The notes beneath the pieces are model-generated. The model saw nothing but the letters and a program-made list of their open reading frames with translations. It had not been told where the DNA came from and did no database searches. Made by a program: the position numbers and the translations under genes. Of a stretch of 64,000 bases of DNA, positions 1-64,000 are shown in pieces. Source of the stretch: Ignisphaera sp. (lineage in GTDB: Archaea; Thermoproteota; Thermoprotei_A; Sulfolobales; Ignisphaeraceae). The stretch spans positions 62,001-126,000 of the forward strand of contig JAVYNU010000005.1 of assembly GCA_038735125.1 (NCBI GenBank), read 5' to 3'. Each line of letters starts with the position of its first letter. Position 1 is the stretch's first letter.

Positions 1-1
1 T

Positions 2-817
2 AATGGAGATGTGATTGTCATTTCTGAAAAGGCTATCTCTACAGCCACTGGAAATATCTATGACGAGAACTCAATATTATTGGATCCGCTATCAACTCTT
101 TTAACAAAGCTGTGTAACACTATGTGGGCTAAGCTATTCAGCTACATCTTTAGATCTCCTCAAACAATATATCTATTAAACAACATGCCAATAAATGCTA
201 TAGCTGCACATAAAAAACTTGCCTTAAAAATTGGGGGTTTGAAGCATTTCTTTAAGCCATTGTCAGAAGCAGGGATAGATGCTTCTAATCTTCCATACAA
301 ATACGTCTCTCTACCACTAAAAAAGGCAAACGACATTGCAATTAAAATCTCTTCAGATATATACAAGGAGATTGGGAAAAGGGTTTGCATACTCATAATT
401 GATACTGATAGGTGTTATAAGCCAAGGTGGTTAAGGGGAATGGTGTTTTCAACAAGACGATCAGAAATTAGAGGTGTTATAGACTTTGGTGCTATTGGTT
501 ATTTCATTGGAAAGAGGTTTAGAAAACTCTTTAAAGAATATCCAACACCAGTAGCATGTAGCTGCACAAATGTGGAATTACCATTGATTCTATTCATTTC
601 AAAAAAAGTTGAAAAGTATATGGGGTCAGGCCTGGGGAGAAACGCTATGGAGATGATGAGGAGGTTAGGTAAGAATAGTTTTGATGATATAACATGGGCT
701 GATATGAACATTGTCAAGCATTATCCAGCTATCTTAGTGAAAATCATGTTTTGTGATGCTAATGGAGCATGCTTTAAAATAGATCCTTGTCAACTCTATA
801 AGCAAGCTTCTCAATAA
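2..817 (+). CDS. CofE-like F420-0:gamma-glutamyl ligase family protein (5' end outside window)
   Basis: The reading frame is open to the left edge. The first GTG (position 11) lies inside the family's N-terminal motif (GDVIVIS.K..S...G), so it is an internal Val codon and the start is upstream. The later stretch IIDTDRCYKPRWLRG followed by RGVIDFGAIGY matches the conserved CofE region (DTxGRPxRxG...DxxG). CofE adds glutamate to coenzyme F420-0 with GTP. This copy is divergent (Cys and Tyr where Phe/Gly are usual), so its acceptor may differ. It converges on an MfnD-like ligase with a 44-bp overlap of 3' ends. Both belong to families that build C1-carrier coenzymes, which fits the CODH/ACS genes next door. 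The family call is moderately sure and the substrate is unknown. Confidence 0.6.
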   Translation, partial: NGDVIVISEKAISTATGNIYDENSILLDPLSTLLTKLCNTMWAKLFSYIFRSPQTIYLLNNMPINAIAAHKKLALKIGGLKHFFKPLSEAGIDASNLPYKYVSLPLKKANDIAIKISSDIYKEIGKRVCILIIDTDRCYKPRWLRGMVFSTRRSEIRGVIDFGAIGYFIGKRFRKLFKEYPTPVACSCTNVELPLILFISKKVEKYMGSGLGRNAMEMMRRLGKNSFDDITWADMNIVKHYPAILVKIMFCDANGACFKIDPCQLYKQASQ

Positions 818-1913
818 TTTTATAATCTGTTTCCCCGATAGCATCTTTCAAAGTGTTATACCTTCTCACAGTAAGCATGGGAGTCTCTTCGCTGATATCC
901 GGGCAAATCTGAGACGATTTACTTTTGTCATTCTTAGCTATGTATATATAACCATTTGTGATATCCCCCAAGTAGACACCACCAACTTTCTTAAAGCCTA
1001 GAAGAACTGAGCCAAAATCTTCGTAGATTTCAGCAATTCCTATAGTAGATGTTGTGAACCTTGGATTAGCCTCAACTACATACATACCACTATCATTCCA
1101 CACAACATCTAATCCTATATAACCTCTGAGCCCATTAATGCAATTAGAAAGCTTTTTGAGTACACCCTCAGCCAAACCTCTATACACTGTATTTCTTATT
1201 GGTAGTATGCCCCCTCTGTACTCAAGTTTATTACCCTTCAATAGTATCAACTGTAAATTAAGACTGTAGAGCTCAACTCTATCATTATTAAAAACAGCTG
1301 ATATACTCCCATGAACACCATCAACATATTCTTGCAGAACTATGCAACCAGTTGGATCACACTCAAAAGCAATTTGAGAATATTTAATAGCGTCATCCAC
1401 GCCCCTAGCGATAAATACACACTCTGAGCCGGCCAACACAACAGGTTTCACAATTAAAGGCATTGTAAAGTCTTTTAAAACTTGTTTAACATCATCTCCT
1501 CTGCATAAAATCCTTGTGTAAGGTACTTTAACACCACATTTATCTAATGTGAGAATAGTTTCATATTTATGAGAAAGTCTCTTAACAACGTCATATGAAG
1601 GACCCAGAAACTTGTTTCCAATTCTCTCAACTGTTTTCACAAGCTCCACTGGAGGTGCTATAACAATTACATTATCAAAATGTACACTCAGTTTGCTAAC
1701 AAACTCAATGTAATCACCCTCAACAACAGCTACTGAGCCTTTAAAACAATTTGAAAGATACTTCGAAACAGTAATGACAATATTTACACCACTTCTCTGA
1801 AGTGCTTTAGCGATTGCTGAGACCATACTATACGCTTCGCCAAGCAAAGACTTATACCTGCTAACACATCCATATGAACTTACAACATATTCTGATAATA
1901 GAATAGATGCCAT
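774..1913 (-). CDS. ATP-grasp ligase, MfnD/COG1821-like (tyramine-glutamate ligase family)
   Basis: ATP-grasp protein of about 379 residues. The N-terminus reads ILLSEYV followed by LLGEAYSMVSAI, the pre-ATP-grasp pattern of COG1821. The core has VKPVVLAGSE as ATP-binding strand and loop, LQEYVDG, and the metal-binding end VVEANPRF. MfnD joins glutamate to tyramine in methanofuran synthesis; the substrate here is inferred only from family and context. The frame is open to 1985, but the extra 24 residues are unlike the family, and a TATA-like element (about 1950-1960, read on the minus strand) lies at the right distance for a transcript starting just before the ATG at 1913, so I prefer that start. 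It is divergent from cooT and convergent with the CofE-like gene. Confidence 0.65.
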   Translation of the reverse strand: MASILLSEYVVSSYGCVSRYKSLLGEAYSMVSAIAKALQRSGVNIVITVSKYLSNCFKGSVAVVEGDYIEFVSKLSVHFDNVIVIAPPVELVKTVERIGNKFLGPSYDVVKRLSHKYETILTLDKCGVKVPYTRILCRGDDVKQVLKDFTMPLIVKPVVLAGSECVFIARGVDDAIKYSQIAFECDPTGCIVLQEYVDGVHGSISAVFNNDRVELYSLNLQLILLKGNKLEYRGGILPIRNTVYRGLAEGVLKKLSNCINGLRGYIGLDVVWNDSGMYVVEANPRFTTSTIGIAEIYEDFGSVLLGFKKVGGVYLGDITNGYIYIAKNDKSKSSQICPDISEETPMLTVRRYNTLKDAIGETDYKIIEKLAYRVDKDLF

Positions 1914-2068
1914 ATAATCACAAAAGTCTAAAACTATGAACAATGAGTTATAAAGCTTTATACCAGGAAAACAATTAGACACCATGTATAGAGGATTTTA
2001 ATATTTGTACTTAAAACTCGATAAAAACTTTAATTTTGAATCGAGCTAAATTTTCCTTGGCGAATCTT

Positions 2069-2263
2069 ATGTGCGAATCAAAGGTTTATGTGAAGGAGGG
2101 TAATGAAACAAAACTTGTTATTGAAGAAGCTATTTCGATGACTCCAAAAAACGGTGGGTATGTATTTATCGATATCTCTGGTAAGAGGTATGAAATAGAT
2201 AATGCTGTTATTGAGAGCATAGATTTTATTGGACATAAGGTTGTGCTTAGAAAGATTAAGTAG
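2069..2263 (+). CDS. cooT: CooT-like nickel-binding CODH accessory protein
   Basis: A 64-residue protein starting MCESKVYV and ending GHKVVLRKIK, with the family's small beta-barrel pattern (KLVIEEA, P.NGGYVFIDISGKR, IESIDFIGHK). In CooT the Cys at position 2 binds Ni(II), and the protein helps load nickel into CO dehydrogenase. A longer frame from TTG at 2036 exists, but the ATG at 2069 puts Cys at residue 2 as the family requires. It is the first gene of a run of same-strand CODH genes, 38 bases before cooC, which strongly supports the role. Confidence 0.8.
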   Translation: MCESKVYVKEGNETKLVIEEAISMTPKNGGYVFIDISGKRYEIDNAVIESIDFIGHKVVLRKIK

Positions 2264-2280
2264 GGATTTGCTACTAAAGG

Positions 2281-2297
2281 AAAAGCCAAAGGCTTTT
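2281..2297 (+). terminator. Hairpin plus T-run between cooT and cooC
   Basis: A perfect 7-bp inverted repeat (AAAAGCC / GGCTTTT) with a 3-base AAA loop is followed at once by TTATT and the cooC ATG at 2302. It lies in the 38-base gap after the cooT stop. It looks like an intrinsic terminator or attenuator, or a structure that controls access to the cooC start, which has no GGTGA-type ribosome binding site. Function is inferred. Confidence 0.35.
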
Positions 2298-2301
2298 TAT
2301 T

Positions 2302-3078
2302 ATGAAGATTGTTGTTGTTGGAAAGGGTGGTGTTGGAAAAACAACTATAGCAGCAACTCTTGCTAGGCTTATTGGAAGAGATGGTTTTAGCGTAGTAGCT
2401 GTTGATGCAGACCCGAGTCTTAACTTAGCTATAGCCATTGGCATTCCAAGAGATGTTGCTGACAAAGCGCCTATTCTATTCGATGAGGAAGAGTTTATAA
2501 AGTCTAGAACCCTTTTACCAGACGGTTTTTTCAGATTAAATCCAAAGGTCGATGATGTTATAGAGAGGTTTGGTATTAAAGGACCCGATAATGTAACTGT
2601 TTTAAAGCTTGGTGAAGTGAAGAAAGGAGGAACAAGATGTCTTTGCCCAGAATATGCATTTTTACGAGCACTACTATCGCATCTTGTTCTCGGCAGAAAA
2701 GATGTGGTGATAATAGATATGGTGGCGGGTTTAGAGCCTATGAGTAGAGGTGCTATTAGAGGTGTTGATCTCGTTTTATCTGTTGTAGAGCCATCGATGA
2801 AATCCCTAGATACTGCATTGAAGATAGAGAAGCTTGCAAAAGATATTGGTGTAAAGAGGCTAGAGGTTATAGCAAATAAGATTAGAAGTATTGAAGAAAT
2901 TGAGAATATCGAGAAGAGTGTAGGTAAGAAGATATTTCATTGGATACCATTTGATGAAGCTATTATTGAAGCCGATTACAATGGGGTTTCACTTCTAGAC
3001 TATAAGCAATCTTCGCCAGCTATCGACTCATTGAAAGAATTAAAAAATAAAATATTGAATATGTTTCATTTAAAATGA
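2302..3078 (+). CDS. cooC: CooC-type nickel-insertion ATPase (copy 1)
   Basis: A 258-residue MinD/ParA-class ATPase. The deviant Walker A motif GKGGVGKTT is at residues 7-15, the switch region VDADPSLN follows, and VVIIDMVAGLEPM is the Walker B region. A Cys-X-Cys pair at residues 113 and 115 (RCLCPE) matches the nickel- or zinc-binding dimer motif of CooC/AcsF. The family couples ATP hydrolysis to nickel insertion into the C-cluster of CODH (or the A-cluster of ACS). It lies between cooT and cdhA on the same strand. A second, divergent copy closes the cluster at 12405, so the two may serve the two different nickel sites. Confidence 0.88.
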   Translation: MKIVVVGKGGVGKTTIAATLARLIGRDGFSVVAVDADPSLNLAIAIGIPRDVADKAPILFDEEEFIKSRTLLPDGFFRLNPKVDDVIERFGIKGPDNVTVLKLGEVKKGGTRCLCPEYAFLRALLSHLVLGRKDVVIIDMVAGLEPMSRGAIRGVDLVLSVVEPSMKSLDTALKIEKLAKDIGVKRLEVIANKIRSIEEIENIEKSVGKKIFHWIPFDEAIIEADYNGVSLLDYKQSSPAIDSLKELKNKILNMFHLK

Positions 3079-3088
3079 GAGGTAAAAG

Positions 3089-3098
3089 CTTAAAAGAT
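3089..3098 (+). promoter_or_regulatory. Putative TATA box of cdhA
   Basis: The sequence gcttaaaaga is centred about 27 bases before position 3120, where a GGTGACG ribosome binding site (3120-3126) begins, followed by the cdhA ATG at 3134. The 55-base gap after cooC therefore holds a plausible promoter for the cdh structural genes in addition to any read-through. Confidence 0.4.
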
Positions 3099-3133
3099 CA
3101 AGGCCATCAAAATTCCTTTGGTGACGTAGTTTT

Positions 3134-5518
3134 ATGAGTGTTCCATTTAAGAACGTGAGATTTAAAATTGATGAAATTAAGACTTCTATTGGAGAGGTTA
3201 AAGGTGTTGATATAAGTATTGGCTATGTTGTTGAGGAATGGGAGGAGCCTCCTGGCCCCACACCATTCCCAACAGTAGCATCTTTGCGCCATTGGGACCA
3301 CACTCTATTGAGACGATACAAACCTCTCTATCTACCATATTGTGATCTTTGTTGTTTGTGTACATATGGAAGATGTGACTTGTCAAGAGGTAAAAGGGGC
3401 TCTTGCGGATTAAATCTATCGGAGCAGCAATCTAGGTTAGTAACACTTGTTTGTGCCGTTGGCGCATCAACCCATGCTAGCCATGCTAGAGAGCTTCTTG
3501 ACAAGCTCAAGAAGGAGTTTGGCGAAGACACTTCCATAGACCTTGGCGGAGAAGTTTATGTGGAGATGCCTATAACAAGACTTGTCACAGGTGTTAAACC
3601 AAAAACTCTTAGGGATTTAGAGATTGTTTTAGACTATGTTGAGAGGCAGATCGTTCAAACGCTTGCCAGTGTTCATACTGGTCAGGAAGGTGATTGGATA
3701 GACTATGAATCTAAGGTTTTACACCTTGGAATGCTGGATCATGTAGCACTTGAGATAGCTGATGTAACCCAAATAGTCTCTCTAGGCTTCCCCAAAGCAG
3801 ATCCTAATGCACCTTTGGTAGACATTGGTATTGGAACTATAGATTCATCTAAACCAGTTATCCTTGTGATAGGCCATAATGTATTGCCATCTACAGCTAT
3901 AATAGATTATCTAGAGGCTATGGGCATTAGAGACAAGGTCGAGGTTTGCGGACTTTGCTGCACAGCCCACGACCTTACAAGATATGAGAAGAAGAGAGCT
4001 AAAATTGTTGGGCCCATATCATGGCAGCTAAGATTTATTAGAACAGGCATCCCAGATGTTGTTGTAATTGATGAGCAATGCATATATACTAACATTCTTG
4101 AGGAGGTTAAGAATATAGGAGCTATACTAATAGCAACATCAGATAAGGCGATGAGAGGACTTCCAGATAGGACCCACGCAGACCCAGACTCCGTTGTTGA
4201 GGAACTTGTCACAGGAAAGATACCAGGTGCACTAATATTAGATGAGGATAAAGCCGCTCAAGTAGCTGTTAAAACAGCTTTGAAAATAGCTCCACAGAGA
4301 GCTAAATATAAATTGAGTTTAATGAACGAGGAAGCTGTTGTAGAGTATGCAAAGAGATGCACAATGTGTAGAAATTGTGAGAGAAACTGTCCTCAAAACC
4401 TCCCAATATCTTCTGCAATGGCTCTGGCGGCAAAAGGTGATTTAACCAAGCTTGCGTCACTCTACCAAAAATGTTTCGCTTGCAGAAGATGTGAATATGA
4501 TTGTCCAAGAAAAATACCAGTGCTAACACTCATGCTAGCCTCTGCAAAGAGAATGTTATTAAATGAGAGGTATAAGGTTAGGGTTGGTAGAGGACCTATA
4601 CAAGACACTGAGATTAGAGCTGTTGGAAGGGATATTGTCCTTGGCACCATACCAGGTGTTGTAGCCTTTGTAGGCTGTGCTAACTGGCCTGATAGCTTTA
4701 ATGATGTTGCTAAGATGGCTAGGGAATTTGCCTCTAGAAGATACATCGTTGTAGCTTCTGGCTGTTCAGCTATGGCAATAGCCATGATGAAGAGTGAGGA
4801 GGACAAGACACCATATGAAGAGTTTTCAGGCATCTTTGAAGCTGGTGGAATTATCAATGTCGGTTCATGTGTTGCAAATGCACATATAGCAGGAGCTGTA
4901 ATAAAAATTGCAAACATATTTGCAAAGTTACCTTTAAGAGCAAACTATGCTGAAATAGCAGACTACATACTCAATAGAGTTGGTGCTGTTGGAGTTGCAT
5001 GGGGTGCTATGAGCCAGAAAGCAGCTGCAATAGCATCAGGTTTCTGGAGGCTAGGTATACCAGTCATAGTTGGTCCTCACGGACTTAAATACAGAAGAAT
5101 GCTTATGGGGGATGAAACAGATGAGGAGAGCTGGGTAGGATACGATGCAATGACTGGTGAGAAGGTTAGGCTAGATCCAGCACCACTACACCTATTCTAT
5201 GCAGCCGAAAGTCTCGAAGAAGCTATGGTTATGGTTCCAAAACTCTGCATAAGACCCGCTGACACCCCGCAGGGGAGAGCAATAAAACTAACAAACTACA
5301 TATCTCTGTACAAACAGTTCTACGGCTCAGATAAACTCCCACCAGATATACACCTGTACATTAGAACCGAAGGGGATATACCAGTAACATATAGAGATGA
5401 GGTTATGGATTATCTCAAAGAAGTTGGGTGGAAAGAGAGAACTGTTGCAGCAAACCCAACACTACTAAGAGATATTGTGGAAAAGTATGAATTGAGAAGA
5501 AAGGGAGTGCCGACTTAG
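3134..5518 (+). CDS. cdhA: Acetyl-CoA decarbonylase/synthase alpha subunit (Ni-Fe-S CO dehydrogenase)
   Basis: A 794-residue archaeal CODH catalytic subunit that interconverts CO2 and CO. A cysteine cluster at about residues 70-91 (CDLCCLC...GRC...GSCG) supplies the B- and D-type Fe-S clusters. C-cluster ligand motifs are seen as GHNV, VCGLCCTAHD, DEQC, FVGCANW, ASGCS and NVGSC. Two ferredoxin-type 4Fe-4S motifs (CTMCRNCERNCP and CFACRRCEYDCP) lie in the middle, as in the archaeal and not the monofunctional bacterial enzyme. Length matches archaeal CdhA (about 780-800). The start has a good GGTGACG site 8 bases upstream. It is followed after 10 bases by cdhB. Confidence 0.97.
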   Translation: MSVPFKNVRFKIDEIKTSIGEVKGVDISIGYVVEEWEEPPGPTPFPTVASLRHWDHTLLRRYKPLYLPYCDLCCLCTYGRCDLSRGKRGSCGLNLSEQQSRLVTLVCAVGASTHASHARELLDKLKKEFGEDTSIDLGGEVYVEMPITRLVTGVKPKTLRDLEIVLDYVERQIVQTLASVHTGQEGDWIDYESKVLHLGMLDHVALEIADVTQIVSLGFPKADPNAPLVDIGIGTIDSSKPVILVIGHNVLPSTAIIDYLEAMGIRDKVEVCGLCCTAHDLTRYEKKRAKIVGPISWQLRFIRTGIPDVVVIDEQCIYTNILEEVKNIGAILIATSDKAMRGLPDRTHADPDSVVEELVTGKIPGALILDEDKAAQVAVKTALKIAPQRAKYKLSLMNEEAVVEYAKRCTMCRNCERNCPQNLPISSAMALAAKGDLTKLASLYQKCFACRRCEYDCPRKIPVLTLMLASAKRMLLNERYKVRVGRGPIQDTEIRAVGRDIVLGTIPGVVAFVGCANWPDSFNDVAKMAREFASRRYIVVASGCSAMAIAMMKSEEDKTPYEEFSGIFEAGGIINVGSCVANAHIAGAVIKIANIFAKLPLRANYAEIADYILNRVGAVGVAWGAMSQKAAAIASGFWRLGIPVIVGPHGLKYRRMLMGDETDEESWVGYDAMTGEKVRLDPAPLHLFYAAESLEEAMVMVPKLCIRPADTPQGRAIKLTNYISLYKQFYGSDKLPPDIHLYIRTEGDIPVTYRDEVMDYLKEVGWKERTVAANPTLLRDIVEKYELRRKGVPT

Positions 5519-5528
5519 GTGACGTAAA

Positions 5529-6065
5529 ATGGCACTTGAGTATTGGCTTAAAGGAGACATACCACCTGGTCCAATAAAAGCTACATTAGTAATGGATCCC
5601 TCTAAAGCAGTTGAAATAATTAGGAAATTCGTGGGTCAACAAGTAATATTGATAGGATCTAACATAGAGGAAATAGAGAAAGCTGTTGGAGACGTCATCA
5701 CACATGTAATTGAAATGGCAAAAGCATTGAAAAGCCCCATCATAACATCAAGCTCTTATGTTGTTAAAAAACTTGATGATAATGGATTCAGAGAATACAA
5801 AATCCTACCTCCTCTAGAAGCCATACAAAAAATATCTAAAGGTCTAATACCATGCAGATTAGCAATTTTCATAGGCTTTAGATATGCCTATGGCTGGCTA
5901 CTTCTAAACTCCATAAAACACTACAAACCAGAAATCCAAACACTATCTCTAGATCCATATGCACAACCAAATGCCACATGGACATTGCCTTCACTACCAC
6001 TTACAATATGGTACAAAAACTTAAATCAACTTATTGAAAACATTAAATCTGTTGCGCAGAAATAA
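5529..6065 (+). CDS. cdhB: Acetyl-CoA decarbonylase/synthase epsilon subunit
   Basis: A 178-residue protein with the DHS-like Rossmann fold pattern of CdhB (PGPIKATLV near the N-terminus, VILIGSNI, LAIFIGFRYAYGW, and a closing PLTIWYKNLNQLI). In archaea this small subunit binds CdhA in the alpha2-epsilon2 CODH component; its exact role is not settled. The ribosome binding site GGTGACG overlaps the cdhA stop codon (TAGGTGACG), implying translational coupling. The position between cdhA and cdhC is the usual archaeal order. Confidence 0.93.
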   Translation: MALEYWLKGDIPPGPIKATLVMDPSKAVEIIRKFVGQQVILIGSNIEEIEKAVGDVITHVIEMAKALKSPIITSSSYVVKKLDDNGFREYKILPPLEAIQKISKGLIPCRLAIFIGFRYAYGWLLLNSIKHYKPEIQTLSLDPYAQPNATWTLPSLPLTIWYKNLNQLIENIKSVAQK

Positions 6066-6089
6066 TTGTGGCTTTAGAGTGTGGTAATT

Positions 6090-7721
6090 ATGTCTAGTAG
6101 CATAGCCCTAAAGATAATTGAGAGAATTGAACTACCTTCCAATATACCAATAAAGATTTTCAAAGTGTCGCCTCCGCCACAAAAAGGGATGTTTTCTGAT
6201 ATACCAGTTGATGTAGGTCCCCAATATGAGGGTCAGAGGGTTAGAGGCCCGGAGATGTTTGTTGAGCTTGGGGGTCCAAAGGTTAAATATAAATTTGAGT
6301 TGTTTTTGGTTAAATCAGTTGAAGAGGTTGAAGATGGAGAGATTGTTGTTGTTGGGCCAGATTTGAATGAGATGAGTGAGGGGAAGAGCTATGAATATGC
6401 AGTTATATTTGAAGCTGCTGGAAGGGGTTTGGAGTCCCAAGCTGAGGGCGTTCTTGAGAGGCGTATCCATGAGTTTAGCAACTATATTCAGGGATATATG
6501 CATCTCAATCAGAGATATGAGATTTGGCTTAGGGTAAGTAAGAGGTCTTATCAAAAAGGCTTGAATTCATTTAGATACATTGGAACAGCTTTATATAGGC
6601 TCTTCAAATCAGCTTTTCCAATAATAGAGAAGCTTAGAATATATTTCATAACAGATGCAAAAGTTGTTGAGATTCTATATCCGCAAGCTATAAAAGTTTA
6701 TGAGGAGAGGGATAGAAGGGCACTAGGGCTTAGAGATGAGGATGTAGACACATTTTATTCATGTAAACTCTGCCAATCATTTGCACCAACACATACATGC
6801 ATAATTACACCGGAAAGACCATCCGCATGTGGAGCTATATCATGGCTCGATGCAAGAGTTGCATCGCAAATAGATCCCAAAGGTCCTATACAGCCTGTGC
6901 CAAAGGGGAGATGCCTAGATCCTGTAGCTGGAGAGTATGAGGGTGTTAATGAAGCTGTTAAAAAGCTTTCTAATGGGGCTATACAGAGGATTAGGCTATA
7001 TTCTTTATTTGAATATCCGCCAACTATATGTGGATGTTTCGAAATAGCAACATTCTACATACCTGAATTAGACGCAGTTGGACTTGTTAATAGAGGCTAT
7101 GGAGGGTTAACACCTATAGGTCTAAGATTTAGTCAAATAGCAGATACTGTTGGAGGTGGTAAGCAGGTTCCAGGATTCCAGGGAATAGGGCTTTTATATC
7201 TTAGAAGTAAAAAGCTTTTCCAAGCAGATGGTGGATGGACGAGAATCGTCTGGATGACCTCAGAACTAAAAGAGCGTGTATTAGATGCCATACCCCCGGA
7301 GCTTAGAGATAAAATAGCTACTGAGAAGGAGGCTAAGACTGTTGACGAACTTAAAAAGTTTCTCATTGAGAAAGGCCATCCAGCAGCAAAGAAGATTCTG
7401 GAGAAGGAGAGGACTGCTGAGAAGAAGATGGAAGAGGAAAAGAAGTCTGCTGAAGTACAGCCCCCACCACAACTCACACAAGTCCAGCCAACACCAACGA
7501 TACAATTACCACAAGTAACACCACAGCCAACACCAGCTGTTGTGGCTCCTGCAAACCTACAAGCTGTAACAATTCCCATGCCAGGTGGAATAACAGTTTC
7601 AGTGACAATTCCAACCCAATTAACACAGCCTAGAGGACCTCCAATAAATGTTGTTTTGAAGGGTGTTAAAATAAGGATTGAGAAGATGGTTATAAAGAGA
7701 GGTGAGGTGGAGAAGAAGTGA
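6090..7721 (+). CDS. cdhC: Acetyl-CoA synthase beta subunit
   Basis: A 543-residue archaeal acetyl-CoA synthase that condenses CO, a corrinoid-bound methyl group and CoA. A-cluster cysteines are visible as CKLCQSF at about residues 225-228, HTC at about 237, and CGC at about 314-316. The CO-channel N-terminal domain of bacterial AcsB is absent, as expected for archaea. The C-terminal third has a charged helix, a Pro/Gln/Thr-rich linker (about 455-490) and a small basic end domain. The ATG at 6090 is preferred over the GTG at 6081 because that GTGGT is itself the likely ribosome binding site. The stop overlaps the cdhD start by four bases. Confidence 0.95.
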   Translation: MSSSIALKIIERIELPSNIPIKIFKVSPPPQKGMFSDIPVDVGPQYEGQRVRGPEMFVELGGPKVKYKFELFLVKSVEEVEDGEIVVVGPDLNEMSEGKSYEYAVIFEAAGRGLESQAEGVLERRIHEFSNYIQGYMHLNQRYEIWLRVSKRSYQKGLNSFRYIGTALYRLFKSAFPIIEKLRIYFITDAKVVEILYPQAIKVYEERDRRALGLRDEDVDTFYSCKLCQSFAPTHTCIITPERPSACGAISWLDARVASQIDPKGPIQPVPKGRCLDPVAGEYEGVNEAVKKLSNGAIQRIRLYSLFEYPPTICGCFEIATFYIPELDAVGLVNRGYGGLTPIGLRFSQIADTVGGGKQVPGFQGIGLLYLRSKKLFQADGGWTRIVWMTSELKERVLDAIPPELRDKIATEKEAKTVDELKKFLIEKGHPAAKKILEKERTAEKKMEEEKKSAEVQPPPQLTQVQPTPTIQLPQVTPQPTPAVVAPANLQAVTIPMPGGITVSVTIPTQLTQPRGPPINVVLKGVKIRIEKMVIKRGEVEKK

Positions 7722-9052
7722 GTAGAGATAGAGATGAATTAAGAAAGAGACAAAATGATGAAGAAGAGTCGAAGAGATATGCAGAGATTGCAGGGCTTTT
7801 AGCAAAAATTGCTGAAGCACTTGAAAAGGGTGTTGTAGAGCTATACAACATAGAGCTTGCATTTGATGAAGTAGAGTTGCAAATTCCATCATCAGCCATA
7901 GAGACGTTACCAATTCCAATCACAATTACGCCACCTCCGCAAAAAGTTGCTGAAGCGAAGCCGGAAACCCAAGCTGCCATAGCTATAGCTAAAACTGTTG
8001 AGATTGTTGGAAAGAAAGTTGTAGAATTGATGAGGATAGGTTTTGAGGAGCCGAAGCCGAATTTTACTGGAAAAGTTGTTGAGGTTAAAATAGGTGCTAC
8101 TAAAAGTGAGGGGGGAACCAGGGAAACATCATTTGTTTTAGGTGGACATGAGCTTCCACCATACTATTATCTCACAGGCTATAAGCCACCACATTTACCA
8201 GCCTTCGGAGGAGACACATTTGATATGAAAATTGGTTTGCCTAGAGCTGTTAGACAGGTTTTTGGAGATGCTTTAGATAATCCAGAGGAGTGGGCTAGGG
8301 TATGGGTCAAAAAGTTTGGTGCAGAAGCTATAGATATTCACCTTGTTAGTACAGATCCCACGCTAAAGAATGCTTCTGCAGAAGAAGCCGTTAAGACAGT
8401 TGATAGGTTTTTGCAAGTAGTTAAAACGCCTATTGTTGTTGGTGGTAGTGGCAATCCAGAAAAAGATATTGAGGTTTTCAACGCTATTGCAAATGCTTTT
8501 CCCAGTGAGGGTTTAGTTATAAACAGTCTAAATCTTGATATGGCGTTAGAGAAGGTTTGTCCAAACATAGCAAAGACAAACGCTGTTGTGATAGATTTCT
8601 CCCCTATGAGTGTTGAGAAAGCTGAGGAGATAAATAGAAAGGTGTATACATGGATACCCAGAAACAGGATATTGCTTGATCTAAACATAGGTGGCATTGG
8701 TTATGGAACAGAATATGGATTTACAACCATGGAGAGATCAAGACTGGCAGCGCTTCTAGGCAATGAGCTACTTCAACACCCATTTAATGTCGGAGCAGCA
8801 AATGCCTGGGGTGCTAGGGAGGCATGGATGACAATGGATCCCTACTGGGGACCTAAAGAGGTTAGAGGATCTCTGTGGGAAACGCTAACATGTGTTATTT
8901 GCCTCCTTGCAGGTGCTGACTACTTCATGGTTCTACACCCACTTACAATGAAGGTTTTGAAGAGTCTTAGAGAATACCTCTTCTCAGATCCAAAGCCAAG
9001 AGACCCCGAAAAGGCTTTGTCATGGCTTTCAACAAAACTTCCCGTGGTGTAG
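7718..9052 (+). CDS. cdhD: Corrinoid/Fe-S protein small subunit (delta)
   Basis: A 444-residue CdhD. The TIM-barrel core carries FVLGGHELPP, TFDMKIGLP, VVGGSGNPEKD, LLDLNIGGIGYG and a long conserved stretch around NVGAANAWGAREAWM. It pairs with CdhE to form the corrinoid protein that carries the methyl group from the tetrahydropterin to acetyl-CoA synthase. The start is GTG inside GTGA, sharing four bases with the cdhC stop, a classical coupled junction. The N-terminal 80 residues are charged and Pro-rich, as in other archaeal CdhD proteins. It ends 4 bases before cdhE. Confidence 0.95.
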   Translation: MSRDRDELRKRQNDEEESKRYAEIAGLLAKIAEALEKGVVELYNIELAFDEVELQIPSSAIETLPIPITITPPPQKVAEAKPETQAAIAIAKTVEIVGKKVVELMRIGFEEPKPNFTGKVVEVKIGATKSEGGTRETSFVLGGHELPPYYYLTGYKPPHLPAFGGDTFDMKIGLPRAVRQVFGDALDNPEEWARVWVKKFGAEAIDIHLVSTDPTLKNASAEEAVKTVDRFLQVVKTPIVVGGSGNPEKDIEVFNAIANAFPSEGLVINSLNLDMALEKVCPNIAKTNAVVIDFSPMSVEKAEEINRKVYTWIPRNRILLDLNIGGIGYGTEYGFTTMERSRLAALLGNELLQHPFNVGAANAWGAREAWMTMDPYWGPKEVRGSLWETLTCVICLLAGADYFMVLHPLTMKVLKSLREYLFSDPKPRDPEKALSWLSTKLPVV

Positions 9053-9056
9053 ATCT

Positions 9057-10499
9057 ATGCCTTGGAGACCTCCAACACCTATAGAAATCTACCAGTTATT
9101 GCCACAAACGAATTGCGGTAAATGTGGAGAGCCAAACTGCATGGCTTTTGCTGTTAAGCTAATAAACTTCGACACCACGTTAGAGCAGTGTCCACCTCTC
9201 ATAGAAGATAAAAGCTATGCTAAGAATCTTGAGAAGCTAAAGGCTCTTCTCTCACCACCTGTAAAAGAAATTGTTTTGAGAAGCCCAAAGAGAGTTGTTA
9301 AGATTGGTGGAGAATATGTTTTGTATAGACATGAGCTAAGATATATGAATCCAACTGCAATAGCGATAGACATTGACGATTCTATGGATAGAGATTCGAT
9401 ACTCAAACGAATTGAAGCTATCGAGAAATTTGAATATGAATATGTTGGTAGAAAGCTTAAGCTAGATCTAATAGCAGTTAGGTCTGTTACCAATGATCCA
9501 AAGCAATTCGCGAAAACAGTTCAGATAGTAGCTGAAAACTCAACACTGCCACTGATCCTCTGTTCCCTAAATCCAACAGTTATTGAAGCTGGCTTCAATG
9601 TTCTTACCCAAGAGCATAGACCTTTGATATATGCAGCAACAAAGGATAATTGGAGGGAGATGGCGGAGTTGGCAAAGAGATATGAAGCTCCACTTGCTAT
9701 TGCATCTCCAGGTGATTTAGACATGTTAGTATCTTTAGCTAAAACACTTAGTGAGGGATTTGGAATAAGTGATCTAGCTCTAGACCCAGGAACGCTCATA
9801 GGTGTTAATGGACTTGCATACACGGTCAAGGCATTTACGTGGCTTAGATACAAAGCTGTTTATGATTTGTGGAAATATGCTGGCTATCCCCTTATAGGCA
9901 CCCCAATATCGGTTTGGTCAAGCCTAGAAGGCGATGTAATGGATAAGATGTGGTGGGAGGCAATATTAGCAACACTACTCATGACCAGGTATGCAGATTT
10001 GTTGATTATGCACTCTATTGATGGCTGGGTTTTGTTGCCACAGGTCATGTGGAGATTCCAGCTATATACAGATCCGAGGAAACCTGTGGCTGTACCATCT
10101 GGTGTTAGAGAGATTGGGAAGCCAGATGAGAAATCGCCTGTTATTGTAACAACAAACTATGCTTTGACATATAGCATTGTTTTAAGTGATATTGAAAAAG
10201 CTAAGGTTAATGCGTGGCTTGTTGTTATAGATACAGAAGGGCTAGCAGTAGATGTCTCGGTTGCTGCAAGAAAGTTTACAGGTGAGAAGGTTGCAGAGGT
10301 TATAAAGTCTTCAGAGCTAGATAAGAAGGTTAGACACAAAGTCTTGATAATACCTGGTAAAGCTGCTAGGGTATCAGGAGATGTTGAAGATGCTACAGGT
10401 TGGAAAGTTGTTGTAGGTCCTGTGGACTCTAGCGAAATAGGTAAATTTATTGAGAAGATGTGGACAGAGAATAAGTTAAAAGAGTTGTTGTCTCAATAA
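9057..10499 (+). CDS. cdhE: Corrinoid/Fe-S protein large subunit (gamma)
   Basis: A 480-residue CdhE. The N-terminal 4Fe-4S domain shows Cys20, Cys23, Cys28 and Cys45 (NCGKCGEPNC...EQCPP), whose cluster reduces the bound cobamide. A central TIM barrel (residues about 90-330) is followed by a C-terminal Rossmann-like cobamide-binding domain from about residue 350. It receives methyl groups and, with CdhD, presents them to CdhC. The gene lies 4 bases after cdhD. The RACo-type activator 40 bases downstream probably repairs its cobalt when oxidised. Confidence 0.95.
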   Translation: MPWRPPTPIEIYQLLPQTNCGKCGEPNCMAFAVKLINFDTTLEQCPPLIEDKSYAKNLEKLKALLSPPVKEIVLRSPKRVVKIGGEYVLYRHELRYMNPTAIAIDIDDSMDRDSILKRIEAIEKFEYEYVGRKLKLDLIAVRSVTNDPKQFAKTVQIVAENSTLPLILCSLNPTVIEAGFNVLTQEHRPLIYAATKDNWREMAELAKRYEAPLAIASPGDLDMLVSLAKTLSEGFGISDLALDPGTLIGVNGLAYTVKAFTWLRYKAVYDLWKYAGYPLIGTPISVWSSLEGDVMDKMWWEAILATLLMTRYADLLIMHSIDGWVLLPQVMWRFQLYTDPRKPVAVPSGVREIGKPDEKSPVIVTTNYALTYSIVLSDIEKAKVNAWLVVIDTEGLAVDVSVAARKFTGEKVAEVIKSSELDKKVRHKVLIIPGKAARVSGDVEDATGWKVVVGPVDSSEIGKFIEKMWTENKLKELLSQ

Positions 10500-10539
10500 A
10501 ATTCTTGACCTTTTGAAACACAGTTGGTGATATGCCTCG

Positions 10540-12387
10540 GTGAGCAAAGAGAAAGTTAAGGTATTTTTTCCACAATTTAATATTGTTGCAGAAGCCTCTA
10601 TAGGCTCAACGATAATTGAGATTGTGCAGAAGGTTGGTATAGGGATTAGGAGTGTTTGTGGAGGCAGGGGCTTCTGCGGGAAATGCAAAGTTTTTGTAAA
10701 AGGTAAAGTTGATTTCGAGTTAACAGATAAAACACTTCTTTCCGAGGATGAGATTAGTAAAGGATATGTATTAGCATGTTTGGCGAGGGTTGTTGATGAT
10801 ATAGAGGTTTTCATACCTCCTGAAACACAGTTTAGAAAAGCCAAACTTTTATCCCACGTTCTTTTACCGAAAATTGATTTAGAGCCTGTTATAGTTGCAA
10901 AAACCATTTCAGACTATTTTGACATTGTCAAGTTAAGTTCTTTCTATAAAATGGATTCGAATTTGATTAAAAAAGCAAATGATGTTTTAGAGAGATTTGG
11001 TAAAGCAATAGCCTTTATAGACCCTATGCACAATTCTGTAATTGACGTTAGAGAAAGTAATACTTTTTACGGTATTGCTGTAGATATTGGAACAACAAAA
11101 ATTGTTGTAGCTTTAATAGATTTAGCATCTGGTAATGTAGTCGATGTTGACTCGGAATTCAATAAGCAGATGATGTATGGCGAAGACATAGTCTCCCGTA
11201 TTTCATATGCTTTAAGCGGTGAAAGGCTTAAAGAACTTCAAAAAGCTGTTGTAGAGACAATCAATATATTGATAGATGGACTATGTAAAAGACATAACAT
11301 AGACAAGAATAGTATATTTCATGTTTCTGTAGCGGGCAATACAGCGATGACACATCTATTTATTGGCTTAAATCCACAACCATTGATACAATCATTTAAA
11401 GCTTCTGTAAAAATAGATCCAAAACCATATATATTAAAAGCTTTTGAAATAGGGTTGAATGTCAATAGAAATGCCCTTGTCTATGTATTGCCATGTTCTG
11501 GGAGATTCCTTGGTGGAGATGTTGTAGGAGATGTCATTACAGCAAATATTCATCTCAGAGATGAGCCGGCTCTTCTAATAGATATTGGAACAAATACAGA
11601 GGTTGTTATGGGCTGTAAGCACTGGTTTATGGGTACAACAGCACCTGCTGGACCAGCTTTTGAGGGCTGGGGGCTTAGATGTGGTGTTAGAGCTGTTCAA
11701 GGAGCCATAGAAAGTGTTGAAATAGATCCAAAAACTTTGAGGGCTAGATATAGGGTTATAGGCGATGTGAAGCCTATTGGCATATGCGGTTCTGGCTACA
11801 TTGATATAGTGGCGCAACTTTTTATAAATGGTGTTATAGATGCTCAAGGCAAATTCTACAGAGATATAGATTCTGAATATGTTAGAAAAGGTACTGATGG
11901 CTATGAATATGTGATTGTACCTGCTGCAGAATCTGGTACTGGAAGAGATATTGTTGTCACGGAAAAAGACATTTATAATATTATAGATGCTAAATCGTCT
12001 GTTTGTGCAGCAATATCAATCCTTATGAAGAGAATGCAATTAGATGTGCACAAAATTAAAAGTGTTTTCATATGTGGAGCATTTGGAAGATACCTCAACA
12101 TAGATAGCGCAATTGCTATTGGGATGATACCAGAGTTCCCAAATGCAGAAATTGTGTATATAGGCAATGGCTCTCTTGGAGGAGCAATACTAACAACACT
12201 ATCTAGAGGCTATGTGGAAGCAGCTGAGAAGATAGCTAGAAACTTTGCAACTATAGAACTTATGCTAGATCCATATTTTATGGAGGAATACGAAGCTGGC
12301 TTTGTACTGCCAGGAAAGCAGGAGTTGTTCCCAACCTGGTGGAGGAGGAGCAAGATGATAAAGCCGTGGAGAAAAACTACTATGTAG
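10540..12387 (+). CDS. RACo-type reductive activator of corrinoid proteins (2Fe-2S ferredoxin + ASKHA ATPase, DUF4445)
   Basis: A 615-residue fusion. Residues 1-85 are a 2Fe-2S ferredoxin domain with Cys40, Cys46, Cys49 and Cys80 (CGGRGFCGKC...ACLARV). A linker leads to an ASKHA ATPase: phosphate-1 motif AVDIGTTKIVVALID, then VSVAGNTAMTH, LLIDIGTNTE and VFICGAFGRYL. Bacterial RACo uses ATP to reduce inactive Co(II) corrinoid protein of the acetyl-CoA pathway to Co(I). The gene follows cdhE directly, so CdhDE is the likely client. Start is GTG at 10540 with ggtgat ten bases upstream; the nearby ATG (10532) meets a stop after three codons. Confidence 0.88.
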   Translation: MSKEKVKVFFPQFNIVAEASIGSTIIEIVQKVGIGIRSVCGGRGFCGKCKVFVKGKVDFELTDKTLLSEDEISKGYVLACLARVVDDIEVFIPPETQFRKAKLLSHVLLPKIDLEPVIVAKTISDYFDIVKLSSFYKMDSNLIKKANDVLERFGKAIAFIDPMHNSVIDVRESNTFYGIAVDIGTTKIVVALIDLASGNVVDVDSEFNKQMMYGEDIVSRISYALSGERLKELQKAVVETINILIDGLCKRHNIDKNSIFHVSVAGNTAMTHLFIGLNPQPLIQSFKASVKIDPKPYILKAFEIGLNVNRNALVYVLPCSGRFLGGDVVGDVITANIHLRDEPALLIDIGTNTEVVMGCKHWFMGTTAPAGPAFEGWGLRCGVRAVQGAIESVEIDPKTLRARYRVIGDVKPIGICGSGYIDIVAQLFINGVIDAQGKFYRDIDSEYVRKGTDGYEYVIVPAAESGTGRDIVVTEKDIYNIIDAKSSVCAAISILMKRMQLDVHKIKSVFICGAFGRYLNIDSAIAIGMIPEFPNAEIVYIGNGSLGGAILTTLSRGYVEAAEKIARNFATIELMLDPYFMEEYEAGFVLPGKQELFPTWWRRSKMIKPWRKTTM

Positions 12388-12404
12388 ATATTTGGTGGTA
12401 ATCG

Positions 12405-13181
12405 ATGAGAAGACCTATTATAGCATCTATCTCAGGGAAGGGAGGATCTGGAAAAACAACATTAACAGCTCTGCTACTAAAGATACTCATAGAAAATGTG
12501 AGTAACGACTATATATTGGTTGTTGATGCAGATCCTGCAACAAATCTCTCAGATGTTTTAGGATTGAGGATAGTTAAAACAATTGGGGATGTTGTTGAGG
12601 AGTTTAGAAAGAAATTAGATGAGCTTACATTAACAGGGTTTGACAAAGCTTCAACACTTAACTACTGGATTATAAGAGACTGCTTAGTTGAGACAGAATA
12701 TTTTGATTTTATAGCTATGGGGAGAGGTGAGGGGGAGGGATGCTATTGCTATGTAAACTCAGTTTTAACCACAATTTTAACGAATCTAATAAATAATTAT
12801 AGTGTTGTATTAATGGATATGGAGGCAGGTTTGGAACATCTGAATAGAAGAGTTGATAGACATGTAAATACATTGATAGTTGTTGTAGACCCATCAGCAA
12901 TGAGTATAAAAACAGCTGAGAGGATAATGGCCGTGGCTAAAGAGGTTGGAATAAATCCAGAGAAATTCTATGTTGTTGGAAATAGGCTAACAGAGGACAT
13001 GGCTAAAAAAGTGGAGAGTAATCTTAGTAGGTTGGGCTACGAATATGCTGGAACTATACCAGAGGACGATATGATTCTTAGACATAGCATAGAAGGTAGA
13101 CCCCTATTAGAGTTGCCTAAAAACAGCAAGGCGGTTGTGGCGGCAAGGTCCATTGCTAGAAAAATTGGTTTTGTAGATTAA
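12405..13181 (+). CDS. CooC/AcsF-like nickel-insertion ATPase (copy 2)
   Basis: A 258-residue MinD-class ATPase with deviant Walker A motif SGKGGSGKTT at residues 10-19, VDADPATN, and VVLMDMEAGLEHL as Walker B. A Cys-X-Cys pair again falls at residues 113 and 115 (GCYCYVN), aligned with CooC copy 1, so nickel maturation is the likely role. It lies 17 bases after the RACo gene and is the last gene of the block. It is clearly diverged from copy 1 outside the motifs, so a split of labour (CODH C-cluster versus ACS A-cluster) is plausible but unproven. Confidence 0.85.
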   Translation: MRRPIIASISGKGGSGKTTLTALLLKILIENVSNDYILVVDADPATNLSDVLGLRIVKTIGDVVEEFRKKLDELTLTGFDKASTLNYWIIRDCLVETEYFDFIAMGRGEGEGCYCYVNSVLTTILTNLINNYSVVLMDMEAGLEHLNRRVDRHVNTLIVVVDPSAMSIKTAERIMAVAKEVGINPEKFYVVGNRLTEDMAKKVESNLSRLGYEYAGTIPEDDMILRHSIEGRPLLELPKNSKAVVAARSIARKIGFVD

Positions 13182-13317
13182 AACATCACAAGTTTTCATG
13201 TAAAATTTATTTCATTATCTAAATATGAATGAGTATAACAAAAGCTGTTAATAAAATGACAAAACTTTATTTGCTGTAACAAACATAAAAATGCAACTCA
13301 CTTTTTAATGTTAAAAA

Positions 13318-13325
13318 TTTATATA
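13318..13325 (+). promoter_or_regulatory. TATA box for a leaderless MetF-like transcript
   Basis: TTTATATA is centred 28 bases before the GTG at 13350, the spacing of archaeal TATA box to transcription start. The mRNA would therefore begin at or next to the start codon. This separates the MetF-like gene from the upstream operon; the 168-base gap (13182-13349) is otherwise AT-rich and empty. Confidence 0.6.
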
Positions 13326-13349
13326 GTGGAATCATTGCTATAGCGTTCG

Positions 13350-14120
13350 GTGAGATATGTGAAGATAATACATGAATTTGTACCAACAAGAAAGTTTCTC
13401 CAAATGGCTGAAGAGACTAAGGATTTTGTTGATGGCTGGAATATAACAGATAGTGCTGCTGGTGTACCAGCTCCCAGCGGAACTGCTGTTGGCTGTGTAT
13501 TGAAGGTTAAATACCCAGATAAAATTGTTATACCAATCTTCGTATTGAATTATAAAGGACCTGTGGAGGTCGGGGCTTTGGCTTTAGCTGCTGATGCTGT
13601 TGGTCTCGATGGACTTGTTCTCACCTTTGGTGATGAGCCTAAGTTTGGCGAGCCATTAGCAGGGAGATATTGGAGGAGGTCGGAGGAGGCAAGAGACTTT
13701 CTAAGGAAGGAAATAAAGTTGAAGCGTGTCAAGCTTGGCTGCCTATTATCCCCTAGGCCTGTGAGAGATAGGTATGGAGCGAAAGAATTTGGCTTTGAAG
13801 ATATGGTTAACAGGGTTAAAACTGGATGGGATTTTGCCTTCTTTATGAGGTTAACTGACGAGACTTTCCCAGTACTAGAGAAGGTCTCGACCGAGCTGAA
13901 AAAGTTGGGCACACCGCTTTATGCATATTTCTTAATAAAAACAGCTAGAAATGCTGAGACACTTGCAAGAATTGGGTGGAGCCCAACAACATCAATAGAA
14001 AATGCTTTAGCCTATGCAGAAAGGCTTGAGAATATTGTTGATGGGATTATAGCAACTTGTGCAGGAGACTATGAGGGGGACAGAGAACTATTAAAACTGT
14101 TGAGTAAACTCAGGAAATGA
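13350..14120 (+). CDS. MetF-like methylene-tetrahydropterin reductase (MTHFR superfamily)
   Basis: A 256-residue protein starting VRYVKIIHEFVPTRKF. The pattern ITDSAAGVPAPSG, LAADAVGLDGLVLTFGDEPKFG, KLGCLLSPRP and GWDFAFFMRL follows the TIM-barrel order of MTHFR-like proteins, with LTFGDEPK where the family has its TGDxPK motif. It is not of the F420-dependent Mer type. In a CODH/ACS organism such a protein would make the methyl-tetrahydropterin that feeds CdhDE. It lies directly after the CODH/ACS operon with its own leaderless promoter. The enzyme class is moderately sure; the pterin (H4MPT or H4F) and the electron donor are unknown. Confidence 0.6.
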   Translation: MRYVKIIHEFVPTRKFLQMAEETKDFVDGWNITDSAAGVPAPSGTAVGCVLKVKYPDKIVIPIFVLNYKGPVEVGALALAADAVGLDGLVLTFGDEPKFGEPLAGRYWRRSEEARDFLRKEIKLKRVKLGCLLSPRPVRDRYGAKEFGFEDMVNRVKTGWDFAFFMRLTDETFPVLEKVSTELKKLGTPLYAYFLIKTARNAETLARIGWSPTTSIENALAYAERLENIVDGIIATCAGDYEGDRELLKLLSKLRK

Positions 14121-14209
14121 ACAGCTTGCATTATCTATAAATCATGATGCATCAACAAATGTTAAAAAGCATGTTGAGAAGCAATGAAGAAATAGAAAAA
14201 TGTTTTGCC

Positions 14210-16330
14210 TTATTCTAGGACAATTCTAGCGTCAACTACTTTACATCCTTTACCTTCTTCGTATACAAATATCGGATTTAGATCCATTTCAGCTATTTCT
14301 GGTATGTCCATGACCAGTCTACTTGCCCTAACCAAGACATTGACAATAGCCTCTATATCTGCTGGCTTCTCTCCTCTGAAGCCCTTTAATAGGCGATATG
14401 ACTTTGTCTCCATAATCATTTCCCTTGCTTCATAGCTTGTTATAGGCGCTAAACTAAATGAAACATCCCTGAAGACCTCTGTGTATATTCCTCCAAGGCC
14501 AAACATTATCATGTGTCCAAATTGCGGATCTTTTACCGCACCAACTATGACCTCTCTTCCTGCTGGAGCCATGGTCTGCACAACCACTCCGTATATTTGT
14601 GCTTGTGGAGCATTTTTCTTCACATTTGCCATTATTGCCCTGAACGCTTCTCTAACATCGCTTTCCGACTTGAGGTTAAGTTTTACTCCACCGATATCAG
14701 ATTTGTGTATAATGTCTGGGGAGGCTATCTTCAATACAACTGGATATCCAAGCTCATTGGCAATGGCAACAGCCTCGTCTTCTGACCTGGCAAGCCTTGT
14801 TGTTGCAACGGGTATGCCATAGTAGCTCACCAGCTCCTTGGCCTCTACCTCTAGCAGAACCTTCCTTCCCTCGCTTCTAACACTCTCTATTAAAGCCCGT
14901 GCAGACTTCTCATCTATGTCTGGCAGATTGGCCAGTTCACTCACAGATTTTGCTATCTCCATTACCCTCTCTCTCATAACTCTATATCTATTCATTATAG
15001 CTAAAGCCGTTACAGCCCTATCATTAGATTCATACACAGGTATCCCAGCAGCTTTGAGCATTTCAATAGCTTTCTCAACCCTTGGCCCTCCTATGAATGC
15101 CGCTAGAATTGGTTTCTGCGGATACCTCTTATGCATGTTTATTATGACCTCAGCTGTTTTCTCAGGTTCTGTAACAACTTGTGGTGTGAGTATGACTATC
15201 GCGGCATCTACATTCGGATCTTTTAGAACAGCGTCTAAGGCAACTTCATATCTATCAGACCTAGCATCGCCTATAACATCAATTGGATTGTTTAGTGCTG
15301 CCATTGGCGGTAGCTTGGATCTCAGATACTCTACTGTTTGCGGTGATAGTTGGGCTAGTTTGAGGCCTGACAAAGCAACCAGATCTGCAGTCATAACACC
15401 TGGTCCACCAGCATTGGTTACAATAGCTATTCTATCACCTGGCAAGCTCTCCATTAAGGAGAATGCTATTGCTGAGTCAAAGAACTCTATAGGCTCTGAT
15501 ACTAGCACTATACCAGCTTTCTTCATAGCTGTTTGCACAGCTAGTGGCCCGCCAGCCATAGACCCTGTGTGGCTTAGTGCTGCTCTTGCCCCTGCCTCGG
15601 TCATCCCACCCTTGATGAGTAGTATAGGCTTTTTCTTCACAACTTCAGATGCTACTTCTATGAACTTCTTTGGATTTGCTATAGACTCGAGATAGAGTAG
15701 AATAACTTTTGTTGCTGGATCCTCTGCTAGATACTCTATAAAGTCAATTTCGTTAAGATCTGCCTTGTTACCAAGACTAATAATCTTTGAGAATCCTATT
15801 CCAGTTTTAACAGACCAGTCGATTATTGCAGCTAGATAAGCTCCGCTCTGGGAAACGAATGCTATACCTCCTTTTGGAGGTGTTAGACCAAATGATGCAT
15901 TTAATGGTGTGTGGGTATCTATTACACCTAGTATGTTTGGGCCCAGCACTCTTATGCCATATTTTTTGGCTATCTCAACAACTCTCTTCTCCCTCTCAAC
16001 ACCTTCTCCACCGATCTCCTTGAACCCCGCAGAGATTATTACAGCATATTTAACGCCCTTCTTACCACACTCTTCTAGAGCACTTGGAACTGCTGGTGCT
16101 GGTATAACGAAAACTGCTTCATCAACCTCATCCGGAATGTCAAGCACCGATTTATATGCTTTTAACCCCATTATCTGATCGGCATGTGGATTCACCGGAT
16201 ATACCTTTCCTTTGTATCCGCTTTCAACAATATTCTTTAAAACTGCATATCCAAGCTTTGTCGGCTCTCTTGAAGCGCCTATTACCGCAATCGATCTTGG
16301 TCTAAATAAAAGTTCTAACCCTTCCTTCAT
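14210..16330 (-). CDS. ADP-forming acetate/acyl-CoA synthetase, fused alpha-beta
   Basis: About 706 residues. An N-terminal CoA-binding domain (FRPRSIAVIGASREPTKLG), two succinyl-CoA-ligase domains with the phosphohistidine site SHTGSMAGG, and a C-terminal ATP-grasp domain (YPVVLKIASPDIIHKSDIGG). It converts acyl-CoA, ADP and phosphate to the acid, CoA and ATP, the main substrate-level ATP step of peptide-fermenting archaea. The alpha and beta parts, separate in Pyrococcus, are fused here. Start: the frame opens with TTG at 16357, but the TATA element at about 16367-16374 implies a transcript starting near 16343, so ATG at 16330 (before LELLFRPRS) is preferred. It faces the CODH operon tail to tail and could convert its acetyl-CoA to acetate. 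Confidence 0.92.
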   Translation of the reverse strand: MKEGLELLFRPRSIAVIGASREPTKLGYAVLKNIVESGYKGKVYPVNPHADQIMGLKAYKSVLDIPDEVDEAVFVIPAPAVPSALEECGKKGVKYAVIISAGFKEIGGEGVEREKRVVEIAKKYGIRVLGPNILGVIDTHTPLNASFGLTPPKGGIAFVSQSGAYLAAIIDWSVKTGIGFSKIISLGNKADLNEIDFIEYLAEDPATKVILLYLESIANPKKFIEVASEVVKKKPILLIKGGMTEAGARAALSHTGSMAGGPLAVQTAMKKAGIVLVSEPIEFFDSAIAFSLMESLPGDRIAIVTNAGGPGVMTADLVALSGLKLAQLSPQTVEYLRSKLPPMAALNNPIDVIGDARSDRYEVALDAVLKDPNVDAAIVILTPQVVTEPEKTAEVIINMHKRYPQKPILAAFIGGPRVEKAIEMLKAAGIPVYESNDRAVTALAIMNRYRVMRERVMEIAKSVSELANLPDIDEKSARALIESVRSEGRKVLLEVEAKELVSYYGIPVATTRLARSEDEAVAIANELGYPVVLKIASPDIIHKSDIGGVKLNLKSESDVREAFRAIMANVKKNAPQAQIYGVVVQTMAPAGREVIVGAVKDPQFGHMIMFGLGGIYTEVFRDVSFSLAPITSYEAREMIMETKSYRLLKGFRGEKPADIEAIVNVLVRASRLVMDIPEIAEMDLNPIFVYEEGKGCKVVDARIVLE

Positions 16331-16381
16331 TGTACTTTTACCTATACTTGGATACAATAAGAGAGGTTTATAAATATATTA

Positions 16382-16398
16382 ATGTATAGTTTATACAT
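16382..16398. promoter_or_regulatory. Inverted repeat between acd and adk
   Basis: ATGTATA-GTT-TATACAT is a perfect 7-bp inverted repeat in the divergent 121-base gap between the acyl-CoA synthetase and adenylate kinase genes. It may be a regulator site or a symmetric TATA element serving either direction. I infer function from position only. Confidence 0.3.
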
Positions 16399-16451
16399 GA
16401 ATAACAAAACATATATTTTCCTCTCAATGAAATACTGCATGGTGTAACAGA

Positions 16452-17099
16452 ATGAGACTGGTTTTCATAGGGCCTCCAGGAATTGGGAAAGGAACATATG
16501 CAAAAATGCTCAACCAAAAATATGGTATTCCCCATATCTCAACAGGCGACATATTTAGAGAAGAAATTGCGAAGGAAACTGAGCTCGGTTTAAAGATAAA
16601 GCAGTATGTGGAAAAAGGTTTGCTGGTACCAGACGAGGTTGTTATAGAAGTTGTTAAAAGTGTTCTCCAGAGGCCCGAGTGTAGAAGAGGATTTATATTA
16701 GATGGGTTCCCAAGGACAATTAAACAGGCTGAGGCTCTTGATCAGATAACAACCATCGATGTAGCGTTCTTATTCGAGGCTCCTGTAGAGGTCATAGTAG
16801 AGAGGGTTTCAGGCAGGCTTGTTTGCCCCAACTGTGGTGCCATATACCACATCAAGTGGAGACCACCAAAGGTTCCTGGAGTATGCGATGTTTGTGGGCA
16901 TCAGCTTGTTAGAAGAAAAGATGATGAGCCAGAGGTTGTCAGAACAAGATACCAGGTCTATAGGCAGACTTTTGAGCCTGTTATACAGTATTATAGAAAG
17001 AAAGGTATTCTAGCAGAAATTGATGCCTCTAGAAATGCTGAAGAGGTTATTGCCGATATTGAGCATGTACTAAGGGAACGAGGGATAGTGAAGCAGTAG
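16452..17099 (+). CDS. adk: Adenylate kinase (bacterial-type, zinc LID)
   Basis: A 215-residue adenylate kinase: P-loop GPPGIGKGTYA, STGDIFRE, GFILDGFPRT. The LID domain has a four-cysteine zinc knuckle (CPNCG...CDVCG at about residues 124-149), as in Gram-positive enzymes. It interconverts 2 ADP with ATP plus AMP. It is unlike the trimeric archaeal AdkA family. The ATG has GGTGTA ten bases upstream. It is divergent from the acyl-CoA synthetase. Confidence 0.95.
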   Translation: MRLVFIGPPGIGKGTYAKMLNQKYGIPHISTGDIFREEIAKETELGLKIKQYVEKGLLVPDEVVIEVVKSVLQRPECRRGFILDGFPRTIKQAEALDQITTIDVAFLFEAPVEVIVERVSGRLVCPNCGAIYHIKWRPPKVPGVCDVCGHQLVRRKDDEPEVVRTRYQVYRQTFEPVIQYYRKKGILAEIDASRNAEEVIADIEHVLRERGIVKQ

Positions 17100-17116
17100 C
17101 TATGCAAAGTTGAAAC

Positions 17117-17815
17117 TTATTTAAGTTCTATCACGCCACACCAACTCCAACCAATTTTTTCAAGTAGCTTCACAACCATTTCAACTGCTTTTCGAACAAG
17201 AGCTACATCAACATTTGGAACACCAGCTCCAACAACTAAAACCTCTTTCGTACTCTCCCTCACCATAGTTTCAATGCTGTCCCTATGGGGATATATGTGC
17301 ATAACCAAACCATTAGAATCCACGAGTATTGGCACACCTTTATCAAGTTTTTCTTCGCCACCTCCAATAGGCCTGAAAATCTCCCCACCTCTACTAATAG
17401 TTATTTTAAATGGGTATTTAGCATACGCCAAGTCATATATCCCAATCGGTACCATTGTGTATGCAGATGCAATGTTACCAGCATCGACGACAGGGTTTAT
17501 CCTTGGAAAAGAGCCTCTTAAACCCCTTCTAACAAGAGCCTCGCTAGCAGGTCTTGTTTTAGTTGGATCTATACCTATCCTCCAGAAGAAGTCCCTATAA
17601 GCCCTCACAATGGGATCTGTTTTCAAGCTCTCCAGCGAGTATCTGCTCTTTAGAAAATTCAAAAGATTCTTTACATCATCCTCAAATGGGTACGATGTTA
17701 GAGAAACTTCTTTTTCAAGCCATGAAATTGTGTAAGAGACGAATATTCCAAGGCTTTTGGCGTTATCGTCAACACTCAGATTTTTGTTTAATTCTCTACA
17801 TAAACTCAAAGCCAT
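17117..17815 (-). CDS. B3/B4 domain protein (COG3382)
   Basis: A 232-residue protein with the fold signature of the B3/B4 domain of phenylalanyl-tRNA synthetase beta: RDFFWRIGIDPTKTRPASEAL, INPVVDAGNIAS, DLAYAKYPFKITISRGGE. Free-standing members are widespread in archaea and proposed to act on aminoacyl-tRNA or amino acids; the substrate is not established. A GGTGA site lies eight bases before the ATG. It is divergent from the MscS gene, with 60 bases between them. Confidence 0.75.
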   Translation of the reverse strand: MALSLCRELNKNLSVDDNAKSLGIFVSYTISWLEKEVSLTSYPFEDDVKNLLNFLKSRYSLESLKTDPIVRAYRDFFWRIGIDPTKTRPASEALVRRGLRGSFPRINPVVDAGNIASAYTMVPIGIYDLAYAKYPFKITISRGGEIFRPIGGGEEKLDKGVPILVDSNGLVMHIYPHRDSIETMVRESTKEVLVVGAGVPNVDVALVRKAVEMVVKLLEKIGWSWCGVIELK

Positions 17816-17843
17816 TTTTAATTCACCAATGCGTTTAAAACTC

Positions 17844-17853
17844 TATGTATAAG
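17844..17853 (+). promoter_or_regulatory. TATA box for a leaderless MscS gene
   Basis: tatgtataag is centred 27 bases before the GTG at 17876, predicting a transcript that begins at the start codon. This decides between the GTG at 17876 and the ATG at 17891. Confidence 0.5.
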
Positions 17854-17875
17854 AGGTTTTGATACAAAAGCTTTT

Positions 17876-18811
17876 GTGTGGTTTAAGGCGATGAAGGCTA
17901 GGAACAGAATAGTCATCGCTTTCATAGTTATTGTAGTAATGGCAATTGCCATAAAGGTCTTTGAGGCCTCTATGAACTATCTTCCAAAAGAACTTGCAGA
18001 ACTTTATAGTACATACAGAAGCATTTTCACTGCTTTATTTATAATTATTGGTGGAGTAATAACGATACAGCTGTTTGCCTCTGCGGTACATATAGTGTTT
18101 AAAGGTTCTAGAGAGGCTTATTTTATTAGAAACATTGTTTTGGTTTTAGGTTACATCCTTCTAATCTTAGCTCTAGCCATAACTTTGGGTATTGGTGGCG
18201 AGGGTGTTCTTGCAGGTGCAACATTTTCAGGGCTCATAATAGGTTTAGCTTTACAGCCAGTTTTATCAAACTTCTTCTCAGGTCTTCTAATACTATTGTC
18301 TGGATATCTAAAACCTGGTCAACCTGTTAGAATTGCTGGAAACATACCGATATCGCTTCTGGCATTCCCTGCATACAAGTTCTTTAGTAGAGACTATATG
18401 ATTCCAAGCCTAAAAGGGCAGGTACTTGAAATAGGCTTCATATATACAAAGATACTTGACGCAGATGGACAGATAGTGAAAATCTCTAATACAGCACTCC
18501 TCAACAGCATAGTGATAGAGAAATCAGAGGAGAGTAAAACAATTCAAGTAAGATATGAATTTCCAGTACTCTGCAACCCAGACAATGTTTTGTATGAGCT
18601 TCACAGAAGATTGCAGATGATTATAAAGAGCTATAGACTATACATCGAGGAGCAAATAGATAAGCAATACTACATAGTATTGCTCATTGCCGAAGCTCCT
18701 CCAAATGTGAAAACAAGGGAATTTAGATCTACGATACTAAAAGAGTTCATAAAGGTTCACAGAGATCTTATGAATAGCGGGCTATGTGCATCAACAGCCC
18801 AGGTCAAGTAA
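17876..18811 (+). CDS. MscS-family small-conductance mechanosensitive channel
   Basis: A 311-residue protein with three or four N-terminal membrane helices (about residues 10-30, 45-70, 85-110). The pore-lining helix region GVLAGATFSGLIIGLALQPVLSNF is followed by the beta domain, LSGYLKPGQPVRI. The family releases osmolytes when membrane tension rises. The insert after PVRI is longer than in Escherichia coli MscS, and the C-terminal alpha-beta domain ends with no extra domain. The GTG start fits a leaderless transcript. Confidence 0.9.
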   Translation: MWFKAMKARNRIVIAFIVIVVMAIAIKVFEASMNYLPKELAELYSTYRSIFTALFIIIGGVITIQLFASAVHIVFKGSREAYFIRNIVLVLGYILLILALAITLGIGGEGVLAGATFSGLIIGLALQPVLSNFFSGLLILLSGYLKPGQPVRIAGNIPISLLAFPAYKFFSRDYMIPSLKGQVLEIGFIYTKILDADGQIVKISNTALLNSIVIEKSEESKTIQVRYEFPVLCNPDNVLYELHRRLQMIIKSYRLYIEEQIDKQYYIVLLIAEAPPNVKTREFRSTILKEFIKVHRDLMNSGLCASTAQVK

Positions 18812-18817
18812 AGACCA

Positions 18818-19045
18818 ATGTCTATTAGCAGTAAACTCATCACCAACCTAAAAACATTGCATCTACACAATTTTTTATGTGAACAGATTCTTGAAACTAT
18901 TAGCGGAGATGCACATGGAAATGAGGTTTTAGGTAGAGATTATGTAAGAAAAACATGCAAAGAGTCTCTCATAACCTATGAGATATTTTGTTCAGATGCA
19001 TATCTAGTATCAGAAATCCAATATCATCTTTCTTTATTACCTTAG
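18818..19045 (+). CDS. Small hypothetical protein
   Basis: A 75-residue frame starts ATG six bases after the MscS stop. It has no recognised motif, no membrane segment and three cysteines. Its position right behind MscS on the same strand is the only support. No clear ribosome binding site is seen, so it may be spurious. Confidence 0.3.
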   Translation: MSISSKLITNLKTLHLHNFLCEQILETISGDAHGNEVLGRDYVRKTCKESLITYEIFCSDAYLVSEIQYHLSLLP

Positions 19046-19088
19046 ATTTTAATACAAATGGTTATATGATTCTACAAACATTCAAGAT

Positions 19089-19586
19089 ATGGGAACAGCA
19101 ATGAAGAGAAGTGCTCACGATGTTTTTGGATTAGCTGTTGGCCTATGGGTATCTAAAGCTTTTCCCATTGCAGATAATCTTCTCATAAACTTTTTCAGCA
19201 TTATTGCTGCAACAATGTTTATGAATAGATTCATTGATGGTTTTTTGGGTCATAAGAGATTTAGAAGAACTCCGTATACACACTCATTTTCTAGTCTTTT
19301 GATAGCATCTTTTGCTATCGTCTTATTGTTTTATTGCTTTGCACAACTCCTAGGATTCAATATGCTTATCCACCCGCTTCAAAACTTGTTTATGATACTT
19401 CTCTCCACAGGGCTTGCGCATCTCCTAGCGGATTCGTTGACCGCTGATGGAATATATTTGTTTTGGCCTTTCACAAATAGGAGGATATCGCTTACAAAGA
19501 AGAGATATGATGATGGTTTATTGAATAGCTTAACCATCTTTATTTCATTGATGCTTACAATACTGTATCTATATGTTGAATTATGA
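19089..19586 (+). CDS. YdjM/DUF1286-like membrane protein
   Basis: A 165-residue integral membrane protein with about four hydrophobic segments. Conserved polar residues include KRSAHDVFGL at the start, RRTPYTHSF in the middle, and HLLADSLTADGIYLFWPF near the end. This His/Asp set is typical of the YdjM (DUF457)/DUF1286 membrane 'metal-dependent hydrolase' group, common in crenarchaea. The substrate is unknown. Start is either ATG 19089 or ATG 19101. Confidence 0.65.
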   Translation: MGTAMKRSAHDVFGLAVGLWVSKAFPIADNLLINFFSIIAATMFMNRFIDGFLGHKRFRRTPYTHSFSSLLIASFAIVLLFYCFAQLLGFNMLIHPLQNLFMILLSTGLAHLLADSLTADGIYLFWPFTNRRISLTKKRYDDGLLNSLTIFISLMLTILYLYVEL

Positions 19587-19807
19587 CTATGAGTTTCAAA
19601 TTTAAGGTTACCTGTTATATTTACTAATGTTGCTTTTTAGCAGAGATAAAAATGATTAGCTAAGATATATTTGAAATACAATTTAAAAGACGTTATTGTA
19701 AATTTGTTTTTATTGTCAAATTGATATTGGCAAATCTATTGCTTTCATGTAATGATTGTCATAAATAAAACTTATATCCTTTTCTTTAGCTTTTAGAAAA
19801 TCAAATC

Positions 19808-21013
19808 TTGGTGACAATGATCTTGGATATTTTACCATTATTATTACTAGGAATAACAACAATATCTTTTATACAATTTGCATTATTTGGAACAGCTTTA
19901 CCTGCTATTATAAACGATCTTCATATTGGTTATGATTTTGCAGGTATTTTGATGGCTATATGGACATTGGCATCAATTATTGGTGTATTAATTGTTGGGA
20001 GAAGTATAGATAGAATTGATATTACATGGCTTATACCATTTATTATGGGGATTCAGTCAATACTAACACTGTTAATAGCTTTTACTGGCAATGTGGTTAC
20101 ATTTTCTGTTCTCAGAACATTAATTAGTTTGACAATGCCGTTTATCTGGCCTATATGTGCAAAAATAACATCGATATATCTAGCTGGGCTCAGATATGGA
20201 TATACAACTTCTCTTTACGATATAGGGTCAATAATAGGTCTCGCATTAACATACATACTAATGTTCTTTGCTTGTAATTGGAGAAAGGCAACAATCATAG
20301 CAAGTACTATAGGCTTTGCCTATACATTAATTATATACATAGTTTTGAGGAATTTCACCAAGAAATATGTAAGCATAGGAAAAATTAGCAAGAAAAACTT
20401 CGGCAACTCCCAAAATAGATTCAGAAACGCTAATATCGTCAAAATGCTACTAACACTATTTCTAGCATTCTTCTTTGCTATGTATGCATGGGGTTTTATA
20501 GTTGATTGGCTTTCAACATATCTATTAAATGATCTAAGATTTAGTTATGCTGACCTCGTCCTGTACATGCTACTTGTTGCGATTCTAGGAAGTGTCGTTG
20601 AGGTTATGGCAGGGCTCTACTCTGATAAGACAGGTGGTTTAAAGGGAAAAATAGTTGTAATCTACATAGGATTGGCAGCATCTGCTATAACACTCTTGCT
20701 ATCAGCTTTACTCCGCAACCCGATAATCAGAATAATCTCTGTAACATTTTCTCTAATCGCATACAGAATTGCAAGCCCATCATTTTGGGCAATAATCAAT
20801 GAGATTATACCTCCGAATTTCATTGGAAGATACGGCTCTATATACAACTTAGCATCACGTATTGCAACTATAGCTTCGTCCATAATCAATGGATACATAA
20901 TTAAGTTAACGAATTCAGCAAGATACACTGCTGTTCTATCGGCATCTTCGCTAATTTTCTCAATAATCTTCTACTCTTTGATAGATAGGCAATACAAAAA
21001 TTTTCTATCATAA
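19808..21013 (+). CDS. MFS transporter
   Basis: About 400 residues with 12 predicted membrane helices. The loop between helices 2 and 3 reads GRSIDRID, a variant of the MFS motif A, and its repeat in the second half reads GLYSDKTGG. The substrate is unknown. TTG 19808, GTG 19811 and ATG 19817 are all possible starts; a TATA-like cttatatc (about 19771-19778) puts the transcript start near 19802. It is isolated from its neighbours by a 221-base AT-rich gap upstream that holds no other gene. Confidence 0.85.
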   Translation: MVTMILDILPLLLLGITTISFIQFALFGTALPAIINDLHIGYDFAGILMAIWTLASIIGVLIVGRSIDRIDITWLIPFIMGIQSILTLLIAFTGNVVTFSVLRTLISLTMPFIWPICAKITSIYLAGLRYGYTTSLYDIGSIIGLALTYILMFFACNWRKATIIASTIGFAYTLIIYIVLRNFTKKYVSIGKISKKNFGNSQNRFRNANIVKMLLTLFLAFFFAMYAWGFIVDWLSTYLLNDLRFSYADLVLYMLLVAILGSVVEVMAGLYSDKTGGLKGKIVVIYIGLAASAITLLLSALLRNPIIRIISVTFSLIAYRIASPSFWAIINEIIPPNFIGRYGSIYNLASRIATIASSIINGYIIKLTNSARYTAVLSASSLIFSIIFYSLIDRQYKNFLS

Positions 21014-21026
21014 TAAAACTATTTGG

Positions 21027-22124
21027 TTATGTTGCCATATAGTAACAGTAGGTGTAGCATGCTTCAGCTAGGTATAATATGTTTTCTAGTGGTGTTGGTG
21101 GGTAAACTTCTATATGGAGCATTAGTCCTCCTGATGATGTATTTAGTTTTTCTATAGCATTTTTAATGTGATTCAATATTTCTTCTTTTGTTCCATAAGG
21201 TATAAGATGTTCTCTATCTATATCCAGGTCTATGCACACCTCTTCTCTAAATTTTTGAGCGATGTTGTCTACACCATTTACAATATCTTGTATATTCACT
21301 ATATCTGGTCTAGCCTCTAAAATTATATCTGAAAGTGGCATTATATTTCCATCGCTATGAAAATAAATTAAAGCTCCCATGTCTCTTACCTCTCTAAAGA
21401 ACATTTTGTAATATGGCAAGAAGTATTTTCTGAGGTGCTGGGGTCTTATCAATGGGCTGTCCTGGCTCCCTAAATCCTCTAAAAATGTAACAACATCTAT
21501 CCCTTTATATCTCTTCGCAACTTTGAGTAAACCCAGTTGATAACTAGCTATTTTCTCTAAAGCCGTGACAAACCTTTCATCGCCTTTATAAATGGCTGGT
21601 ACGAGTTTATTTAATGGTATTACATCCATTAGTTTTTGGAATAGAAAATGGTGAAGACTAAAAACAACAAGTCTACCTTGTTCTCTAAGTTTGTCAAAGT
21701 GACTAAACAGCTCTTCCCATGGAATAATGGGCTTGGGGGTTGCATATCCAATTGGATATCCAGCTTCTGGATCAGGCAAAGACCACTCCTTAACCTTGTC
21801 TAAATCTTCTAGAGGATACCTATATGGTTCTCCCCCAAGACCTTTGACCCTAAACCTCCAAACAGTGCCAAAAACATCGACAGCATATCTATCTTCATAA
21901 ACAATGCCGGGCACGCCATCAAATTTTATGGTATTAGGATCGTAATCGGGAAATGCTAGTGGGAACTTCTTAATTAGTTCAATAATCTTCTCTCTATATG
22001 TATTTAAAACAGGCCATGAAATGACTATTCTACATGGAATATACTCAGGTTTCTCAAATTTAGCAGCTTTCAAGAAATTTGCTTTCAGTAGACCATACAC
22101 TGAAGTATTGCTAGGGTTTCTCAT
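21027..22124 (-). CDS. Uroporphyrinogen decarboxylase-family protein (COG0407, methyltransferase-like)
   Basis: About 365 residues with the URO-D TIM-barrel pattern: an N-terminal AAKFEKPEYIPCRI, a middle stretch with LGSQDSPLIRP, and FHSDGNIMPLSDII followed by IVNIQDIVNG. HSDGN replaces the H-x-C-G-N zinc motif of corrinoid methyltransferases such as MtaA, so zinc-thiolate chemistry is uncertain. True heme URO-D is unlikely because the substrate-binding N-terminal Arg motif is absent. Since a corrinoid system lies in this window, a role in methyl transfer is conceivable. Start ATG 22124 is preferred over TTG 22130; a TATA element (about 22162-22170, minus strand) fits it. Confidence 0.75.
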   Translation of the reverse strand: MRNPSNTSVYGLLKANFLKAAKFEKPEYIPCRIVISWPVLNTYREKIIELIKKFPLAFPDYDPNTIKFDGVPGIVYEDRYAVDVFGTVWRFRVKGLGGEPYRYPLEDLDKVKEWSLPDPEAGYPIGYATPKPIIPWEELFSHFDKLREQGRLVVFSLHHFLFQKLMDVIPLNKLVPAIYKGDERFVTALEKIASYQLGLLKVAKRYKGIDVVTFLEDLGSQDSPLIRPQHLRKYFLPYYKMFFREVRDMGALIYFHSDGNIMPLSDIILEARPDIVNIQDIVNGVDNIAQKFREEVCIDLDIDREHLIPYGTKEEILNHIKNAIEKLNTSSGGLMLHIEVYPPTPLENILYLAEACYTYCYYMAT

Positions 22125-22219
22125 ATGCAATCCCTATATGGAGTTCTTCGACGATTCTAGCGTTATAAATTCTAATAACAGGATTAAAATGTACGCATGT
22201 CGGGGAAGTAAATTAGCTG

Positions 22220-22235
22220 GATGTAAATTTACATC
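22220..22235. promoter_or_regulatory. 16-bp perfect palindrome between divergent genes
   Basis: GATGTAAATTTACATC is a perfect palindrome in the 255-base divergent gap between the URO-D-like gene and the DUF2139-like gene, upstream of both TATA-like elements. It has the size of a dimeric regulator's site. Apart from this and the promoter elements the gap looks empty. Confidence 0.4.
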
Positions 22236-22379
22236 AATAATGATTTAATAACCGAATTTTCTACAACACTAGTTTTAATCAATGTGATCTTCACTAATGT
22301 GTTATCAATCTTTGCTTAAAATTTTAAACATATTCTAAATCTAAACATCTCATTGAAAAACCTTACAAGGTGTTGTAAT

Positions 22380-23870
22380 GTGGATTTTAGTTGGCTAGAG
22401 TTTTACGGTCCTAGATACGGACCTGAGTGGGGTAGTGGTGGAATATTTGGTTTGAGGTATCATAGAGGTTTGCTCTACTATACTGTGGCTTTTGAGGCTA
22501 AAGCCAATTTCATTAATATTAGGGAAGGTTATGTGAGGAGGTATAACTTTGAGCTTGTCGGTCCTTTGCCAACATCTGGTGGTGACACCTATAATGCTGT
22601 TGAAGCTGTTGATGACTTCCTATATTTTGGTGGGTGGGTTCATGCACCTGCCGTATATAGGGGCAGGGAGAGCGGGTCTCTTGCAACAATATCATTTGTA
22701 AACAAGTTTAGCCATGTTCATGTATATGACATTAGAGAAGACTCTGTAAAGCTATTGTGGAAGGAGAGCTTGCATCACGAAACTGACTGGGTTGGAGAGG
22801 TATCAGAGATAATATATGATGAGATAAGCGATAGGCTTCTGCTTGCTAGAGGAGATGGCATGATCAACCTAGGTGTTTATCAAATTGATAGAAAAGGTGG
22901 TAGCTATAGGCAGTTATCGTCGAGACCTGCACAGAAGGGCTCTATATTATATGATCATGCATGTTTTGATATCCTCGAGAACTGGGTGCAAGGGGTCAGC
23001 GGCATCCAATGCATTGATCTCGTAGAGAACAAACTTAAAACACTTTATTTCGGTGACATAGCGCAGAGGTCTGTCGATGGAGACTCTGTTGAGTCTCCTC
23101 TTACAGGAGTTGCAGCATCAGCATATGGGAGACTCTTTTTATTTGTTAGAGGAGGGGTATTCGTTGGGAACCCCATCGACGAGTCTATAGAGAGTGTAAA
23201 ATTTGTGAGAATGTTCGACTTTGTCAAGTCTGGCTATAACGCTAGGAGAACAATGGCCAAGCCAATTGGAGGTGGCATCTTAGTTGCATTCAATGCCTTT
23301 ACAGAAAACGTGGTCAAACCAACAAATGACTTTGAGAAAATGATGTTCCTAGCAACAAACACAATTGCAGCCCCAAGCCTGCTAGTATACATAACCCCTC
23401 CGACAGCCAGAATTGTTGGAGCCTTCGGAGCAAGGATAACAGGCATTGAGATCATTGGAGACGAGATTCTGCTTGCATACAACACTATGGCCAATAGTAG
23501 CAGGTATGACGCACAACCAATAGATGGAGGCTATAGAGGAATATTCTCAATACCAACAAGCATCCTCAACTCACCTCCACCACCAATTAGGATAAAGATC
23601 CTAGGCACGCAAGTAGACAACAAAACATTTGGTGGAATACCATTAGCTGGCTATAGAGAGGCTAAGATGGTTATAAGAACCTCCAAGCCCAACAAAATCA
23701 AGATTTTCGAATACGACATTGGATTGCCAAGCCAACAGGCATTCGAGGATCAACACAGTCTCAACAATGGGAAGAACATCATTGATCTGCATAGCTATGG
23801 AAACTCTATAGTATCGTTTAAATTGGTTGAACCAGACCCCAAAGCAGTTATACAAATAGACCTCATGTAA
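22380..23870 (+). CDS. DUF2139-like protein, probable beta-propeller
   Basis: About 496 residues, rich in short beta strands with repeated Gly-Gly and aromatic positions (FGLRYHRGLLYYTVAFE, YFGGWVHAPAVY, RLLLARGDGMINLGVY, GRLFLFVRGGVFVG). This pattern suggests a beta-propeller. I assign it to the DUF2139 group, common in crenarchaea and of unknown function. No signal peptide or membrane helix is seen. The start is taken as GTG 22380, because AAGGTG lies eight bases upstream; the frame is open to TTG 22353. It is divergent from the URO-D-like gene. Confidence 0.6.
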   Translation: MDFSWLEFYGPRYGPEWGSGGIFGLRYHRGLLYYTVAFEAKANFINIREGYVRRYNFELVGPLPTSGGDTYNAVEAVDDFLYFGGWVHAPAVYRGRESGSLATISFVNKFSHVHVYDIREDSVKLLWKESLHHETDWVGEVSEIIYDEISDRLLLARGDGMINLGVYQIDRKGGSYRQLSSRPAQKGSILYDHACFDILENWVQGVSGIQCIDLVENKLKTLYFGDIAQRSVDGDSVESPLTGVAASAYGRLFLFVRGGVFVGNPIDESIESVKFVRMFDFVKSGYNARRTMAKPIGGGILVAFNAFTENVVKPTNDFEKMMFLATNTIAAPSLLVYITPPTARIVGAFGARITGIEIIGDEILLAYNTMANSSRYDAQPIDGGYRGIFSIPTSILNSPPPPIRIKILGTQVDNKTFGGIPLAGYREAKMVIRTSKPNKIKIFEYDIGLPSQQAFEDQHSLNNGKNIIDLHSYGNSIVSFKLVEPDPKAVIQIDLM

Positions 23871-23970
23871 CTCGTAAACAGTCTGCAATGATATATTGCG
23901 ATCAACGGTAACAAAACATTTTTAAACCCCTCCAAACAGATACATACCCCTTCGGTGAAACTATGCGCCA

Positions 23971-24108
23971 ATGGAGATAAAGTATACAAATAGATTTTGT
24001 GAACCAACTAAGAGAAACAGTGTTAAAGTAAAATCAATGTCTGAGGATAACAGCAACCAACTTGTCAATAAACCAAGACACATTCTTAAGGTGTTCTCAA
24101 ATGCCTGA
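23971..24108 (+). CDS. Possible 45-residue protein overlapping paaK1
   Basis: An ATG-to-TGA frame (MEIKYTNRFCEPTKRNS...) lies behind a GGTGA site (23954-23958) and a TATA-like tttttaaacc (about 23919-23928). It overlaps the start of paaK1 by eight bases, as coupled genes do. A 5-codon frame starting at ATG 23963 fits the same ribosome binding site better, so this may be leader RNA instead. No motif is recognised. Confidence 0.28.
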   Translation: MEIKYTNRFCEPTKRNSVKVKSMSEDNSNQLVNKPRHILKVFSNA

Positions 24109-25408
24109 TAGCTGGATCTACAACCCTAGTTTGGAGTTGTTGTCTAGGGATGAGCTTGATAAGATAAAGCTTCAGAGACTCAAAGAGGTTGTCTACAGAG
24201 TATACAACAACAACCAATTCTACAGAAAAAAGATGAAAGAAAAGGGAATCACACCAGAAGACATAAAAACATTAGAAGACATCAAAAAACTGCCATACAC
24301 AACAAAAGAAGAACTAAGAGAGAATATGCCATTTGGCTTTCTGGTGACAGACTATCAAAATGTTGTAGAGGTTCATGCAACATCTGGTACAACCGGCGAG
24401 CCGATATTCATGTACTATACAATGAAGGATATTGAGAATTGGAGCGAGGTTATGGCTAGAAGCCTAGCGGCTGCAGGGCTTACAAAGAGGGATGTTCTCC
24501 AAATCACACCAAGCTTCAGCTTGTTTACAGGCGGCTTTGGATTCTTCTATGGGGCGAGAAGAATAGGGGCGACAATAATTCCGATAGGACCAGGATTTTC
24601 GAAGAGGCAGATATATACGATGATCAAGCTCGGCACAACAATGCTTGCTGGAATAGCCAACTATGCTATTAGGTTGGCTGAGGTTGCTTTTGAGATGGGT
24701 GTAGACCCTGCTAGAGATACTAGGGTTAGGAAAGGTGTCTTCGGAGCTGAGATGTGGAGTGACTCTCTGAGAAAGAAAATTGAAGAGATATGGAATATGG
24801 AGACATTTGATATTTACGGTATGGCAGAGCTTTACGGGCCTGGAGCGGCAATCGATTGTCAGCATCACAACGGTCTTCATGTTTGGGAGGATCACTTTAT
24901 TGTTGAGGTTGTTGATCCGAAGACTGGTGAGCCTGTGGATGTTGAGGAGAAGGGGGAGCTAGTATTCACAACACTAACAAAAGATGCAATGCCACTAATA
25001 AGATATAGAACAAGAGACATATCGAGAATAATAGACGAAAACAAATGCCAATGCGGAAGAACACACATCAAAATAGACAGAATACAAGGAAGAACAGACG
25101 ACATGTTCATAATAAACGGAGTTAACATATATCCACAAGCAATTGAAAATGTGCTAATGCAAAGCAAGCTTGTAGGCAACGAGTATCAGATAATAGTAAG
25201 TAAAAGGCCTTCAGGAGATAGCTTAACCATAGTGGTAGAGACCTCCAAAAAACTTGATGAAGCAGAGAAGATAATGCTTTCCAAAGATCTTGAAAAACAG
25301 CTGAGGGAGGTTATACTGGTTACGCCAAGGGTTGAGGTTGTCGACCCTGGGACACTACCCAGATTCGATGGAAAGGCAAAAAGGGTTGTGATCAAGTCTG
25401 AGGAATAG
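24101..25408 (+). CDS. Phenylacetate-CoA ligase family (copy 1)
   Basis: About 435 residues of the PaaK adenylate-forming family: P-loop ATSGTTGEP, DIYGMAELYGPG, RYRTRDISRII, and a zinc-type CQCGRTH. It activates phenylacetate or a related acid with ATP and CoA to the acyl-CoA plus AMP. ATG 24101 follows AAGGTG and is preferred over the frame start at 24062. Three blocks are identical in DNA to the inverted paralogue at 29558, while the acid-binding region (about residues 60-175) differs strongly, so the two probably prefer different acids. A small membrane protein and an SSS symporter follow on the same strand and may import the substrate. Confidence 0.92.
   Translation: MPDSWIYNPSLELLSRDELDKIKLQRLKEVVYRVYNNNQFYRKKMKEKGITPEDIKTLEDIKKLPYTTKEELRENMPFGFLVTDYQNVVEVHATSGTTGEPIFMYYTMKDIENWSEVMARSLAAAGLTKRDVLQITPSFSLFTGGFGFFYGARRIGATIIPIGPGFSKRQIYTMIKLGTTMLAGIANYAIRLAEVAFEMGVDPARDTRVRKGVFGAEMWSDSLRKKIEEIWNMETFDIYGMAELYGPGAAIDCQHHNGLHVWEDHFIVEVVDPKTGEPVDVEEKGELVFTTLTKDAMPLIRYRTRDISRIIDENKCQCGRTHIKIDRIQGRTDDMFIINGVNIYPQAIENVLMQSKLVGNEYQIIVSKRPSGDSLTIVVETSKKLDEAEKIMLSKDLEKQLREVILVTPRVEVVDPGTLPRFDGKAKRVVIKSEE
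24122..24309. repeat. Inverted-repeat block A of the paaK pair (188 bp, perfect)
   Basis: Read base by base, this block is identical to the reverse complement of 30657-30844, with mismatches starting at once on either side. It encodes the N-terminal NPSLELLSRDEL...PYTTK region in both ligases. Confidence 0.95.
24657..24749. repeat. Inverted-repeat block B of the paaK pair (93 bp, perfect)
   Basis: Identical to the reverse complement of 30217-30309. It encodes the NYAIRLAEVAFEMG...KGVFGA region in both ligases; sequence on either side diverges. Confidence 0.95.
24872..25116. repeat. Inverted-repeat block C of the paaK pair (245 bp, perfect)
   Basis: Identical to the reverse complement of 29850-30094, silent positions included. 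It encodes the GLHVWEDHFIVEVV...DDMFIIN region of both ligases. The downstream C-terminal part is again similar but not identical. Confidence 0.95.
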
Positions 25409-25434
25409 CCAACTTTAGAAAGGGGCTGAACTCT

Positions 25435-25551
25435 ATGGATATAGATCCCCTTATTATCTTAGGCTATGCTATATCGCTCATAGTTTTGGTTATTGGCTTT
25501 TTCTATGCTGTGTATAAGGATCGTAGCGAGAAGGGTGCAAAGACTTTATGA
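25435..25551 (+). CDS. 38-residue single-helix membrane protein, partner of SSS symporter
   Basis: ATG to TGA, 38 codons: MDIDPLIILGYAIS, one hydrophobic helix (about residues 6-27), then a charged tail YKDRSEKGAKTL. Its stop overlaps the ATG of the symporter (ATGA), so the two are translationally coupled. A similar small single-helix frame precedes the second SSS symporter at 56818. This matches the idea of a small accessory subunit of SSS transporters; function is inferred from layout. Confidence 0.7.
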   Translation: MDIDPLIILGYAISLIVLVIGFFYAVYKDRSEKGAKTL

Positions 25552-27038
25552 CCTCTATAGATTCAATAATTATGATTGCTGTAATGGTATTGACCATAGT
25601 CATTGGGTTTGCAGGCTATAGAGCTAGCAAATCATTCATGGGGTTTATGTTTGCAAATAAAACGCTGGGGCCATGGCTTCTATCATTCTCGATAATGGCA
25701 ACATACTTTAGCGCTGCATCGTTCCTAAGTGGAGGCGGGGCAACATATCTATACAACCTGGGCTTTGGAGCTTGGTTAACAGCGTGGCACGTTATAGGGA
25801 CTGTGTTGCTCTGGATGCTTGTTGCAGACAAGCTCTATGAGTATGTGATGAAGACTAAATCGGCAAGCATACCAGAATTGATAGGCAATCTATATGATAG
25901 CACGCTAGCGAGAATGATAGCGTCAACAGTTATAGCAACTCTATTCACTTTTTATCTCGCCGGGGTCTACAAGGGAGGAGCAATAGTGCTGGCTACGCAG
26001 CTGGGGATAGGATATGGCTACGCATTGTTGTTCATGGCGCTTCCGGTTATAGTATATCTTATGTTAGGAGGGATGAGGAGCGCTGTCATCAATAACCTGT
26101 TTCTAGGCTCCTTAATGCTCATTGCAGCCGCCCTAACATTCACATACGTTATGGATAGCGTTGGAGGGCCTATCAATGGCCTGTTGAAAATCTCGAACAT
26201 GACGATACTCGGCAAACCAGGCACGCTATGGTTGAAACTGGGTGGTATGGGACCTCCGCCAGCAATGGAAAAAGGGCTGGTGCCAACACTAATAATGAGC
26301 GTAACATTCTCTATAGGCATGGCTCAAATAGCCTTGCCCAATTTGTTGTTCCAGTTTTATGCGGCTAAAGATTCTAGAGCTATTTCGAGAGGGAGGATCA
26401 TAGGACCTATACTTATATCATTGTATGCTATGCTAGTATTCTCACTTGGGATATATGCACATCTAATATTAGATCCCCACCTAAGTCCACAACAAATTTC
26501 GCAACTGATGAAGGATAGCGACTGGGTTATACCCAATATGGTGATGCTGATAGTGCCCGAAGGTATTAGAGGACTAATACTCTCAGCACCAATAGCAGCA
26601 TCGCTATCCACAATAGCTGCGACCGTGCTCGCAATTTCAAATACCGTTATAAGAGATATAGTCTTGCTTAACAGAAGCCTAGAGGAGGAAACATTGATAC
26701 GCTTATCCAAAGCTACTGTAGCTATTTTCGCTTTGTTACCACTACCAATAGCTTTAATAGACAACAAGTTGATTATAGACATTGTTAGTGCATCATTTGG
26801 AACTATCTTTGCGTGTTTCATCGGACCAGTGGTTCTAGGACTTTACTGGAGAAAATCAAGTAAAGAGGGGGCTGTAGCATCTATGATTGCAGGAGCTGTC
26901 ACAGGAATAATCTGGTACATATATATGTACAGAACCACATGGATTCATCCAACAATACCAGCTGCAACAATCTCACTAGCACTATTTGTTGGATTGAGCA
27001 TGCTAAGAAGGAATGGCATAGTATCTAAATCAAGATGA
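25548..27038 (+). CDS. Sodium:solute symporter (SSS family)
   Basis: About 496 residues with 13 predicted membrane helices. SSS features include the N-terminal GYRASKSFMGFMFANKTLG, ATYFSAASFLSGGGATYLYNLGF, LMLGGMRSAVINN and the C-terminal VLGLYWRKSSKEGAVASMIAG. It imports a small acid or other solute with sodium or protons. Being coupled to the small membrane protein and lying 139 bases after paaK1 suggests uptake of the acid that PaaK1 activates. Confidence 0.92.
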   Translation: MTSIDSIIMIAVMVLTIVIGFAGYRASKSFMGFMFANKTLGPWLLSFSIMATYFSAASFLSGGGATYLYNLGFGAWLTAWHVIGTVLLWMLVADKLYEYVMKTKSASIPELIGNLYDSTLARMIASTVIATLFTFYLAGVYKGGAIVLATQLGIGYGYALLFMALPVIVYLMLGGMRSAVINNLFLGSLMLIAAALTFTYVMDSVGGPINGLLKISNMTILGKPGTLWLKLGGMGPPPAMEKGLVPTLIMSVTFSIGMAQIALPNLLFQFYAAKDSRAISRGRIIGPILISLYAMLVFSLGIYAHLILDPHLSPQQISQLMKDSDWVIPNMVMLIVPEGIRGLILSAPIAASLSTIAATVLAISNTVIRDIVLLNRSLEEETLIRLSKATVAIFALLPLPIALIDNKLIIDIVSASFGTIFACFIGPVVLGLYWRKSSKEGAVASMIAGAVTGIIWYIYMYRTTWIHPTIPAATISLALFVGLSMLRRNGIVSKSR

Positions 27039-27084
27039 AATGAAATTCTGCGTGCAACACCTCAAAAACTCATTATCAATGTAT

Positions 27085-27732
27085 TTACACATTAGTTTTC
27101 GCACATCTCGAAATGAAATCCCCCTCTTTTATCTTTTTCACAGCCTGCTTATACCCCATTCCAAACGCCTCTCTATTTATTGGGCCGAGCCTTTCTTCAA
27201 CAACATCTTCAACCAGTGTAACTGGTATTATCTTCGATACATCCTCTATAGCCATGAAGGCTCCTAGCATAGCCATGTTAACAACGCGGCTATCATTCAG
27301 TTTTTCTACTATTTCCTCTACATTGATTAGAATAGAGTTTATTGGCAGCCTCTCCAGCACATTAACTATATCTTTTCTCGATGGAACATTCTCTATATAT
27401 GGTGGAGGTATATATATATCTGCGACCAATAGCCATCCACATCTCTTTAGATGCCTAACAGATCTCAGCGCTTCAATCATCTCTAAAGACACTACTATAT
27501 CTGCCGATGCCTGTGGGACTAGAGGTGCTTCAACATCTCCAATTCTAACAAAGAAGTCCACCATGCCCATTCTCTGAGACATTCCATGTGTTTCAGCTGT
27601 TATTATATTCAAACCTATTTTACTGCATGCAACACCTAGGATAGTGCCCATAGTGATTATTCCTTGTCCTCCAACGCCAGTAAAAACAACTTCTATCTTT
27701 ACCCTCTCTTTGCTATTGCTTGGAATGGGCAT
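27085..27732 (-). CDS. iorB: Indolepyruvate:ferredoxin oxidoreductase beta subunit
   Basis: About 215 residues. The gamma-type domain begins VVFTGVGGQGIITMGTILG, and THGMSQRMGMVDFFVRIGD is the family's conserved segment. With IorA it oxidises aryl-2-oxoacids to aryl-CoA with ferredoxin as acceptor. The ATG at 27732 gives a 34-base overlap with the end of iorA; the frame is open to an ATG at 27753. It is the last gene of paaK2-iorA-iorB. Confidence 0.92.
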   Translation of the reverse strand: MPIPSNSKERVKIEVVFTGVGGQGIITMGTILGVACSKIGLNIITAETHGMSQRMGMVDFFVRIGDVEAPLVPQASADIVVSLEMIEALRSVRHLKRCGWLLVADIYIPPPYIENVPSRKDIVNVLERLPINSILINVEEIVEKLNDSRVVNMAMLGAFMAIEDVSKIIPVTLVEDVVEERLGPINREAFGMGYKQAVKKIKEGDFISRCAKTNV

Positions 27733-29555
27733 ATCTGGGCGCATACGCCACATCCACTACAAAGCGATTCTATTATACGTGGTTTATTGCCTTCTCCGAT
27801 AACTATAGCTGGGCAAGCTAATATATTTGTACAAACGCTGCAACCAACACATCTGTTGCTATCAATAAAATATCTGTCTCTTGCCAAGCCCAGTCTTGTT
27901 GCTAGCAACGAGCAGACTCTTCTAGCAACCAAAACAGCTACGCCACCATCCATAGCAGCCTTGAGTCCAGTTTTAATGGACTCTATAGCTCTTCTAACAT
28001 CATATGGATCGAAAACATCCACATAGTCGGCCCCCATAGCCTTTGCAACCTCTTCTATCAATATCTTCCTACCTTTTCCTCCCATAGCCGTCAAGCCTGT
28101 TCCAGGATGGGGCTGGAACCCAGTCATGGCAGTAGTCTCATTATCTAGCACAAGTACAAGCATTGGTGCTCTGTTATAGACAGCATTTAGCAGGGGTGGC
28201 AACCCAGCGTGAAAGAATGTTGAATCTCCTAGAATTGCAACCACCGGTCTGTTCTTTACAGTATGCGAGAAGCCGTTTGCAAGACCTATGCTTCCACCCA
28301 TATTGGTTATTGTATCTTGTGCATTGAATGGGGGGTCGATGCCAAGACTATAACAACCTATATCACCACTATATATAGGGTCTACACCAAGCTCTCTAGC
28401 CGCCATTATCAAGGCATAGAACGTTGCTCTGTGGGGGCATCCAGGACATAGAATGGGTTTTCTAGGAGGAACATTGATAGGCACCTCAATTGGTTTTGGA
28501 GGACTCCAGCTTACACCAGCTATTTTTGCTATTGCCTCTGCAACTCTATCTATTGTTAGCTCTCCTCTTCTACCAAGATAGTCAGCTCCATGAACCTCTA
28601 CATCGATATGTAAATCGAATAGAATGGACTTTAGCTGCATTTCGACAACAGGATCGGTTTCTTCAACAACCAGAATCTTCTCAATGCCATTCACAGCCTT
28701 TTCAACTAGTTTTCTTGGCAGGGGTACTGGCGTGGATACTTTCAAAATCTTTGCTTTTACACCAACAATTTTGAGGGCGTCTTTAGCATACAGGTATCCA
28801 ATGCCAGAAGCTACAATAAGTATATTTGAGTTGCTATCATCGATTTTGTTGTATGGAAACTCTGCAAAGACATCCTCGATTTCTCTCCATCTCCTCAGAA
28901 CATCTATTTTCATCTTCCTTGCATGTGCCGGCACAACAGCCCATTTCTGTGGCTCCCTAGGGAAAGAACCTACCGTTCTAGGGGGTCTTAAGGGGCCTAG
29001 TCTGACCAGCCCCCTAGCGTGACTCACTCTAGTAACACTTCTAAGTATTATTGGATGGCCCAGCTTCTCAGAGTATTCCAGCCCAAGATATGTCAGATCC
29101 TTTGCCTCTTGGGGGTTGGCAGGCTCCAAAACCGGTATATAGGCATGTAGACCAGTCCATCTGTTGTCTTGCTCGTTTTGGCTACTATGCATATAGGGAT
29201 CATCGGCTGTAACAATTATGAAACCCGCCTTGACACCCGTATAAGCACTTGTCATCAGGGGGTCGGCAGCTACATTTAGACCAACATGCTTCATAGCTGT
29301 TAAGCTTGGTACACCACTCATTGCAGCAGCGTATGCCAATTCAAAAGCTGTTTTCTCGTTTACGCTCCACTCAACATATATCCCCAGATCGCTGGCAACA
29401 CTAGCTAAAGACTCTATAATTTCGCTTGACGGTGTTCCCGGATATGCTGCTGCAACGCCAATGCCATGCTCTATAGCTCCTCTAGCTATAGCCTCGTTAC
29501 CAAGTAGAAACGCTATTGAACCAGATTCTCCAAGAATAGTCTTTCTTTTTGGCAA
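27699..29555 (-). CDS. iorA: Indolepyruvate:ferredoxin oxidoreductase alpha subunit
   Basis: A 618-residue protein. The pyruvate-oxidoreductase N-terminal domain has GNEAIARGAIEHGIGVAAAYPGTPSSE. The thiamine-diphosphate domain has LCPGCPHRA, SGDIGCYSLG and GDSTFFHAGLPPLLNAVYN. The C-terminus has two ferredoxin motifs, CVGCSVCTNILACP and CSGCGVCAQICP; the first has an irregular last spacing, as known for IorA. It decarboxylates indolepyruvate and phenylpyruvate from aromatic amino acids to the aryl-CoA. It lies two bases after paaK2, so the three genes form one operon. Confidence 0.95.
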   Translation of the reverse strand: MPKRKTILGESGSIAFLLGNEAIARGAIEHGIGVAAAYPGTPSSEIIESLASVASDLGIYVEWSVNEKTAFELAYAAAMSGVPSLTAMKHVGLNVAADPLMTSAYTGVKAGFIIVTADDPYMHSSQNEQDNRWTGLHAYIPVLEPANPQEAKDLTYLGLEYSEKLGHPIILRSVTRVSHARGLVRLGPLRPPRTVGSFPREPQKWAVVPAHARKMKIDVLRRWREIEDVFAEFPYNKIDDSNSNILIVASGIGYLYAKDALKIVGVKAKILKVSTPVPLPRKLVEKAVNGIEKILVVEETDPVVEMQLKSILFDLHIDVEVHGADYLGRRGELTIDRVAEAIAKIAGVSWSPPKPIEVPINVPPRKPILCPGCPHRATFYALIMAARELGVDPIYSGDIGCYSLGIDPPFNAQDTITNMGGSIGLANGFSHTVKNRPVVAILGDSTFFHAGLPPLLNAVYNRAPMLVLVLDNETTAMTGFQPHPGTGLTAMGGKGRKILIEEVAKAMGADYVDVFDPYDVRRAIESIKTGLKAAMDGGVAVLVARRVCSLLATRLGLARDRYFIDSNRCVGCSVCTNILACPAIVIGEGNKPRIIESLCSGCGVCAQICPFQAIAKRG

Positions 29556-29557
29556 AG

Positions 29558-30865
29558 CTACAACGCCCTCTTATCAACAACTACCCTTGGCTTTCCATCG
29601 AATCTTGGCAGAGTCCCAGGGTCGACAACCTCAACCTTTGGCGTAACCAATATAACCTCCCTCAACTCATACTCAAGCTTTTTAGCCAAAGCAATTTTGT
29701 CGTTTTCGCCTAATTTTGTTTTCGACTCGACCAAAACAGTCATCCTGTCTAATGAATCAACTCTGTCTATAACAATCTGGTAGTATGGGGCTACAAGGGG
29801 CTCTCTGAGGATAACCTCCTCAACGGCAGATGGCCACACATTCACCCCATTTATTATGAACATGTCGTCTGTTCTTCCTTGTATTCTGTCTATTTTGATG
29901 TGTGTTCTTCCGCATTGGCATTTGTTTTCGTCTATTATTCTCGATATGTCTCTTGTTCTATATCTTATTAGTGGCATTGCATCTTTTGTTAGTGTTGTGA
30001 ATACTAGCTCCCCCTTCTCCTCAACATCCACAGGCTCACCAGTCTTCGGATCAACAACCTCAACAATAAAGTGATCCTCCCAAACATGAAGACCACTCTT
30101 ATACACACACTCTATCGCTACTCCAGGACCCCACAACTCGCTCAAGCCATACATATTGTATGCTTGCATATCCCATATCTTCTCAATTCTCCTCCTCATC
30201 TCCTCGCTCCACGGAGCAGCTCCGAAGACACCTTTCCTAACCCTAGTATCTCTAGCAGGGTCTACACCCATCTCAAAAGCAACCTCAGCCAACCTAATAG
30301 CATAGTTGGGAACACTTGTAATTGCTGTTACACCAAGATCCTTTATCAGCGTCACCTGTCTTTGTGTAAAACCTACACCAGCTGGTATAGCTGTTACACC
30401 AACTTTCAGAGCCCCATAGTGAAAACCGAAGCCACCTGTAAACATGTGGTAGTTATATGCAATTAGAAGGATATCGCCTTTAACTATATTGGTTGCAACA
30501 AGGCTTCTAGCCATAACCTCACTCCAATTCTCAATATCCTTCATAGTGTAAAGAGTTACTGTAGGCTTTCCAGTAGTACCACTACTAGCCCTAATCTCAG
30601 CCAAGCTGTCTAAGGGCACAACAGAAGCGCCGTATGGGTAGAGCTCCCTCAAATCATCTTTTGTTGTGTATGGCAGTTTTTTGATGTCTTCTAATGTTTT
30701 TATGTCTTCTGGTGTGATTCCCTTTTCTTTCATCTTTTTTCTGTAGAATTGGTTGTTGTTGTATACTCTGTAGACAACCTCTTTGAGTCTCTGAAGCTTT
30801 ATCTTATCAAGCTCATCCCTAGACAACAACTCCAAACTAGGGTTCCATACATTCACCTTCATCAT
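29558..30865 (-). CDS. Phenylacetate-CoA ligase family (copy 2)
   Basis: A 435-residue PaaK-family ligase with ASSGTTGKPT as P-loop, YGLSELWGPG, RYRTRDISRII and CQCGRTH. Starts ATG 30865 or 30862, with a ggtg site just upstream. The first gene of an operon with iorA and iorB, it interconverts aryl acids and aryl-CoA in the same pathway. Blocks at 29850-30094, 30217-30309 and 30657-30844 are identical in DNA to copy 1, while the stretch that shapes the acid pocket is only moderately similar. Confidence 0.92.
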   Translation of the reverse strand: MMKVNVWNPSLELLSRDELDKIKLQRLKEVVYRVYNNNQFYRKKMKEKGITPEDIKTLEDIKKLPYTTKDDLRELYPYGASVVPLDSLAEIRASSGTTGKPTVTLYTMKDIENWSEVMARSLVATNIVKGDILLIAYNYHMFTGGFGFHYGALKVGVTAIPAGVGFTQRQVTLIKDLGVTAITSVPNYAIRLAEVAFEMGVDPARDTRVRKGVFGAAPWSEEMRRRIEKIWDMQAYNMYGLSELWGPGVAIECVYKSGLHVWEDHFIVEVVDPKTGEPVDVEEKGELVFTTLTKDAMPLIRYRTRDISRIIDENKCQCGRTHIKIDRIQGRTDDMFIINGVNVWPSAVEEVILREPLVAPYYQIVIDRVDSLDRMTVLVESKTKLGENDKIALAKKLEYELREVILVTPKVEVVDPGTLPRFDGKPRVVVDKRAL

Positions 30866-31014
30866 CTACACCCTAGAACCATGTAGATGGGTTTACCACA
30901 CTCCATGAAGCTTTGAAGACTCTTTTTGATTACCTTTTTTCCACATTTTCCAAGCTCTTTTTCAAATGCATTTTCTATTGATACAATAGGCAACACCAAA
31001 ACAATTAAAGACAC
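30862..31014 (-). CDS. 50-residue small protein coupled to paaK2
   Basis: A GTG-to-TGA frame of 50 codons reads MSLIVLVLPIVSIENAF, then a basic middle (KELGKCGKKVIKKS), ending IYMVLGCR. Its stop shares ATGA with the paaK2 start. A TATA element (cttttaagc on the minus strand, 31038-31046) is centred 28 bases before the GTG, giving a leaderless start. No family is recognised. The control signals and overlap support translation, but it could be a leader peptide rather than a functional protein. Confidence 0.45.
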   Translation of the reverse strand: MSLIVLVLPIVSIENAFEKELGKCGKKVIKKSLQSFMECGKPIYMVLGCR

Positions 31015-31037
31015 CTCTACACACTTCAATGTCCTGG

Positions 31038-31046
31038 CTTAAAAGT
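31038..31046 (-). promoter_or_regulatory. TATA box of the paaK2-iorA-iorB operon
   Basis: cttttaagc read on the minus strand, centred 28 bases before the GTG at 31014. The rest of the gap to the ATPase gene (31047-31234) is AT-rich with no frame worth calling. Confidence 0.45.
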
Positions 31047-31234
31047 TTTTTTGTAGAATAAGCAGATCATGGAACATTTAAAAAGTTTAAACATGTTTAT
31101 TTTGTGAATTCTGTTGCTTTCCAATGTAACATTATCATAGCATCTAAGAAAGCAATTTCACACATTAATCATCTGTGATACACAATATATTCTATGAATC
31201 TAGTATCTGGTTGTTTATCGCATCATCGTATTGA

Positions 31235-32338
31235 CTAGAGGAGCTGGGCTGCTTTTCTTAGGATGGGATCTGATATTATGTATGAGTCGTTTTTCTTTTC
31301 GACTATAGATAGATCTATCAGTCTTTTCAGATGTTCGTAGAGGGTTCTATCATTTATTGTCCTGCCCTCTTCGATTTCTAGCAACCTTTTTATTTCGCTC
31401 CACCTTCTCTCTGCTGCGAGGATCTTTAGCAATGTCCTGTATCTGGTGCTTCTACTTGCGGACAGCAACTTCTCTAGCTCTTCTTTACCTATTTTAATAG
31501 CCTGCTCAAGAATCTTCTCGATGTTCTCTATACACGTACCTGGGTCTAGATAGCATGTGTAGCCAAATAGTGTTAGCCAACCTATAATGCCGTCGAGCTC
31601 TTCCACAGCTCTCTCAATAATGTTGCGAGGGATGTTTGTGCCTAGCTCGGAAAAGCCTTTTTCGAGGAAGTCAATGGACTCCTCTCTGGATAGTCTCCTC
31701 GTCTTAACCACGTGTATGTATCTTCCATAGAGAGGGGAGCTAGGATCTTCTATCCCCAGAAACCTGAATAGAACACCTATCTCCGATCCGGTTAAAACAA
31801 TTCTCAAGTTCCTGAGGTTGTCATATGCATATGCGAATAGCCTTGTAATTGGCATCCAAGTGATTTTGGAAAGCTCTTGAGCCTCATCAATGGCTATAAC
31901 AATTGGTTTCTTAAGATCCTTAGCTAGGTTATCAAGAGCTATTAACAGCTCCCCTATCTCAACCCTCTCACTTCTTCTCCAGTTAACCTCTACAGACAGA
32001 GTTGGCAAATCAATTGAAATTCCTCTAACATTCTTTAAAAACTCTACAACCCTCCTATACACACCACCGTATCTTCTCAGAAAATCTTCAATAGAATTCC
32101 TCAGGATATATGCAAAATCTCTGTATGTAGGCGCTGAATAGAATCTAGGGTCTATGTATATATAGGGATAGCCACACTCATTTAATGCAACTCTCAGAAG
32201 AGATGTTTTTCCAGATCTCCTAATGCCTACAACAACTGTTAGCGGATTCAACTCGATACTCTTAATCAGCTCTTTAAGCTCTTTATCAAAATCGTACAAG
32301 TCTCTCCTACTTGTCTTTGGCTGTAGATCGAATAGCAT
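31235..32338 (-). CDS. Archaeal AAA+ ATPase (PF01637 type) with C-terminal winged helix
   Basis: About 367 residues. Walker A is VGIRRSGKTSLLR, Walker B is IVIAIDEAQEL, followed by sensor region RIVLTGSEIGV. The C-terminal part (about residues 295-367) has the helix pattern of a winged-helix domain. This large archaeal family of STAND-like ATPases is often linked to mobile or defence genes; targets are mostly unknown. The ATG at 32338 is preferred to the GTG at 32350, which lies inside an operator-like tandem repeat. The gene stands alone, so autoregulation through its own winged helix is plausible. Confidence 0.88.
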   Translation of the reverse strand: MLFDLQPKTSRRDLYDFDKELKELIKSIELNPLTVVVGIRRSGKTSLLRVALNECGYPYIYIDPRFYSAPTYRDFAYILRNSIEDFLRRYGGVYRRVVEFLKNVRGISIDLPTLSVEVNWRRSERVEIGELLIALDNLAKDLKKPIVIAIDEAQELSKITWMPITRLFAYAYDNLRNLRIVLTGSEIGVLFRFLGIEDPSSPLYGRYIHVVKTRRLSREESIDFLEKGFSELGTNIPRNIIERAVEELDGIIGWLTLFGYTCYLDPGTCIENIEKILEQAIKIGKEELEKLLSASRSTRYRTLLKILAAERRWSEIKRLLEIEEGRTINDRTLYEHLKRLIDLSIVEKKNDSYIISDPILRKAAQLL

Positions 32339-32340
32339 CG

Positions 32341-32380
32341 CTTGTGGCACCCCAAGCTTACTTGTAGTACCCCAAGTTTA
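32341..32380 (-). promoter_or_regulatory. Tandem 20-bp operator-like repeat at the ATPase promoter
   Basis: Two adjacent 20-base units, 32341-32360 and 32361-32380, match at 17 of 20 positions. Each holds an inverted CTTG-N8-CAAG. The 20-base period is about two helical turns. On the minus strand the units overlap the TATA-like cttattaaac (about 32375-32384) and the expected transcript start near 32354, just before the ATG at 32338, so a bound protein would block transcription. Confidence 0.6.
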
Positions 32381-32483
32381 ATAAGTATTCGGTCAAAGCC
32401 CTGCTAGGCTAAGTATAGAGCTCTTGAACAGATGAGAATGTTTATCAATTGGATGCTAAGTTTATTAAACCCCCTCTTTCAAA

Positions 32484-33857
32484 ATGGTGGTAGTGCTTAG
32501 ACTCTGTGGGCAGACATTAATGTTATTTACAATCTCGCTTGCCATGATATCTCTGCCACTATTGATTGTCAGCATCTATCATACAGTACTTTCAAAAACT
32601 TCGAAAAGTCTTGTAGTTGGCGAACCAAGGTCTGGGGATAGGGAGCAAGGGTTTCTCTCGATTATAACCCCTATAAAGAATGAGCCAAGGGATATTGTTA
32701 GAGAATATGCTAAACACTTTCACCAGCTCCGTGAATCTATTGGAAATCTGTTTGAATGTATTGTGGTAGCCGACTACTCTGATAGCAGGGCATTCTACGG
32801 CGTTTTAGAGGATATGGTGATGTGGGACTCTATTTTTGTTGTGAGGAGGTTTAACGGTTTTGGCGGTAGAAATGGGGCTATAAATGATGGTATAAAATTC
32901 TCTATCGGAGGCACAGTCTCTGCTGTTGATGTTGATGGATATCCATCGAAAGAGGTTATAGAGTCTATGCTGAAATGCAAGGATGTTTGCATCTCTTGGT
33001 GGAGGGTCTGCGACAAGGGCTTGACCAGATCCTCTAGGACGATAGCCTTCTTAACAGAGTATGGAAGCTGGCTATACTACAAGAACAAGTTTTCGAAGGG
33101 ACTGTTTGTGTATCCCCTTGGCAGTGGCACAGCAATTAAAAGGGATATACTGGTTGACATAGGGCTCTACAGAACCGATGCAATACAAGATGATATTTGG
33201 CTTGGCACACAGCTTCTAGAAAAAGGTGTTATGCCGAGGCTCATAGAGCCTATGTGCGTTGGTGCCCCAAAAACCGTTGAGGCTTATCTAATCCAGCAGA
33301 GGAGGTGGGCCTATGGAACAACAGACGTTCTTAAAAGATTTGGCAAACACATTCTAAAGTCAAGGGCAAAACCTATTGTAAAGCTAGAGGCGCTGCTATA
33401 CATACTCCAACCAATAATAGCTATTTTACCGGCTATAGGATTCATCCTAGCCGGGATCTCACCACTTGTTGAGTATTCGAAGATATCCATCGCCGACTTT
33501 GCGCTTCTGGCGTTACTCCTAGCCTCTCTAGCCATGGAATCGATAAATGTATATAGATTCTACAAAGAATTTGGCGGCTATGACATGCCATATGTATCCG
33601 GAAGAGCCTCAGCACTAACAACAGTAACATCCATAGCTGTCATACCATATGTAATAGCCTCGCTAATCGGGGTCAGAATACCATATAGAGTTACCCCAAA
33701 ACAGGAGGGGGGATCAAAAAGCATAACAGTCATAGCCATTGCTATGATATTTGGTATTCTCACCATATTGGATGCCGTTAAGGGCTGTATACCAGCTCTC
33801 GTACTATCTATGATGCCGTTGGCTGCCTCGCTTTATATCATTGCAAGACTAGAGTAA
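32484..33857 (+). CDS. Membrane glycosyltransferase, GT2 family
   Basis: A 457-residue protein with one N-terminal membrane helix (about residues 10-32) and about four to six near the C-terminus. The GT2 catalytic core shows SIITPIKNEP, AVDVDGYPS (DxD-type metal site), DDIWLG (acceptor base) and QQRRWAYG (Q-x-x-R-W). This architecture matches processive glycan synthases and glycosyltransferases of the cellulose synthase type. The product is unknown; N-glycan or exopolysaccharide work is likely. The ATG is preceded by an AT-rich promoter-like stretch. Confidence 0.88.
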   Translation: MVVVLRLCGQTLMLFTISLAMISLPLLIVSIYHTVLSKTSKSLVVGEPRSGDREQGFLSIITPIKNEPRDIVREYAKHFHQLRESIGNLFECIVVADYSDSRAFYGVLEDMVMWDSIFVVRRFNGFGGRNGAINDGIKFSIGGTVSAVDVDGYPSKEVIESMLKCKDVCISWWRVCDKGLTRSSRTIAFLTEYGSWLYYKNKFSKGLFVYPLGSGTAIKRDILVDIGLYRTDAIQDDIWLGTQLLEKGVMPRLIEPMCVGAPKTVEAYLIQQRRWAYGTTDVLKRFGKHILKSRAKPIVKLEALLYILQPIIAILPAIGFILAGISPLVEYSKISIADFALLALLLASLAMESINVYRFYKEFGGYDMPYVSGRASALTTVTSIAVIPYVIASLIGVRIPYRVTPKQEGGSKSITVIAIAMIFGILTILDAVKGCIPALVLSMMPLAASLYIIARLE

Positions 33858-34051
33858 ACTATAGAACTGCTTTAACGAAGCATTTGTATAATTCTTTTTG
33901 GCACATTTTCATATAAGCAAATATCATGTTGCACAAAACAATAACAGTTGTCTGCTGATCGTGAAGCATGAAGATTTATATCCATCTGTTTTATTGGTAT
34001 CTTGAGTCTCTGCAAGGTATGCAAATGGGTTTGTCACCTTGGTGAGGAGCT

Positions 34052-36469
34052 ATTCCACAAATTAGGAGTACTAAGGATTATGAGGCTCTCAGTATTGAGG
34101 ACGCACTGAAAATTCTGCAGACTAGTCTGGATGGCTTGTCATCTGAGGAGGTTAATAGGAGACTGAAGATCTATGGTCTTAACTATGTTGAGGAGAGAAG
34201 AGAGAGTGCTGTAAAGAGTTTTTTGAAGAGATTTTGGAATCCAATGGCATGGTTACTTGAAATAGCCATAGTATTGTCTATTGTCATTGGCCACTATGTC
34301 GAGGCTTCAATTATATTCTCTTTAATGTTTATCAATGCTGTTATAGGTTTCCACCATGAGAAGTCGAGCAAGAGAGTTTTAGAGCTATTAAAATCTAAGC
34401 TAGCATTGAAGGCAGTTGTTCTAAGAGATGGTAAATGGGGTCAGATAGACGCTAAGTACCTTGTACCCGGAGACATTATCGCTCTTGGCATTGGCGATGT
34501 TGTTCCAGCCGATTGCAAGATCATCGAGGGCGGGGCCACAATAGACCAGTCTATGCTTACCGGGGAGTCGCTGCCCGTGGACATATCCGCTGGCGGAATT
34601 GTTTACGCAGGTTCGATAGTTAGGGGCGGCAGAGCCAAGGCAGTTGTTGTCAATACTGGGAGGAACACATATTTTGGGAGAACAGTTGAGCTTGTTAGAA
34701 TAGCTCAGCCAAAGTCGCATCAACAAGAGGTTATGTTTGCAATTACCAGATACAGTATGTACATAGGGTTGGCAGCTATAGCTATAGCGATTGTATTTGC
34801 AGTTGTAACAGGGTTGAAGAACACGCCAATCGCCATAGCCACATTCGCTGTAACCATATTGATGGGTGCTGTACCAGTTGCATTACCGGCTGTGTTAACA
34901 ATTATGCAGGCCGTTGGGGCCTCTAGACTCGCATCAAGAGATGTGCTTGTCACTAGGCTTAGTGCTATAGAGGATGCGGCTTCTGTTGATGTTGTGTGTC
35001 TCGATAAGACTGGTACTATAACAGAGAACAGGCTTTCCATAGCAGATGTCAAGCCGTTGAATGGGTTTACAAAAGAGGATGTGATTGAATACGCCTTTTA
35101 CTCGTCTAGTCAAGAGGGCAAGGACCAGATAGACAATGTAATTGTTGAATTTGCCAGGAAGTTGAATCTGCCTAGAAAGAGGTATAGCATTATAGAGTTC
35201 AAGCCATTTGATCCATCGACAAAGAGAACAGAGGCTACAGTAGATATAGATGGTAAGAGGTTTCTCGTTACAAAAGGAGCTCCTCAAATAATAGCAGAAC
35301 TTATTGGTAACAGCCCTGAAGTTGTAGAGGCTATGAAAACAGTTGAGGAGTATGCCAACAGAGGTTACAGATCTTTGGCTGTTGCAATAAAAGAATATGA
35401 GTCTGGCAAATACAGATTAGCTGGTATCATAGCACTTTTCGACCCTCCTAGACAAAACTCTAGAGAGTTGATAGAGAAAATGAAGAGTGTTGGAATAAGA
35501 CCTAAGATGGTCACAGGCGATAATGCTGCTGTAGCGAGAGAAGTCGCTAAAATGGTTGGAATTGGAGAGAAGGTTGTAACGGTCAACGAATTGAAGAAAG
35601 CTGATGAGAATAGTAGAAAAATGCTTGTTGAAGAGGCTGATATATTTGCAGAGGTTTATCCAGAAGACAAATACATTATAGTGAAAAGTCTGCAAAGCAA
35701 TGGCCACTTCGTCGGGGTTATGGGGGATGGTGTAAACGATGCTCCAGCTCTAAAGCAAGCCGAGCTTGGCATAGCTGTTGCTAATGCAACAGACGTTGCA
35801 AAAGCATCTGCAGGCGTGGTTCTTTTAAAACCTGGTCTAGAGGGGGTTGTAGACATTCTTCTTACAGGTAGAGAGGTTTATCAAAGGGCATTAACATGGA
35901 TAATAAACAAAGTTGCAAAAACAATCCAATTTACGTTACTACTTGTAATAGGATTCATAATACTCAAATACGATGTTCTTTCACTACTTGGCATGGCACT
36001 CCTAGTCTTTGCAAACGACTTTGCTACAATGTCTCTAGCAACAGACAATGCAAAGCCAACAACAAGCCCAAGTAAATGGAGATTCAAAGAACTTGCACTA
36101 TCTTCGACAATCCTAGGCCTACTTCTACTTGTCGAGGGCCTCATAGCTGTATACATAGGGTCGGCAGTTTACCGCTTTACCATGCAACAAATGCAGACAT
36201 TTATACTGCTTGTGATGGTTTTTACAAGCCAGTTTAGAGTGCTCATAGTTAGGGAAAGAAAATGGTTTTGGAGTTCAAAACCAGGTAGAGAGCTGATTGC
36301 ATCTATAATAGGTGTTATAGTAGCGTTTACAATTCTTGGCTGTGCAGGAATTATAGTAACTTCGATAGGTCTCGACAAAACAGTTGTTGCATTAATCTAC
36401 TCAGCCGCATTCACCATTGGTATTGACCCTGCTAAGGTACTTGTATTTAAGAGGTTTGGCATTACATAG
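34052..36469 (+). CDS. P-type ATPase, plasma-membrane H+-ATPase type (P3A)
   Basis: About 805 residues. TGES actuator motif, phosphorylation site CLDKTGT, MVTGDN and GDGVNDAP, with four N-terminal and six C-terminal helices, as in proton pumps. It lacks heavy-metal domains. The usual N-terminal cation-ATPase domain (SIEDALKILQTSLDGLSSEEVNRRL) begins upstream of the first ATG/GTG/TTG in frame (TTG 34136). Between the in-frame stop at 34043 and 34136 there is no standard start. The site GGTGAGG (34041-34047) sits before ATT 34052, so an ATT start or a one-base frameshift from GTG 34042 are the options. I use 34052. A TATA element lies at about 33975-33981. Confidence 0.88.
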   Translation: MPQIRSTKDYEALSIEDALKILQTSLDGLSSEEVNRRLKIYGLNYVEERRESAVKSFLKRFWNPMAWLLEIAIVLSIVIGHYVEASIIFSLMFINAVIGFHHEKSSKRVLELLKSKLALKAVVLRDGKWGQIDAKYLVPGDIIALGIGDVVPADCKIIEGGATIDQSMLTGESLPVDISAGGIVYAGSIVRGGRAKAVVVNTGRNTYFGRTVELVRIAQPKSHQQEVMFAITRYSMYIGLAAIAIAIVFAVVTGLKNTPIAIATFAVTILMGAVPVALPAVLTIMQAVGASRLASRDVLVTRLSAIEDAASVDVVCLDKTGTITENRLSIADVKPLNGFTKEDVIEYAFYSSSQEGKDQIDNVIVEFARKLNLPRKRYSIIEFKPFDPSTKRTEATVDIDGKRFLVTKGAPQIIAELIGNSPEVVEAMKTVEEYANRGYRSLAVAIKEYESGKYRLAGIIALFDPPRQNSRELIEKMKSVGIRPKMVTGDNAAVAREVAKMVGIGEKVVTVNELKKADENSRKMLVEEADIFAEVYPEDKYIIVKSLQSNGHFVGVMGDGVNDAPALKQAELGIAVANATDVAKASAGVVLLKPGLEGVVDILLTGREVYQRALTWIINKVAKTIQFTLLLVIGFIILKYDVLSLLGMALLVFANDFATMSLATDNAKPTTSPSKWRFKELALSSTILGLLLLVEGLIAVYIGSAVYRFTMQQMQTFILLVMVFTSQFRVLIVRERKWFWSSKPGRELIASIIGVIVAFTILGCAGIIVTSIGLDKTVVALIYSAAFTIGIDPAKVLVFKRFGIT

Positions 36470-36497
36470 ATTTTGAGGCCGTAATAATACAATCTTA

Positions 36498-37208
36498 TTG
36501 GTGTTGAGTATAGAGGTCTATGTGGGAACCTCTGGTTGGCTATATGACTGGAACGAGGATGGAACATTCGATTGGTATCTAAGAAACTCTCAGCTAAATG
36601 CTGTTGAGCTTAATGCGTCGTTCTATAGATTTCCGTTTAGAAATCAGGTTATTGGATGGGCAAAGAAAACAGCTTTAAAGCCTATTAGATGGTCTGTTAA
36701 GATTCATAGAAGCATATCCCATGTTCATAGGCTAGGCGAAAAATCGTATGAAATATGGAAAAAATTTATAGAGCTGTTTAAGCCTCTCGACAACTACGTA
36801 GATTTTTATCTACTTCAAATGCCCCCAACATTTAAAAAGAATGAATCCAATGTAGAGAAACTCAAAAAATTCATAAAGACTGTTAGTCCAGGCTATAAAA
36901 TAGCCATAGAGTTCAGAGACCAGAGCTGGTTCAATAAAGAAACTGTTGAGCTAGCCAAAGAATTAAACATTACACTAGTATCTATAGATTCTCCAATTGG
37001 TAGATGGATTGAGATGTGCAATAACATAATTTATCTACGGCTTCATGGAAGGACTGAGTGGTATGCTTACGAATATTCCAATGAAGAATTAGAGGATCTA
37101 GCTAAAACCATATTGGGTTTAAATCCTAAAAAAGTATATGTGTTTTTTAATAACAATCATTGGATGCTTGAAAACGCAAGAAAAATGTTTTCTCTACTAA
37201 CTAAGTAA
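36498..37208 (+). CDS. DUF72 (YecE-like) protein
   Basis: A 236-residue TIM-barrel protein with the DUF72 motifs VGTSGWLYDW, LNAVELNASFYRFP, WSVKIHRSISH, LLQMPPTFK, AIEFRDQSWF, YLRLHGRTEWY and VYVFFNNNH. It is widespread in archaea and bacteria with no settled function; a nucleic-acid-related hydrolase role has been proposed from fold. Starts TTG 36498, GTG 36501 or TTG 36504 are all close, 28 bases after the P-type ATPase. Confidence 0.9.
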   Translation: MVLSIEVYVGTSGWLYDWNEDGTFDWYLRNSQLNAVELNASFYRFPFRNQVIGWAKKTALKPIRWSVKIHRSISHVHRLGEKSYEIWKKFIELFKPLDNYVDFYLLQMPPTFKKNESNVEKLKKFIKTVSPGYKIAIEFRDQSWFNKETVELAKELNITLVSIDSPIGRWIEMCNNIIYLRLHGRTEWYAYEYSNEELEDLAKTILGLNPKKVYVFFNNNHWMLENARKMFSLLTK

Positions 37209-37241
37209 AAATTGTATTTGTTTTATACTACAAATTAATCA

Positions 37242-37460
37242 TTATATAGGTTTTATATACCCATCTTCTTCTATTTCAAAGCATTCAATAGGTATTGTAG
37301 GTGCACATAATATTGATGAATACTTTAATCTATTATTGCTATAGATTGCTATGCTTTCCTCAGCTTTATCACTATCGTGGTTAGATAATGCCTTGTTGCC
37401 TTTGCTAAATACGTTCTTTACTGATATTGTTAATGCTTTGAGTATACCTGTTTTTATCAT
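37242..37460 (-). CDS. Small protein with NuoI-like N-terminus, unknown function
   Basis: A 72-residue protein starting MIKTGILKALTISVKNVFSKG, an amphipathic helix like the start of NuoI/HycF-type ferredoxin subunits, but the expected CxxCxxC clusters are missing. The end reads CAPTIPIECFEIEEDG. It could be a remnant of, or a partner to, a membrane-bound ferredoxin subunit. Expression looks real: a GAGGTGAG ribosome binding site (37467-37474 region, minus strand) and a TATA element (about 37498-37506) lie upstream at correct distances. Confidence 0.5.
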   Translation of the reverse strand: MIKTGILKALTISVKNVFSKGNKALSNHDSDKAEESIAIYSNNRLKYSSILCAPTIPIECFEIEEDGYIKPI

Positions 37461-37574
37461 GTTTACTCACCTCAAGTTGGAGTTTACTCTTACATAGTTT
37501 ATAAGATTTGCGGCAGTAACAAATCTATACTGGTGTATTGGGTATACTCAGACAATAAAAAATTAAGATGATTT

Positions 37575-38600
37575 TTATTTAATTTCATCAAGAATTTTCA
37601 TATCATCAGGTGTTAAGGTTATGTTTAAAGCCTCTAAAACTTCATCAATATGGGTGGTTTTTGTAGCACCTATAATGGGTATTATAGGTACATCAAATTG
37701 TTCAGACTTTTTCAAGATCCAGGCAATAGCTAATTGCGTGGGTGTAACACCCTTTGATTTTGCAAATTCTACAAACTCTAATACTTTTCTTAGATTTTCA
37801 TCCGTAAACATTTTCTTTACAGAATCTGATATCTCTCCTCTTGACCCTGATGGAATAACCCATTTCTTTAATTGGGTATCTACATACTTCCCTGTTAAAA
37901 TGCCTTGGGCTAGGGGTGAATAGACTGTTATCCCCATTCCAAATTTCTTTGCTATGGGTATTATATCAGACTCTATGGATCTATCAAGCCAATTATATCT
38001 ATATTGCAAAACTGTTATCGGCTCATAGTTATAACTATCGGCTATCATCTGATACTCTACAAGATCTGAAGGAGGTATATTACTCATACCAATATATCTG
38101 ACCAACCCCATTCTAACGAGGTCATTGAATGTTGACATAACCTCCCTTTTTGGTGTGTCAGGATCAAATCTGTGGGCATAATATATATCAACGTATTCCA
38201 TCTGCAATCTATTGAGGCTCTCCCTGATTTGCCACATTATATGTTTTCTGCTGAGCCCTGATCCATTAGGCCATGAGGCCATGTCACCGCCAACTTTTGT
38301 TGCAATAACTAGGGACTCTCTATCAATTCCAAGCTCCTTAAGCAATTTTCCCAGCAATTTTTCAACATATCCAACATGGGTGACAGGAATAGGTGAGACA
38401 GCGCCATGGTATCTATTTGCAGTGTCTATAAAGTTTATACCTGAATCAACAGCTTTTTTCAGTAGTTTTTTTGTTGCTTCAATATCTATTTGTGGAATGC
38501 CATATTCATCCCTTACTTCAGTTCTTGGAAGATACCATGTACCTAAAGATATTATAGATACTTTTAATCCGCTGTTTTGTGAAAGCCGTATATATTTCAT
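37575..38600 (-). CDS. Aldo/keto reductase
   Basis: About 341 residues. Catalytic tetrad positions are visible: Asp and Tyr in FIDTANRYHG, Lys in VIATKVGG, and His in YAHRFDPDTP. NADPH-binding features appear near VPIIPIIGATK. It resembles the potassium-channel-beta/YajO group. The substrate is unknown. ATG 38600 has GGTGA five bases upstream and is preferred to GTG 38609. It is divergent from purP. Confidence 0.92.
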   Translation of the reverse strand: MKYIRLSQNSGLKVSIISLGTWYLPRTEVRDEYGIPQIDIEATKKLLKKAVDSGINFIDTANRYHGAVSPIPVTHVGYVEKLLGKLLKELGIDRESLVIATKVGGDMASWPNGSGLSRKHIMWQIRESLNRLQMEYVDIYYAHRFDPDTPKREVMSTFNDLVRMGLVRYIGMSNIPPSDLVEYQMIADSYNYEPITVLQYRYNWLDRSIESDIIPIAKKFGMGITVYSPLAQGILTGKYVDTQLKKWVIPSGSRGEISDSVKKMFTDENLRKVLEFVEFAKSKGVTPTQLAIAWILKKSEQFDVPIIPIIGATKTTHIDEVLEALNITLTPDDMKILDEIK

Positions 38601-38692
38601 ATTTTTCACCGCAAAGTGACATCTTATTTAATGCTATAATTATGAAATATGAAACTTTAAATACCTTTTACATTTTTCTTGAGTTTTTAGCT

Positions 38693-39769
38693 ATGGGCTG
38701 CATCTTGGCTCAAGACATAATATCGAAATATGATTTGGATAGAGTGTCTATAGCGACTCTAGCCAGCCACTCATCTCTTCAGATATTCCATGGTGCAAAG
38801 ATGGAGGGGTTCAAGACCATTGCTATTGTTACTAGCGATAGGCTGTGGTTTTACGAGCAGTTCAAACATTTAATTGATGATTTTATTGTGTTGAATAGTT
38901 GGAGGGATTTGTGTAGAGGCGAAGTTGTTGAAAGGTTAATCTCTTTGAACTCTGTCATAGTTCCCCATGGAAGTTATGTGGAGTATGTTGGTCTTGACTG
39001 TGCAGAGAACATAGCTGTGCCCATATTTGGTTTAAGAAAGCTTTTTAGGGTTGAGGCCGATCAATGGGCTAAGATGAATCTTCTTCAGAGGGCTGGTATA
39101 CCAACTCCCAGGATATATAGATTTGGTGAGGGGATCGATAGACCTGTTATAGTTAAGTTGCCTGGTGCTAAGGGTGGTAGAGGATACTTCATAGCAAAGA
39201 ATGGCAGAGAGGTTGAGGAGGGACTCAGAAAAAGAGTTGAGCAGGGACTTATAAAGACATTTGACGAGGCTATGATTCAAGAGTATCTGATTGGGGTTAC
39301 AGCCTACTACCACTACTTCTACAGCCCAATACTAAACAGAGTTGAGATTCTAGGCGCTGATATAAGATATGAGACAAACATTGATGGACTAAGAAGGGTG
39401 CCACCAGATATTATTGCTGAGATGGGTGTAGAACCAACATTTGTTGTTGTTGGCAACCTTCCTCTAGTGTTGAGGGAAAGTCTGCTACCGAGGATACTAG
39501 AGTATGGGATTAGATTTGTTGAGGAGACAAAGAAGAACTTTCCACCTGGGGCGATAGGCCCCTTCTGCCTCGAGAGTATAATCGACGACAACATGAACAT
39601 AAAGGTCTTCGAGTTCTCGGGCAGGATTGTTGCTGGAACCAACATATATGTGAATGGAAGCCCATACTCATATCTGTACTGGAGCGAGCCTATGAGTACC
39701 GGGAGGAGGATTGCAAGAGAGATTAGATTGGCAATAGAGAAAAACAAAATTGAAGAGGTTTTAACATAG
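38693..39769 (+). CDS. purP: FAICAR synthetase PurP (formate-dependent, ATP-grasp)
   Basis: About 358 residues. After a short lead the family pattern begins ISKYDLDRVSIATLASHSSLQI, then GAKMEGFKT, VPHGSYVEYVG, KLPGAKGGRGYF, MIQEYLIGVTAYYHYFYSP and FEFSGRIVAGTN. PurP ligates formate to AICAR in archaeal purine synthesis. The frame extends to 38579, but those 38 residues are foreign to the family and overlap the divergent reductase; a TATA-like actttaaatac (about 38652-38662) fits ATG 38693. Confidence 0.93.
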   Translation: MGCILAQDIISKYDLDRVSIATLASHSSLQIFHGAKMEGFKTIAIVTSDRLWFYEQFKHLIDDFIVLNSWRDLCRGEVVERLISLNSVIVPHGSYVEYVGLDCAENIAVPIFGLRKLFRVEADQWAKMNLLQRAGIPTPRIYRFGEGIDRPVIVKLPGAKGGRGYFIAKNGREVEEGLRKRVEQGLIKTFDEAMIQEYLIGVTAYYHYFYSPILNRVEILGADIRYETNIDGLRRVPPDIIAEMGVEPTFVVVGNLPLVLRESLLPRILEYGIRFVEETKKNFPPGAIGPFCLESIIDDNMNIKVFEFSGRIVAGTNIYVNGSPYSYLYWSEPMSTGRRIAREIRLAIEKNKIEEVLT

Positions 39770-39818
39770 AAAACTATATTAGATTCACCTAGACTTTTAA
39801 TAGCTTTGGTCAAGAAAT

Positions 39819-40838
39819 ATGAAGGCGGCTAGGTTTTACGAACCACACAAACCACTTGTTATAGAAGATGTTCCAAAGCCAAAGCCTGGATATGGAGAAG
39901 TTCTTGTCAAGGTAGAGGCAGCAGGTGTTTGCCACACAGAGCTTCACTTCATAGACGGGGTTCTGGATCTAGGTGTACGCCCAATAACCCTTGGCCACGA
40001 AATAGCTGGCGTCGTTGAAGAGATTGGCGATGGCGTTTCTGATGTCAGACCTGGGGACAGGGTCGTGGTCTACTACTATGTTGGGTGTGGCAAGTGCAGA
40101 TACTGTCTAGTTGGTGAGGAGAACCTGTGTGAGAATCCAAAAGCTGAATATGGCTTCATATCCGATGGCGGTTTCGCTGAGTATGTAAAGGTTCCAGCTA
40201 GAAATGTTGTCAAGCTACCCGATAACATACCATTTGAGCAGGCCGCTCCAATAGGATGCAGCGTTACAACAGCTATACATGCCACTAAAAAGGCTTCTCC
40301 AAAGGTTGGGGAATACGTTGTTGTCTATGGTGTTGGCGGTGTAGGTTTTGCTCTAATTCAGTATAACAAGCTTGTTGGTGCAAAGGTTATAGCGGTTGGC
40401 AGAAAGGATGAGAAGTTGGAGAAGGCTAGAGGGCTTGGCGCAGACTACATAATTAATGCTGCTAGAGAAGATGTTGTTAAAAAGGTTTTGAGTATAACTG
40501 GTGGTAGAGGAGCTGATGTTGTATACGAGCTTGTGGGCTCCAAGGAAACATTCTCAAACTCTATTAAGATGTTGGCCAAGAAAGGGAGGGTAGTCGTCAT
40601 TGGATATACAGGAGAGCTGGTGTCTGTAAACCCACTGGATATAGTGGTTAAAGAGGCCACTATTATAGGGTCTGTTGGTAACACTCTCCAGGAGCTTATA
40701 GAGGCTGTAAACCTTGTTGCAGAGGGGAAGATAAAGATTGTGGTAGACGATGTTGTGTCTCTAGATAGAATCAACGAGGCTTTAGAGAGGCTTAGAAGAG
40801 GCCAGGTTATAGGCAGGGTGGTTGTAAAGCCGCGTTGA
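39819..40838 (+). CDS. Zinc-dependent alcohol dehydrogenase
   Basis: A 339-residue medium-chain dehydrogenase. Catalytic zinc site AAGVCHTELH and GHEIAGVVEEIG, structural zinc site with four cysteines (GCGKCRYCLVGEENLC), Rossmann motif VVYGVGGVGFALIQ. It oxidises alcohols or reduces aldehydes with NAD(P). The gene begins 49 bases after purP and ends 21 bases before the THUMP gene, all on the plus strand. Confidence 0.94.
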   Translation: MKAARFYEPHKPLVIEDVPKPKPGYGEVLVKVEAAGVCHTELHFIDGVLDLGVRPITLGHEIAGVVEEIGDGVSDVRPGDRVVVYYYVGCGKCRYCLVGEENLCENPKAEYGFISDGGFAEYVKVPARNVVKLPDNIPFEQAAPIGCSVTTAIHATKKASPKVGEYVVVYGVGGVGFALIQYNKLVGAKVIAVGRKDEKLEKARGLGADYIINAAREDVVKKVLSITGGRGADVVYELVGSKETFSNSIKMLAKKGRVVVIGYTGELVSVNPLDIVVKEATIIGSVGNTLQELIEAVNLVAEGKIKIVVDDVVSLDRINEALERLRRGQVIGRVVVKPR

Positions 40839-40859
40839 ATTCTGAAGGGATTGTTATAC

Positions 40860-41828
40860 ATGGATATTCTCCTGCTTTTTGAACCTTTTTCAAAGAATAG
40901 ATGCATGGATTATTTGGTCAAGAAGCTTGGCGAAGGTCCAGGCATAGAAGTTTCAATTGTTTATAACTGGGGTTTGAGAGGTATTCTAAAAGTTGATGAC
41001 GCTCTTGTTCCACAAGTCATAGATTTTTTGAGAAACATCAGCTGCATTTCAATGACATACATAGTCCGCTCCTACGTCTATGATAGGAGTATCGAGAGGT
41101 TGGTTGATGAGGCTCTTGAAACAATAAAAGCAGTGTTTCCCAATAAAGAGGTTGCTATCGAGGTTAGAAGATGGGATAAGAAATATCCGTTGACAAGCAT
41201 CGAAATTGCTAGAATCATTGCAAGAGCTTTAACCGAAAAAGGCTTTGCAACTCCAAATCCAGATTCTTACAACATCATTTTTGTTGGGGTAGACAAAGAG
41301 TTCTCGGTTATAGGCTATGCAGACGAAGATATAATCAGAATTTTTGTGAGAGGAGGTATACCAGTTGCTATAGCAAGAAACATTATCGCTATTGTTGAAC
41401 GCCCTCAAACAGATTATGAGATTATGGATTTGATACAGCTGTCAAGAGCCATAGGATTTAGGCTAAGACTCTATAAACCAAATGAGAAAGCCCTTAGAAA
41501 AGTTCTAGATATTCTGGGAATTGATCTAAACAGTGTTGAGGTTGTTAATAATCAGAATGAGGCGCTTAAAGATGTTGATGTAGCTATTGCCTTGTCTATG
41601 TATGCAAAAGACGATGAGAAAAAGCTTTTAGACTTGGTTAAATCGTCTAAGGGTAAGACAATCGCTTTTGTTCTTGGAAACGAGTATGAGGATGTATCGC
41701 TTAATTTGAGAAGCAAGTGTGTGGCAGAGGTGAGGCTAGGCCCTTTAACTGGCTTTGCCATGAGGACGTCAGCTGCGTTGGCATATGCTCTAGGCATGGC
41801 TATACCCATTTTAGCTGGGCATGGCTAG
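40860..41828 (+). CDS. THUMP-domain RNA-binding protein (COG1818), possible SPOUT-type end
   Basis: About 322 residues. The N-terminal 170 residues match a THUMP domain (YIVRSYVYDRS, VAIEVRRWDKKYP, IIFVGVDKEFSVIGY). The C-terminal part ends VRLGPLTGFAMRTSAALAYALGM, like the SAM-binding loop of SPOUT methylases. Archaeal THUMP proteins modify tRNA; the reaction here is not known. ATG 40860 is preferred to TTG 40851. It overlaps the convergent ABC permease by four bases. Confidence 0.75.
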   Translation: MDILLLFEPFSKNRCMDYLVKKLGEGPGIEVSIVYNWGLRGILKVDDALVPQVIDFLRNISCISMTYIVRSYVYDRSIERLVDEALETIKAVFPNKEVAIEVRRWDKKYPLTSIEIARIIARALTEKGFATPNPDSYNIIFVGVDKEFSVIGYADEDIIRIFVRGGIPVAIARNIIAIVERPQTDYEIMDLIQLSRAIGFRLRLYKPNEKALRKVLDILGIDLNSVEVVNNQNEALKDVDVAIALSMYAKDDEKKLLDLVKSSKGKTIAFVLGNEYEDVSLNLRSKCVAEVRLGPLTGFAMRTSAALAYALGMAIPILAGHG

Positions 41829-42592
41829 CGCTTCGTCAGATTCCTCAAATATATTATAGATGCTAGGAAAGTTAGCGCTATGCTCCACATAGTGAGTAGT
41901 GCAAGGCTCTGAAGATCTATATATGTGTAGTAGTTGAAGCACCATCTATAAATGTCCGCAGCAATGGAAATTGGTGTTATGCTTATTATTTCTGGTAGTG
42001 GGTGTGGAAATCTTAGCGATAAGACTTGCTTTGTATAGAAAACATTTGAGAAGAAGAACAGAAGATAGTGTGTTAAAGCCCTAAACGTTGCCTGTATATT
42101 AAAGTCTCTACTAACAGAGGATACAGCTATGGCAAGGCTAGACATGGACATTGTGAGTAGAATAGATGTTATTGTTAGCACTGGAAGCTGTGTTAGAGTA
42201 GGTGGAGAGTCTATTATCGAAGCCAGAACAAGAAAGACAAGCTGGTATATTAACCCCCTAAGCATTCCGCCAAACACTCTGCCAAGCACGAGATCCTGTC
42301 GTGACATTGGCAATACTAGAAGATACTCTACAGCGTCTCTTCTAATCTCCATGCCAACCTCCCTACCTATTGAGAAAGCTGCAACAAATGTTGCTAGCGC
42401 TACAGCCCCAGGTGTCATGAACCTCAGATAATCTGGTATAAGATCCTTTCTCACAATACCTCTAAAAATCATTGCAAATATTAAGATATCCGCAAGATTC
42501 ATCGCTATTTGCCCAGCTAGCCACTGCTTTGATTGCCAAAACCTATAGAGGTCTCTCCTGGCTATTAGAAAAACCTTGCTTATATTGATCAT
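41825..42592 (-). CDS. ABC-2 type permease (second)
   Basis: About 255 residues with six membrane helices; the ABC-2 pattern is seen in VEYLLVLPMSRQDLVLGRVFGG. Its ATG shares ATGA with the stop of the preceding permease, so the two are translated together and probably form a heterodimer served by the ATPase at 43425. The substrate is unknown. Confidence 0.88.
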   Translation of the reverse strand: MINISKVFLIARRDLYRFWQSKQWLAGQIAMNLADILIFAMIFRGIVRKDLIPDYLRFMTPGAVALATFVAAFSIGREVGMEIRRDAVEYLLVLPMSRQDLVLGRVFGGMLRGLIYQLVFLVLASIIDSPPTLTQLPVLTITSILLTMSMSSLAIAVSSVSRDFNIQATFRALTHYLLFFFSNVFYTKQVLSLRFPHPLPEIISITPISIAADIYRWCFNYYTYIDLQSLALLTMWSIALTFLASIIYLRNLTKR

Positions 42593-43401
42593 CTCCACCC
42601 ACCCCCCTCGAGCTTCTTTTCAACAACATATATGGCAAGAAATGAAAAGCCTATTGCTAACCCAATTATATAAGATGCCAATGCTATTGGGTTTGCTATA
42701 GCAATTGCTTTAAACTCTTCAAAAGAGTAGAATATTCTAAGCAGATCAGCTAAATGAGAAACTGGATTTATTATAGCACTGTAATAATATGGGGCAATAC
42801 TTTTTATAACAACAGCTGGATAGAAAACTGTTGAAAGCCTTACAAGAATAGCGTCAAGAGCACCCATCAAAATATCTGTTGCATCACCAGATTTTATGCT
42901 TAGTGTTATGGATATTACAAGACCTGCTATACCTATGGAAAAGGCTAGTGATGCCACAATCGATATTATTATTGCTGCTATAGAAAACTCTTGTGCCAAT
43001 ACAACCACTGTTAGGAACATTGGGAGTGTGAAAAGAGTTGAAGCTATTCCACCTCCAATTGCTCTACCGATGGCCAAAACCTTTCTATTCATAGGTAGAG
43101 ATAAGTGGTACTCTATAATGCCTTCTTCAAACTCCTCAGCAATGTCATATGCTCTAGAAGCTGTTATCGAAAACAGTATGGATGTGTATATACCGAATAA
43201 ATAGAATTTGTAATATGTTTGTGTATCTAACCCAAGACTCCGCGTACTAACCATGTATGCCAGTGCCAATCCAAACATAGAAACTTGTACAGCAAACCAT
43301 GTAGCTCTCATAACGACGAAAATGACCCTTCTCAAAATCTTTGTCAAATCCCATTGAATAAGCAGAAATATCTGTCTAAACATAGTTGTTGGTGAATGCA
43401 T
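42589..43401 (-). CDS. ABC-2 type permease (first)
   Basis: A 270-residue protein with six membrane helices and the coupling stretch IIEYHLSLPMNRKVLAIGRAIGG, paralogous to the next permease. GGTGGTG precedes the ATG. It lies 23 bases after the ATPase gene in a three-gene exporter operon (ATPase, permease, permease). Confidence 0.88.
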   Translation of the reverse strand: MHSPTTMFRQIFLLIQWDLTKILRRVIFVVMRATWFAVQVSMFGLALAYMVSTRSLGLDTQTYYKFYLFGIYTSILFSITASRAYDIAEEFEEGIIEYHLSLPMNRKVLAIGRAIGGGIASTLFTLPMFLTVVVLAQEFSIAAIIISIVASLAFSIGIAGLVISITLSIKSGDATDILMGALDAILVRLSTVFYPAVVIKSIAPYYYSAIINPVSHLADLLRIFYSFEEFKAIAIANPIALASYIIGLAIGFSFLAIYVVEKKLEGGGWR

Positions 43402-43424
43402 ATCACCACCTGCTTCTCCTAATC

Positions 43425-44366
43425 CTAATCCTCTTTTAGCTTAGCACCAGTTAAGTAAAAGAATACATCATCGAGTGTAGGTTCTTTTACCATTATCCTA
43501 GATATGGTAATACCTTGTTGCTTCAGAGCATCAACAATTTCTATGGCTTTTTCCTCGCCTCTGTTTACATAGACCATAAACGTGTTTCCATTTACTGAAA
43601 CCTTCCCAAAGCTATTCAGAACCCCCACAACCTTTGAAACATCAATATCTTTGCTAGCCACAGACAACTCTATAATATCTCCATAGGGCATCGAGTCCTT
43701 AAGTTCTTGAACCGTTCCCACAGCCCTTAGCTTGCCTCTGTATATTATTGCTATTCTCTCACAAACTCTTTCAGCCTCAAACATATCATTTGTCGAGATG
43801 ATTATTGTTGATCCCTCTTTTCTCAGCTCCTTAATGGCATCCCATAGAACATGCTTAGAAATAACATCTACCTGCGCTGTTGGCTCATCGAAAATAGCTA
43901 CCCTCGGCCTTTGGATAAGAATCTTTGCTATCTCAACCTTTTTTCTTGTGCCACCACTCAATTGATAGAAGTACTTATCTCTGTGCTCCCAAAGACCAAG
44001 GGCATCCATAACCTCTTTCACAATTTTCTTTGCATCATTTGTTGAATAGCCAACTATTCTCGCATGCCACATTAGCAGGTCATAGGGCTTGTCTATGCCA
44101 AGCGCTTTAGGCTCTTGAAAAGCCATTCCAACAAGCCTTCTTACTATATCACCATCCTTCACAACACTATAGCCAAAGACTCTCACATCACCTGATGTAG
44201 GCTTGTAGACTGTGGTTATTGTTAGAAGTGTTGTTGTTTTGCCACTTCCATTTGGTCCCAGCAGACCAAATATTTCCCCCTCGTAGATATCCAGAGATAG
44301 GTTGTCTACGGCAACAAAGTTTCCAAACTTTTTAACAAGATTTATTATTTCAACAGCTTTTCTCAA
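43425..44366 (-). CDS. ABC transporter ATPase (exporter type)
   Basis: A 313-residue protein. Walker A LLGPNGSGKTT, Q-loop AFQEPKALG, signature YQLSGGTRKKVEIAK, Walker B VAIFDEPTAQVD, and a C-terminal regulatory tail (about residues 235-313) typical of DrrA/CcmA-like exporters. It starts TTG behind an AT-rich region with several overlapping TATA-like runs (about 44390-44440). It powers the two downstream ABC-2 permeases. Confidence 0.93.
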   Translation of the reverse strand: MRKAVEIINLVKKFGNFVAVDNLSLDIYEGEIFGLLGPNGSGKTTTLLTITTVYKPTSGDVRVFGYSVVKDGDIVRRLVGMAFQEPKALGIDKPYDLLMWHARIVGYSTNDAKKIVKEVMDALGLWEHRDKYFYQLSGGTRKKVEIAKILIQRPRVAIFDEPTAQVDVISKHVLWDAIKELRKEGSTIIISTNDMFEAERVCERIAIIYRGKLRAVGTVQELKDSMPYGDIIELSVASKDIDVSKVVGVLNSFGKVSVNGNTFMVYVNRGEEKAIEIVDALKQQGITISRIMVKEPTLDDVFFYLTGAKLKED

Positions 44367-44456
44367 TTCTTTACTCGCCTAGACTACACCACAATATATT
44401 ATATATTATACACTTATAGAGCAAAAATTAAATATTTTAAACGTGGCACAAAAGAG

Positions 44457-45677
44457 TCATTGTTTCAACACATGCTCGAGGTTCTTTCGAATAGCCTCTA
44501 TAAACTCCTCTGTTGATGCAACAAAATTCAGCGGAGGCTCAGAAACCTTTGCTATGTCCTGGGTCATCACCCTATCAACCTCGATAGTCTTTATAACAGC
44601 TTTTTCAAGCAACTCTGAGAATCTTACCAGCTCGCTGTTGTTGTCTAGCTCACCTCTTCTTCTGAGCCCTCTCGACCAGGCAAATATTATTGCTGTTGGG
44701 TTTGTCGATGTCTTCTCCCCCTTTAAATATCTGTAGTAGTGTCTCTGAACAGTTCCATGAGCTGCCTCAGCCATGTAGTAGCCCTCTGGGGATAGAAGCT
44801 CTGACGTCATCATAGCTAGGCTTCCCGAGTATGCAGATGCCACCATATCCGAGATGACATCACCGTCATAGTTCTTCGTTGCCCATACAAACCCCCCTTC
44901 AGATCTCATAGCCCTAGAATAAGCATCGTCAATTAGGTAATACTCATATTTTAGCCCTCTTTTCGAGAACTCATCTTTGAACTCCTTCTCATACACCTCC
45001 TGGAATATCTCCTTGAATCTAGCGTCATAGACCTTGGATATAGTCTCTTTTGTTGCAAACCACACATCCAAATTAAACATAGTAGCATATTTGAAGACAG
45101 CTCTAGCGAATGAGTATATAGACTTGTCTAGGTTGTAATATGCTTGTATAACCCCTGCTGAGGGGAGAGAGCCTATCTTCACCTTATATTCCCTTCCGCT
45201 AGCCCCTCTGTAGACTATATAAGCCTCGCCAGGTTCATCAACCCTTAGACCAGTTCCTGAGTAGATATCGCCAAATGCATGTCTTGCAACAACAATTGGC
45301 TTTGTCCAGAACCTAACAGCAGGCTTAATGTTGCTCACAATAATTGGAGCTCTAAAGAGTGTGCCATCGAGAATCTCTCTAATTGTTGCATTAGGGGATC
45401 TCCACTCCCTCTTAAGATTATATTCCTTAACCCTTTCCACATTTGGTGTTATAGTTGCGCATTTAACGCCAACCCCAAGCCTCTTGATGGCTTCTGCCGC
45501 CCTTATGGTAATCTCATCGTTTGTCTCATCCCTAACCTTTATGTGGAGATCATAATATTCGGTCTTTAAATCAATGTACGGCTCTATGAGTTTCTCCTTG
45601 ACCCAGTGCCACATCACCCTGGCCATCTCGTCCCCATCTATCTCAACAATAGGTTTATCCATAGATATTTTCCTCAT
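44457..45677 (-). CDS. icd: Isocitrate dehydrogenase, NADP type, subfamily II (eukaryotic-like)
   Basis: A 406-residue protein. KPIVEIDGDEMARVMW, WRSPNATIREILDGTLFRAPI, WTKPIVVARHAFGDIYSGT, DDAYSRAMRSEGGFVWATKNYDGDV and AEAAHGTVQRHYY are signatures of the dimeric NADP-dependent subfamily II found in eukaryotes and some bacteria such as Thermotoga. Most archaeal enzymes belong to subfamily I, so transfer is likely. It converts isocitrate to 2-oxoglutarate. GGTG lies ahead of the ATG. Confidence 0.93.
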   Translation of the reverse strand: MRKISMDKPIVEIDGDEMARVMWHWVKEKLIEPYIDLKTEYYDLHIKVRDETNDEITIRAAEAIKRLGVGVKCATITPNVERVKEYNLKREWRSPNATIREILDGTLFRAPIIVSNIKPAVRFWTKPIVVARHAFGDIYSGTGLRVDEPGEAYIVYRGASGREYKVKIGSLPSAGVIQAYYNLDKSIYSFARAVFKYATMFNLDVWFATKETISKVYDARFKEIFQEVYEKEFKDEFSKRGLKYEYYLIDDAYSRAMRSEGGFVWATKNYDGDVISDMVASAYSGSLAMMTSELLSPEGYYMAEAAHGTVQRHYYRYLKGEKTSTNPTAIIFAWSRGLRRRGELDNNSELVRFSELLEKAVIKTIEVDRVMTQDIAKVSEPPLNFVASTEEFIEAIRKNLEHVLKQ

Positions 45678-45738
45678 GTTTTAACACCATCAATACACTT
45701 AGATCTGCAACTCTAAAACATTTCATAGAAGAGGGAGA

Positions 45739-46971
45739 TTATGATTTTTGATGCTCGTCAATAAAGTTCTTCAACCTATTGATGCCCTCAACAATAAGCT
45801 CTTCATTCAATGCAAAGCTAAGTCTTATGAAATCTCTGCCAAAATTTGTTTCAGAAAATACTGTCCCTGGCAACACCGCTACATGCTTCTCCTCTAGAAG
45901 CTTGTTGGCAAATGTTTCAACATCTTTGTTGAGCTTGTTCAAAACTTTTCTGATGTTGGGATATAGATAGAATGCTCCTCTGCTTCTCCACACAACCACG
46001 CCGTCAATCTTGTTGAGCTCGCTAACCATAACATCTCTTCTTCTTCTAAACGTTTCTAACATCTCTCTCACCGGACTCCAATCACCTTTCAGTGCTTTCA
46101 CCCCTGCTCTCTGCACAAATGAGGTAGCGCAGGTCCACATGTTTACAGCTAGTTTTGTTAGCTTAGATGCGATATCTCCTCTAACAACAAGGTATCCAAG
46201 TCTCCAGCCAGTCATTGAGAAGGTTTTTGAGAACCCATTTGCATAGACAATATAGTCTCTCCAGTTCTCGAAGCTCATGAAAGACTTGAATTCTCCCTCA
46301 TAGACGAAGTTGTCATAGATCTCGTCTACTATAACCAGAATGTTTCTATCAATGGCTATTTCTAAAATCTTTGTAATCTCCCTCGATGTGAATAAAGCTC
46401 CTGTTGGGTTGTGTGGATTGTTTATAACTATGGCTCTCGTCCTGCTTGTCACAGCTTTTTCAATTGCATCTACATCTAGTTCAAAGCCTCCCTCAGAACC
46501 AAGCCACTTCAGAGGCACATAAATGGGTTTTCCACCGAGAAACTTTGTTATCTCGGGGTACACATAGTATGAGGGGTCTGGTATTATAACCTCGTCACCA
46601 GGTCTTATGTAAGCTGCAAAGGCTAGGAACAAAGCGGCTTTTGCACCAGGTGTAACAATAACCTCGTCTGGCTTTACATCGGATCCATATCTCCCATTCA
46701 AATACTCTGCTATAGCCTGTCTGAGCTCTGGTATTCCGGCAACCTCTGTATACCCTGTGAAACCGTCGTCAAGAGCCTTCTTAGCCTCTTCAACTATGTG
46801 CCTCGGTGTTGGAAAATCTGGTTGGCCTACACCAAAGTTTATAACCTTGAAGCCCTTTTTCGATAGCTCTCTAGCTCTTGCTGTGTAGATGAAGCCTGTC
46901 TCCCCCCTCAGAAAATCTATAACATCTCTTATAGTGCTTGTTGGCGCTTGCCTCAATGGATGCACCAACAA
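45739..46971 (-). CDS. Class I aminotransferase (aspartate/aromatic type)
   Basis: A 410-residue PLP enzyme: INFGVGQPDFPTP, VIVNNPHNPTGA-like stretch (AIVINNPHNPTGALF), DEIYDNFVYEG, and PLP lysine in NGFSKTFSMTGWRLGYL. It transfers amino groups between amino and 2-oxo acids, possibly generating aryl-2-oxoacids for IorAB. TTG 46971 or GTG 46968 lies about 25 bases from a TATA element, so a leaderless start is likely. It is divergent from proC. Confidence 0.93.
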   Translation of the reverse strand: MLVHPLRQAPTSTIRDVIDFLRGETGFIYTARARELSKKGFKVINFGVGQPDFPTPRHIVEEAKKALDDGFTGYTEVAGIPELRQAIAEYLNGRYGSDVKPDEVIVTPGAKAALFLAFAAYIRPGDEVIIPDPSYYVYPEITKFLGGKPIYVPLKWLGSEGGFELDVDAIEKAVTSRTRAIVINNPHNPTGALFTSREITKILEIAIDRNILVIVDEIYDNFVYEGEFKSFMSFENWRDYIVYANGFSKTFSMTGWRLGYLVVRGDIASKLTKLAVNMWTCATSFVQRAGVKALKGDWSPVREMLETFRRRRDVMVSELNKIDGVVVWRSRGAFYLYPNIRKVLNKLNKDVETFANKLLEEKHVAVLPGTVFSETNFGRDFIRLSFALNEELIVEGINRLKNFIDEHQKS

Positions 46972-46990
46972 AACATCTTCTGTCGCTAGA

Positions 46991-47000
46991 GTATAAAAAC
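46991..47000. promoter_or_regulatory. Shared TATA element between aminotransferase and proC
   Basis: gtataaaaac is the only clear TATA-like element in the 61-base divergent gap. It lies about 24-27 bases from the aminotransferase start and about 27 bases from the GGTGGTG site (47019-47025) of proC. One element may serve both directions. Confidence 0.4.
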
Positions 47001-47032
47001 CTGTTGATCAGAGCTATAGGTGGTGCAATTAC

Positions 47033-47821
47033 TTGTCCGAGCACCCGAGAATAGGATTGATAGGCTTTGGCAGAATGGGCAAAGCAATGGCACTGGGCTT
47101 TGCAAGAGCCGGCATAGAGAAAACTTGTGTTGTAGTCTATGATAAGGTTTCTCAGGCTAGAGCAGATGCAGAATCTCTTGGATTTAGAGTGGTGGAGAAG
47201 GCCGAGGATGCTTTCACAGACTCTGAAATCATTATAGTTGCTGTAAAGCCAGGGGATGTCGAAGAGGCTCTGAAAGACCTAGCCGATTTCGCTAGCAACA
47301 AAATTGTTGTATCCATAGCAGCAGCAATTCCGTTGAAGAGGTTTGAGAACCTTTTACCAAAATCCACTATCTATAGAGCAATGCCGAACATAGCTGTAGA
47401 AATAAACAGGGGATTCATAGCACTCTCACCTCCAAGTAGAAAAGATGAGTATATTGAGAAGGTTTTCAACCTTCTAGGAACAGTTGAATGGGTCGATGAA
47501 AAAATCTTGGATATGCTAACATTCTACTCAGCATCGACCCCAGCCATGGTTGCTGAACTATTTGACGCATTTCTATTATCTGCGCTAAGGGCTGGGGTGC
47601 CATATAACATAGCTAAGAAAGCTCTCTCTACAGTGTTTCAGGGTGTAGGAGCACTTCTAGAGATGAAAGGTTCTAGCGAGCTAAGAGATAGTGTGATAAC
47701 CCCAAAAGGTGTTACAATAAAAGCTATAGAGAAGATCTATGTGTATGGAGCGAAACAAATACTTTTGAAGGCATTGAATGATGCGTACGACGAATATGAG
47801 CAGATGTTGCATAGGAACTAA
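47033..47821 (+). CDS. proC: Pyrroline-5-carboxylate reductase
   Basis: A 262-residue protein. N-terminal Rossmann motif IGLIGFGRMGKAMA, VAVKPGDVEEALKDL, YRAMPNIAVEINRGF and C-terminal STPAMVAELFDAF...GVPYNIAKKAL with LRDSVITPKGVT. It reduces pyrroline-5-carboxylate to proline with NADPH. The usual SGPAY motif is altered to STPAM, a mild oddity. TTG start behind GGTGGTG. Confidence 0.92.
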   Translation: MSEHPRIGLIGFGRMGKAMALGFARAGIEKTCVVVYDKVSQARADAESLGFRVVEKAEDAFTDSEIIIVAVKPGDVEEALKDLADFASNKIVVSIAAAIPLKRFENLLPKSTIYRAMPNIAVEINRGFIALSPPSRKDEYIEKVFNLLGTVEWVDEKILDMLTFYSASTPAMVAELFDAFLLSALRAGVPYNIAKKALSTVFQGVGALLEMKGSSELRDSVITPKGVTIKAIEKIYVYGAKQILLKALNDAYDEYEQMLHRN

Positions 47822-47988
47822 AAATTGCTTAAAGATGCATGGCCAGCGCAATTATATGAGAACCTGTTAATGCAACTTTAAGGCCATGTTTTGCAGATTG
47901 TCTCATTTTTATATTGGTTCACGGCTACTGATGCTGGCATTCGTAAAAATATAAACTCCGCTTCATTATATATAGAGTTGGTGAAAAC

Positions 47989-49332
47989 TTGCTGAAGATA
48001 TATGACGTTTTGATTGTTGGGGGTGGGCCAGCTGGATACACAGCTGCACTTATGTTGAAGAGGCTTAGCCCTGAAACGTCTGTTGCTGTTGTTAGGCGTG
48101 AGGAGAAGGTTCTGATCCCCTGCGCCATACCCTATCTATTCAACTCTATAGATAGTATCGACAAGAATATACTCAGCGACGAACCGTTGCGTAAGCTAGG
48201 TGTTGAGATTTTCGTCGACGAGGTCACATCAGTTGATTTGAGTGGAAGATCCGTCAAAACGTTGAAAAGTGGGGAGCTTGGTTTCAAGAGACTTGTTTTG
48301 GCGACTGGTTCTAGGCCTAAGAGACTTGGTGTAGATGGCGAGAACTTGAAGAATGTTTACCACATAGTCAAAGACTATAACTATTTGAGGGAGGCGATAG
48401 CCGCTGTTAGAGATGCTTCAAACGTGGTTATTGTTGGAGGCGGTTTTGTAGGTGTTGAGATAGCGGATGATCTTTCGAAAACAGGTAAAAATGTTACCTT
48501 GGTTGAGGTTCTCCCTCACTGCCTTCTCAAAAACTTTGATGAGGACTTCGCTGTCTTGGCTGAGGAGGAGCTGAAGAAGCGTGGTGTGAATATAAAGACT
48601 GGTGTAACTGTCTCGAAGATACTGGGTAGTGGAAGGGTTGAAAGGGTTAGGCTATCGAATGGCGAGGAGATTTCAGCCGATGTTGTCATTATAGCTGTTG
48701 GTGTTGAGCCCAACACAGATTTGGCTAGGGCCATGAATCTGAGGGTAGGTGTTACAGGTGGTATAGTTGTTGATAGCTGTAGAAGATCTAGCAACCCGAT
48801 TGTCTATGCCGTTGGAGATTGTGTAGAGAGACTCGATCTGGTGACTGGAAAGCCTGTGCTTGTGCAACTGGCTTCTGCCGCAACAACAGATGCTAGAATG
48901 GCTACACTACACATAGCTGCTAACGCATCTTGTAGGTACATCGGACATGTTGGTGCATTCTCAACAAGGGTAGGGGAGATTGTTTTTGGGGCCGTGGGTG
49001 TAACGGAGAGCAGGGCTAGAGAGGAGGGGATAGAATATGTTGTTGGAGTTGGAGAGGCTGTAGACAAGCACCCAACTATACTCCCAGGAGCCAAAGCGGT
49101 AAAGCTAAAGCTGTTGGTGTCAAAAACAACTGGAGAGATAATAGGGGCTCAGGTAGCAGGGGGTCAATCGGTTGCTGAATTGATAAACATGGTCAGCGTA
49201 CTGATGCAGAACAAGACCCACCTACTAGATTTGCTATCGCTACAGATAGCAACGCATCCATGGCTAACGCCATCCCCAGTTACATACCCACTCTACACAG
49301 CTACTCTAGATGCATATAAGAAACTTAGATGA
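47989..49332 (+). CDS. FAD-dependent pyridine nucleotide-disulfide oxidoreductase (CoA-disulfide reductase/NADH oxidase-like)
   Basis: A 447-residue protein. FAD motif VLIVGGGPAGYTAA, NAD motif VVIVGGGFVGVEIADDL, ATGSRPKR, VYAVGDCVE, and a C-terminal dimerisation domain. A single redox Cys lies in VLIPCAIPY, the place of the CoA-disulfide reductase/NADH oxidase cysteine, but the surrounding N...S...C motif is changed. Likely partners are CoA disulfide, sulfur or oxygen. TTG start with GGTGA and a TATA-rich stretch (about 47963-47972) just upstream. Confidence 0.85.
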   Translation: MLKIYDVLIVGGGPAGYTAALMLKRLSPETSVAVVRREEKVLIPCAIPYLFNSIDSIDKNILSDEPLRKLGVEIFVDEVTSVDLSGRSVKTLKSGELGFKRLVLATGSRPKRLGVDGENLKNVYHIVKDYNYLREAIAAVRDASNVVIVGGGFVGVEIADDLSKTGKNVTLVEVLPHCLLKNFDEDFAVLAEEELKKRGVNIKTGVTVSKILGSGRVERVRLSNGEEISADVVIIAVGVEPNTDLARAMNLRVGVTGGIVVDSCRRSSNPIVYAVGDCVERLDLVTGKPVLVQLASAATTDARMATLHIAANASCRYIGHVGAFSTRVGEIVFGAVGVTESRAREEGIEYVVGVGEAVDKHPTILPGAKAVKLKLLVSKTTGEIIGAQVAGGQSVAELINMVSVLMQNKTHLLDLLSLQIATHPWLTPSPVTYPLYTATLDAYKKLR

Positions 49333-49407
49333 GCAGACCTTCTCCCACATCCCATAGCAGTATAAAAGGCTTGCTCGAGAGCGGTTAAATAGTGTAGGTA
49401 TAGCAAA

Positions 49408-50331
49408 ATGTATTTTGAGATGCAGATCGACCCCTTCATATCCATATTTGCAGCAATCATGTTTATAGTCATTGTCGCTATCGTTGCGTCTTACGCTCTT
49501 CGCATCTCTAGAGAGGATTTGGTGAAGAGATTTGTATCTGGTATGCGCATCGAAGACAAAAAGCTTTTCCTCCCAGCTGTAGTCACAATCGATGTTGGAG
49601 ATGTTTACATAGAGGGGTATTGGGCTAGCAGTGGCAGGAGCAGAAGCTATCATAGCAGGGTAGAGGTTGTCGATGCACAACAAGTTGAGGCGTCGGTGTT
49701 AGACCTCGACACAATCAGCAACAGCCCTTTCTACGTCTATGTCGATAGAGGAGACGATGTTCTCGCAATTGCACCTGGTTTCATCATTAAATCTGGTGAG
49801 TATAGAGACATTGTTGTTCTGTGTTTAGACAGATCGAAAATACCGACAAAGGAAATAGAGCTTAGAGCCGCGAAAGGAAGTGAACTAGCCCTTGCCAGGG
49901 TAAAGCTGGGGCCCACAGGCTATGAGACCTCTGTTAAATGGATTGTTGAGACCCCTGCTGAGAAGAGGCTTGTATACGACGAGGAGAAGGGTGTTTACAG
50001 ATTCATTGAAGAGTATAAAGAGAGGCCTAGGGCTAGGGGTGCAAGAGTAGAGATATGCTTCAAAAAACCGCGCTCCGGAAGCCTCTGCAGAGAGATTGCA
50101 GCTGCTAGAGCTCCGGGTGAGGAGGCAAGGGGTACAAAGAGCTTCAAAATCATCACAACAATAGTGGTGTTCCACAAAAAGCTGCTTCAGGATGCATATA
50201 GGCTCTTCTCCGGTGCTATAGAGGCCCAAGGCCAGGAGATTGTTGCAGGGTATAGAGAGGGCTTTGTAACTGCAAAGACAGTGTTGGATATTCCGCTAGC
50301 GAGAGACTCTATAGCCGAACAATCTATATAG
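49408..50331 (+). CDS. Membrane-anchored hypothetical protein
   Basis: A 307-residue protein with one hydrophobic helix at about residues 8-32 followed by a soluble, beta-rich domain with many charged residues and three cysteines. I recognise no family. The C-terminal third is basic. A TATA-like gtataaaagg (about 49359-49368) is upstream. It is followed by a C/D box sRNA gene. Confidence 0.65.
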   Translation: MYFEMQIDPFISIFAAIMFIVIVAIVASYALRISREDLVKRFVSGMRIEDKKLFLPAVVTIDVGDVYIEGYWASSGRSRSYHSRVEVVDAQQVEASVLDLDTISNSPFYVYVDRGDDVLAIAPGFIIKSGEYRDIVVLCLDRSKIPTKEIELRAAKGSELALARVKLGPTGYETSVKWIVETPAEKRLVYDEEKGVYRFIEEYKERPRARGARVEICFKKPRSGSLCREIAAARAPGEEARGTKSFKIITTIVVFHKKLLQDAYRLFSGAIEAQGQEIVAGYREGFVTAKTVLDIPLARDSIAEQSI

Positions 50332-50395
50332 GATTGATTTAGAAGAGCAGCAAGTCTTAAAGGAGGTTTTCGCTTTCTAAGGGCTAGGCGCGGAG

Positions 50396-50445
50396 ATGAT
50401 GAGCTTCGGTCGCACTGAACGGTGATTGATCATTCCTCCCACTGA
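50396..50445 (+). ncRNA. C/D box sRNA (2'-O-methylation guide) 1
   Basis: Full archaeal C/D architecture. C box ATGATGA 50396-50402; 12-base guide 50403-50414 (gcttcggtcgca); D' box CTGA 50415-50418; C' box TGATTGA 50423-50429; 12-base guide 50430-50441 (tcattcctccca); D box CTGA 50442-50445. Both guides have the canonical 12-base length. By the D+5 rule they would direct methylation of an A in UGCGACCGAAGC and an A in UGGGAGGAAUGA; I cannot assign the RNAs. It ends one base before the stop codon of the convergent HTH gene. Confidence 0.8.
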
Positions 50446-50991
50446 TTAGCTTACTAGGCATTTTCTTAGCTTCTCTAGAACGTTTTCAAGTTCGTTTAGC
50501 ACTGAATCGAGTGAGTGCTGATCTCCCAGCCTAATGGATTCCAAACCCATTTTCACTAGCTCTATTGCTTCGTAGACTTCTTTACATGTTGTCTTCTCCA
50601 CGTTTTTGTCTATTGCTTTGCTTTGTATAGCGTTCCTTAGCTCATTGACGATTTTCTCTATAGACTCTACTCTCTTCTCCAGTTCGCTCAACCTGGATAG
50701 AACATCCTTTGGCTCTACCGCAATACTATACTCTCTAGCAATCTTTGTGGTGTTTGTTAATGGTTTTTGCTCTACCTCCTTCTCCTCACCCTTACCTGCT
50801 TCGGGCATCTCCACCCTTAGCACATAGCCTTTCTCCGTCCTCGACACAACACCTTTTGCCCTCAGCCTTGTCAGAACAGCTCTGACAAGCCTTGGGCTAA
50901 CACCTAGATAGTCTGCTATCTCAGATGGTTTTGCATTTGGATGCCACTTCAAATACTCTATCACTTTACTGGCTATGCTCTCGCCACTCAA
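50446..50991 (-). CDS. Winged-helix DNA-binding protein with coiled coil
   Basis: A 181-residue protein. Residues 1-60 form a helix-turn-helix (NAKPSEIADYLGVSPRLVRAVLTRLRAKGVVSR followed by a wing, KGYVLRV). A charged linker leads to a predicted coiled coil at about residues 95-130 (LSELEKRVESIEKIVNELR), which should dimerise it. The C-terminal helices have two cysteines. Regulated genes are unknown. Its 3' end abuts the C/D sRNA on the other strand. Confidence 0.75.
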   Translation of the reverse strand: MSGESIASKVIEYLKWHPNAKPSEIADYLGVSPRLVRAVLTRLRAKGVVSRTEKGYVLRVEMPEAGKGEEKEVEQKPLTNTTKIAREYSIAVEPKDVLSRLSELEKRVESIEKIVNELRNAIQSKAIDKNVEKTTCKEVYEAIELVKMGLESIRLGDQHSLDSVLNELENVLEKLRKCLVS

Positions 50992-51062
50992 GTCTCTGCC
51001 CTATGCTCTCTATACACTTAGAAATGTTTTGTGCTTTGTGCTTCACCTCGACTAGCCACAGA

Positions 51063-51653
51063 CTAGTCTGTTACAACATCGTCTATCCTTATAGCTACAG
51101 CACCTCCACTTATAAGATCATCTATGGCCCTCTCCTCAGATCCTGGAGGGCTGTTTATACCCTTCACAGCATCCTCCAGAATAAACACTTGGAAGCCTAG
51201 CCTCAGACCATCTTCAGCCGTTGCCTTCACACAGTACTCGGCGGCTACACCAGCCATAAAAATCCTCCTCACACCACGCTGCCTAAGAACAGCGTCTAGC
51301 TCGGTGTCTTCGAATCCACTGAAAGCCTCTTTATCCTCTTTGAACGCCTTCGAAATCACTATGGCGTCTCTAGGCAGCTTCAGATCCTTGTGGAACTGAG
51401 CACCCCATGTATTTTGAATGCAGTGTGGCGGCCATGGACCGCCCCTGGTATTGAATGAGATGTGGTTTTGTGGGTGCCAATCCCTTGTGGCAACAACAAC
51501 TGCTTTTGCCTTCTCAAACACCTCTATATACCTGTTGATCGTAGGGATTATCGATAGTGCGTTGGGGACTGGGAGGGCGCCGCCTGGCATGAAATCGTTT
51601 TGCATGTCAACAATTATCAGAGCGTCTGTGGGCAGAATCTTGAGTTTTGCCAC
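51063..51653 (-). CDS. Nicotinamidase/isochorismatase family
   Basis: About 196 residues. Catalytic triad positions are visible: Asp in DMQNDF, Lys in SKAFKEDKEAFSGF, Cys in VAAEYCV. The metal site is in RDWHPQNHISF, and GPWPPHC is typical of PncA. It hydrolyses nicotinamide to nicotinate in NAD salvage. The frame opens at ATG 51683, but those codons include a TATA box (atataaaata), so a leaderless start at GTG 51653, about 25 bases downstream, is preferred. Confidence 0.9.
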   Translation of the reverse strand: MAKLKILPTDALIIVDMQNDFMPGGALPVPNALSIIPTINRYIEVFEKAKAVVVATRDWHPQNHISFNTRGGPWPPHCIQNTWGAQFHKDLKLPRDAIVISKAFKEDKEAFSGFEDTELDAVLRQRGVRRIFMAGVAAEYCVKATAEDGLRLGFQVFILEDAVKGINSPPGSEERAIDDLISGGAVAIRIDDVVTD

Positions 51654-51727
51654 GTGAGACACCAATATTTTATATTGTTTCAAGCTTTAAAATTCTTGTT
51701 GCATAGCTTCTACAGATTGGTGGTAAT

Positions 51728-52168
51728 ATGGATAGGGGCTACGAGTTTTTGAGCCACACAGCAGATGTGCTCATAAGGGTCTGGGGAGAGAGCGTGGAGG
51801 CTGTTTTCGAAGAAGCGGCAAAAGCGATGTTCGAAGTCATTACAGATACCACAAGAGTTGAACCAAGAGAGACTATCCATGTTAGTGTATGTGGATATGA
51901 CATGGAGAACCTGCTTTACAGATGGCTAGAAGAGATGCTCTACCATCATGACAGCAAAAACATTGTTTTCGGAGAATTCAAAGTGGCGAAAATATATGAG
52001 AAAAGCAATGAAGAGAAGATGATCTGTTTAGAGGGATATGCAAGAGGAGAAGAGTTTCAACATGGCAAACACGAGCCGAGAACTGTTGTCAAGGCAGTTA
52101 CATACAATGAGATGAAGATTTGGAAAGAAAACAATAAATGGTATGCAACATTTGTTGTAGACATCTAA
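51728..52168 (+). CDS. Archease
   Basis: A 146-residue protein with FLSHTADVLIRVWGESVEAVFEEAAKAMF, LLYRWLEEMLY and the C-terminal KAVTYNEMKIWKENNKWYATFVVDI. Asp residues in HTAD and VVDI form the calcium site. Archease activates RNA ligase RtcB in tRNA splicing; rtcB is not in this window. A GGTGG site precedes the ATG. Convergent with acylphosphatase. Confidence 0.95.
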   Translation: MDRGYEFLSHTADVLIRVWGESVEAVFEEAAKAMFEVITDTTRVEPRETIHVSVCGYDMENLLYRWLEEMLYHHDSKNIVFGEFKVAKIYEKSNEEKMICLEGYARGEEFQHGKHEPRTVVKAVTYNEMKIWKENNKWYATFVVDI

Positions 52169-52194
52169 ACCATTTATCTACATGCAATCCGAGT

Positions 52195-52464
52195 CTATGG
52201 TACTATGACAAAGTCGTTATACCCTATAACACCCGTTTCCAACAACTCTATCTCCCATACATCAAATTCCTTGAGATTTTTAGCAGCCTCCACAAAGGCA
52301 TCGACCCTGTCTTCAGACCCTTCAACATGGATTTCCACACTCCCATCAGGCAAATTTCTAACATATCCAAAAACCCCATAGACCATAGCCATGCTCTTAA
52401 CTCTGCCTCTAAACCCAACACCCTGAACATCGCCATAAACACGAATCTTAACAGCCTTCACCAC
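52195..52464 (-). CDS. acyP: Acylphosphatase
   Basis: An 89-residue protein. The phosphate-binding loop GDVQGVGFRGRV carries the catalytic Arg and VRNLPDGSVEIHVEG carries the catalytic Asn. It hydrolyses acyl phosphates. Double GTG start (52464 or 52461), with a TATA element (cctttaaga on the minus strand, about 52485-52494) giving a leaderless transcript. Confidence 0.95.
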   Translation of the reverse strand: MVKAVKIRVYGDVQGVGFRGRVKSMAMVYGVFGYVRNLPDGSVEIHVEGSEDRVDAFVEAAKNLKEFDVWEIELLETGVIGYNDFVIVP

Positions 52465-52722
52465 ACCAAATCACTAAACCATAGCTCTTAAAGGTCAACA
52501 AGAATTTGCTAATGCTTAAAAATCTTTATCACAAACTATGAGAATATTATCAAAATTGGTATCGCCAATACTATCTGAATACTCCTCCCACCACAACCTA
52601 ATGTAGACCAGGTTCTACATAAACCATTTCTAAACCTTTTGCATCACCTTGGTAAGCTGTTTCTACTCTTTCTTGGTGAAAAACTCATAAGAAAGTAGAA
52701 AGTATTGTGAGGTGCAAGTGAC

Positions 52723-52896
52723 TTGCGATTTAATTTAAAGCTTATAACTCCCTATAATGAAGTAATAAGATTACATGATACTATGTTGAAAGATGAAACA
52801 TGTGCACATCATATAGACGTAGATGAAAAGGTAGAAGATGTATCCGATAAATTAATACTATTGGGGATCGTAAATGATTACGTTCAGTTCATATGA
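52723..52896 (+). CDS. Possible 57-residue protein in an AT-rich gap
   Basis: A TTG-to-TGA frame of 57 codons (RFNLKLITPYNEVIRLHDTML...) with GAGGTG nine bases upstream. It lies in the 557-base stretch 52465-53021, which is more AT-rich than its surroundings and holds no other frame I would call; an inverted TGTAGA/TCTACA pair (about 52601-52618) is the only other structure seen. Acidic, soluble, with His and Cys (CAHHID). No family recognised. It may be a relic. Confidence 0.35.
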   Translation: MRFNLKLITPYNEVIRLHDTMLKDETCAHHIDVDEKVEDVSDKLILLGIVNDYVQFI

Positions 52897-53021
52897 ATTT
52901 TATATTATTTTATTTATACTTTGTATTATGTCTATGGTACTAGTTTCTACAAGCGATGAACGCGAATATTAGATGTTATCTATTCAGATATGCAATCTAT
53001 GTTTATTCATCACATTGTTCT

Positions 53022-53912
53022 TTAATGTAGTGGCATCACTGTCTTTGCTAGTAGGGACCCCAGGATGTATAGCAGTATCGAAACCCCAAATATCAATACG
53101 GTGTTCAAAGTGAATTCCCTTAGATAGCTTGTTTTTTGCAGAACCGCTACATAGAATGTCATGTAGGCTACAATAGCTATTGCAACTATAATCATAGCTG
53201 CAAATGCTATGTGTATAGATGGTGCTAGGAAGTATGGTAGTGCCAATAGGATTGAGGCTGTTATATAGGCTATGAATGTGTAGAGCGCTGAGCTCCCTGG
53301 CCTCTCCCTTCTCTCCTGCTTCGCTTGGGAATACGCTGCAACAGCCATTGATATAGACGCTGATATACCTGCTAGCAACCCTGTTAAGCCAGCGCTGATA
53401 GTGTTTTCGAAGGCCCCTAGAGACCCTGTGTAAATTCCTGTGAGCTCTATGAGAGCATCCGATAAGCCGAGCGTTATAAAGCCTATGTACCTAACCCTGG
53501 CCTCGTCGATAGAGTTTGCAAACTCTGTTTCATGCCTCTCCTCATCCTCGATTATCTTCGCCAGCTCATTTCGTATACTGGGATGCTCCTCCCCAATCTT
53601 CCTATAGGAATCTATTGCAAAACTCTCTTTAGACTCCATAAACTTTATCAATACTGTTAAACCATATATGTAGAATAGAAATGTGTAGACAAGCAACCTT
53701 AGGGTTAACAGCCTCGGTCTGCAGTCCCCAGCAAACCTCCTCCAAAACATGTAGTGTCTATACTCGTCCTCAGAAGCCCTAGTCAAAGCACTTCTCATCT
53801 TCTCGCTGACAAAAGGCATTTTCGCCAAGGCTCTGTATATGTGGTGGGATTCGAGCTCATCTATACACATTCTCAGCATCAAACTTTTTCGTGTTGGCAA
53901 TTGGGCTACCAA
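53022..53912 (-). CDS. Rubrerythrin-VIT1/CCC1 fusion (MbfA-like iron transporter)
   Basis: A 296-residue protein. The N-terminal di-iron domain has helices with ExxH pairs (DELESHHIYR, SEDEYRHYMFW, EDEERHETEF). The C-terminal VIT1/CCC1 domain (about residues 140-296) has five membrane helices and the signature SDALIELTGIYTGSLGA. Bacterial MbfA with this architecture exports iron. TTG start, with a TATA-like element about 30 bases upstream; ATG 53879 is an alternative. Confidence 0.88.
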   Translation of the reverse strand: MVAQLPTRKSLMLRMCIDELESHHIYRALAKMPFVSEKMRSALTRASEDEYRHYMFWRRFAGDCRPRLLTLRLLVYTFLFYIYGLTVLIKFMESKESFAIDSYRKIGEEHPSIRNELAKIIEDEERHETEFANSIDEARVRYIGFITLGLSDALIELTGIYTGSLGAFENTISAGLTGLLAGISASISMAVAAYSQAKQERRERPGSSALYTFIAYITASILLALPYFLAPSIHIAFAAMIIVAIAIVAYMTFYVAVLQKTSYLREFTLNTVLIFGVSILLYILGSLLAKTVMPLH

Positions 53913-54018
53913 AACACTTTTTGCTTTTGCACAAGAAAAGCTTATTGTATGAATAAAGCTATATATTAAATGTTTTTAGAGAGTCGAAGCAGTACTGAGT
54001 CTAGGCTGGTGTTCAAAT

Positions 54019-54339
54019 GTGACTGGAGAGACTTTTGAGAGTATTAGGGAGAGGATTGCCAGGCTCCTGGAGGAGGCTGGGAAACCTCTTTCAGCTGAGG
54101 AAATAGCAAATATCTTTAGCCTAGATGTGAAAGATGTGTATATCCATTTAGAGCATATAGCGAAGAGCATTAGGAGAGAAAGCAACAATAGGAAAGCCCT
54201 TTTGATGATGCCGCCAAGGTGCAGGAAATGCGGATACATATTCAAGGATCTTGAAAAGCCTAGGAAGCCTTCTAGATGCCCAGGATGCAAAAGCGAGTGG
54301 ATAGAGCCACCAAGATTCATCATAGCTAGTGTCCAGTGA
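54019..54339 (+). CDS. HTH plus zinc-ribbon transcriptional regulator (COG3357)
   Basis: A 106-residue protein with an N-terminal helix-turn-helix (PLSAEEIANIFSLDVKDVYIHLEHIAKSI) and a C-terminal zinc ribbon with CRKCG and CPGCK about 20 residues apart. It belongs to the archaeal COG3357 group of predicted regulators; the target is unknown. GTG start at 54019; the overlapping ATG reads into a stop. Divergent from the MbfA-like gene, with a 106-base gap. Confidence 0.85.
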   Translation: MTGETFESIRERIARLLEEAGKPLSAEEIANIFSLDVKDVYIHLEHIAKSIRRESNNRKALLMMPPRCRKCGYIFKDLEKPRKPSRCPGCKSEWIEPPRFIIASVQ

Positions 54340-54445
54340 TATGACTCTCCTTGGCACGTTTAGACTCTTTAAACCGTGCAGCATACAATATTTTGTAGCT
54401 TTGAAACTAATGCCAATCTACTTTCAGCTCACCAAAACATAATCG

Positions 54446-55660
54446 ATGTTGTGTTTGGGTGAAGACTATTTGGATAGATCCAGAATGTTTTTTGTAGTGG
54501 TCTTGCTTATAGATTCTTTTCTATGGGGCGTTTGGTTCGGTGGTCTATGGAGCTATAGACTAGCCTTTGCATCTAGGCTAACAGACGACTACATACAAGT
54601 TTCAGCCTCTTATGCGCTACCGCTATTCGCATCATCGATATCTTTTCTCGTTGCGTTGAAGAGACCTGGGTTTTTCAGGCAACATAGAATTGCTTTGTTC
54701 AAGCTTTCTGTTGTCCTATCAAGAGTGCTCTACATGGTTGCTGCAATAGTTGTACTGACAAATGTGCTCAGTTCTCTCAAGCTTTTGTATGCAACAACAG
54801 TTGTTCTCTCTATAGCCAGTCTCTTCGGAAGTGTTGCAGGAATTGTATGGACAGATTATATAGCTGATAATGTTCCAGATTATTGGAAGCCGAGATATGT
54901 TGCCCTAGACAGCTTGCTTGGTACTCTAGGGGCTTTGGTGGGTTCGATAATAGCTGGCTATATATTTGCTTTTGAAACCGGTGTTCGCTCTTATGGCAGG
55001 CTGTTCTTATTGGTGTCAACCATATTCTTACTGGATATGCCACTCATCATAATGCTGAAAGATATTCACAAAAATGTTGTGCAGATAGATGATGTGGGGA
55101 GAAGGGGTTCTAGACCCAGCCCCCTATTCTACATAGCCATAGTCGTTCTATATCTTGCACTCAACCTCCCAACAGCTCTCACAGCCCCCTACATAATCTA
55201 TAGGCTTGGGGGAGACGAACTATGGATAACAGCAATCAACATATCCAATTTTGTGGCAAGCATTCTAATGCCTATAGCATTCAGCGAAGTACTTAGGAGA
55301 GTAGATCCACTATCTCTCGCAGGCATATCAATTGCAGTGGCAGCTATATCAACAGCGATATTCCCACAACTCAAAACAGTTGAACTCCAAATAGTAAGAG
55401 CTTTCGTTGCTGGAGCTGGAGGGATAGGCATATGGATGTCTATTATAAGCCACATGATATCGGATGTAGATCCGGAGAACAGGATCCAGCACAGCTCTAC
55501 AGTATATCTAATACAAAACATTGTCCCCGCGATAGCGACAAGCATTGGCGGTCTACTTGCCGATGTCTTGAAGTCTCCTGAGGTGGTGTTCTACATGTCA
55601 GCCACAGCTATAGCATCGATACCAGCGATAACGAGATATAGGCGCCGGAGCGGAGATTAG
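54446..55660 (+). CDS. MFS transporter
   Basis: About 404 residues with 11-12 membrane helices. Loop sequences are weak matches to the MFS pattern (ALKRPGFFRQHR, IVWTDYIADNVPDYWKPRYVALDSLLGTLGALVGSIIAG). The latter half is typical of the MFS_1 group. The substrate is unknown. Start is uncertain: GGGTGA (54458-54463) would suit TTG 54470 better than ATG 54446. Confidence 0.8.
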   Translation: MLCLGEDYLDRSRMFFVVVLLIDSFLWGVWFGGLWSYRLAFASRLTDDYIQVSASYALPLFASSISFLVALKRPGFFRQHRIALFKLSVVLSRVLYMVAAIVVLTNVLSSLKLLYATTVVLSIASLFGSVAGIVWTDYIADNVPDYWKPRYVALDSLLGTLGALVGSIIAGYIFAFETGVRSYGRLFLLVSTIFLLDMPLIIMLKDIHKNVVQIDDVGRRGSRPSPLFYIAIVVLYLALNLPTALTAPYIIYRLGGDELWITAINISNFVASILMPIAFSEVLRRVDPLSLAGISIAVAAISTAIFPQLKTVELQIVRAFVAGAGGIGIWMSIISHMISDVDPENRIQHSSTVYLIQNIVPAIATSIGGLLADVLKSPEVVFYMSATAIASIPAITRYRRRSGD

Positions 55661-55662
55661 CG

Positions 55663-55680
55663 ATAAGGTAAAAACCTTAT
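55663..55680 (+). terminator. Hairpin after the MFS gene
   Basis: ATAAGGT-AAAA-ACCTTAT is a perfect 7-bp inverted repeat with a 4-base loop, starting two bases after the MFS stop codon and just before the promoter of the C/D sRNA. No T-run follows, so it may be a processing or 3'-end element. Confidence 0.35.
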
Positions 55681-55689
55681 CTATAAAAA
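55679..55689 (+). promoter_or_regulatory. TATA box of C/D sRNA 2
   Basis: atctataaaaa lies about 24 bases ahead of the C box at 55707, the distance expected for a short independently transcribed sRNA gene. Confidence 0.45.
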
Positions 55690-55706
55690 TGAAATTTGTC
55701 GAGAAG

Positions 55707-55756
55707 ATGATGAGGATTGGTCTTTGCTGAGTGGTGATTGGGGGAGCGATACCTGA
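55707..55756 (+). ncRNA. C/D box sRNA (2'-O-methylation guide) 2
   Basis: C box ATGATGA 55707-55713; guide 55714-55726 (ggattggtctttg, 13 bases); D' box CTGA 55727-55730; degenerate C' box TGATTGG 55735-55741; guide 55742-55752 (gggagcgatac, 11 bases); D box CTGA 55753-55756. It has its own TATA box. By the D+5 rule the predicted sites are a G in CAAAGACCAAUCC and a C in GUAUCGCUCCC. I cannot name the target RNAs. Confidence 0.75.
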
Positions 55757-55831
55757 TTACCATTATATTCGCATCTATGGATAGAGGCTTTGGGGTTTGG
55801 AATCTCAGTAAAGAGGGTTTTCGAAAAAATT

Positions 55832-56662
55832 CTAGCTTTTCTCGATCAAATATCTTATCCAGGGTCTTATAGCAACCTCCTCTCCCTTCATCCTCACTAT
55901 CCCCTTGTCGATGTATTCGCGAAGCTTTGAATCTCCCAATGCCGAGACAAAGGCATTTATATGTATAGAGTTGTCTTCGTCGAATACTTTGAGCAATGGC
56001 TCCAGCTCCTCTTTTCTAATCGCTATTGGCAGCGATGGTAATATGACTGGGTAGTCAAAGCTCTCGTGGATATATATAGCTGCGTCCACCCCTAGAAGCA
56101 TAGATGCTATCACAATAAATGCTGTCTCTGCCTTGAACCCTGGTGTAGCGTTTATGTATATCCTCATACCCCTCGACCTCCTATCGCTGACTATGCTGAA
56201 CACCTTGTCCAGTAGCTCTACAAGCCCGTAGTCAAACTCGTCGACGCTCTCAATCTTGCTCAGCTCAATGAGAAGAGGCTTCTGAAAACCGAGTCTCTGA
56301 AAAGCCTCTACAAGAACCTTGGAAACGAGTCTAGCTGTACATGTTTTGGTGTACAGCAAAACAATCTCGACATCGCCTGGGCTATGCCCAAAAACGCTCT
56401 GTATACCCAAAACACCGTTTACCTCAGCACAACTCCTCCCCCTCTCATTAACAACAAAGCTAATCATATCACCAATTAGACTGCGATCCTCCAAAGCTTT
56501 GCAGACATTCCCATCAGGAATCCTGTTCCTATCATCAGATGGTGAAAGCCTGTACCACTCCCCAAAATCGGGGTACCTAGACTTGTACCTCGCCCCCAAA
56601 ACCCTGTTGAAATTTCCTAAAAGCGATGTTCCAACAAGAGATATGTAGCATGCACTAACCAC
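55832..56662 (-). CDS. CARF-domain protein, APE2256/Sso1393-like (possible cOA sensor or ring nuclease)
   Basis: A 276-residue protein. The N-terminal LVGTSLLGNF is the first strand and loop of CARF proteins. The signature YINATPGFKAETAFIVIASMLLG, with IYIHESFDYPVILPSLPI, is typical of the Cas_APE2256 family. A C-terminal 60 residues look like a winged helix (LREYIDKGIVRMKGEEVAI). Relatives bind cyclic oligoadenylate from type III CRISPR complexes, and some cleave it. There is no cas gene or CRISPR array in the window, so it is an orphan. It is the only gene of its strand here, tail to tail with the C/D sRNA. Confidence 0.75.
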   Translation of the reverse strand: MVSACYISLVGTSLLGNFNRVLGARYKSRYPDFGEWYRLSPSDDRNRIPDGNVCKALEDRSLIGDMISFVVNERGRSCAEVNGVLGIQSVFGHSPGDVEIVLLYTKTCTARLVSKVLVEAFQRLGFQKPLLIELSKIESVDEFDYGLVELLDKVFSIVSDRRSRGMRIYINATPGFKAETAFIVIASMLLGVDAAIYIHESFDYPVILPSLPIAIRKEELEPLLKVFDEDNSIHINAFVSALGDSKLREYIDKGIVRMKGEEVAIRPWIRYLIEKS

Positions 56663-56817
56663 AAAACCACCTCTCTCAGCTACACAATCATCGATAAAAG
56701 CTTAAAAAATTGCTTGACTAACGAAGCAGGGATTGAGTCTTTGTAAAGGTCCCAGCATTAATGGGTGGGCCACAACAAAATTTTTATTTCTGCGCCATTC
56801 ACACTCTCCACTAGCTG

Positions 56818-56958
56818 GTGGTATCTATTGTATCGCTAGATGTTGCCTTGGCTATAGCACTATACTGTTTGGGAGTAGCCATAGCCTTGGCGTACTACTG
56901 GGTTGGCTCAGTCAAAGAAGGTAGGGAATTGAAAGAAGACTATCTGTGCATGGGGTGA
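56818..56958 (+). CDS. 46-residue single-helix membrane protein, partner of second SSS symporter
   Basis: A GTG-to-TGA frame of 46 codons: VSIVSLDVALAIALYC, one hydrophobic helix (about residues 8-30), then YYWVGSVKEGRELKED. A TATA-like aatttttattt (about 56779-56789) lies about 30 bases upstream, so the start may be leaderless. It ends 12 bases before the symporter, matching the arrangement at 25435. The rest of the 155-base gap before it holds nothing else I can call. Confidence 0.6.
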   Translation: MVSIVSLDVALAIALYCLGVAIALAYYWVGSVKEGRELKEDYLCMG

Positions 56959-56970
56959 TCCACATTTATA

Positions 56971-58383
56971 GTGGATATCGCTATTATATCTGCCTATCTT
57001 CTTGCTATGATTCTAATAGGTGTGTATGCCGCTAAGAGGGTTAGCAGTGCCAGTGATCTGTATGTCGGCGGACTCAATTTCGGTGGTGTAGCAACAGCGC
57101 TATCGTTCTTCACAACATATTTCAGCTCAGTTATATTTGTTGGCGCAACTGCAATCGGATGGAAGTATGGTTTGCTGGTGCTGTGGAAAGATGTTTTCGT
57201 GGTTTTTGTGGGAACCTTAGCAGCATTTATATTTATTGGTCCAAGGCTGCTAGCATTTTCTAGGAGATTTGGCTTTTCATCTATTGTCGAGTTCATCGAG
57301 GTTAGATACAAGACGAGTTTGGCTGGCATTATAGCAGCTTTAACAACCTTCGTCGGACTCTACATATATACAATATCTGCGCTAATTGGTATGGCAAGAG
57401 CCTTGGAGGCCATGGGCCTCGACTACACGATGTCGCTGTTGATATCGTCTGCTACAACACTTCTCTACATAGCCCTCGGAGGTTATCTGGCCCAGGTCTG
57501 GACACAGAGCATCCAAGCCGTTTTCATGCTGGCCATGGCCATAGCAATAGCTGTAACATCTCTTGCTAGTGTTGGCGGTATTGGGAATTTGCAGCAGAGG
57601 CTTTCAAGCATAGATCCTCTGCTAGCCAGCTGGCCCTACAGAGACCTATTACCCATGTTCTCTTTCTACCTAAGCCTAGGCTTCATGGGCATTGGAAACC
57701 CTGCTCTGGTAATGAAATTCATAACAGCAAGGGATAGAATCTCGCTTAAACTGGCAACAGTTGTGGCCACAGCTACCGTCGCTACACTAACCCTCTCACT
57801 AGACATAGCATCTGCTACAACAAGAGCCATAATATCCTCAGATAGCGTTAAACCGGACCACGCATTCATCTATCTAACAAAGACTCTCATGCCAAAAGGC
57901 TTTGACACTCTAATGATAATAGCGATACTATCAGCTTCAATGTCAACAATATCAGCATTGATAAACACATTGACCCACACACTAAGAGATGTTGTGAAGA
58001 AGCTTGGAAGCAACCTCATTGGCAACACAAAAAGAGATGTTATGTTCTTCCGCCTAACCACAGCAACATTAGCGGCCACAGCCACGATCCTAGCTCTAAA
58101 ACCGCCAGAAATGCTGATAACGCTATTTGGTGTAACAACAGCAATACTATCATCAACACTGGTAGGCCCGATCATATACGGTCTATACTGGAGAAAAGCA
58201 ACCGCTGAAGGAGCTATAGCATCAATGGTTACAAGCTTTGCCATAGCAATCGCTGTTAGCGCCTACGGCCACTTCAGCTTCCCATGGACATACTACGCAT
58301 TTGTCCCAGCCTTGGCAGCATCACTCACAGTCATGCCCATTACAAACCTCGTCTCAAAACCAGCAAGAAAACAGAATTGCTAG
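56971..58383 (+). CDS. Sodium:solute symporter (SSS family), second
   Basis: A 470-residue protein with 13 predicted helices. SSS features include GVYAAKRVSSASDLYVGGLNFG, ALSFFTTYFSSVIFVGATAIG, YIALGGYLAQVWTQSIQA and the C-terminal IYGLYWRKATAEGAIASMV. The solute is unknown. GTG start. It is paired with the small membrane protein just upstream, like the first SSS gene, but is only distantly similar to that transporter. Confidence 0.9.
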   Translation: MDIAIISAYLLAMILIGVYAAKRVSSASDLYVGGLNFGGVATALSFFTTYFSSVIFVGATAIGWKYGLLVLWKDVFVVFVGTLAAFIFIGPRLLAFSRRFGFSSIVEFIEVRYKTSLAGIIAALTTFVGLYIYTISALIGMARALEAMGLDYTMSLLISSATTLLYIALGGYLAQVWTQSIQAVFMLAMAIAIAVTSLASVGGIGNLQQRLSSIDPLLASWPYRDLLPMFSFYLSLGFMGIGNPALVMKFITARDRISLKLATVVATATVATLTLSLDIASATTRAIISSDSVKPDHAFIYLTKTLMPKGFDTLMIIAILSASMSTISALINTLTHTLRDVVKKLGSNLIGNTKRDVMFFRLTTATLAATATILALKPPEMLITLFGVTTAILSSTLVGPIIYGLYWRKATAEGAIASMVTSFAIAIAVSAYGHFSFPWTYYAFVPALAASLTVMPITNLVSKPARKQNC

Positions 58384-58972
58384 ACACATTGCAGTAATCT
58401 CAACAACCAAAATTATTTTTATCTAAATCCCCAAGCCACAAGCAGAAAAACAAACAATATGGGTCGTAGAAAAATAAAGTATTGTGTAGACTGTACAAGG
58501 CCCTACACCAGTTTTTGCAGACACCAATAACATTAGCATGTCTAACAGCATTTCCTCAGGTTTGTGGAACGTTGTTATATCATTTGCCTTAGCTACAATC
58601 TCAGCGTTTGACCCGCAAAACACATTGGTATCTCTTATGTTAGATGTAGTCGGAGGTTTCTTTAGCATAGCTTATGAGGATCTATACAATGTGCTTGTCA
58701 TATACAACTTTTCAATAGCTGTATTTGGCCATGTCTATGTAATTTTACCCCATTACCTGTGCTACACCATGTCTGGAGTTTATTAGAATCTCCCTAAAAA
58801 AAATTCAATTTAACTTCATGATGTACTAAAGCTTTAGATAGGGATTGCAGGTCTTGTTCTACACAGTAATGTAACTATGTTGAGCATTTCTATGGCTCTG
58901 TATGCTTGTTTTCAAAAAAGATTTTAATGTCTCGGTCTATTTCTTTACTGATTATGTGTTTGGTGGGTTTGT
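58384..58972. other. 589-base intergenic region without a confident gene
   Basis: Two overlapping frames of about 80 codons exist, one per strand (58538-58786 plus, 58423-58668 minus). Neither shows a recognised motif, a good ribosome binding site or a TATA-placed start, and they mirror each other, so neither is called. A TATA-like gattttaatg (about 58919-58928) probably serves the M42 gene at 58973. The region may be a decayed gene. Confidence 0.5.
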
Positions 58973-60082
58973 ATGGGTGGGTATGATGTTGATAGAAACG
59001 AGTTTGTTGAGTTGGTTAAGAGGCTATGTGGTGTTGTTGGACCGTCTGGCAGGGAGCATGATGTGAGGGGCCTGGTCATCGATTTGGTTAGGGACTATGC
59101 CGATGGTTTGTGGGTGGATTCCCTAGGTAATGTAATTGCTTTGAAGCGTGGTGGGGGTGTCTACAGATTTTTGTTGGCTGCCCACATGGATGAAATCGGG
59201 CTTTTCGTTAGCTTTATAGAGGACAGCGGTTTCCTGCGTGTTCAGCCTATTGGCGGTGTTGGTGAGAGGGCTCTTGTTTTTCAGAGGGTTTTGGTGAAGA
59301 CCAGGGATGGAAGGGTCTACAGAGGGGTTATAGGCCTCAAGCCCCCTCATGCTGCCAAGCCTGAGGAGCTTAGGCAGATCCCCGAGATAAAGGACCTTTT
59401 CGTTGATGTCGGTGCCAGGTCTAGGGACGAGGTGAAGGCTATGGGTATAGACGTTGGCGATGTGATAGCCTTTGACAGGGACGTCACTTTGCTCGGCTCT
59501 GACAGGATAACTGGGAGGGGGTTCGACGATAGGCTAGGGCTTGCAGTGGCTATAAAGGCTTTTCAAATGATTGAGAAAAGCGAGGCTGACGTATATCTAG
59601 TTGCAACTGTCCAGGAGGAGGTTGGGCTCAAAGGCGCTAGAACAACTGCCTTCTCCATAGACCCCCACATAGCGCTAGCAATAGATACCACAGTTGCAAA
59701 CGACCTGCCCGGGACACCACAAAGCGAGTGGGTAACTGCACTCGGGAAAGGACCGGCGATAAAGATTGCTGATGGTAGAGGCTCGTCAGGGATAATAGTA
59801 CACAAAGAGATTGTTGACAAGCTCATAGAGGTTGCAAACAAGCTTGGAATACCATACCAGCTAGAGGTTCTCCCAGGGGGAACAACAGATGCATCAGCAA
59901 TACAGCTAAACAGAGAGGGTGTCCCAACAGGAGTAGTATCAATACCGACAAGATACCTACACTCACCAGTAGAGGTAGCAGACATAAACGACGCCATAAA
60001 CACAATAAAACTTGTAAAAGGATTCGCAGAAGCACTAACACCAGAATACGTAGACGGTCTAAAGAAGAGAAAGATAAAATAA
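58973..60082 (+). CDS. M42-family metalloaminopeptidase
   Basis: A 369-residue protein. Metal ligands and catalysis are visible in AAHMDEIGLFV (His, Asp), GRGFDDRLG (bridging Asp), VQEEVGLKGA (catalytic Glu and ligand Glu), ALAIDTT (Asp) and RYLHSPVEV (His). Such enzymes form tetrahedral dodecamers that trim peptides to amino acids, fitting a peptide-fermenting lifestyle. ATG start after a GT-rich stretch with GGTGGG. Confidence 0.94.
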   Translation: MGGYDVDRNEFVELVKRLCGVVGPSGREHDVRGLVIDLVRDYADGLWVDSLGNVIALKRGGGVYRFLLAAHMDEIGLFVSFIEDSGFLRVQPIGGVGERALVFQRVLVKTRDGRVYRGVIGLKPPHAAKPEELRQIPEIKDLFVDVGARSRDEVKAMGIDVGDVIAFDRDVTLLGSDRITGRGFDDRLGLAVAIKAFQMIEKSEADVYLVATVQEEVGLKGARTTAFSIDPHIALAIDTTVANDLPGTPQSEWVTALGKGPAIKIADGRGSSGIIVHKEIVDKLIEVANKLGIPYQLEVLPGGTTDASAIQLNREGVPTGVVSIPTRYLHSPVEVADINDAINTIKLVKGFAEALTPEYVDGLKKRKIK

Positions 60083-60178
60083 CGAGAGTTGCAAAACTAA
60101 TCATTCTACTTTTTAATTGATCCAAACAAGATAATAATAAAATAATGTTATTAAAAATGAATTGTTTTTGAATATGTT

Positions 60179-60604
60179 CTATGTTGTTGGTGCTTGAGGA
60201 GATGGTGTAGATATTGCCGACTCGGCCTTGCTCGGCTTCCACACAAGACCTAGTATACCGCCTACCAGACTTAGTATGGATCCTATAACGAATCCGCCAC
60301 CAAAGAATAGACTTATTATGGATAAGATTAATACTATCATGGACCACGTCCTAACCTTTTTTGGCATACCCGATCTGATTTGCAGCGCACCAATAACAAT
60401 TACAATACCGATTATTATTATTAGAGCGATGATGACTATGACCACCCCTCTAATGAAACCTGCCAGCCCTGGCGCCAAGGATTCTATGGATTCTACATCA
60501 ATACCTTTAATGGCTAACTCTATTTCTGCTCTTATTCCGTCAAGAGCTATTAGCACACCCCCTATGAGAGATAGAATTAAGGCGGCTGTTGGCCTCTCCC
60601 CCAT
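60179..60604 (-). CDS. Four-helix membrane protein (DUF4064-like)
   Basis: A 141-residue protein with four hydrophobic segments at about residues 7-25, 50-75, 85-105 and 108-122. Helices one and four carry the repeated ALILSLIGGVLI / SILSLVGGILGLV pattern of DUF4064-like proteins. The C-terminus is a Ser/Pro/Thr tail. TATA-like atttatatac lies about 45 bases upstream. It follows the SPFH operon on the same strand and may belong to the same envelope function. Confidence 0.65.
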   Translation of the reverse strand: MGERPTAALILSLIGGVLIALDGIRAEIELAIKGIDVESIESLAPGLAGFIRGVVIVIIALIIIIGIVIVIGALQIRSGMPKKVRTWSMIVLILSIISLFFGGGFVIGSILSLVGGILGLVWKPSKAESAISTPSPQAPTT

Positions 60605-60727
60605 ACTTCAACCTTCTAGCATATAGTAAATGTAAAGTATATAAATCTAACCCTGTTTTAGAGCTGTGAAGGACTTGACACAGGTTTAAAGGAGTAGAGA
60701 AGGAGTTTATTTCAAAGAAGAGAAGCT

Positions 60728-61699
60728 CTATCTCACTGGTGCAAAGACTGCCTCCTCTGACAACTTATACCTGTAAACAGCTCTGGATCTCAGGAGCTTT
60801 TGGAGGGCTACAGCAAGCGCTGGTGCAGATGCTAGAGCCCCTCCAATAACACCATATATAGTACTATTAGCTAGGGTCATTGTTATTAGCCCCCCTACAA
60901 TGGCTGCAACTGCCATTGCTGCTACGCCTCCTGCCAGCCCCTTTAGCCTAGAGACAGGATCTATAGGATACTCTAGGTATACAACTGTGTCATCTGCTGC
61001 GTCAACAATTGATGTATACACCCTGTCTCTGTACCTATACTTTACAAGCCAGAAGGGGTAGTGGGCTATTCCAACATATCTCGAGTTATCTACTAATCTA
61101 TAGCTCGAGCCACAGGCTGTTCTAGCCTCTGAAGCCGCTTTTTCTGTATAAGGCTCTTTAACCTTGTTGAATATGACCTCCGGATCGAGGGTTGGGTTCA
61201 GGTAGATCCCCTCCTTGATGATGGATGGCTTGAAGTAGGTGCGGCTTCTGGCTGGGAAGGAGTAGTCGTTTGGTATGGCTATGGGTAGAGAGTTTGATGC
61301 GTGTGTAACTATGTAGGCGAATTCTTCTCCTCCATGAACATCCATCTCCACCTTATCCTCTTCGACCTTCTCCGACTCTCCAACGCACATAGCCTTGACA
61401 TTGATTTCGTATAGGTATAGAGGGACAAGGTACTGGTAAGCGGATTCGAAAGCTGCGTTAGATTCTATATCTCTTGCCGCCCCAACCTGCATTGAGGCAA
61501 ACTCCTTCACAATTCTGTACCCAGAGTTCTTGTCGATGGAGGCTGCAAAGAGATAATGATCCACTTTCTCATCTGGTTTATCAAGCCTGAAGGTTGTTCC
61601 ACAATAGGGGCACGTGGCATATACATAGCTTTTGGGAACCTCTATCTCTGCTCCGCAGTAGCTACACCTAAACCTAGCCTTGTCTATTGCCTCGCTCAG
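60728..61699 (-). CDS. Zinc-ribbon membrane protein with apparent CTG start
   Basis: About 323 residues if read from CTG 61699. The first GTG (61564) would remove a clear N-terminal zinc ribbon (RFRCSYCGAEI ... YATCPYCGTTFRL), which aligns with the zinc ribbon of the next gene upstream. No ATG, GTG or TTG lies between the in-frame stop (61706-61708) and 61564. CTG 61699 shares CTGA with the stop of the upstream gene, the layout of a coupled start. After a soluble domain come two membrane helices (about residues 250-300). Function unknown; a partner of the SPFH protein is inferred. Confidence 0.7.
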   Translation of the reverse strand: MSEAIDKARFRCSYCGAEIEVPKSYVYATCPYCGTTFRLDKPDEKVDHYLFAASIDKNSGYRIVKEFASMQVGAARDIESNAAFESAYQYLVPLYLYEINVKAMCVGESEKVEEDKVEMDVHGGEEFAYIVTHASNSLPIAIPNDYSFPARSRTYFKPSIIKEGIYLNPTLDPEVIFNKVKEPYTEKAASEARTACGSSYRLVDNSRYVGIAHYPFWLVKYRYRDRVYTSIVDAADDTVVYLEYPIDPVSRLKGLAGGVAAMAVAAIVGGLITMTLANSTIYGVIGGALASAPALAVALQKLLRSRAVYRYKLSEEAVFAPVR

Positions 61700-62799
61700 A
61701 GGATTTCACCCAATATACTGGAGATCCCATGAATTGCAAGCCCAAGATTAAGCAGGTTTCTGAGGCTGGGCTCTACAACAGTTGTTTTGACAGGCGTCAA
61801 AGCCTTTTTCATACAGTACCAGGAGGCCACCCCACCTATCACCAGAAGTGGTAAAGAGGCTATGGGGTTGGCCATTATTAGCATACCCGATAAGCCGCCC
61901 AACACCCCCGAGGCTATAGCTGATAGTGTTCCCCAGGCAATTCTCTCAGACATTCTCATAGGCCTTTCAAAAGCTATTGTCTCTCCATCCCATCCACAGA
62001 GGATTACCCTGTAGATGCCGCCTCCATACATGTAGACAGCTGTGTACATTGGCAATAGGGTTGGTTTGGATGTAGCTGCCTTCACGTTTATTGGCGTTAT
62101 TCTTTTCCATAGAATTGTTGAACCCACTACATGCTCTCCTCTCATCCTGACCCTGCTCTCCGCCTCTCTCTTTATAACCTCTGTAACGATGCTTCTCAAT
62201 CTATTCAGATGTTCGTTGAGGGCTATGTCCATGGCAGTCTTCTTATCTACTTCTATGGATAGTATACCCCTCCACACATTTTTATCTAGCTTGGCCTCGC
62301 CCAGAGGAACCGCCTCTACCCTGCTAACAGCATATTTTTTCCCTAGTACTCTAACAGATAAGACGTTGCTACCCCTTCTACCAGCAACAGGCACTATATC
62401 GTTGTATGATCCGTAAACCCCTTTTACAAACACGTTTCTAGATTCTGTCCAACACCTCTCCTCATTCTTTTCTCTCCGACACTTCCTAATACTGACAACA
62501 ACATTGGCATTGTAATCGGCTTGTGCAGACACATCAACGAGGTAGAATGGTACTAGCACTAACGTGAGTTTGGATAGGTTGGTCTCTTTAAAGACTTGGC
62601 CAAGTTTTTTGCGGGAGCCGAAAGCCTCTATCTTTTTAAGGATTTCTCTCTCGCCCAAGGGTTTTACAACGAGAATCTCCTCTTTGAGATCCTCTCTAAT
62701 CCAATTGAGATAGCCGCAGTAGCTACACACAACAGCTATTGTTTCTGGGGAAACATCTAGAGGAGCCCCACAGTTGCTGCATCTAAAGCTTTGAGACAT
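61696..62799 (-). CDS. Zinc-ribbon membrane protein
   Basis: A 367-residue protein. The N-terminal zinc ribbon is FRCSNCGAPL followed by VCSYCGYLNW. A soluble domain follows with LVLVPFYLVDVSA, then two or three membrane helices near the C-terminus (about residues 285-330). It lies 12 bases after the SPFH gene and overlaps the next zinc-ribbon gene by four bases. No named family; function unknown. The zinc ribbon matches those in both neighbours. Confidence 0.75.
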   Translation of the reverse strand: MSQSFRCSNCGAPLDVSPETIAVVCSYCGYLNWIREDLKEEILVVKPLGEREILKKIEAFGSRKKLGQVFKETNLSKLTLVLVPFYLVDVSAQADYNANVVVSIRKCRREKNEERCWTESRNVFVKGVYGSYNDIVPVAGRRGSNVLSVRVLGKKYAVSRVEAVPLGEAKLDKNVWRGILSIEVDKKTAMDIALNEHLNRLRSIVTEVIKREAESRVRMRGEHVVGSTILWKRITPINVKAATSKPTLLPMYTAVYMYGGGIYRVILCGWDGETIAFERPMRMSERIAWGTLSAIASGVLGGLSGMLIMANPIASLPLLVIGGVASWYCMKKALTPVKTTVVEPSLRNLLNLGLAIHGISSILGEIL

Positions 62800-62811
62800 T
62801 TACTGCCTAAC

Positions 62812-63876
62812 CTATACAAGTTTGCTGCCACAGACAGGGCAGAAGTTGGCTTCTGCCGGGGCTATATGTCCATTGGGACACCACTTCACCTGCTTCCCGC
62901 AGAATGGGCAGAACCTGGCTCCTTGTGGTACAGGTGCCTGGCCGCAGTATGGGCATCTAGCCACATAGCCCTGTTGAGGAGCTGTCGTAGCGGCACCCGC
63001 AGCTGCAGCAGCTGGGGCTTGTGTGGCTGGCTGTTGTTGTGCCTGTGGTGGGGGTGGCTGTAGAGCCCACGGAATGGCCACTACCCCTGCGCCGAAGGCT
63101 GCTCCCCCAGCCTGCGTCTTCTCAATTGCTTCAGCAAACTTTCTAGCAGTCTCCTGCTGTACTAGATAGGCTGCTGATGTTCCCTGCATCAACCAGAACA
63201 TCCTCTCTCTATACTCTGGCGGGACATCTATACCCTCGAACTGGACATCCTCAAGCATGAGCCCTATCTCATCAAAAGGCTTTCTAAGTACCATAGCAGC
63301 TCTCTTACTAGCTTCAGCAGCTTTCATATAGAGGTCTCTTATGCTAGACTGGCTTATGAATGCCATGAGGTTGTTCAGGAAGTAGCTCCTTATATACTCG
63401 TCAAGCTCCTCTCTAGTGAATCTAGAGTCAGGTCCAACAACTTTGTTAACAAACAGAGCTGGGTCTGCAACCCTATAGTAGTAGACCCCATAGAAATTGA
63501 CTGGTATTAGCTCAACGGTCTGGCTTTTACCACCAAACTTACCCTGCAACCTATTGATATTAACAAATATGATTACGGCTCTGAATATGCTCTCCCCATA
63601 AAACCCCTCGACAAGTCCTTGTAGAAACGGAACATTCTGAGTATCGAGAACATGCCTGCCGGGGCCCAGAACACCATAGACCTTGCCATCTCTGTAGAAC
63701 ACTGCCCTCTCCCACTCTTTAACCACGACCGTGGAGCCCCACGGAATGACCTCATCCGGGTATCTCCAAACAATATCATTTGGTGTGGCATCCTTCCACT
63801 CGATAAGTATAGGCTGGAAACCGCTTATCTTGCTACCCGCCTTGCCTATTCCTTTCCCAATCTTGTTGAGAACCAA
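62812..63876 (-). CDS. SPFH-domain protein with C-terminal zinc ribbons (YdjI-like)
   Basis: A 354-residue protein. SPFH/band-7 domain at about residues 20-250 (NDIVWRYPDEVIPWGSTVVVKEWERAVFYRDGK is its start region), a Gln/Ala/Pro-rich linker (about 275-300), then two zinc ribbons (CPYCG...CPFCG and CPNGH...CPVCG). It resembles the YdjI 'virion core protein' family. SPFH proteins scaffold membrane microdomains. TTG start with GGGTG upstream and a TATA-like gtttattaac (about 63925-63934). It leads an operon with two zinc-ribbon membrane proteins. The 124 bases beyond it hold no other gene. Confidence 0.88.
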   Translation of the reverse strand: MVLNKIGKGIGKAGSKISGFQPILIEWKDATPNDIVWRYPDEVIPWGSTVVVKEWERAVFYRDGKVYGVLGPGRHVLDTQNVPFLQGLVEGFYGESIFRAVIIFVNINRLQGKFGGKSQTVELIPVNFYGVYYYRVADPALFVNKVVGPDSRFTREELDEYIRSYFLNNLMAFISQSSIRDLYMKAAEASKRAAMVLRKPFDEIGLMLEDVQFEGIDVPPEYRERMFWLMQGTSAAYLVQQETARKFAEAIEKTQAGGAAFGAGVVAIPWALQPPPPQAQQQPATQAPAAAAAGAATTAPQQGYVARCPYCGQAPVPQGARFCPFCGKQVKWCPNGHIAPAEANFCPVCGSKLV

Positions 63877-64000
63877 ATCCTACACCCAGTATAGATCTTA
63901 GACTAGACACATCTTGAAACGTTAATAAACTTTGTGTAACCTCTCAGCGGCTACTGCATCCAGCCCCTAACAATATTCTCTCTATCCACGAGCTTTGCCC

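Follow-up and report, generated by a model that had tools for sequence, protein, structure and literature searches.

The locus studied here raises the question of what a CODH/ACS gene island does in a crenarchaeon, Ignisphaera sp., and which enzyme would supply it with methyl groups. To our knowledge, the sole cultured Ignisphaera species is a heterotroph. Previous work labelled Ignisphaera MAGs as heterotrophic or fermentative, using as markers CODH/ACS combined with Fhs, a folate enzyme (PMC8579995), and for other Ignisphaera MAGs sulfur and polysulfide reduction was the sole prediction (PMC9789041). In the literature searched, which lay mostly outside subscription journals, we found no description of CODH/ACS in Ignisphaera. 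From the window (the whole stretch of 64,000 nucleotides analysed), the remainder of its genome and related genomes, the evidence base being MAGs, we conclude that, in a hyperthermophilic Ignisphaera, the island very likely forms the carbonyl and acetyl-CoA half of an archaeal Wood-Ljungdahl pathway that is complete and in which the protein encoded at 13350-14120 would replace Mer.

Organization of the CODH/ACS island

It was observed that cooT, a first cooC, cdhA, cdhB, cdhC, cdhD, cdhE, RACo and a second cooC follow one another at full length on the + strand (2069-13181), with spacings of -4 to 55 bases, and that 168 bases separate this run from the 'MetF-like' gene (Table 1). This is the gene set that an earlier note on this DNA had read from the letters, and profile matches confirmed each member in its place. 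All five CdhABCDE subunits lie within one cluster; the epsilon subunit is divergent, scoring 37 bits against NCBIfam TIGR00315, under the cut-off of 101 bits, yet it exceeds the Pfam cut-off. The description of the catalytic subunits as full length with their metal ligands was also borne out: alignment to the solved archaeal CdhA chains 8riu, 9c0q and 3cf4 displayed the C-cluster ligand motifs, and in CdhC, for which 9c0s was the solved structure compared, the A-cluster cysteines 228, 231, 240, 250, 317 and 319 are all present, six out of six being invariant in the alignment. Both CooC proteins harbor a CxC motif, and RACo carries its 2Fe-2S cysteines, with 2Fe-2S, middle and C-terminal ASKHA domains detected by Pfam. 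Since further Ignisphaera genomes preserve the order of the island, a chance arrangement is excluded.

Table 1. Genes of the island and its flanks, with positions in the window and the evidence for each assignment
Position	Strand	Feature	Evidence
11..817	+	CofE-like (F420-0:gamma-glutamyl ligase family), divergent	PF01996 37.7 bits; synteny in G003, G006
774..1985	-	ATP-grasp, MfnD-like (methanofuran synthesis), divergent	MfnD best NCBIfam match, 70 bits, below cut-off
2069..2263	+	cooT, nickel-binding CODH accessory protein, Cys2 present	PF10133 55 bits, E 1e-14
2302..3078	+	cooC-type ATPase 1, CLC motif, CxC at 113	CbiA/NifH-like P-loop
3134..5518	+	cdhA, CODH/ACS alpha, Ni-Fe-S C-cluster	TIGR00314 1150 bits, cut-off 781
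5529..6065	+	cdhB, CODH/ACS epsilon, divergent	PF02552 34 bits, cut-off 21
6081..7721	+	cdhC, acetyl-CoA synthase beta, A-cluster	TIGR00316 612 bits, cut-off 356
7718..9052	+	cdhD, corrinoid protein delta	TIGR00381 317 bits, cut-off 253
9057..10499	+	cdhE, corrinoid/iron-sulfur protein gamma	NF003195 568 bits, cut-off 306; PF04060 FeS motif
10540..12387	+	RACo/AcsV-type reductive activator of corrinoid protein, 2Fe-2S domain	PF14574, PF17651, PF00111
12405..13181	+	cooC-type ATPase 2, P-loop, CYC motif	Profile matches and CxC motif
13350..14120	+	'MetF-like', probable methylene-tetrahydromethanopterin reductase, uncurated family	Predicted fold and context
14210..16357	-	Fused ADP-forming acyl-CoA synthetase, neighbour	Profile match

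The neighbouring acyl-CoA synthetase had been taken as a pointer to acetate formation with a gain of ATP, or the reverse. This did not hold, as an orthologue 96% identical is present in the sister genome G005, which lacks both CODH/ACS and Mch, and the synthetase was thereby ruled out as pathway-specific evidence. The closest model is that of 4-hydroxybutyrate-CoA ligase, matched under its cut-off, so that acetate is not established as the substrate.

Host, distribution and phylogeny

The host is a crenarchaeon of the genus Ignisphaera, and a methanogen origin is ruled out, as mcrA was detected in 0 of the 18 genomes searched, its own included. The island is found in 8 of the 11 genomes of the genus and in 15 of the 229 of the class. 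In the phylogenies of CdhA and CdhC that the earlier note had proposed, the sequences of the host order form one clade (support 100) with Geothermarchaeota/Baldrarchaeota as the nearest relatives, Bathyarchaeota also being near and Methanosarcinales and Archaeoglobi standing apart. This single order clade does not support a recent import of CODH/ACS from a methanogen or a bacterium. Elsewhere, archaeal CODH/ACS is common in Bathyarchaeia and occurs in Asgard and further lineages. The suggestion that the host is unusual is correct as far as a true crenarchaeon without mcrA is concerned, but archaeal CODH/ACS is not confined to methanogens and Archaeoglobales, the groups named in the earlier note as those where it is best known.

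Methyl-branch genes and hydrogenases

The objection that C1-carrier enzymes might be missing from the genome fell away, as Fwd, Ftr, Mch, a methylene-H4MPT dehydrogenase and a probable reductase were all found. A second island of the same genome, MtdB-Ftr-FwdDB-FwdA-FwdC-Mch plus MfnE and MfnF, rules out a lone CODH/ACS without a methyl branch, and MtrH-like, MfnB-like and MptN-like genes lie directly upstream of the window. The dehydrogenase is of the MtdB type (PF09176); the profile search of the genome detected neither F420-type Mtd nor a match to F420-dependent Mer (TIGR03555), and cofD is absent from it. All CODH-positive genomes contain Mch, and the two near-complete Ignisphaera genomes that are CODH-negative lack it. 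Full sets of Fwd, Ftr and Mch were found in those CODH-positive genomes in which the C1 island was read from end to end. Because the genome lacks cofD, the CofE-like protein probably adds glutamate to a pterin or furan cofactor. The MfnD-like gene, which has an ATP-grasp_3 match, also stays beside the island in G003 and G006. Furthermore, the genome harbors a group 3b hydrogenase and an Mrp-linked group 4 hydrogenase, with both NiFe motifs present, and the group 4 enzyme adjoins mtdB in G001 and G003 and CODH in G008.

The 'MetF-like' protein and its family

A MetF-like reductase had been proposed at the end of the island. The gene is present, its product is predicted to be an MTHFR/Mer-like barrel and its context fits, but no sequence model supports MetF. 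Pfam, searched with 11 family members up to E 10, gave no MTHFR or anything of note; there was no match in NCBIfam, nothing significant in a profile search of the PDB and no significant alignment by hhalign to six MetF, and identification as MetF by sequence was rejected. The barrel is predicted with a pLDDT of 90.9, and the solved folds nearest to it are Mer, MTHFR and related F420/luciferase-type barrels, with Z about 18 against MTHFR and Mer, where luciferase and F420 barrels rank too. Barrels of many functions score close to the model. With Foldseek alone, many tryptophan synthase alpha chains came out near the top, so that the fold is taken as supporting evidence only. Glu9 and Asp95, conserved in 28 family members, correspond to positions A and D of PMC11094777.

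The distribution of the family was counted over 13 informative CODH-positive genomes of the host order. Four harbor Mtd, Mer and CofD and no MetF-like gene, and the other nine harbor the MetF-like gene, eight of them also with MtdB, and lack Mtd, Mer and CofD; these sets switched at least twice on the CdhC tree, few independent events lying behind the pattern. The gene adjoins mtdB in G004, G010, G133 and G155 and mtd in G454, and it stands beside CODH/ACS in three Bathyarchaeia-like genomes. Since the MetF-like genomes of the order lack cofD, the reductase there would have to use a donor other than F420, most likely NAD(P)H; in Bathyarchaeia-like genomes the gene occurs beside a true cofE, once also cofD, so that such a donor is not general. 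The gene is also present in CODH-negative G005 and I. aggregans (presumably genome G009), pointing to a different role in these genomes, which may be to supply methyl groups by way of the MtrH-like protein whose gene adjoins it in I. aggregans.

Judging from sequence context and the structural model, this protein probably carries out the methylene-H4MPT reduction for which several archaea have been reported to lack an enzyme. We further consider there to be a good chance that it founds a methylene-H4MPT reductase family, found in Ignisphaera, some Desulfurococcaceae and Bathyarchaeia, that takes the place of the missing Mer in many archaea, and that in Ignisphaera and close relatives it forms a module with MtdB, F420 synthesis having been lost and the methyl branch moved off F420.

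Discussion

Gene content, synteny, mutual exclusion of gene sets and gene phylogeny were observed, and from them we infer enzyme activity, direction of flux, electron donor and what the MetF-like protein does. In the proposed pathway, Fwd would convert CO2 to formyl-methanofuran, Ftr would pass the formyl group to H4MPT, Mch would close the ring and MtdB, an NAD(P)-type dehydrogenase, would reduce the product to methylene, which the MetF-like protein may turn into methyl instead of F420-dependent Mer. CdhDE would hand the methyl group to CdhC, where it would be joined with CO from CdhA and with CoA, while CooT and the CooC ATPases would load nickel and RACo would reactivate the corrinoid. The likely net use would be facultative CO2 fixation, an electron sink or both, acetyl-CoA being made with H2 or ferredoxin.

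The gene sequences appear compatible with either making or oxidising acetyl-CoA, and the whole route could run backwards as in Archaeoglobus, acetyl-CoA from peptides or sugars being cleaved and oxidised to CO2, while sulfur compounds or protons take up the electrons. Every step is reversible, the window harbors peptide-fermentation-like genes read from translations (an indolepyruvate-oxidoreductase-like pair at 27085-29555 and PaaK-like ligases), and sulfur and polysulfide reduction is predicted in other Ignisphaera MAGs (PMC9789041); nevertheless, the hydrogenases in or adjoining the C1 clusters suit both directions, and we regard reversal as unlikely, though it is the likeliest of the alternatives. 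It is far less probable that C1 units come from serine or glycine and that CODH/ACS serves assimilation by forming or cleaving acetyl-CoA, with no net CO2 reduction via Fwd. The MetF-like and MtrH-like genes kept in CODH-less Ignisphaera suggest that there may be methyl-pterin metabolism that involves no CO2 reduction, but the completeness of Fwd, Ftr and Mch and the tracking of CODH/ACS by Mch speak against such a partial pathway.

It is also conceivable, if rather improbable, that the MetF-like protein is an unrelated TIM-barrel enzyme placed there by chance, the methylene reductase of these species being another protein. This would agree with the null results against MTHFR and Mer and with the occurrence of the gene in two genomes without CODH/ACS; on the other hand, the clean exclusion of Mer, Mtd and CofD, the position of the gene next to mtdB, mtd and CODH/ACS in lineages far apart and the predicted fold favor a methylene reductase.

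Finding the whole H4MPT Wood-Ljungdahl pathway in a hyperthermophilic crenarchaeon would extend the range over which the pathway is known and bring one more lineage, Ignisphaera, into the debate on how old the pathway is and where it has been lost. A hot-spring archaeon from a genus known for heterotrophy carries all the genes for turning CO2-derived carbons into acetyl-CoA, with the probable reductase counted in, along with [NiFe] hydrogenases.

Comparison with known systems

The Ignisphaera island shares its five subunits and metal clusters with archaeal CdhABCDE of Bathyarchaeia, Geothermarchaeota, Methanosarcina and Archaeoglobus, but differs from these in its host, a Sulfolobales-type crenarchaeon, and in having cooT, two cooC and a 2Fe-2S RACo within the run. 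RACo displays the 2Fe-2S, middle and ASKHA domains of the RACo/AcsV activator of acetogens, though it reaches 467 bits against the AcsV model, under the cut-off of 800 bits. On its predicted barrel, the MetF-like family would resemble Mfr, the flavin-independent enzyme of mycobacteria, as well as MTHFR and Mer (PMC11094777), with a Glu where strand 1 ends and an Asp following strand 4, but it has no significant sequence similarity to them. In the Mer-to-MetF switch proposed for ANME-1 (PMC9012536), a non-F420 barrel enzyme would likewise take over from Mer on H4MPT; that enzyme is a recognised MetF adjoining metV, whereas the present family matches neither Pfam nor NCBIfam models, and metV was not noted next to it. 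The reductive acetogenesis described for Bathyarchaeia (PMC7886697) shares with Ignisphaera Fwd, Ftr, Mch, CODH/ACS and a membrane hydrogenase, as well as a bacterial-type NAD(P) methylene-H4MPT dehydrogenase. That study reads the absence of Mer as a loss of CO2 reduction, whereas in Ignisphaera the Mer step is probably filled by another protein family.

Results

The host genome (1.81 Mb, 12 contigs, 99.9% complete), in which the window spans bases 62001-126000 of contig 5, belongs to Ignisphaera, a genus with 11 genomes in the collection; the families in its order are those that would be expected for Sulfolobales as GTDB defines them. The CODH/ACS island consists of ten same-strand genes, and gaps are at most 55 bases for nine of them. 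CdhA, CdhC, CdhD and CdhE each exceeded the cut-offs of curated models, and the divergent CdhB (epsilon) was still over its Pfam cut-off. Over almost their full length, CdhA aligned with CdhA chains of known archaeal structures, and CdhC with the beta chain 9c0s, likewise archaeal and solved. All C-cluster motifs in CdhA, six of six A-cluster cysteines in CdhC, the CxC motif in both CooC proteins, Cys2 in CooT and the 2Fe-2S cysteines in RACo were present, and the earlier note's single-strand island with its metal ligands is thus borne out by models, alignments and motif checks. The order cooT-cooC-cdhABCDE-RACo-cooC recurs in other Ignisphaera genomes, partially on fragmented contigs. As mcrA was found in none of 18 related genomes and the genome is placed in Ignisphaera, the host is a crenarchaeon and not a methanogen, and the claim of an unusual host stands.

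The C1-carrier enzymes, which the earlier note had left to a genome-wide search, are present: contig 8 carries MtdB-Ftr-FwdDB (a fusion)-FwdA-FwdC-Mch, then MfnE-like and MfnF-like methanofuran synthesis genes. An MtrH-like methyltransferase gene with MfnB-like, HisA-like and MptN-like genes lies just upstream of the window, which itself starts with a CofE-like and an MfnD-like ATP-grasp gene. The CofE-like protein is retained though the genome lacks cofD, and its substrate for glutamylation may be a pterin or furan cofactor instead of F420. Mch was detected in every CODH-positive genome examined and was absent from both near-complete CODH-negative Ignisphaera; since it tracks CODH, the two pathway halves seem to be acquired or lost as a unit. 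Copies similar in length to the fused FwdDB occur in the other C1 islands read, and two F420-type genomes hold a second, diverged Mch. The URO-D/MtaA-CmuA-like methyltransferase of the window could be a further methyl entry point.

Coordinates of the features (window positions unless a genome, contig or stretch handle is given)
Feature	Location	Remark
CofE-like gene	11-817	
CODH/ACS island	2069-14120	cooT to MetF-like
MetF-like gene	13350-14120	
Fused ADP-forming acyl-CoA synthetase (acd)	14210-16357	minus strand
URO-D/MtaA-CmuA-like methyltransferase	21027-22130	
Its copy in G001	L017:17664-18776	68% identical, ~4 kb from CODH island
PaaK-like ligases	24062-25408; 29558-30865	opposite strands
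FwdD-FwdB fusion	L045:5534-7267	577 aa
Second Mch	G008:C3:96008-97000; G121:C19:612-1601	
DRTGG + AAA_26 protein	L012:899-1972; L200:12820-13905; L201:3155-4228	
Bacterial-type ACS locus, G044	L056:5597-11354	with CdhD, CdhE, CooC, CooT-like gene

CdhC was found in 8 of the 11 genus genomes and in 15 of 229 class genomes (four families). The CdhA and CdhC trees, which the earlier note had proposed, place all sequences from the order in one fully supported clade, closest to Geothermarchaeota (Scotarchaeum) and, for CdhC, also Baldrarchaeota; Bathyarchaeota come next, and Methanosarcinales and Archaeoglobi stand apart. The sequences of G133 and G155, which represent two further families of the order, nest with two from Ignisphaera, and this tree placement suggests exchange within the order. 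G044, a member of the class, has a 733-aa bacterial-type ACS instead; its locus has no archaeal cdhA nearby and adjoins Vhu-like hydrogenase and HdrA genes, and a separate H4MPT island of this genome includes Mtd.

Mer and F420-type Mtd were not detected in the host. The MetF likeness reported earlier was not recovered by sequence: with 11 members, no MTHFR family was matched in Pfam even at E = 10, no NCBIfam model matched the gene, and a profile of 21 members reached no related solved structure by sequence. Comparing profiles with six bacterial MetF proteins gave no significant match, though Asp95 was placed opposite the aspartate of the MetF RGD. AlphaFold with 21 homologues gave a confident barrel (pLDDT 90.9, pTM 0.89), nearest to Mer, MTHFR and other F420/luciferase-type barrels (Z ~18 over ~230 residues). 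Glu9, where strand 1 ends, and Asp95, which follows strand 4, are conserved in 28 members and occupy the places of the catalytic Glu and pterin-binding Asp shared by Mer, MTHFR and Mfr (PMC11094777).

Function is better supported by genome context. Of the order's CODH-positive genomes, 13 were informative once fragmentary G012 had been left aside. Four of them (G007, G008, G120 and G121) possess Mtd, Mer and cofD but not the MetF-like gene; the remaining nine carry it, eight of them with MtdB and none with Mtd, Mer or cofD, an outcome predicted for cofD ahead of its search. At least two switches are required on the CdhC tree, so this clean pattern is based on few independent events. The gene adjoins mtdB on the same strand in G004, G010, G133 and G155, and the family is common elsewhere in the phylum. 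In Bathyarchaeia-like genomes it neighbours CODH/ACS (stretches L206, L209 and L213) as well as a true cofE; in G454, mtd comes directly after it. The kinship of these genomes with Bathyarchaeia is read from CdhA (L206) and CdhC (L213), which are 73-75% identical to named Bathyarchaeota.

The host also encodes a group 3b type NAD(P) hydrogenase cluster, an Mrp-linked group 4 hydrogenase in which both nickel-binding motifs occur, and an NfnAB-like pair after the C1 island. The group 4 cluster directly precedes mtdB-ftr-fwd-mch in G001 and adjoins these genes in G003; in G008 its neighbour is CODH/ACS.

Discussion

Taken together, the exclusion pattern and the neighbours in Bathyarchaeia-like genomes indicate that reduction of methylene-H4MPT is probably the general role of the MetF-like family. 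F420 cannot serve as its electron donor in genomes that do not make this cofactor; in Bathyarchaeia the donor may be F420. This unnamed reductase family is the most valuable lead of the study.

CdhC is absent from I. aggregans and G005, each ~99% complete. G005, the closest relative judging from acyl-CoA synthetase and adenylate kinase (96% identity), the proteins compared, keeps the adk-acd-MetF-like order with the island missing behind; the pattern looks like island loss, although the island may have been gained elsewhere. The hydrogenases and NfnAB-like pair fit H2- or ferredoxin-driven CO2 reduction, although every step can also run the other way. The neighbouring synthetase had been taken to suggest acetate formation or its reverse, and it does not support acetogenesis in particular, being kept in CODH-less G005 and matching its nearest model, 4-hydroxybutyrate-CoA ligase, below cut-off. 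In CODH-positive G003, G004, G006, G007, G010 and G133 the synthetase has as its neighbour a DRTGG + AAA_26 protein resembling the N-terminal half of phosphate acetyltransferase; the window genome lacks this arrangement. Between the two PaaK-like ligases, blocks of 100% nucleotide identity alternate with 50-80% blocks, reflecting either gene conversion or an assembly chimera.

With reference to the literature, Ignisphaera bins were classed as fermentative in one hot-spring study (PMC8579995), and sulfur reduction was predicted in another (PMC9789041). No paper on this pathway in Ignisphaera was found, which is weak evidence as the literature covered lacked most subscription journals; the pathway kind is already known, in a host lineage for which we found no report. 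Beyond methanogens, archaeal CODH/ACS pathways are described from Bathyarchaeia, Korarchaeia and Asgard lineages (PMC7886697, PMC10667645). Bathyarchaeia are known to have a NAD-type methylene-H4MPT dehydrogenase (PMC7886697); hot-spring members from two of their families were reported without Mer, a lack said to call for 'an alternative and unknown complex' (PMC8407382). A switch from Mer to MetF has been proposed for ANME-1, where the MetF is a recognised one and adjoins MetV (PMC9012536). In the host, the archaeal Wood-Ljungdahl pathway is complete, and its methyl branch is a variant one.
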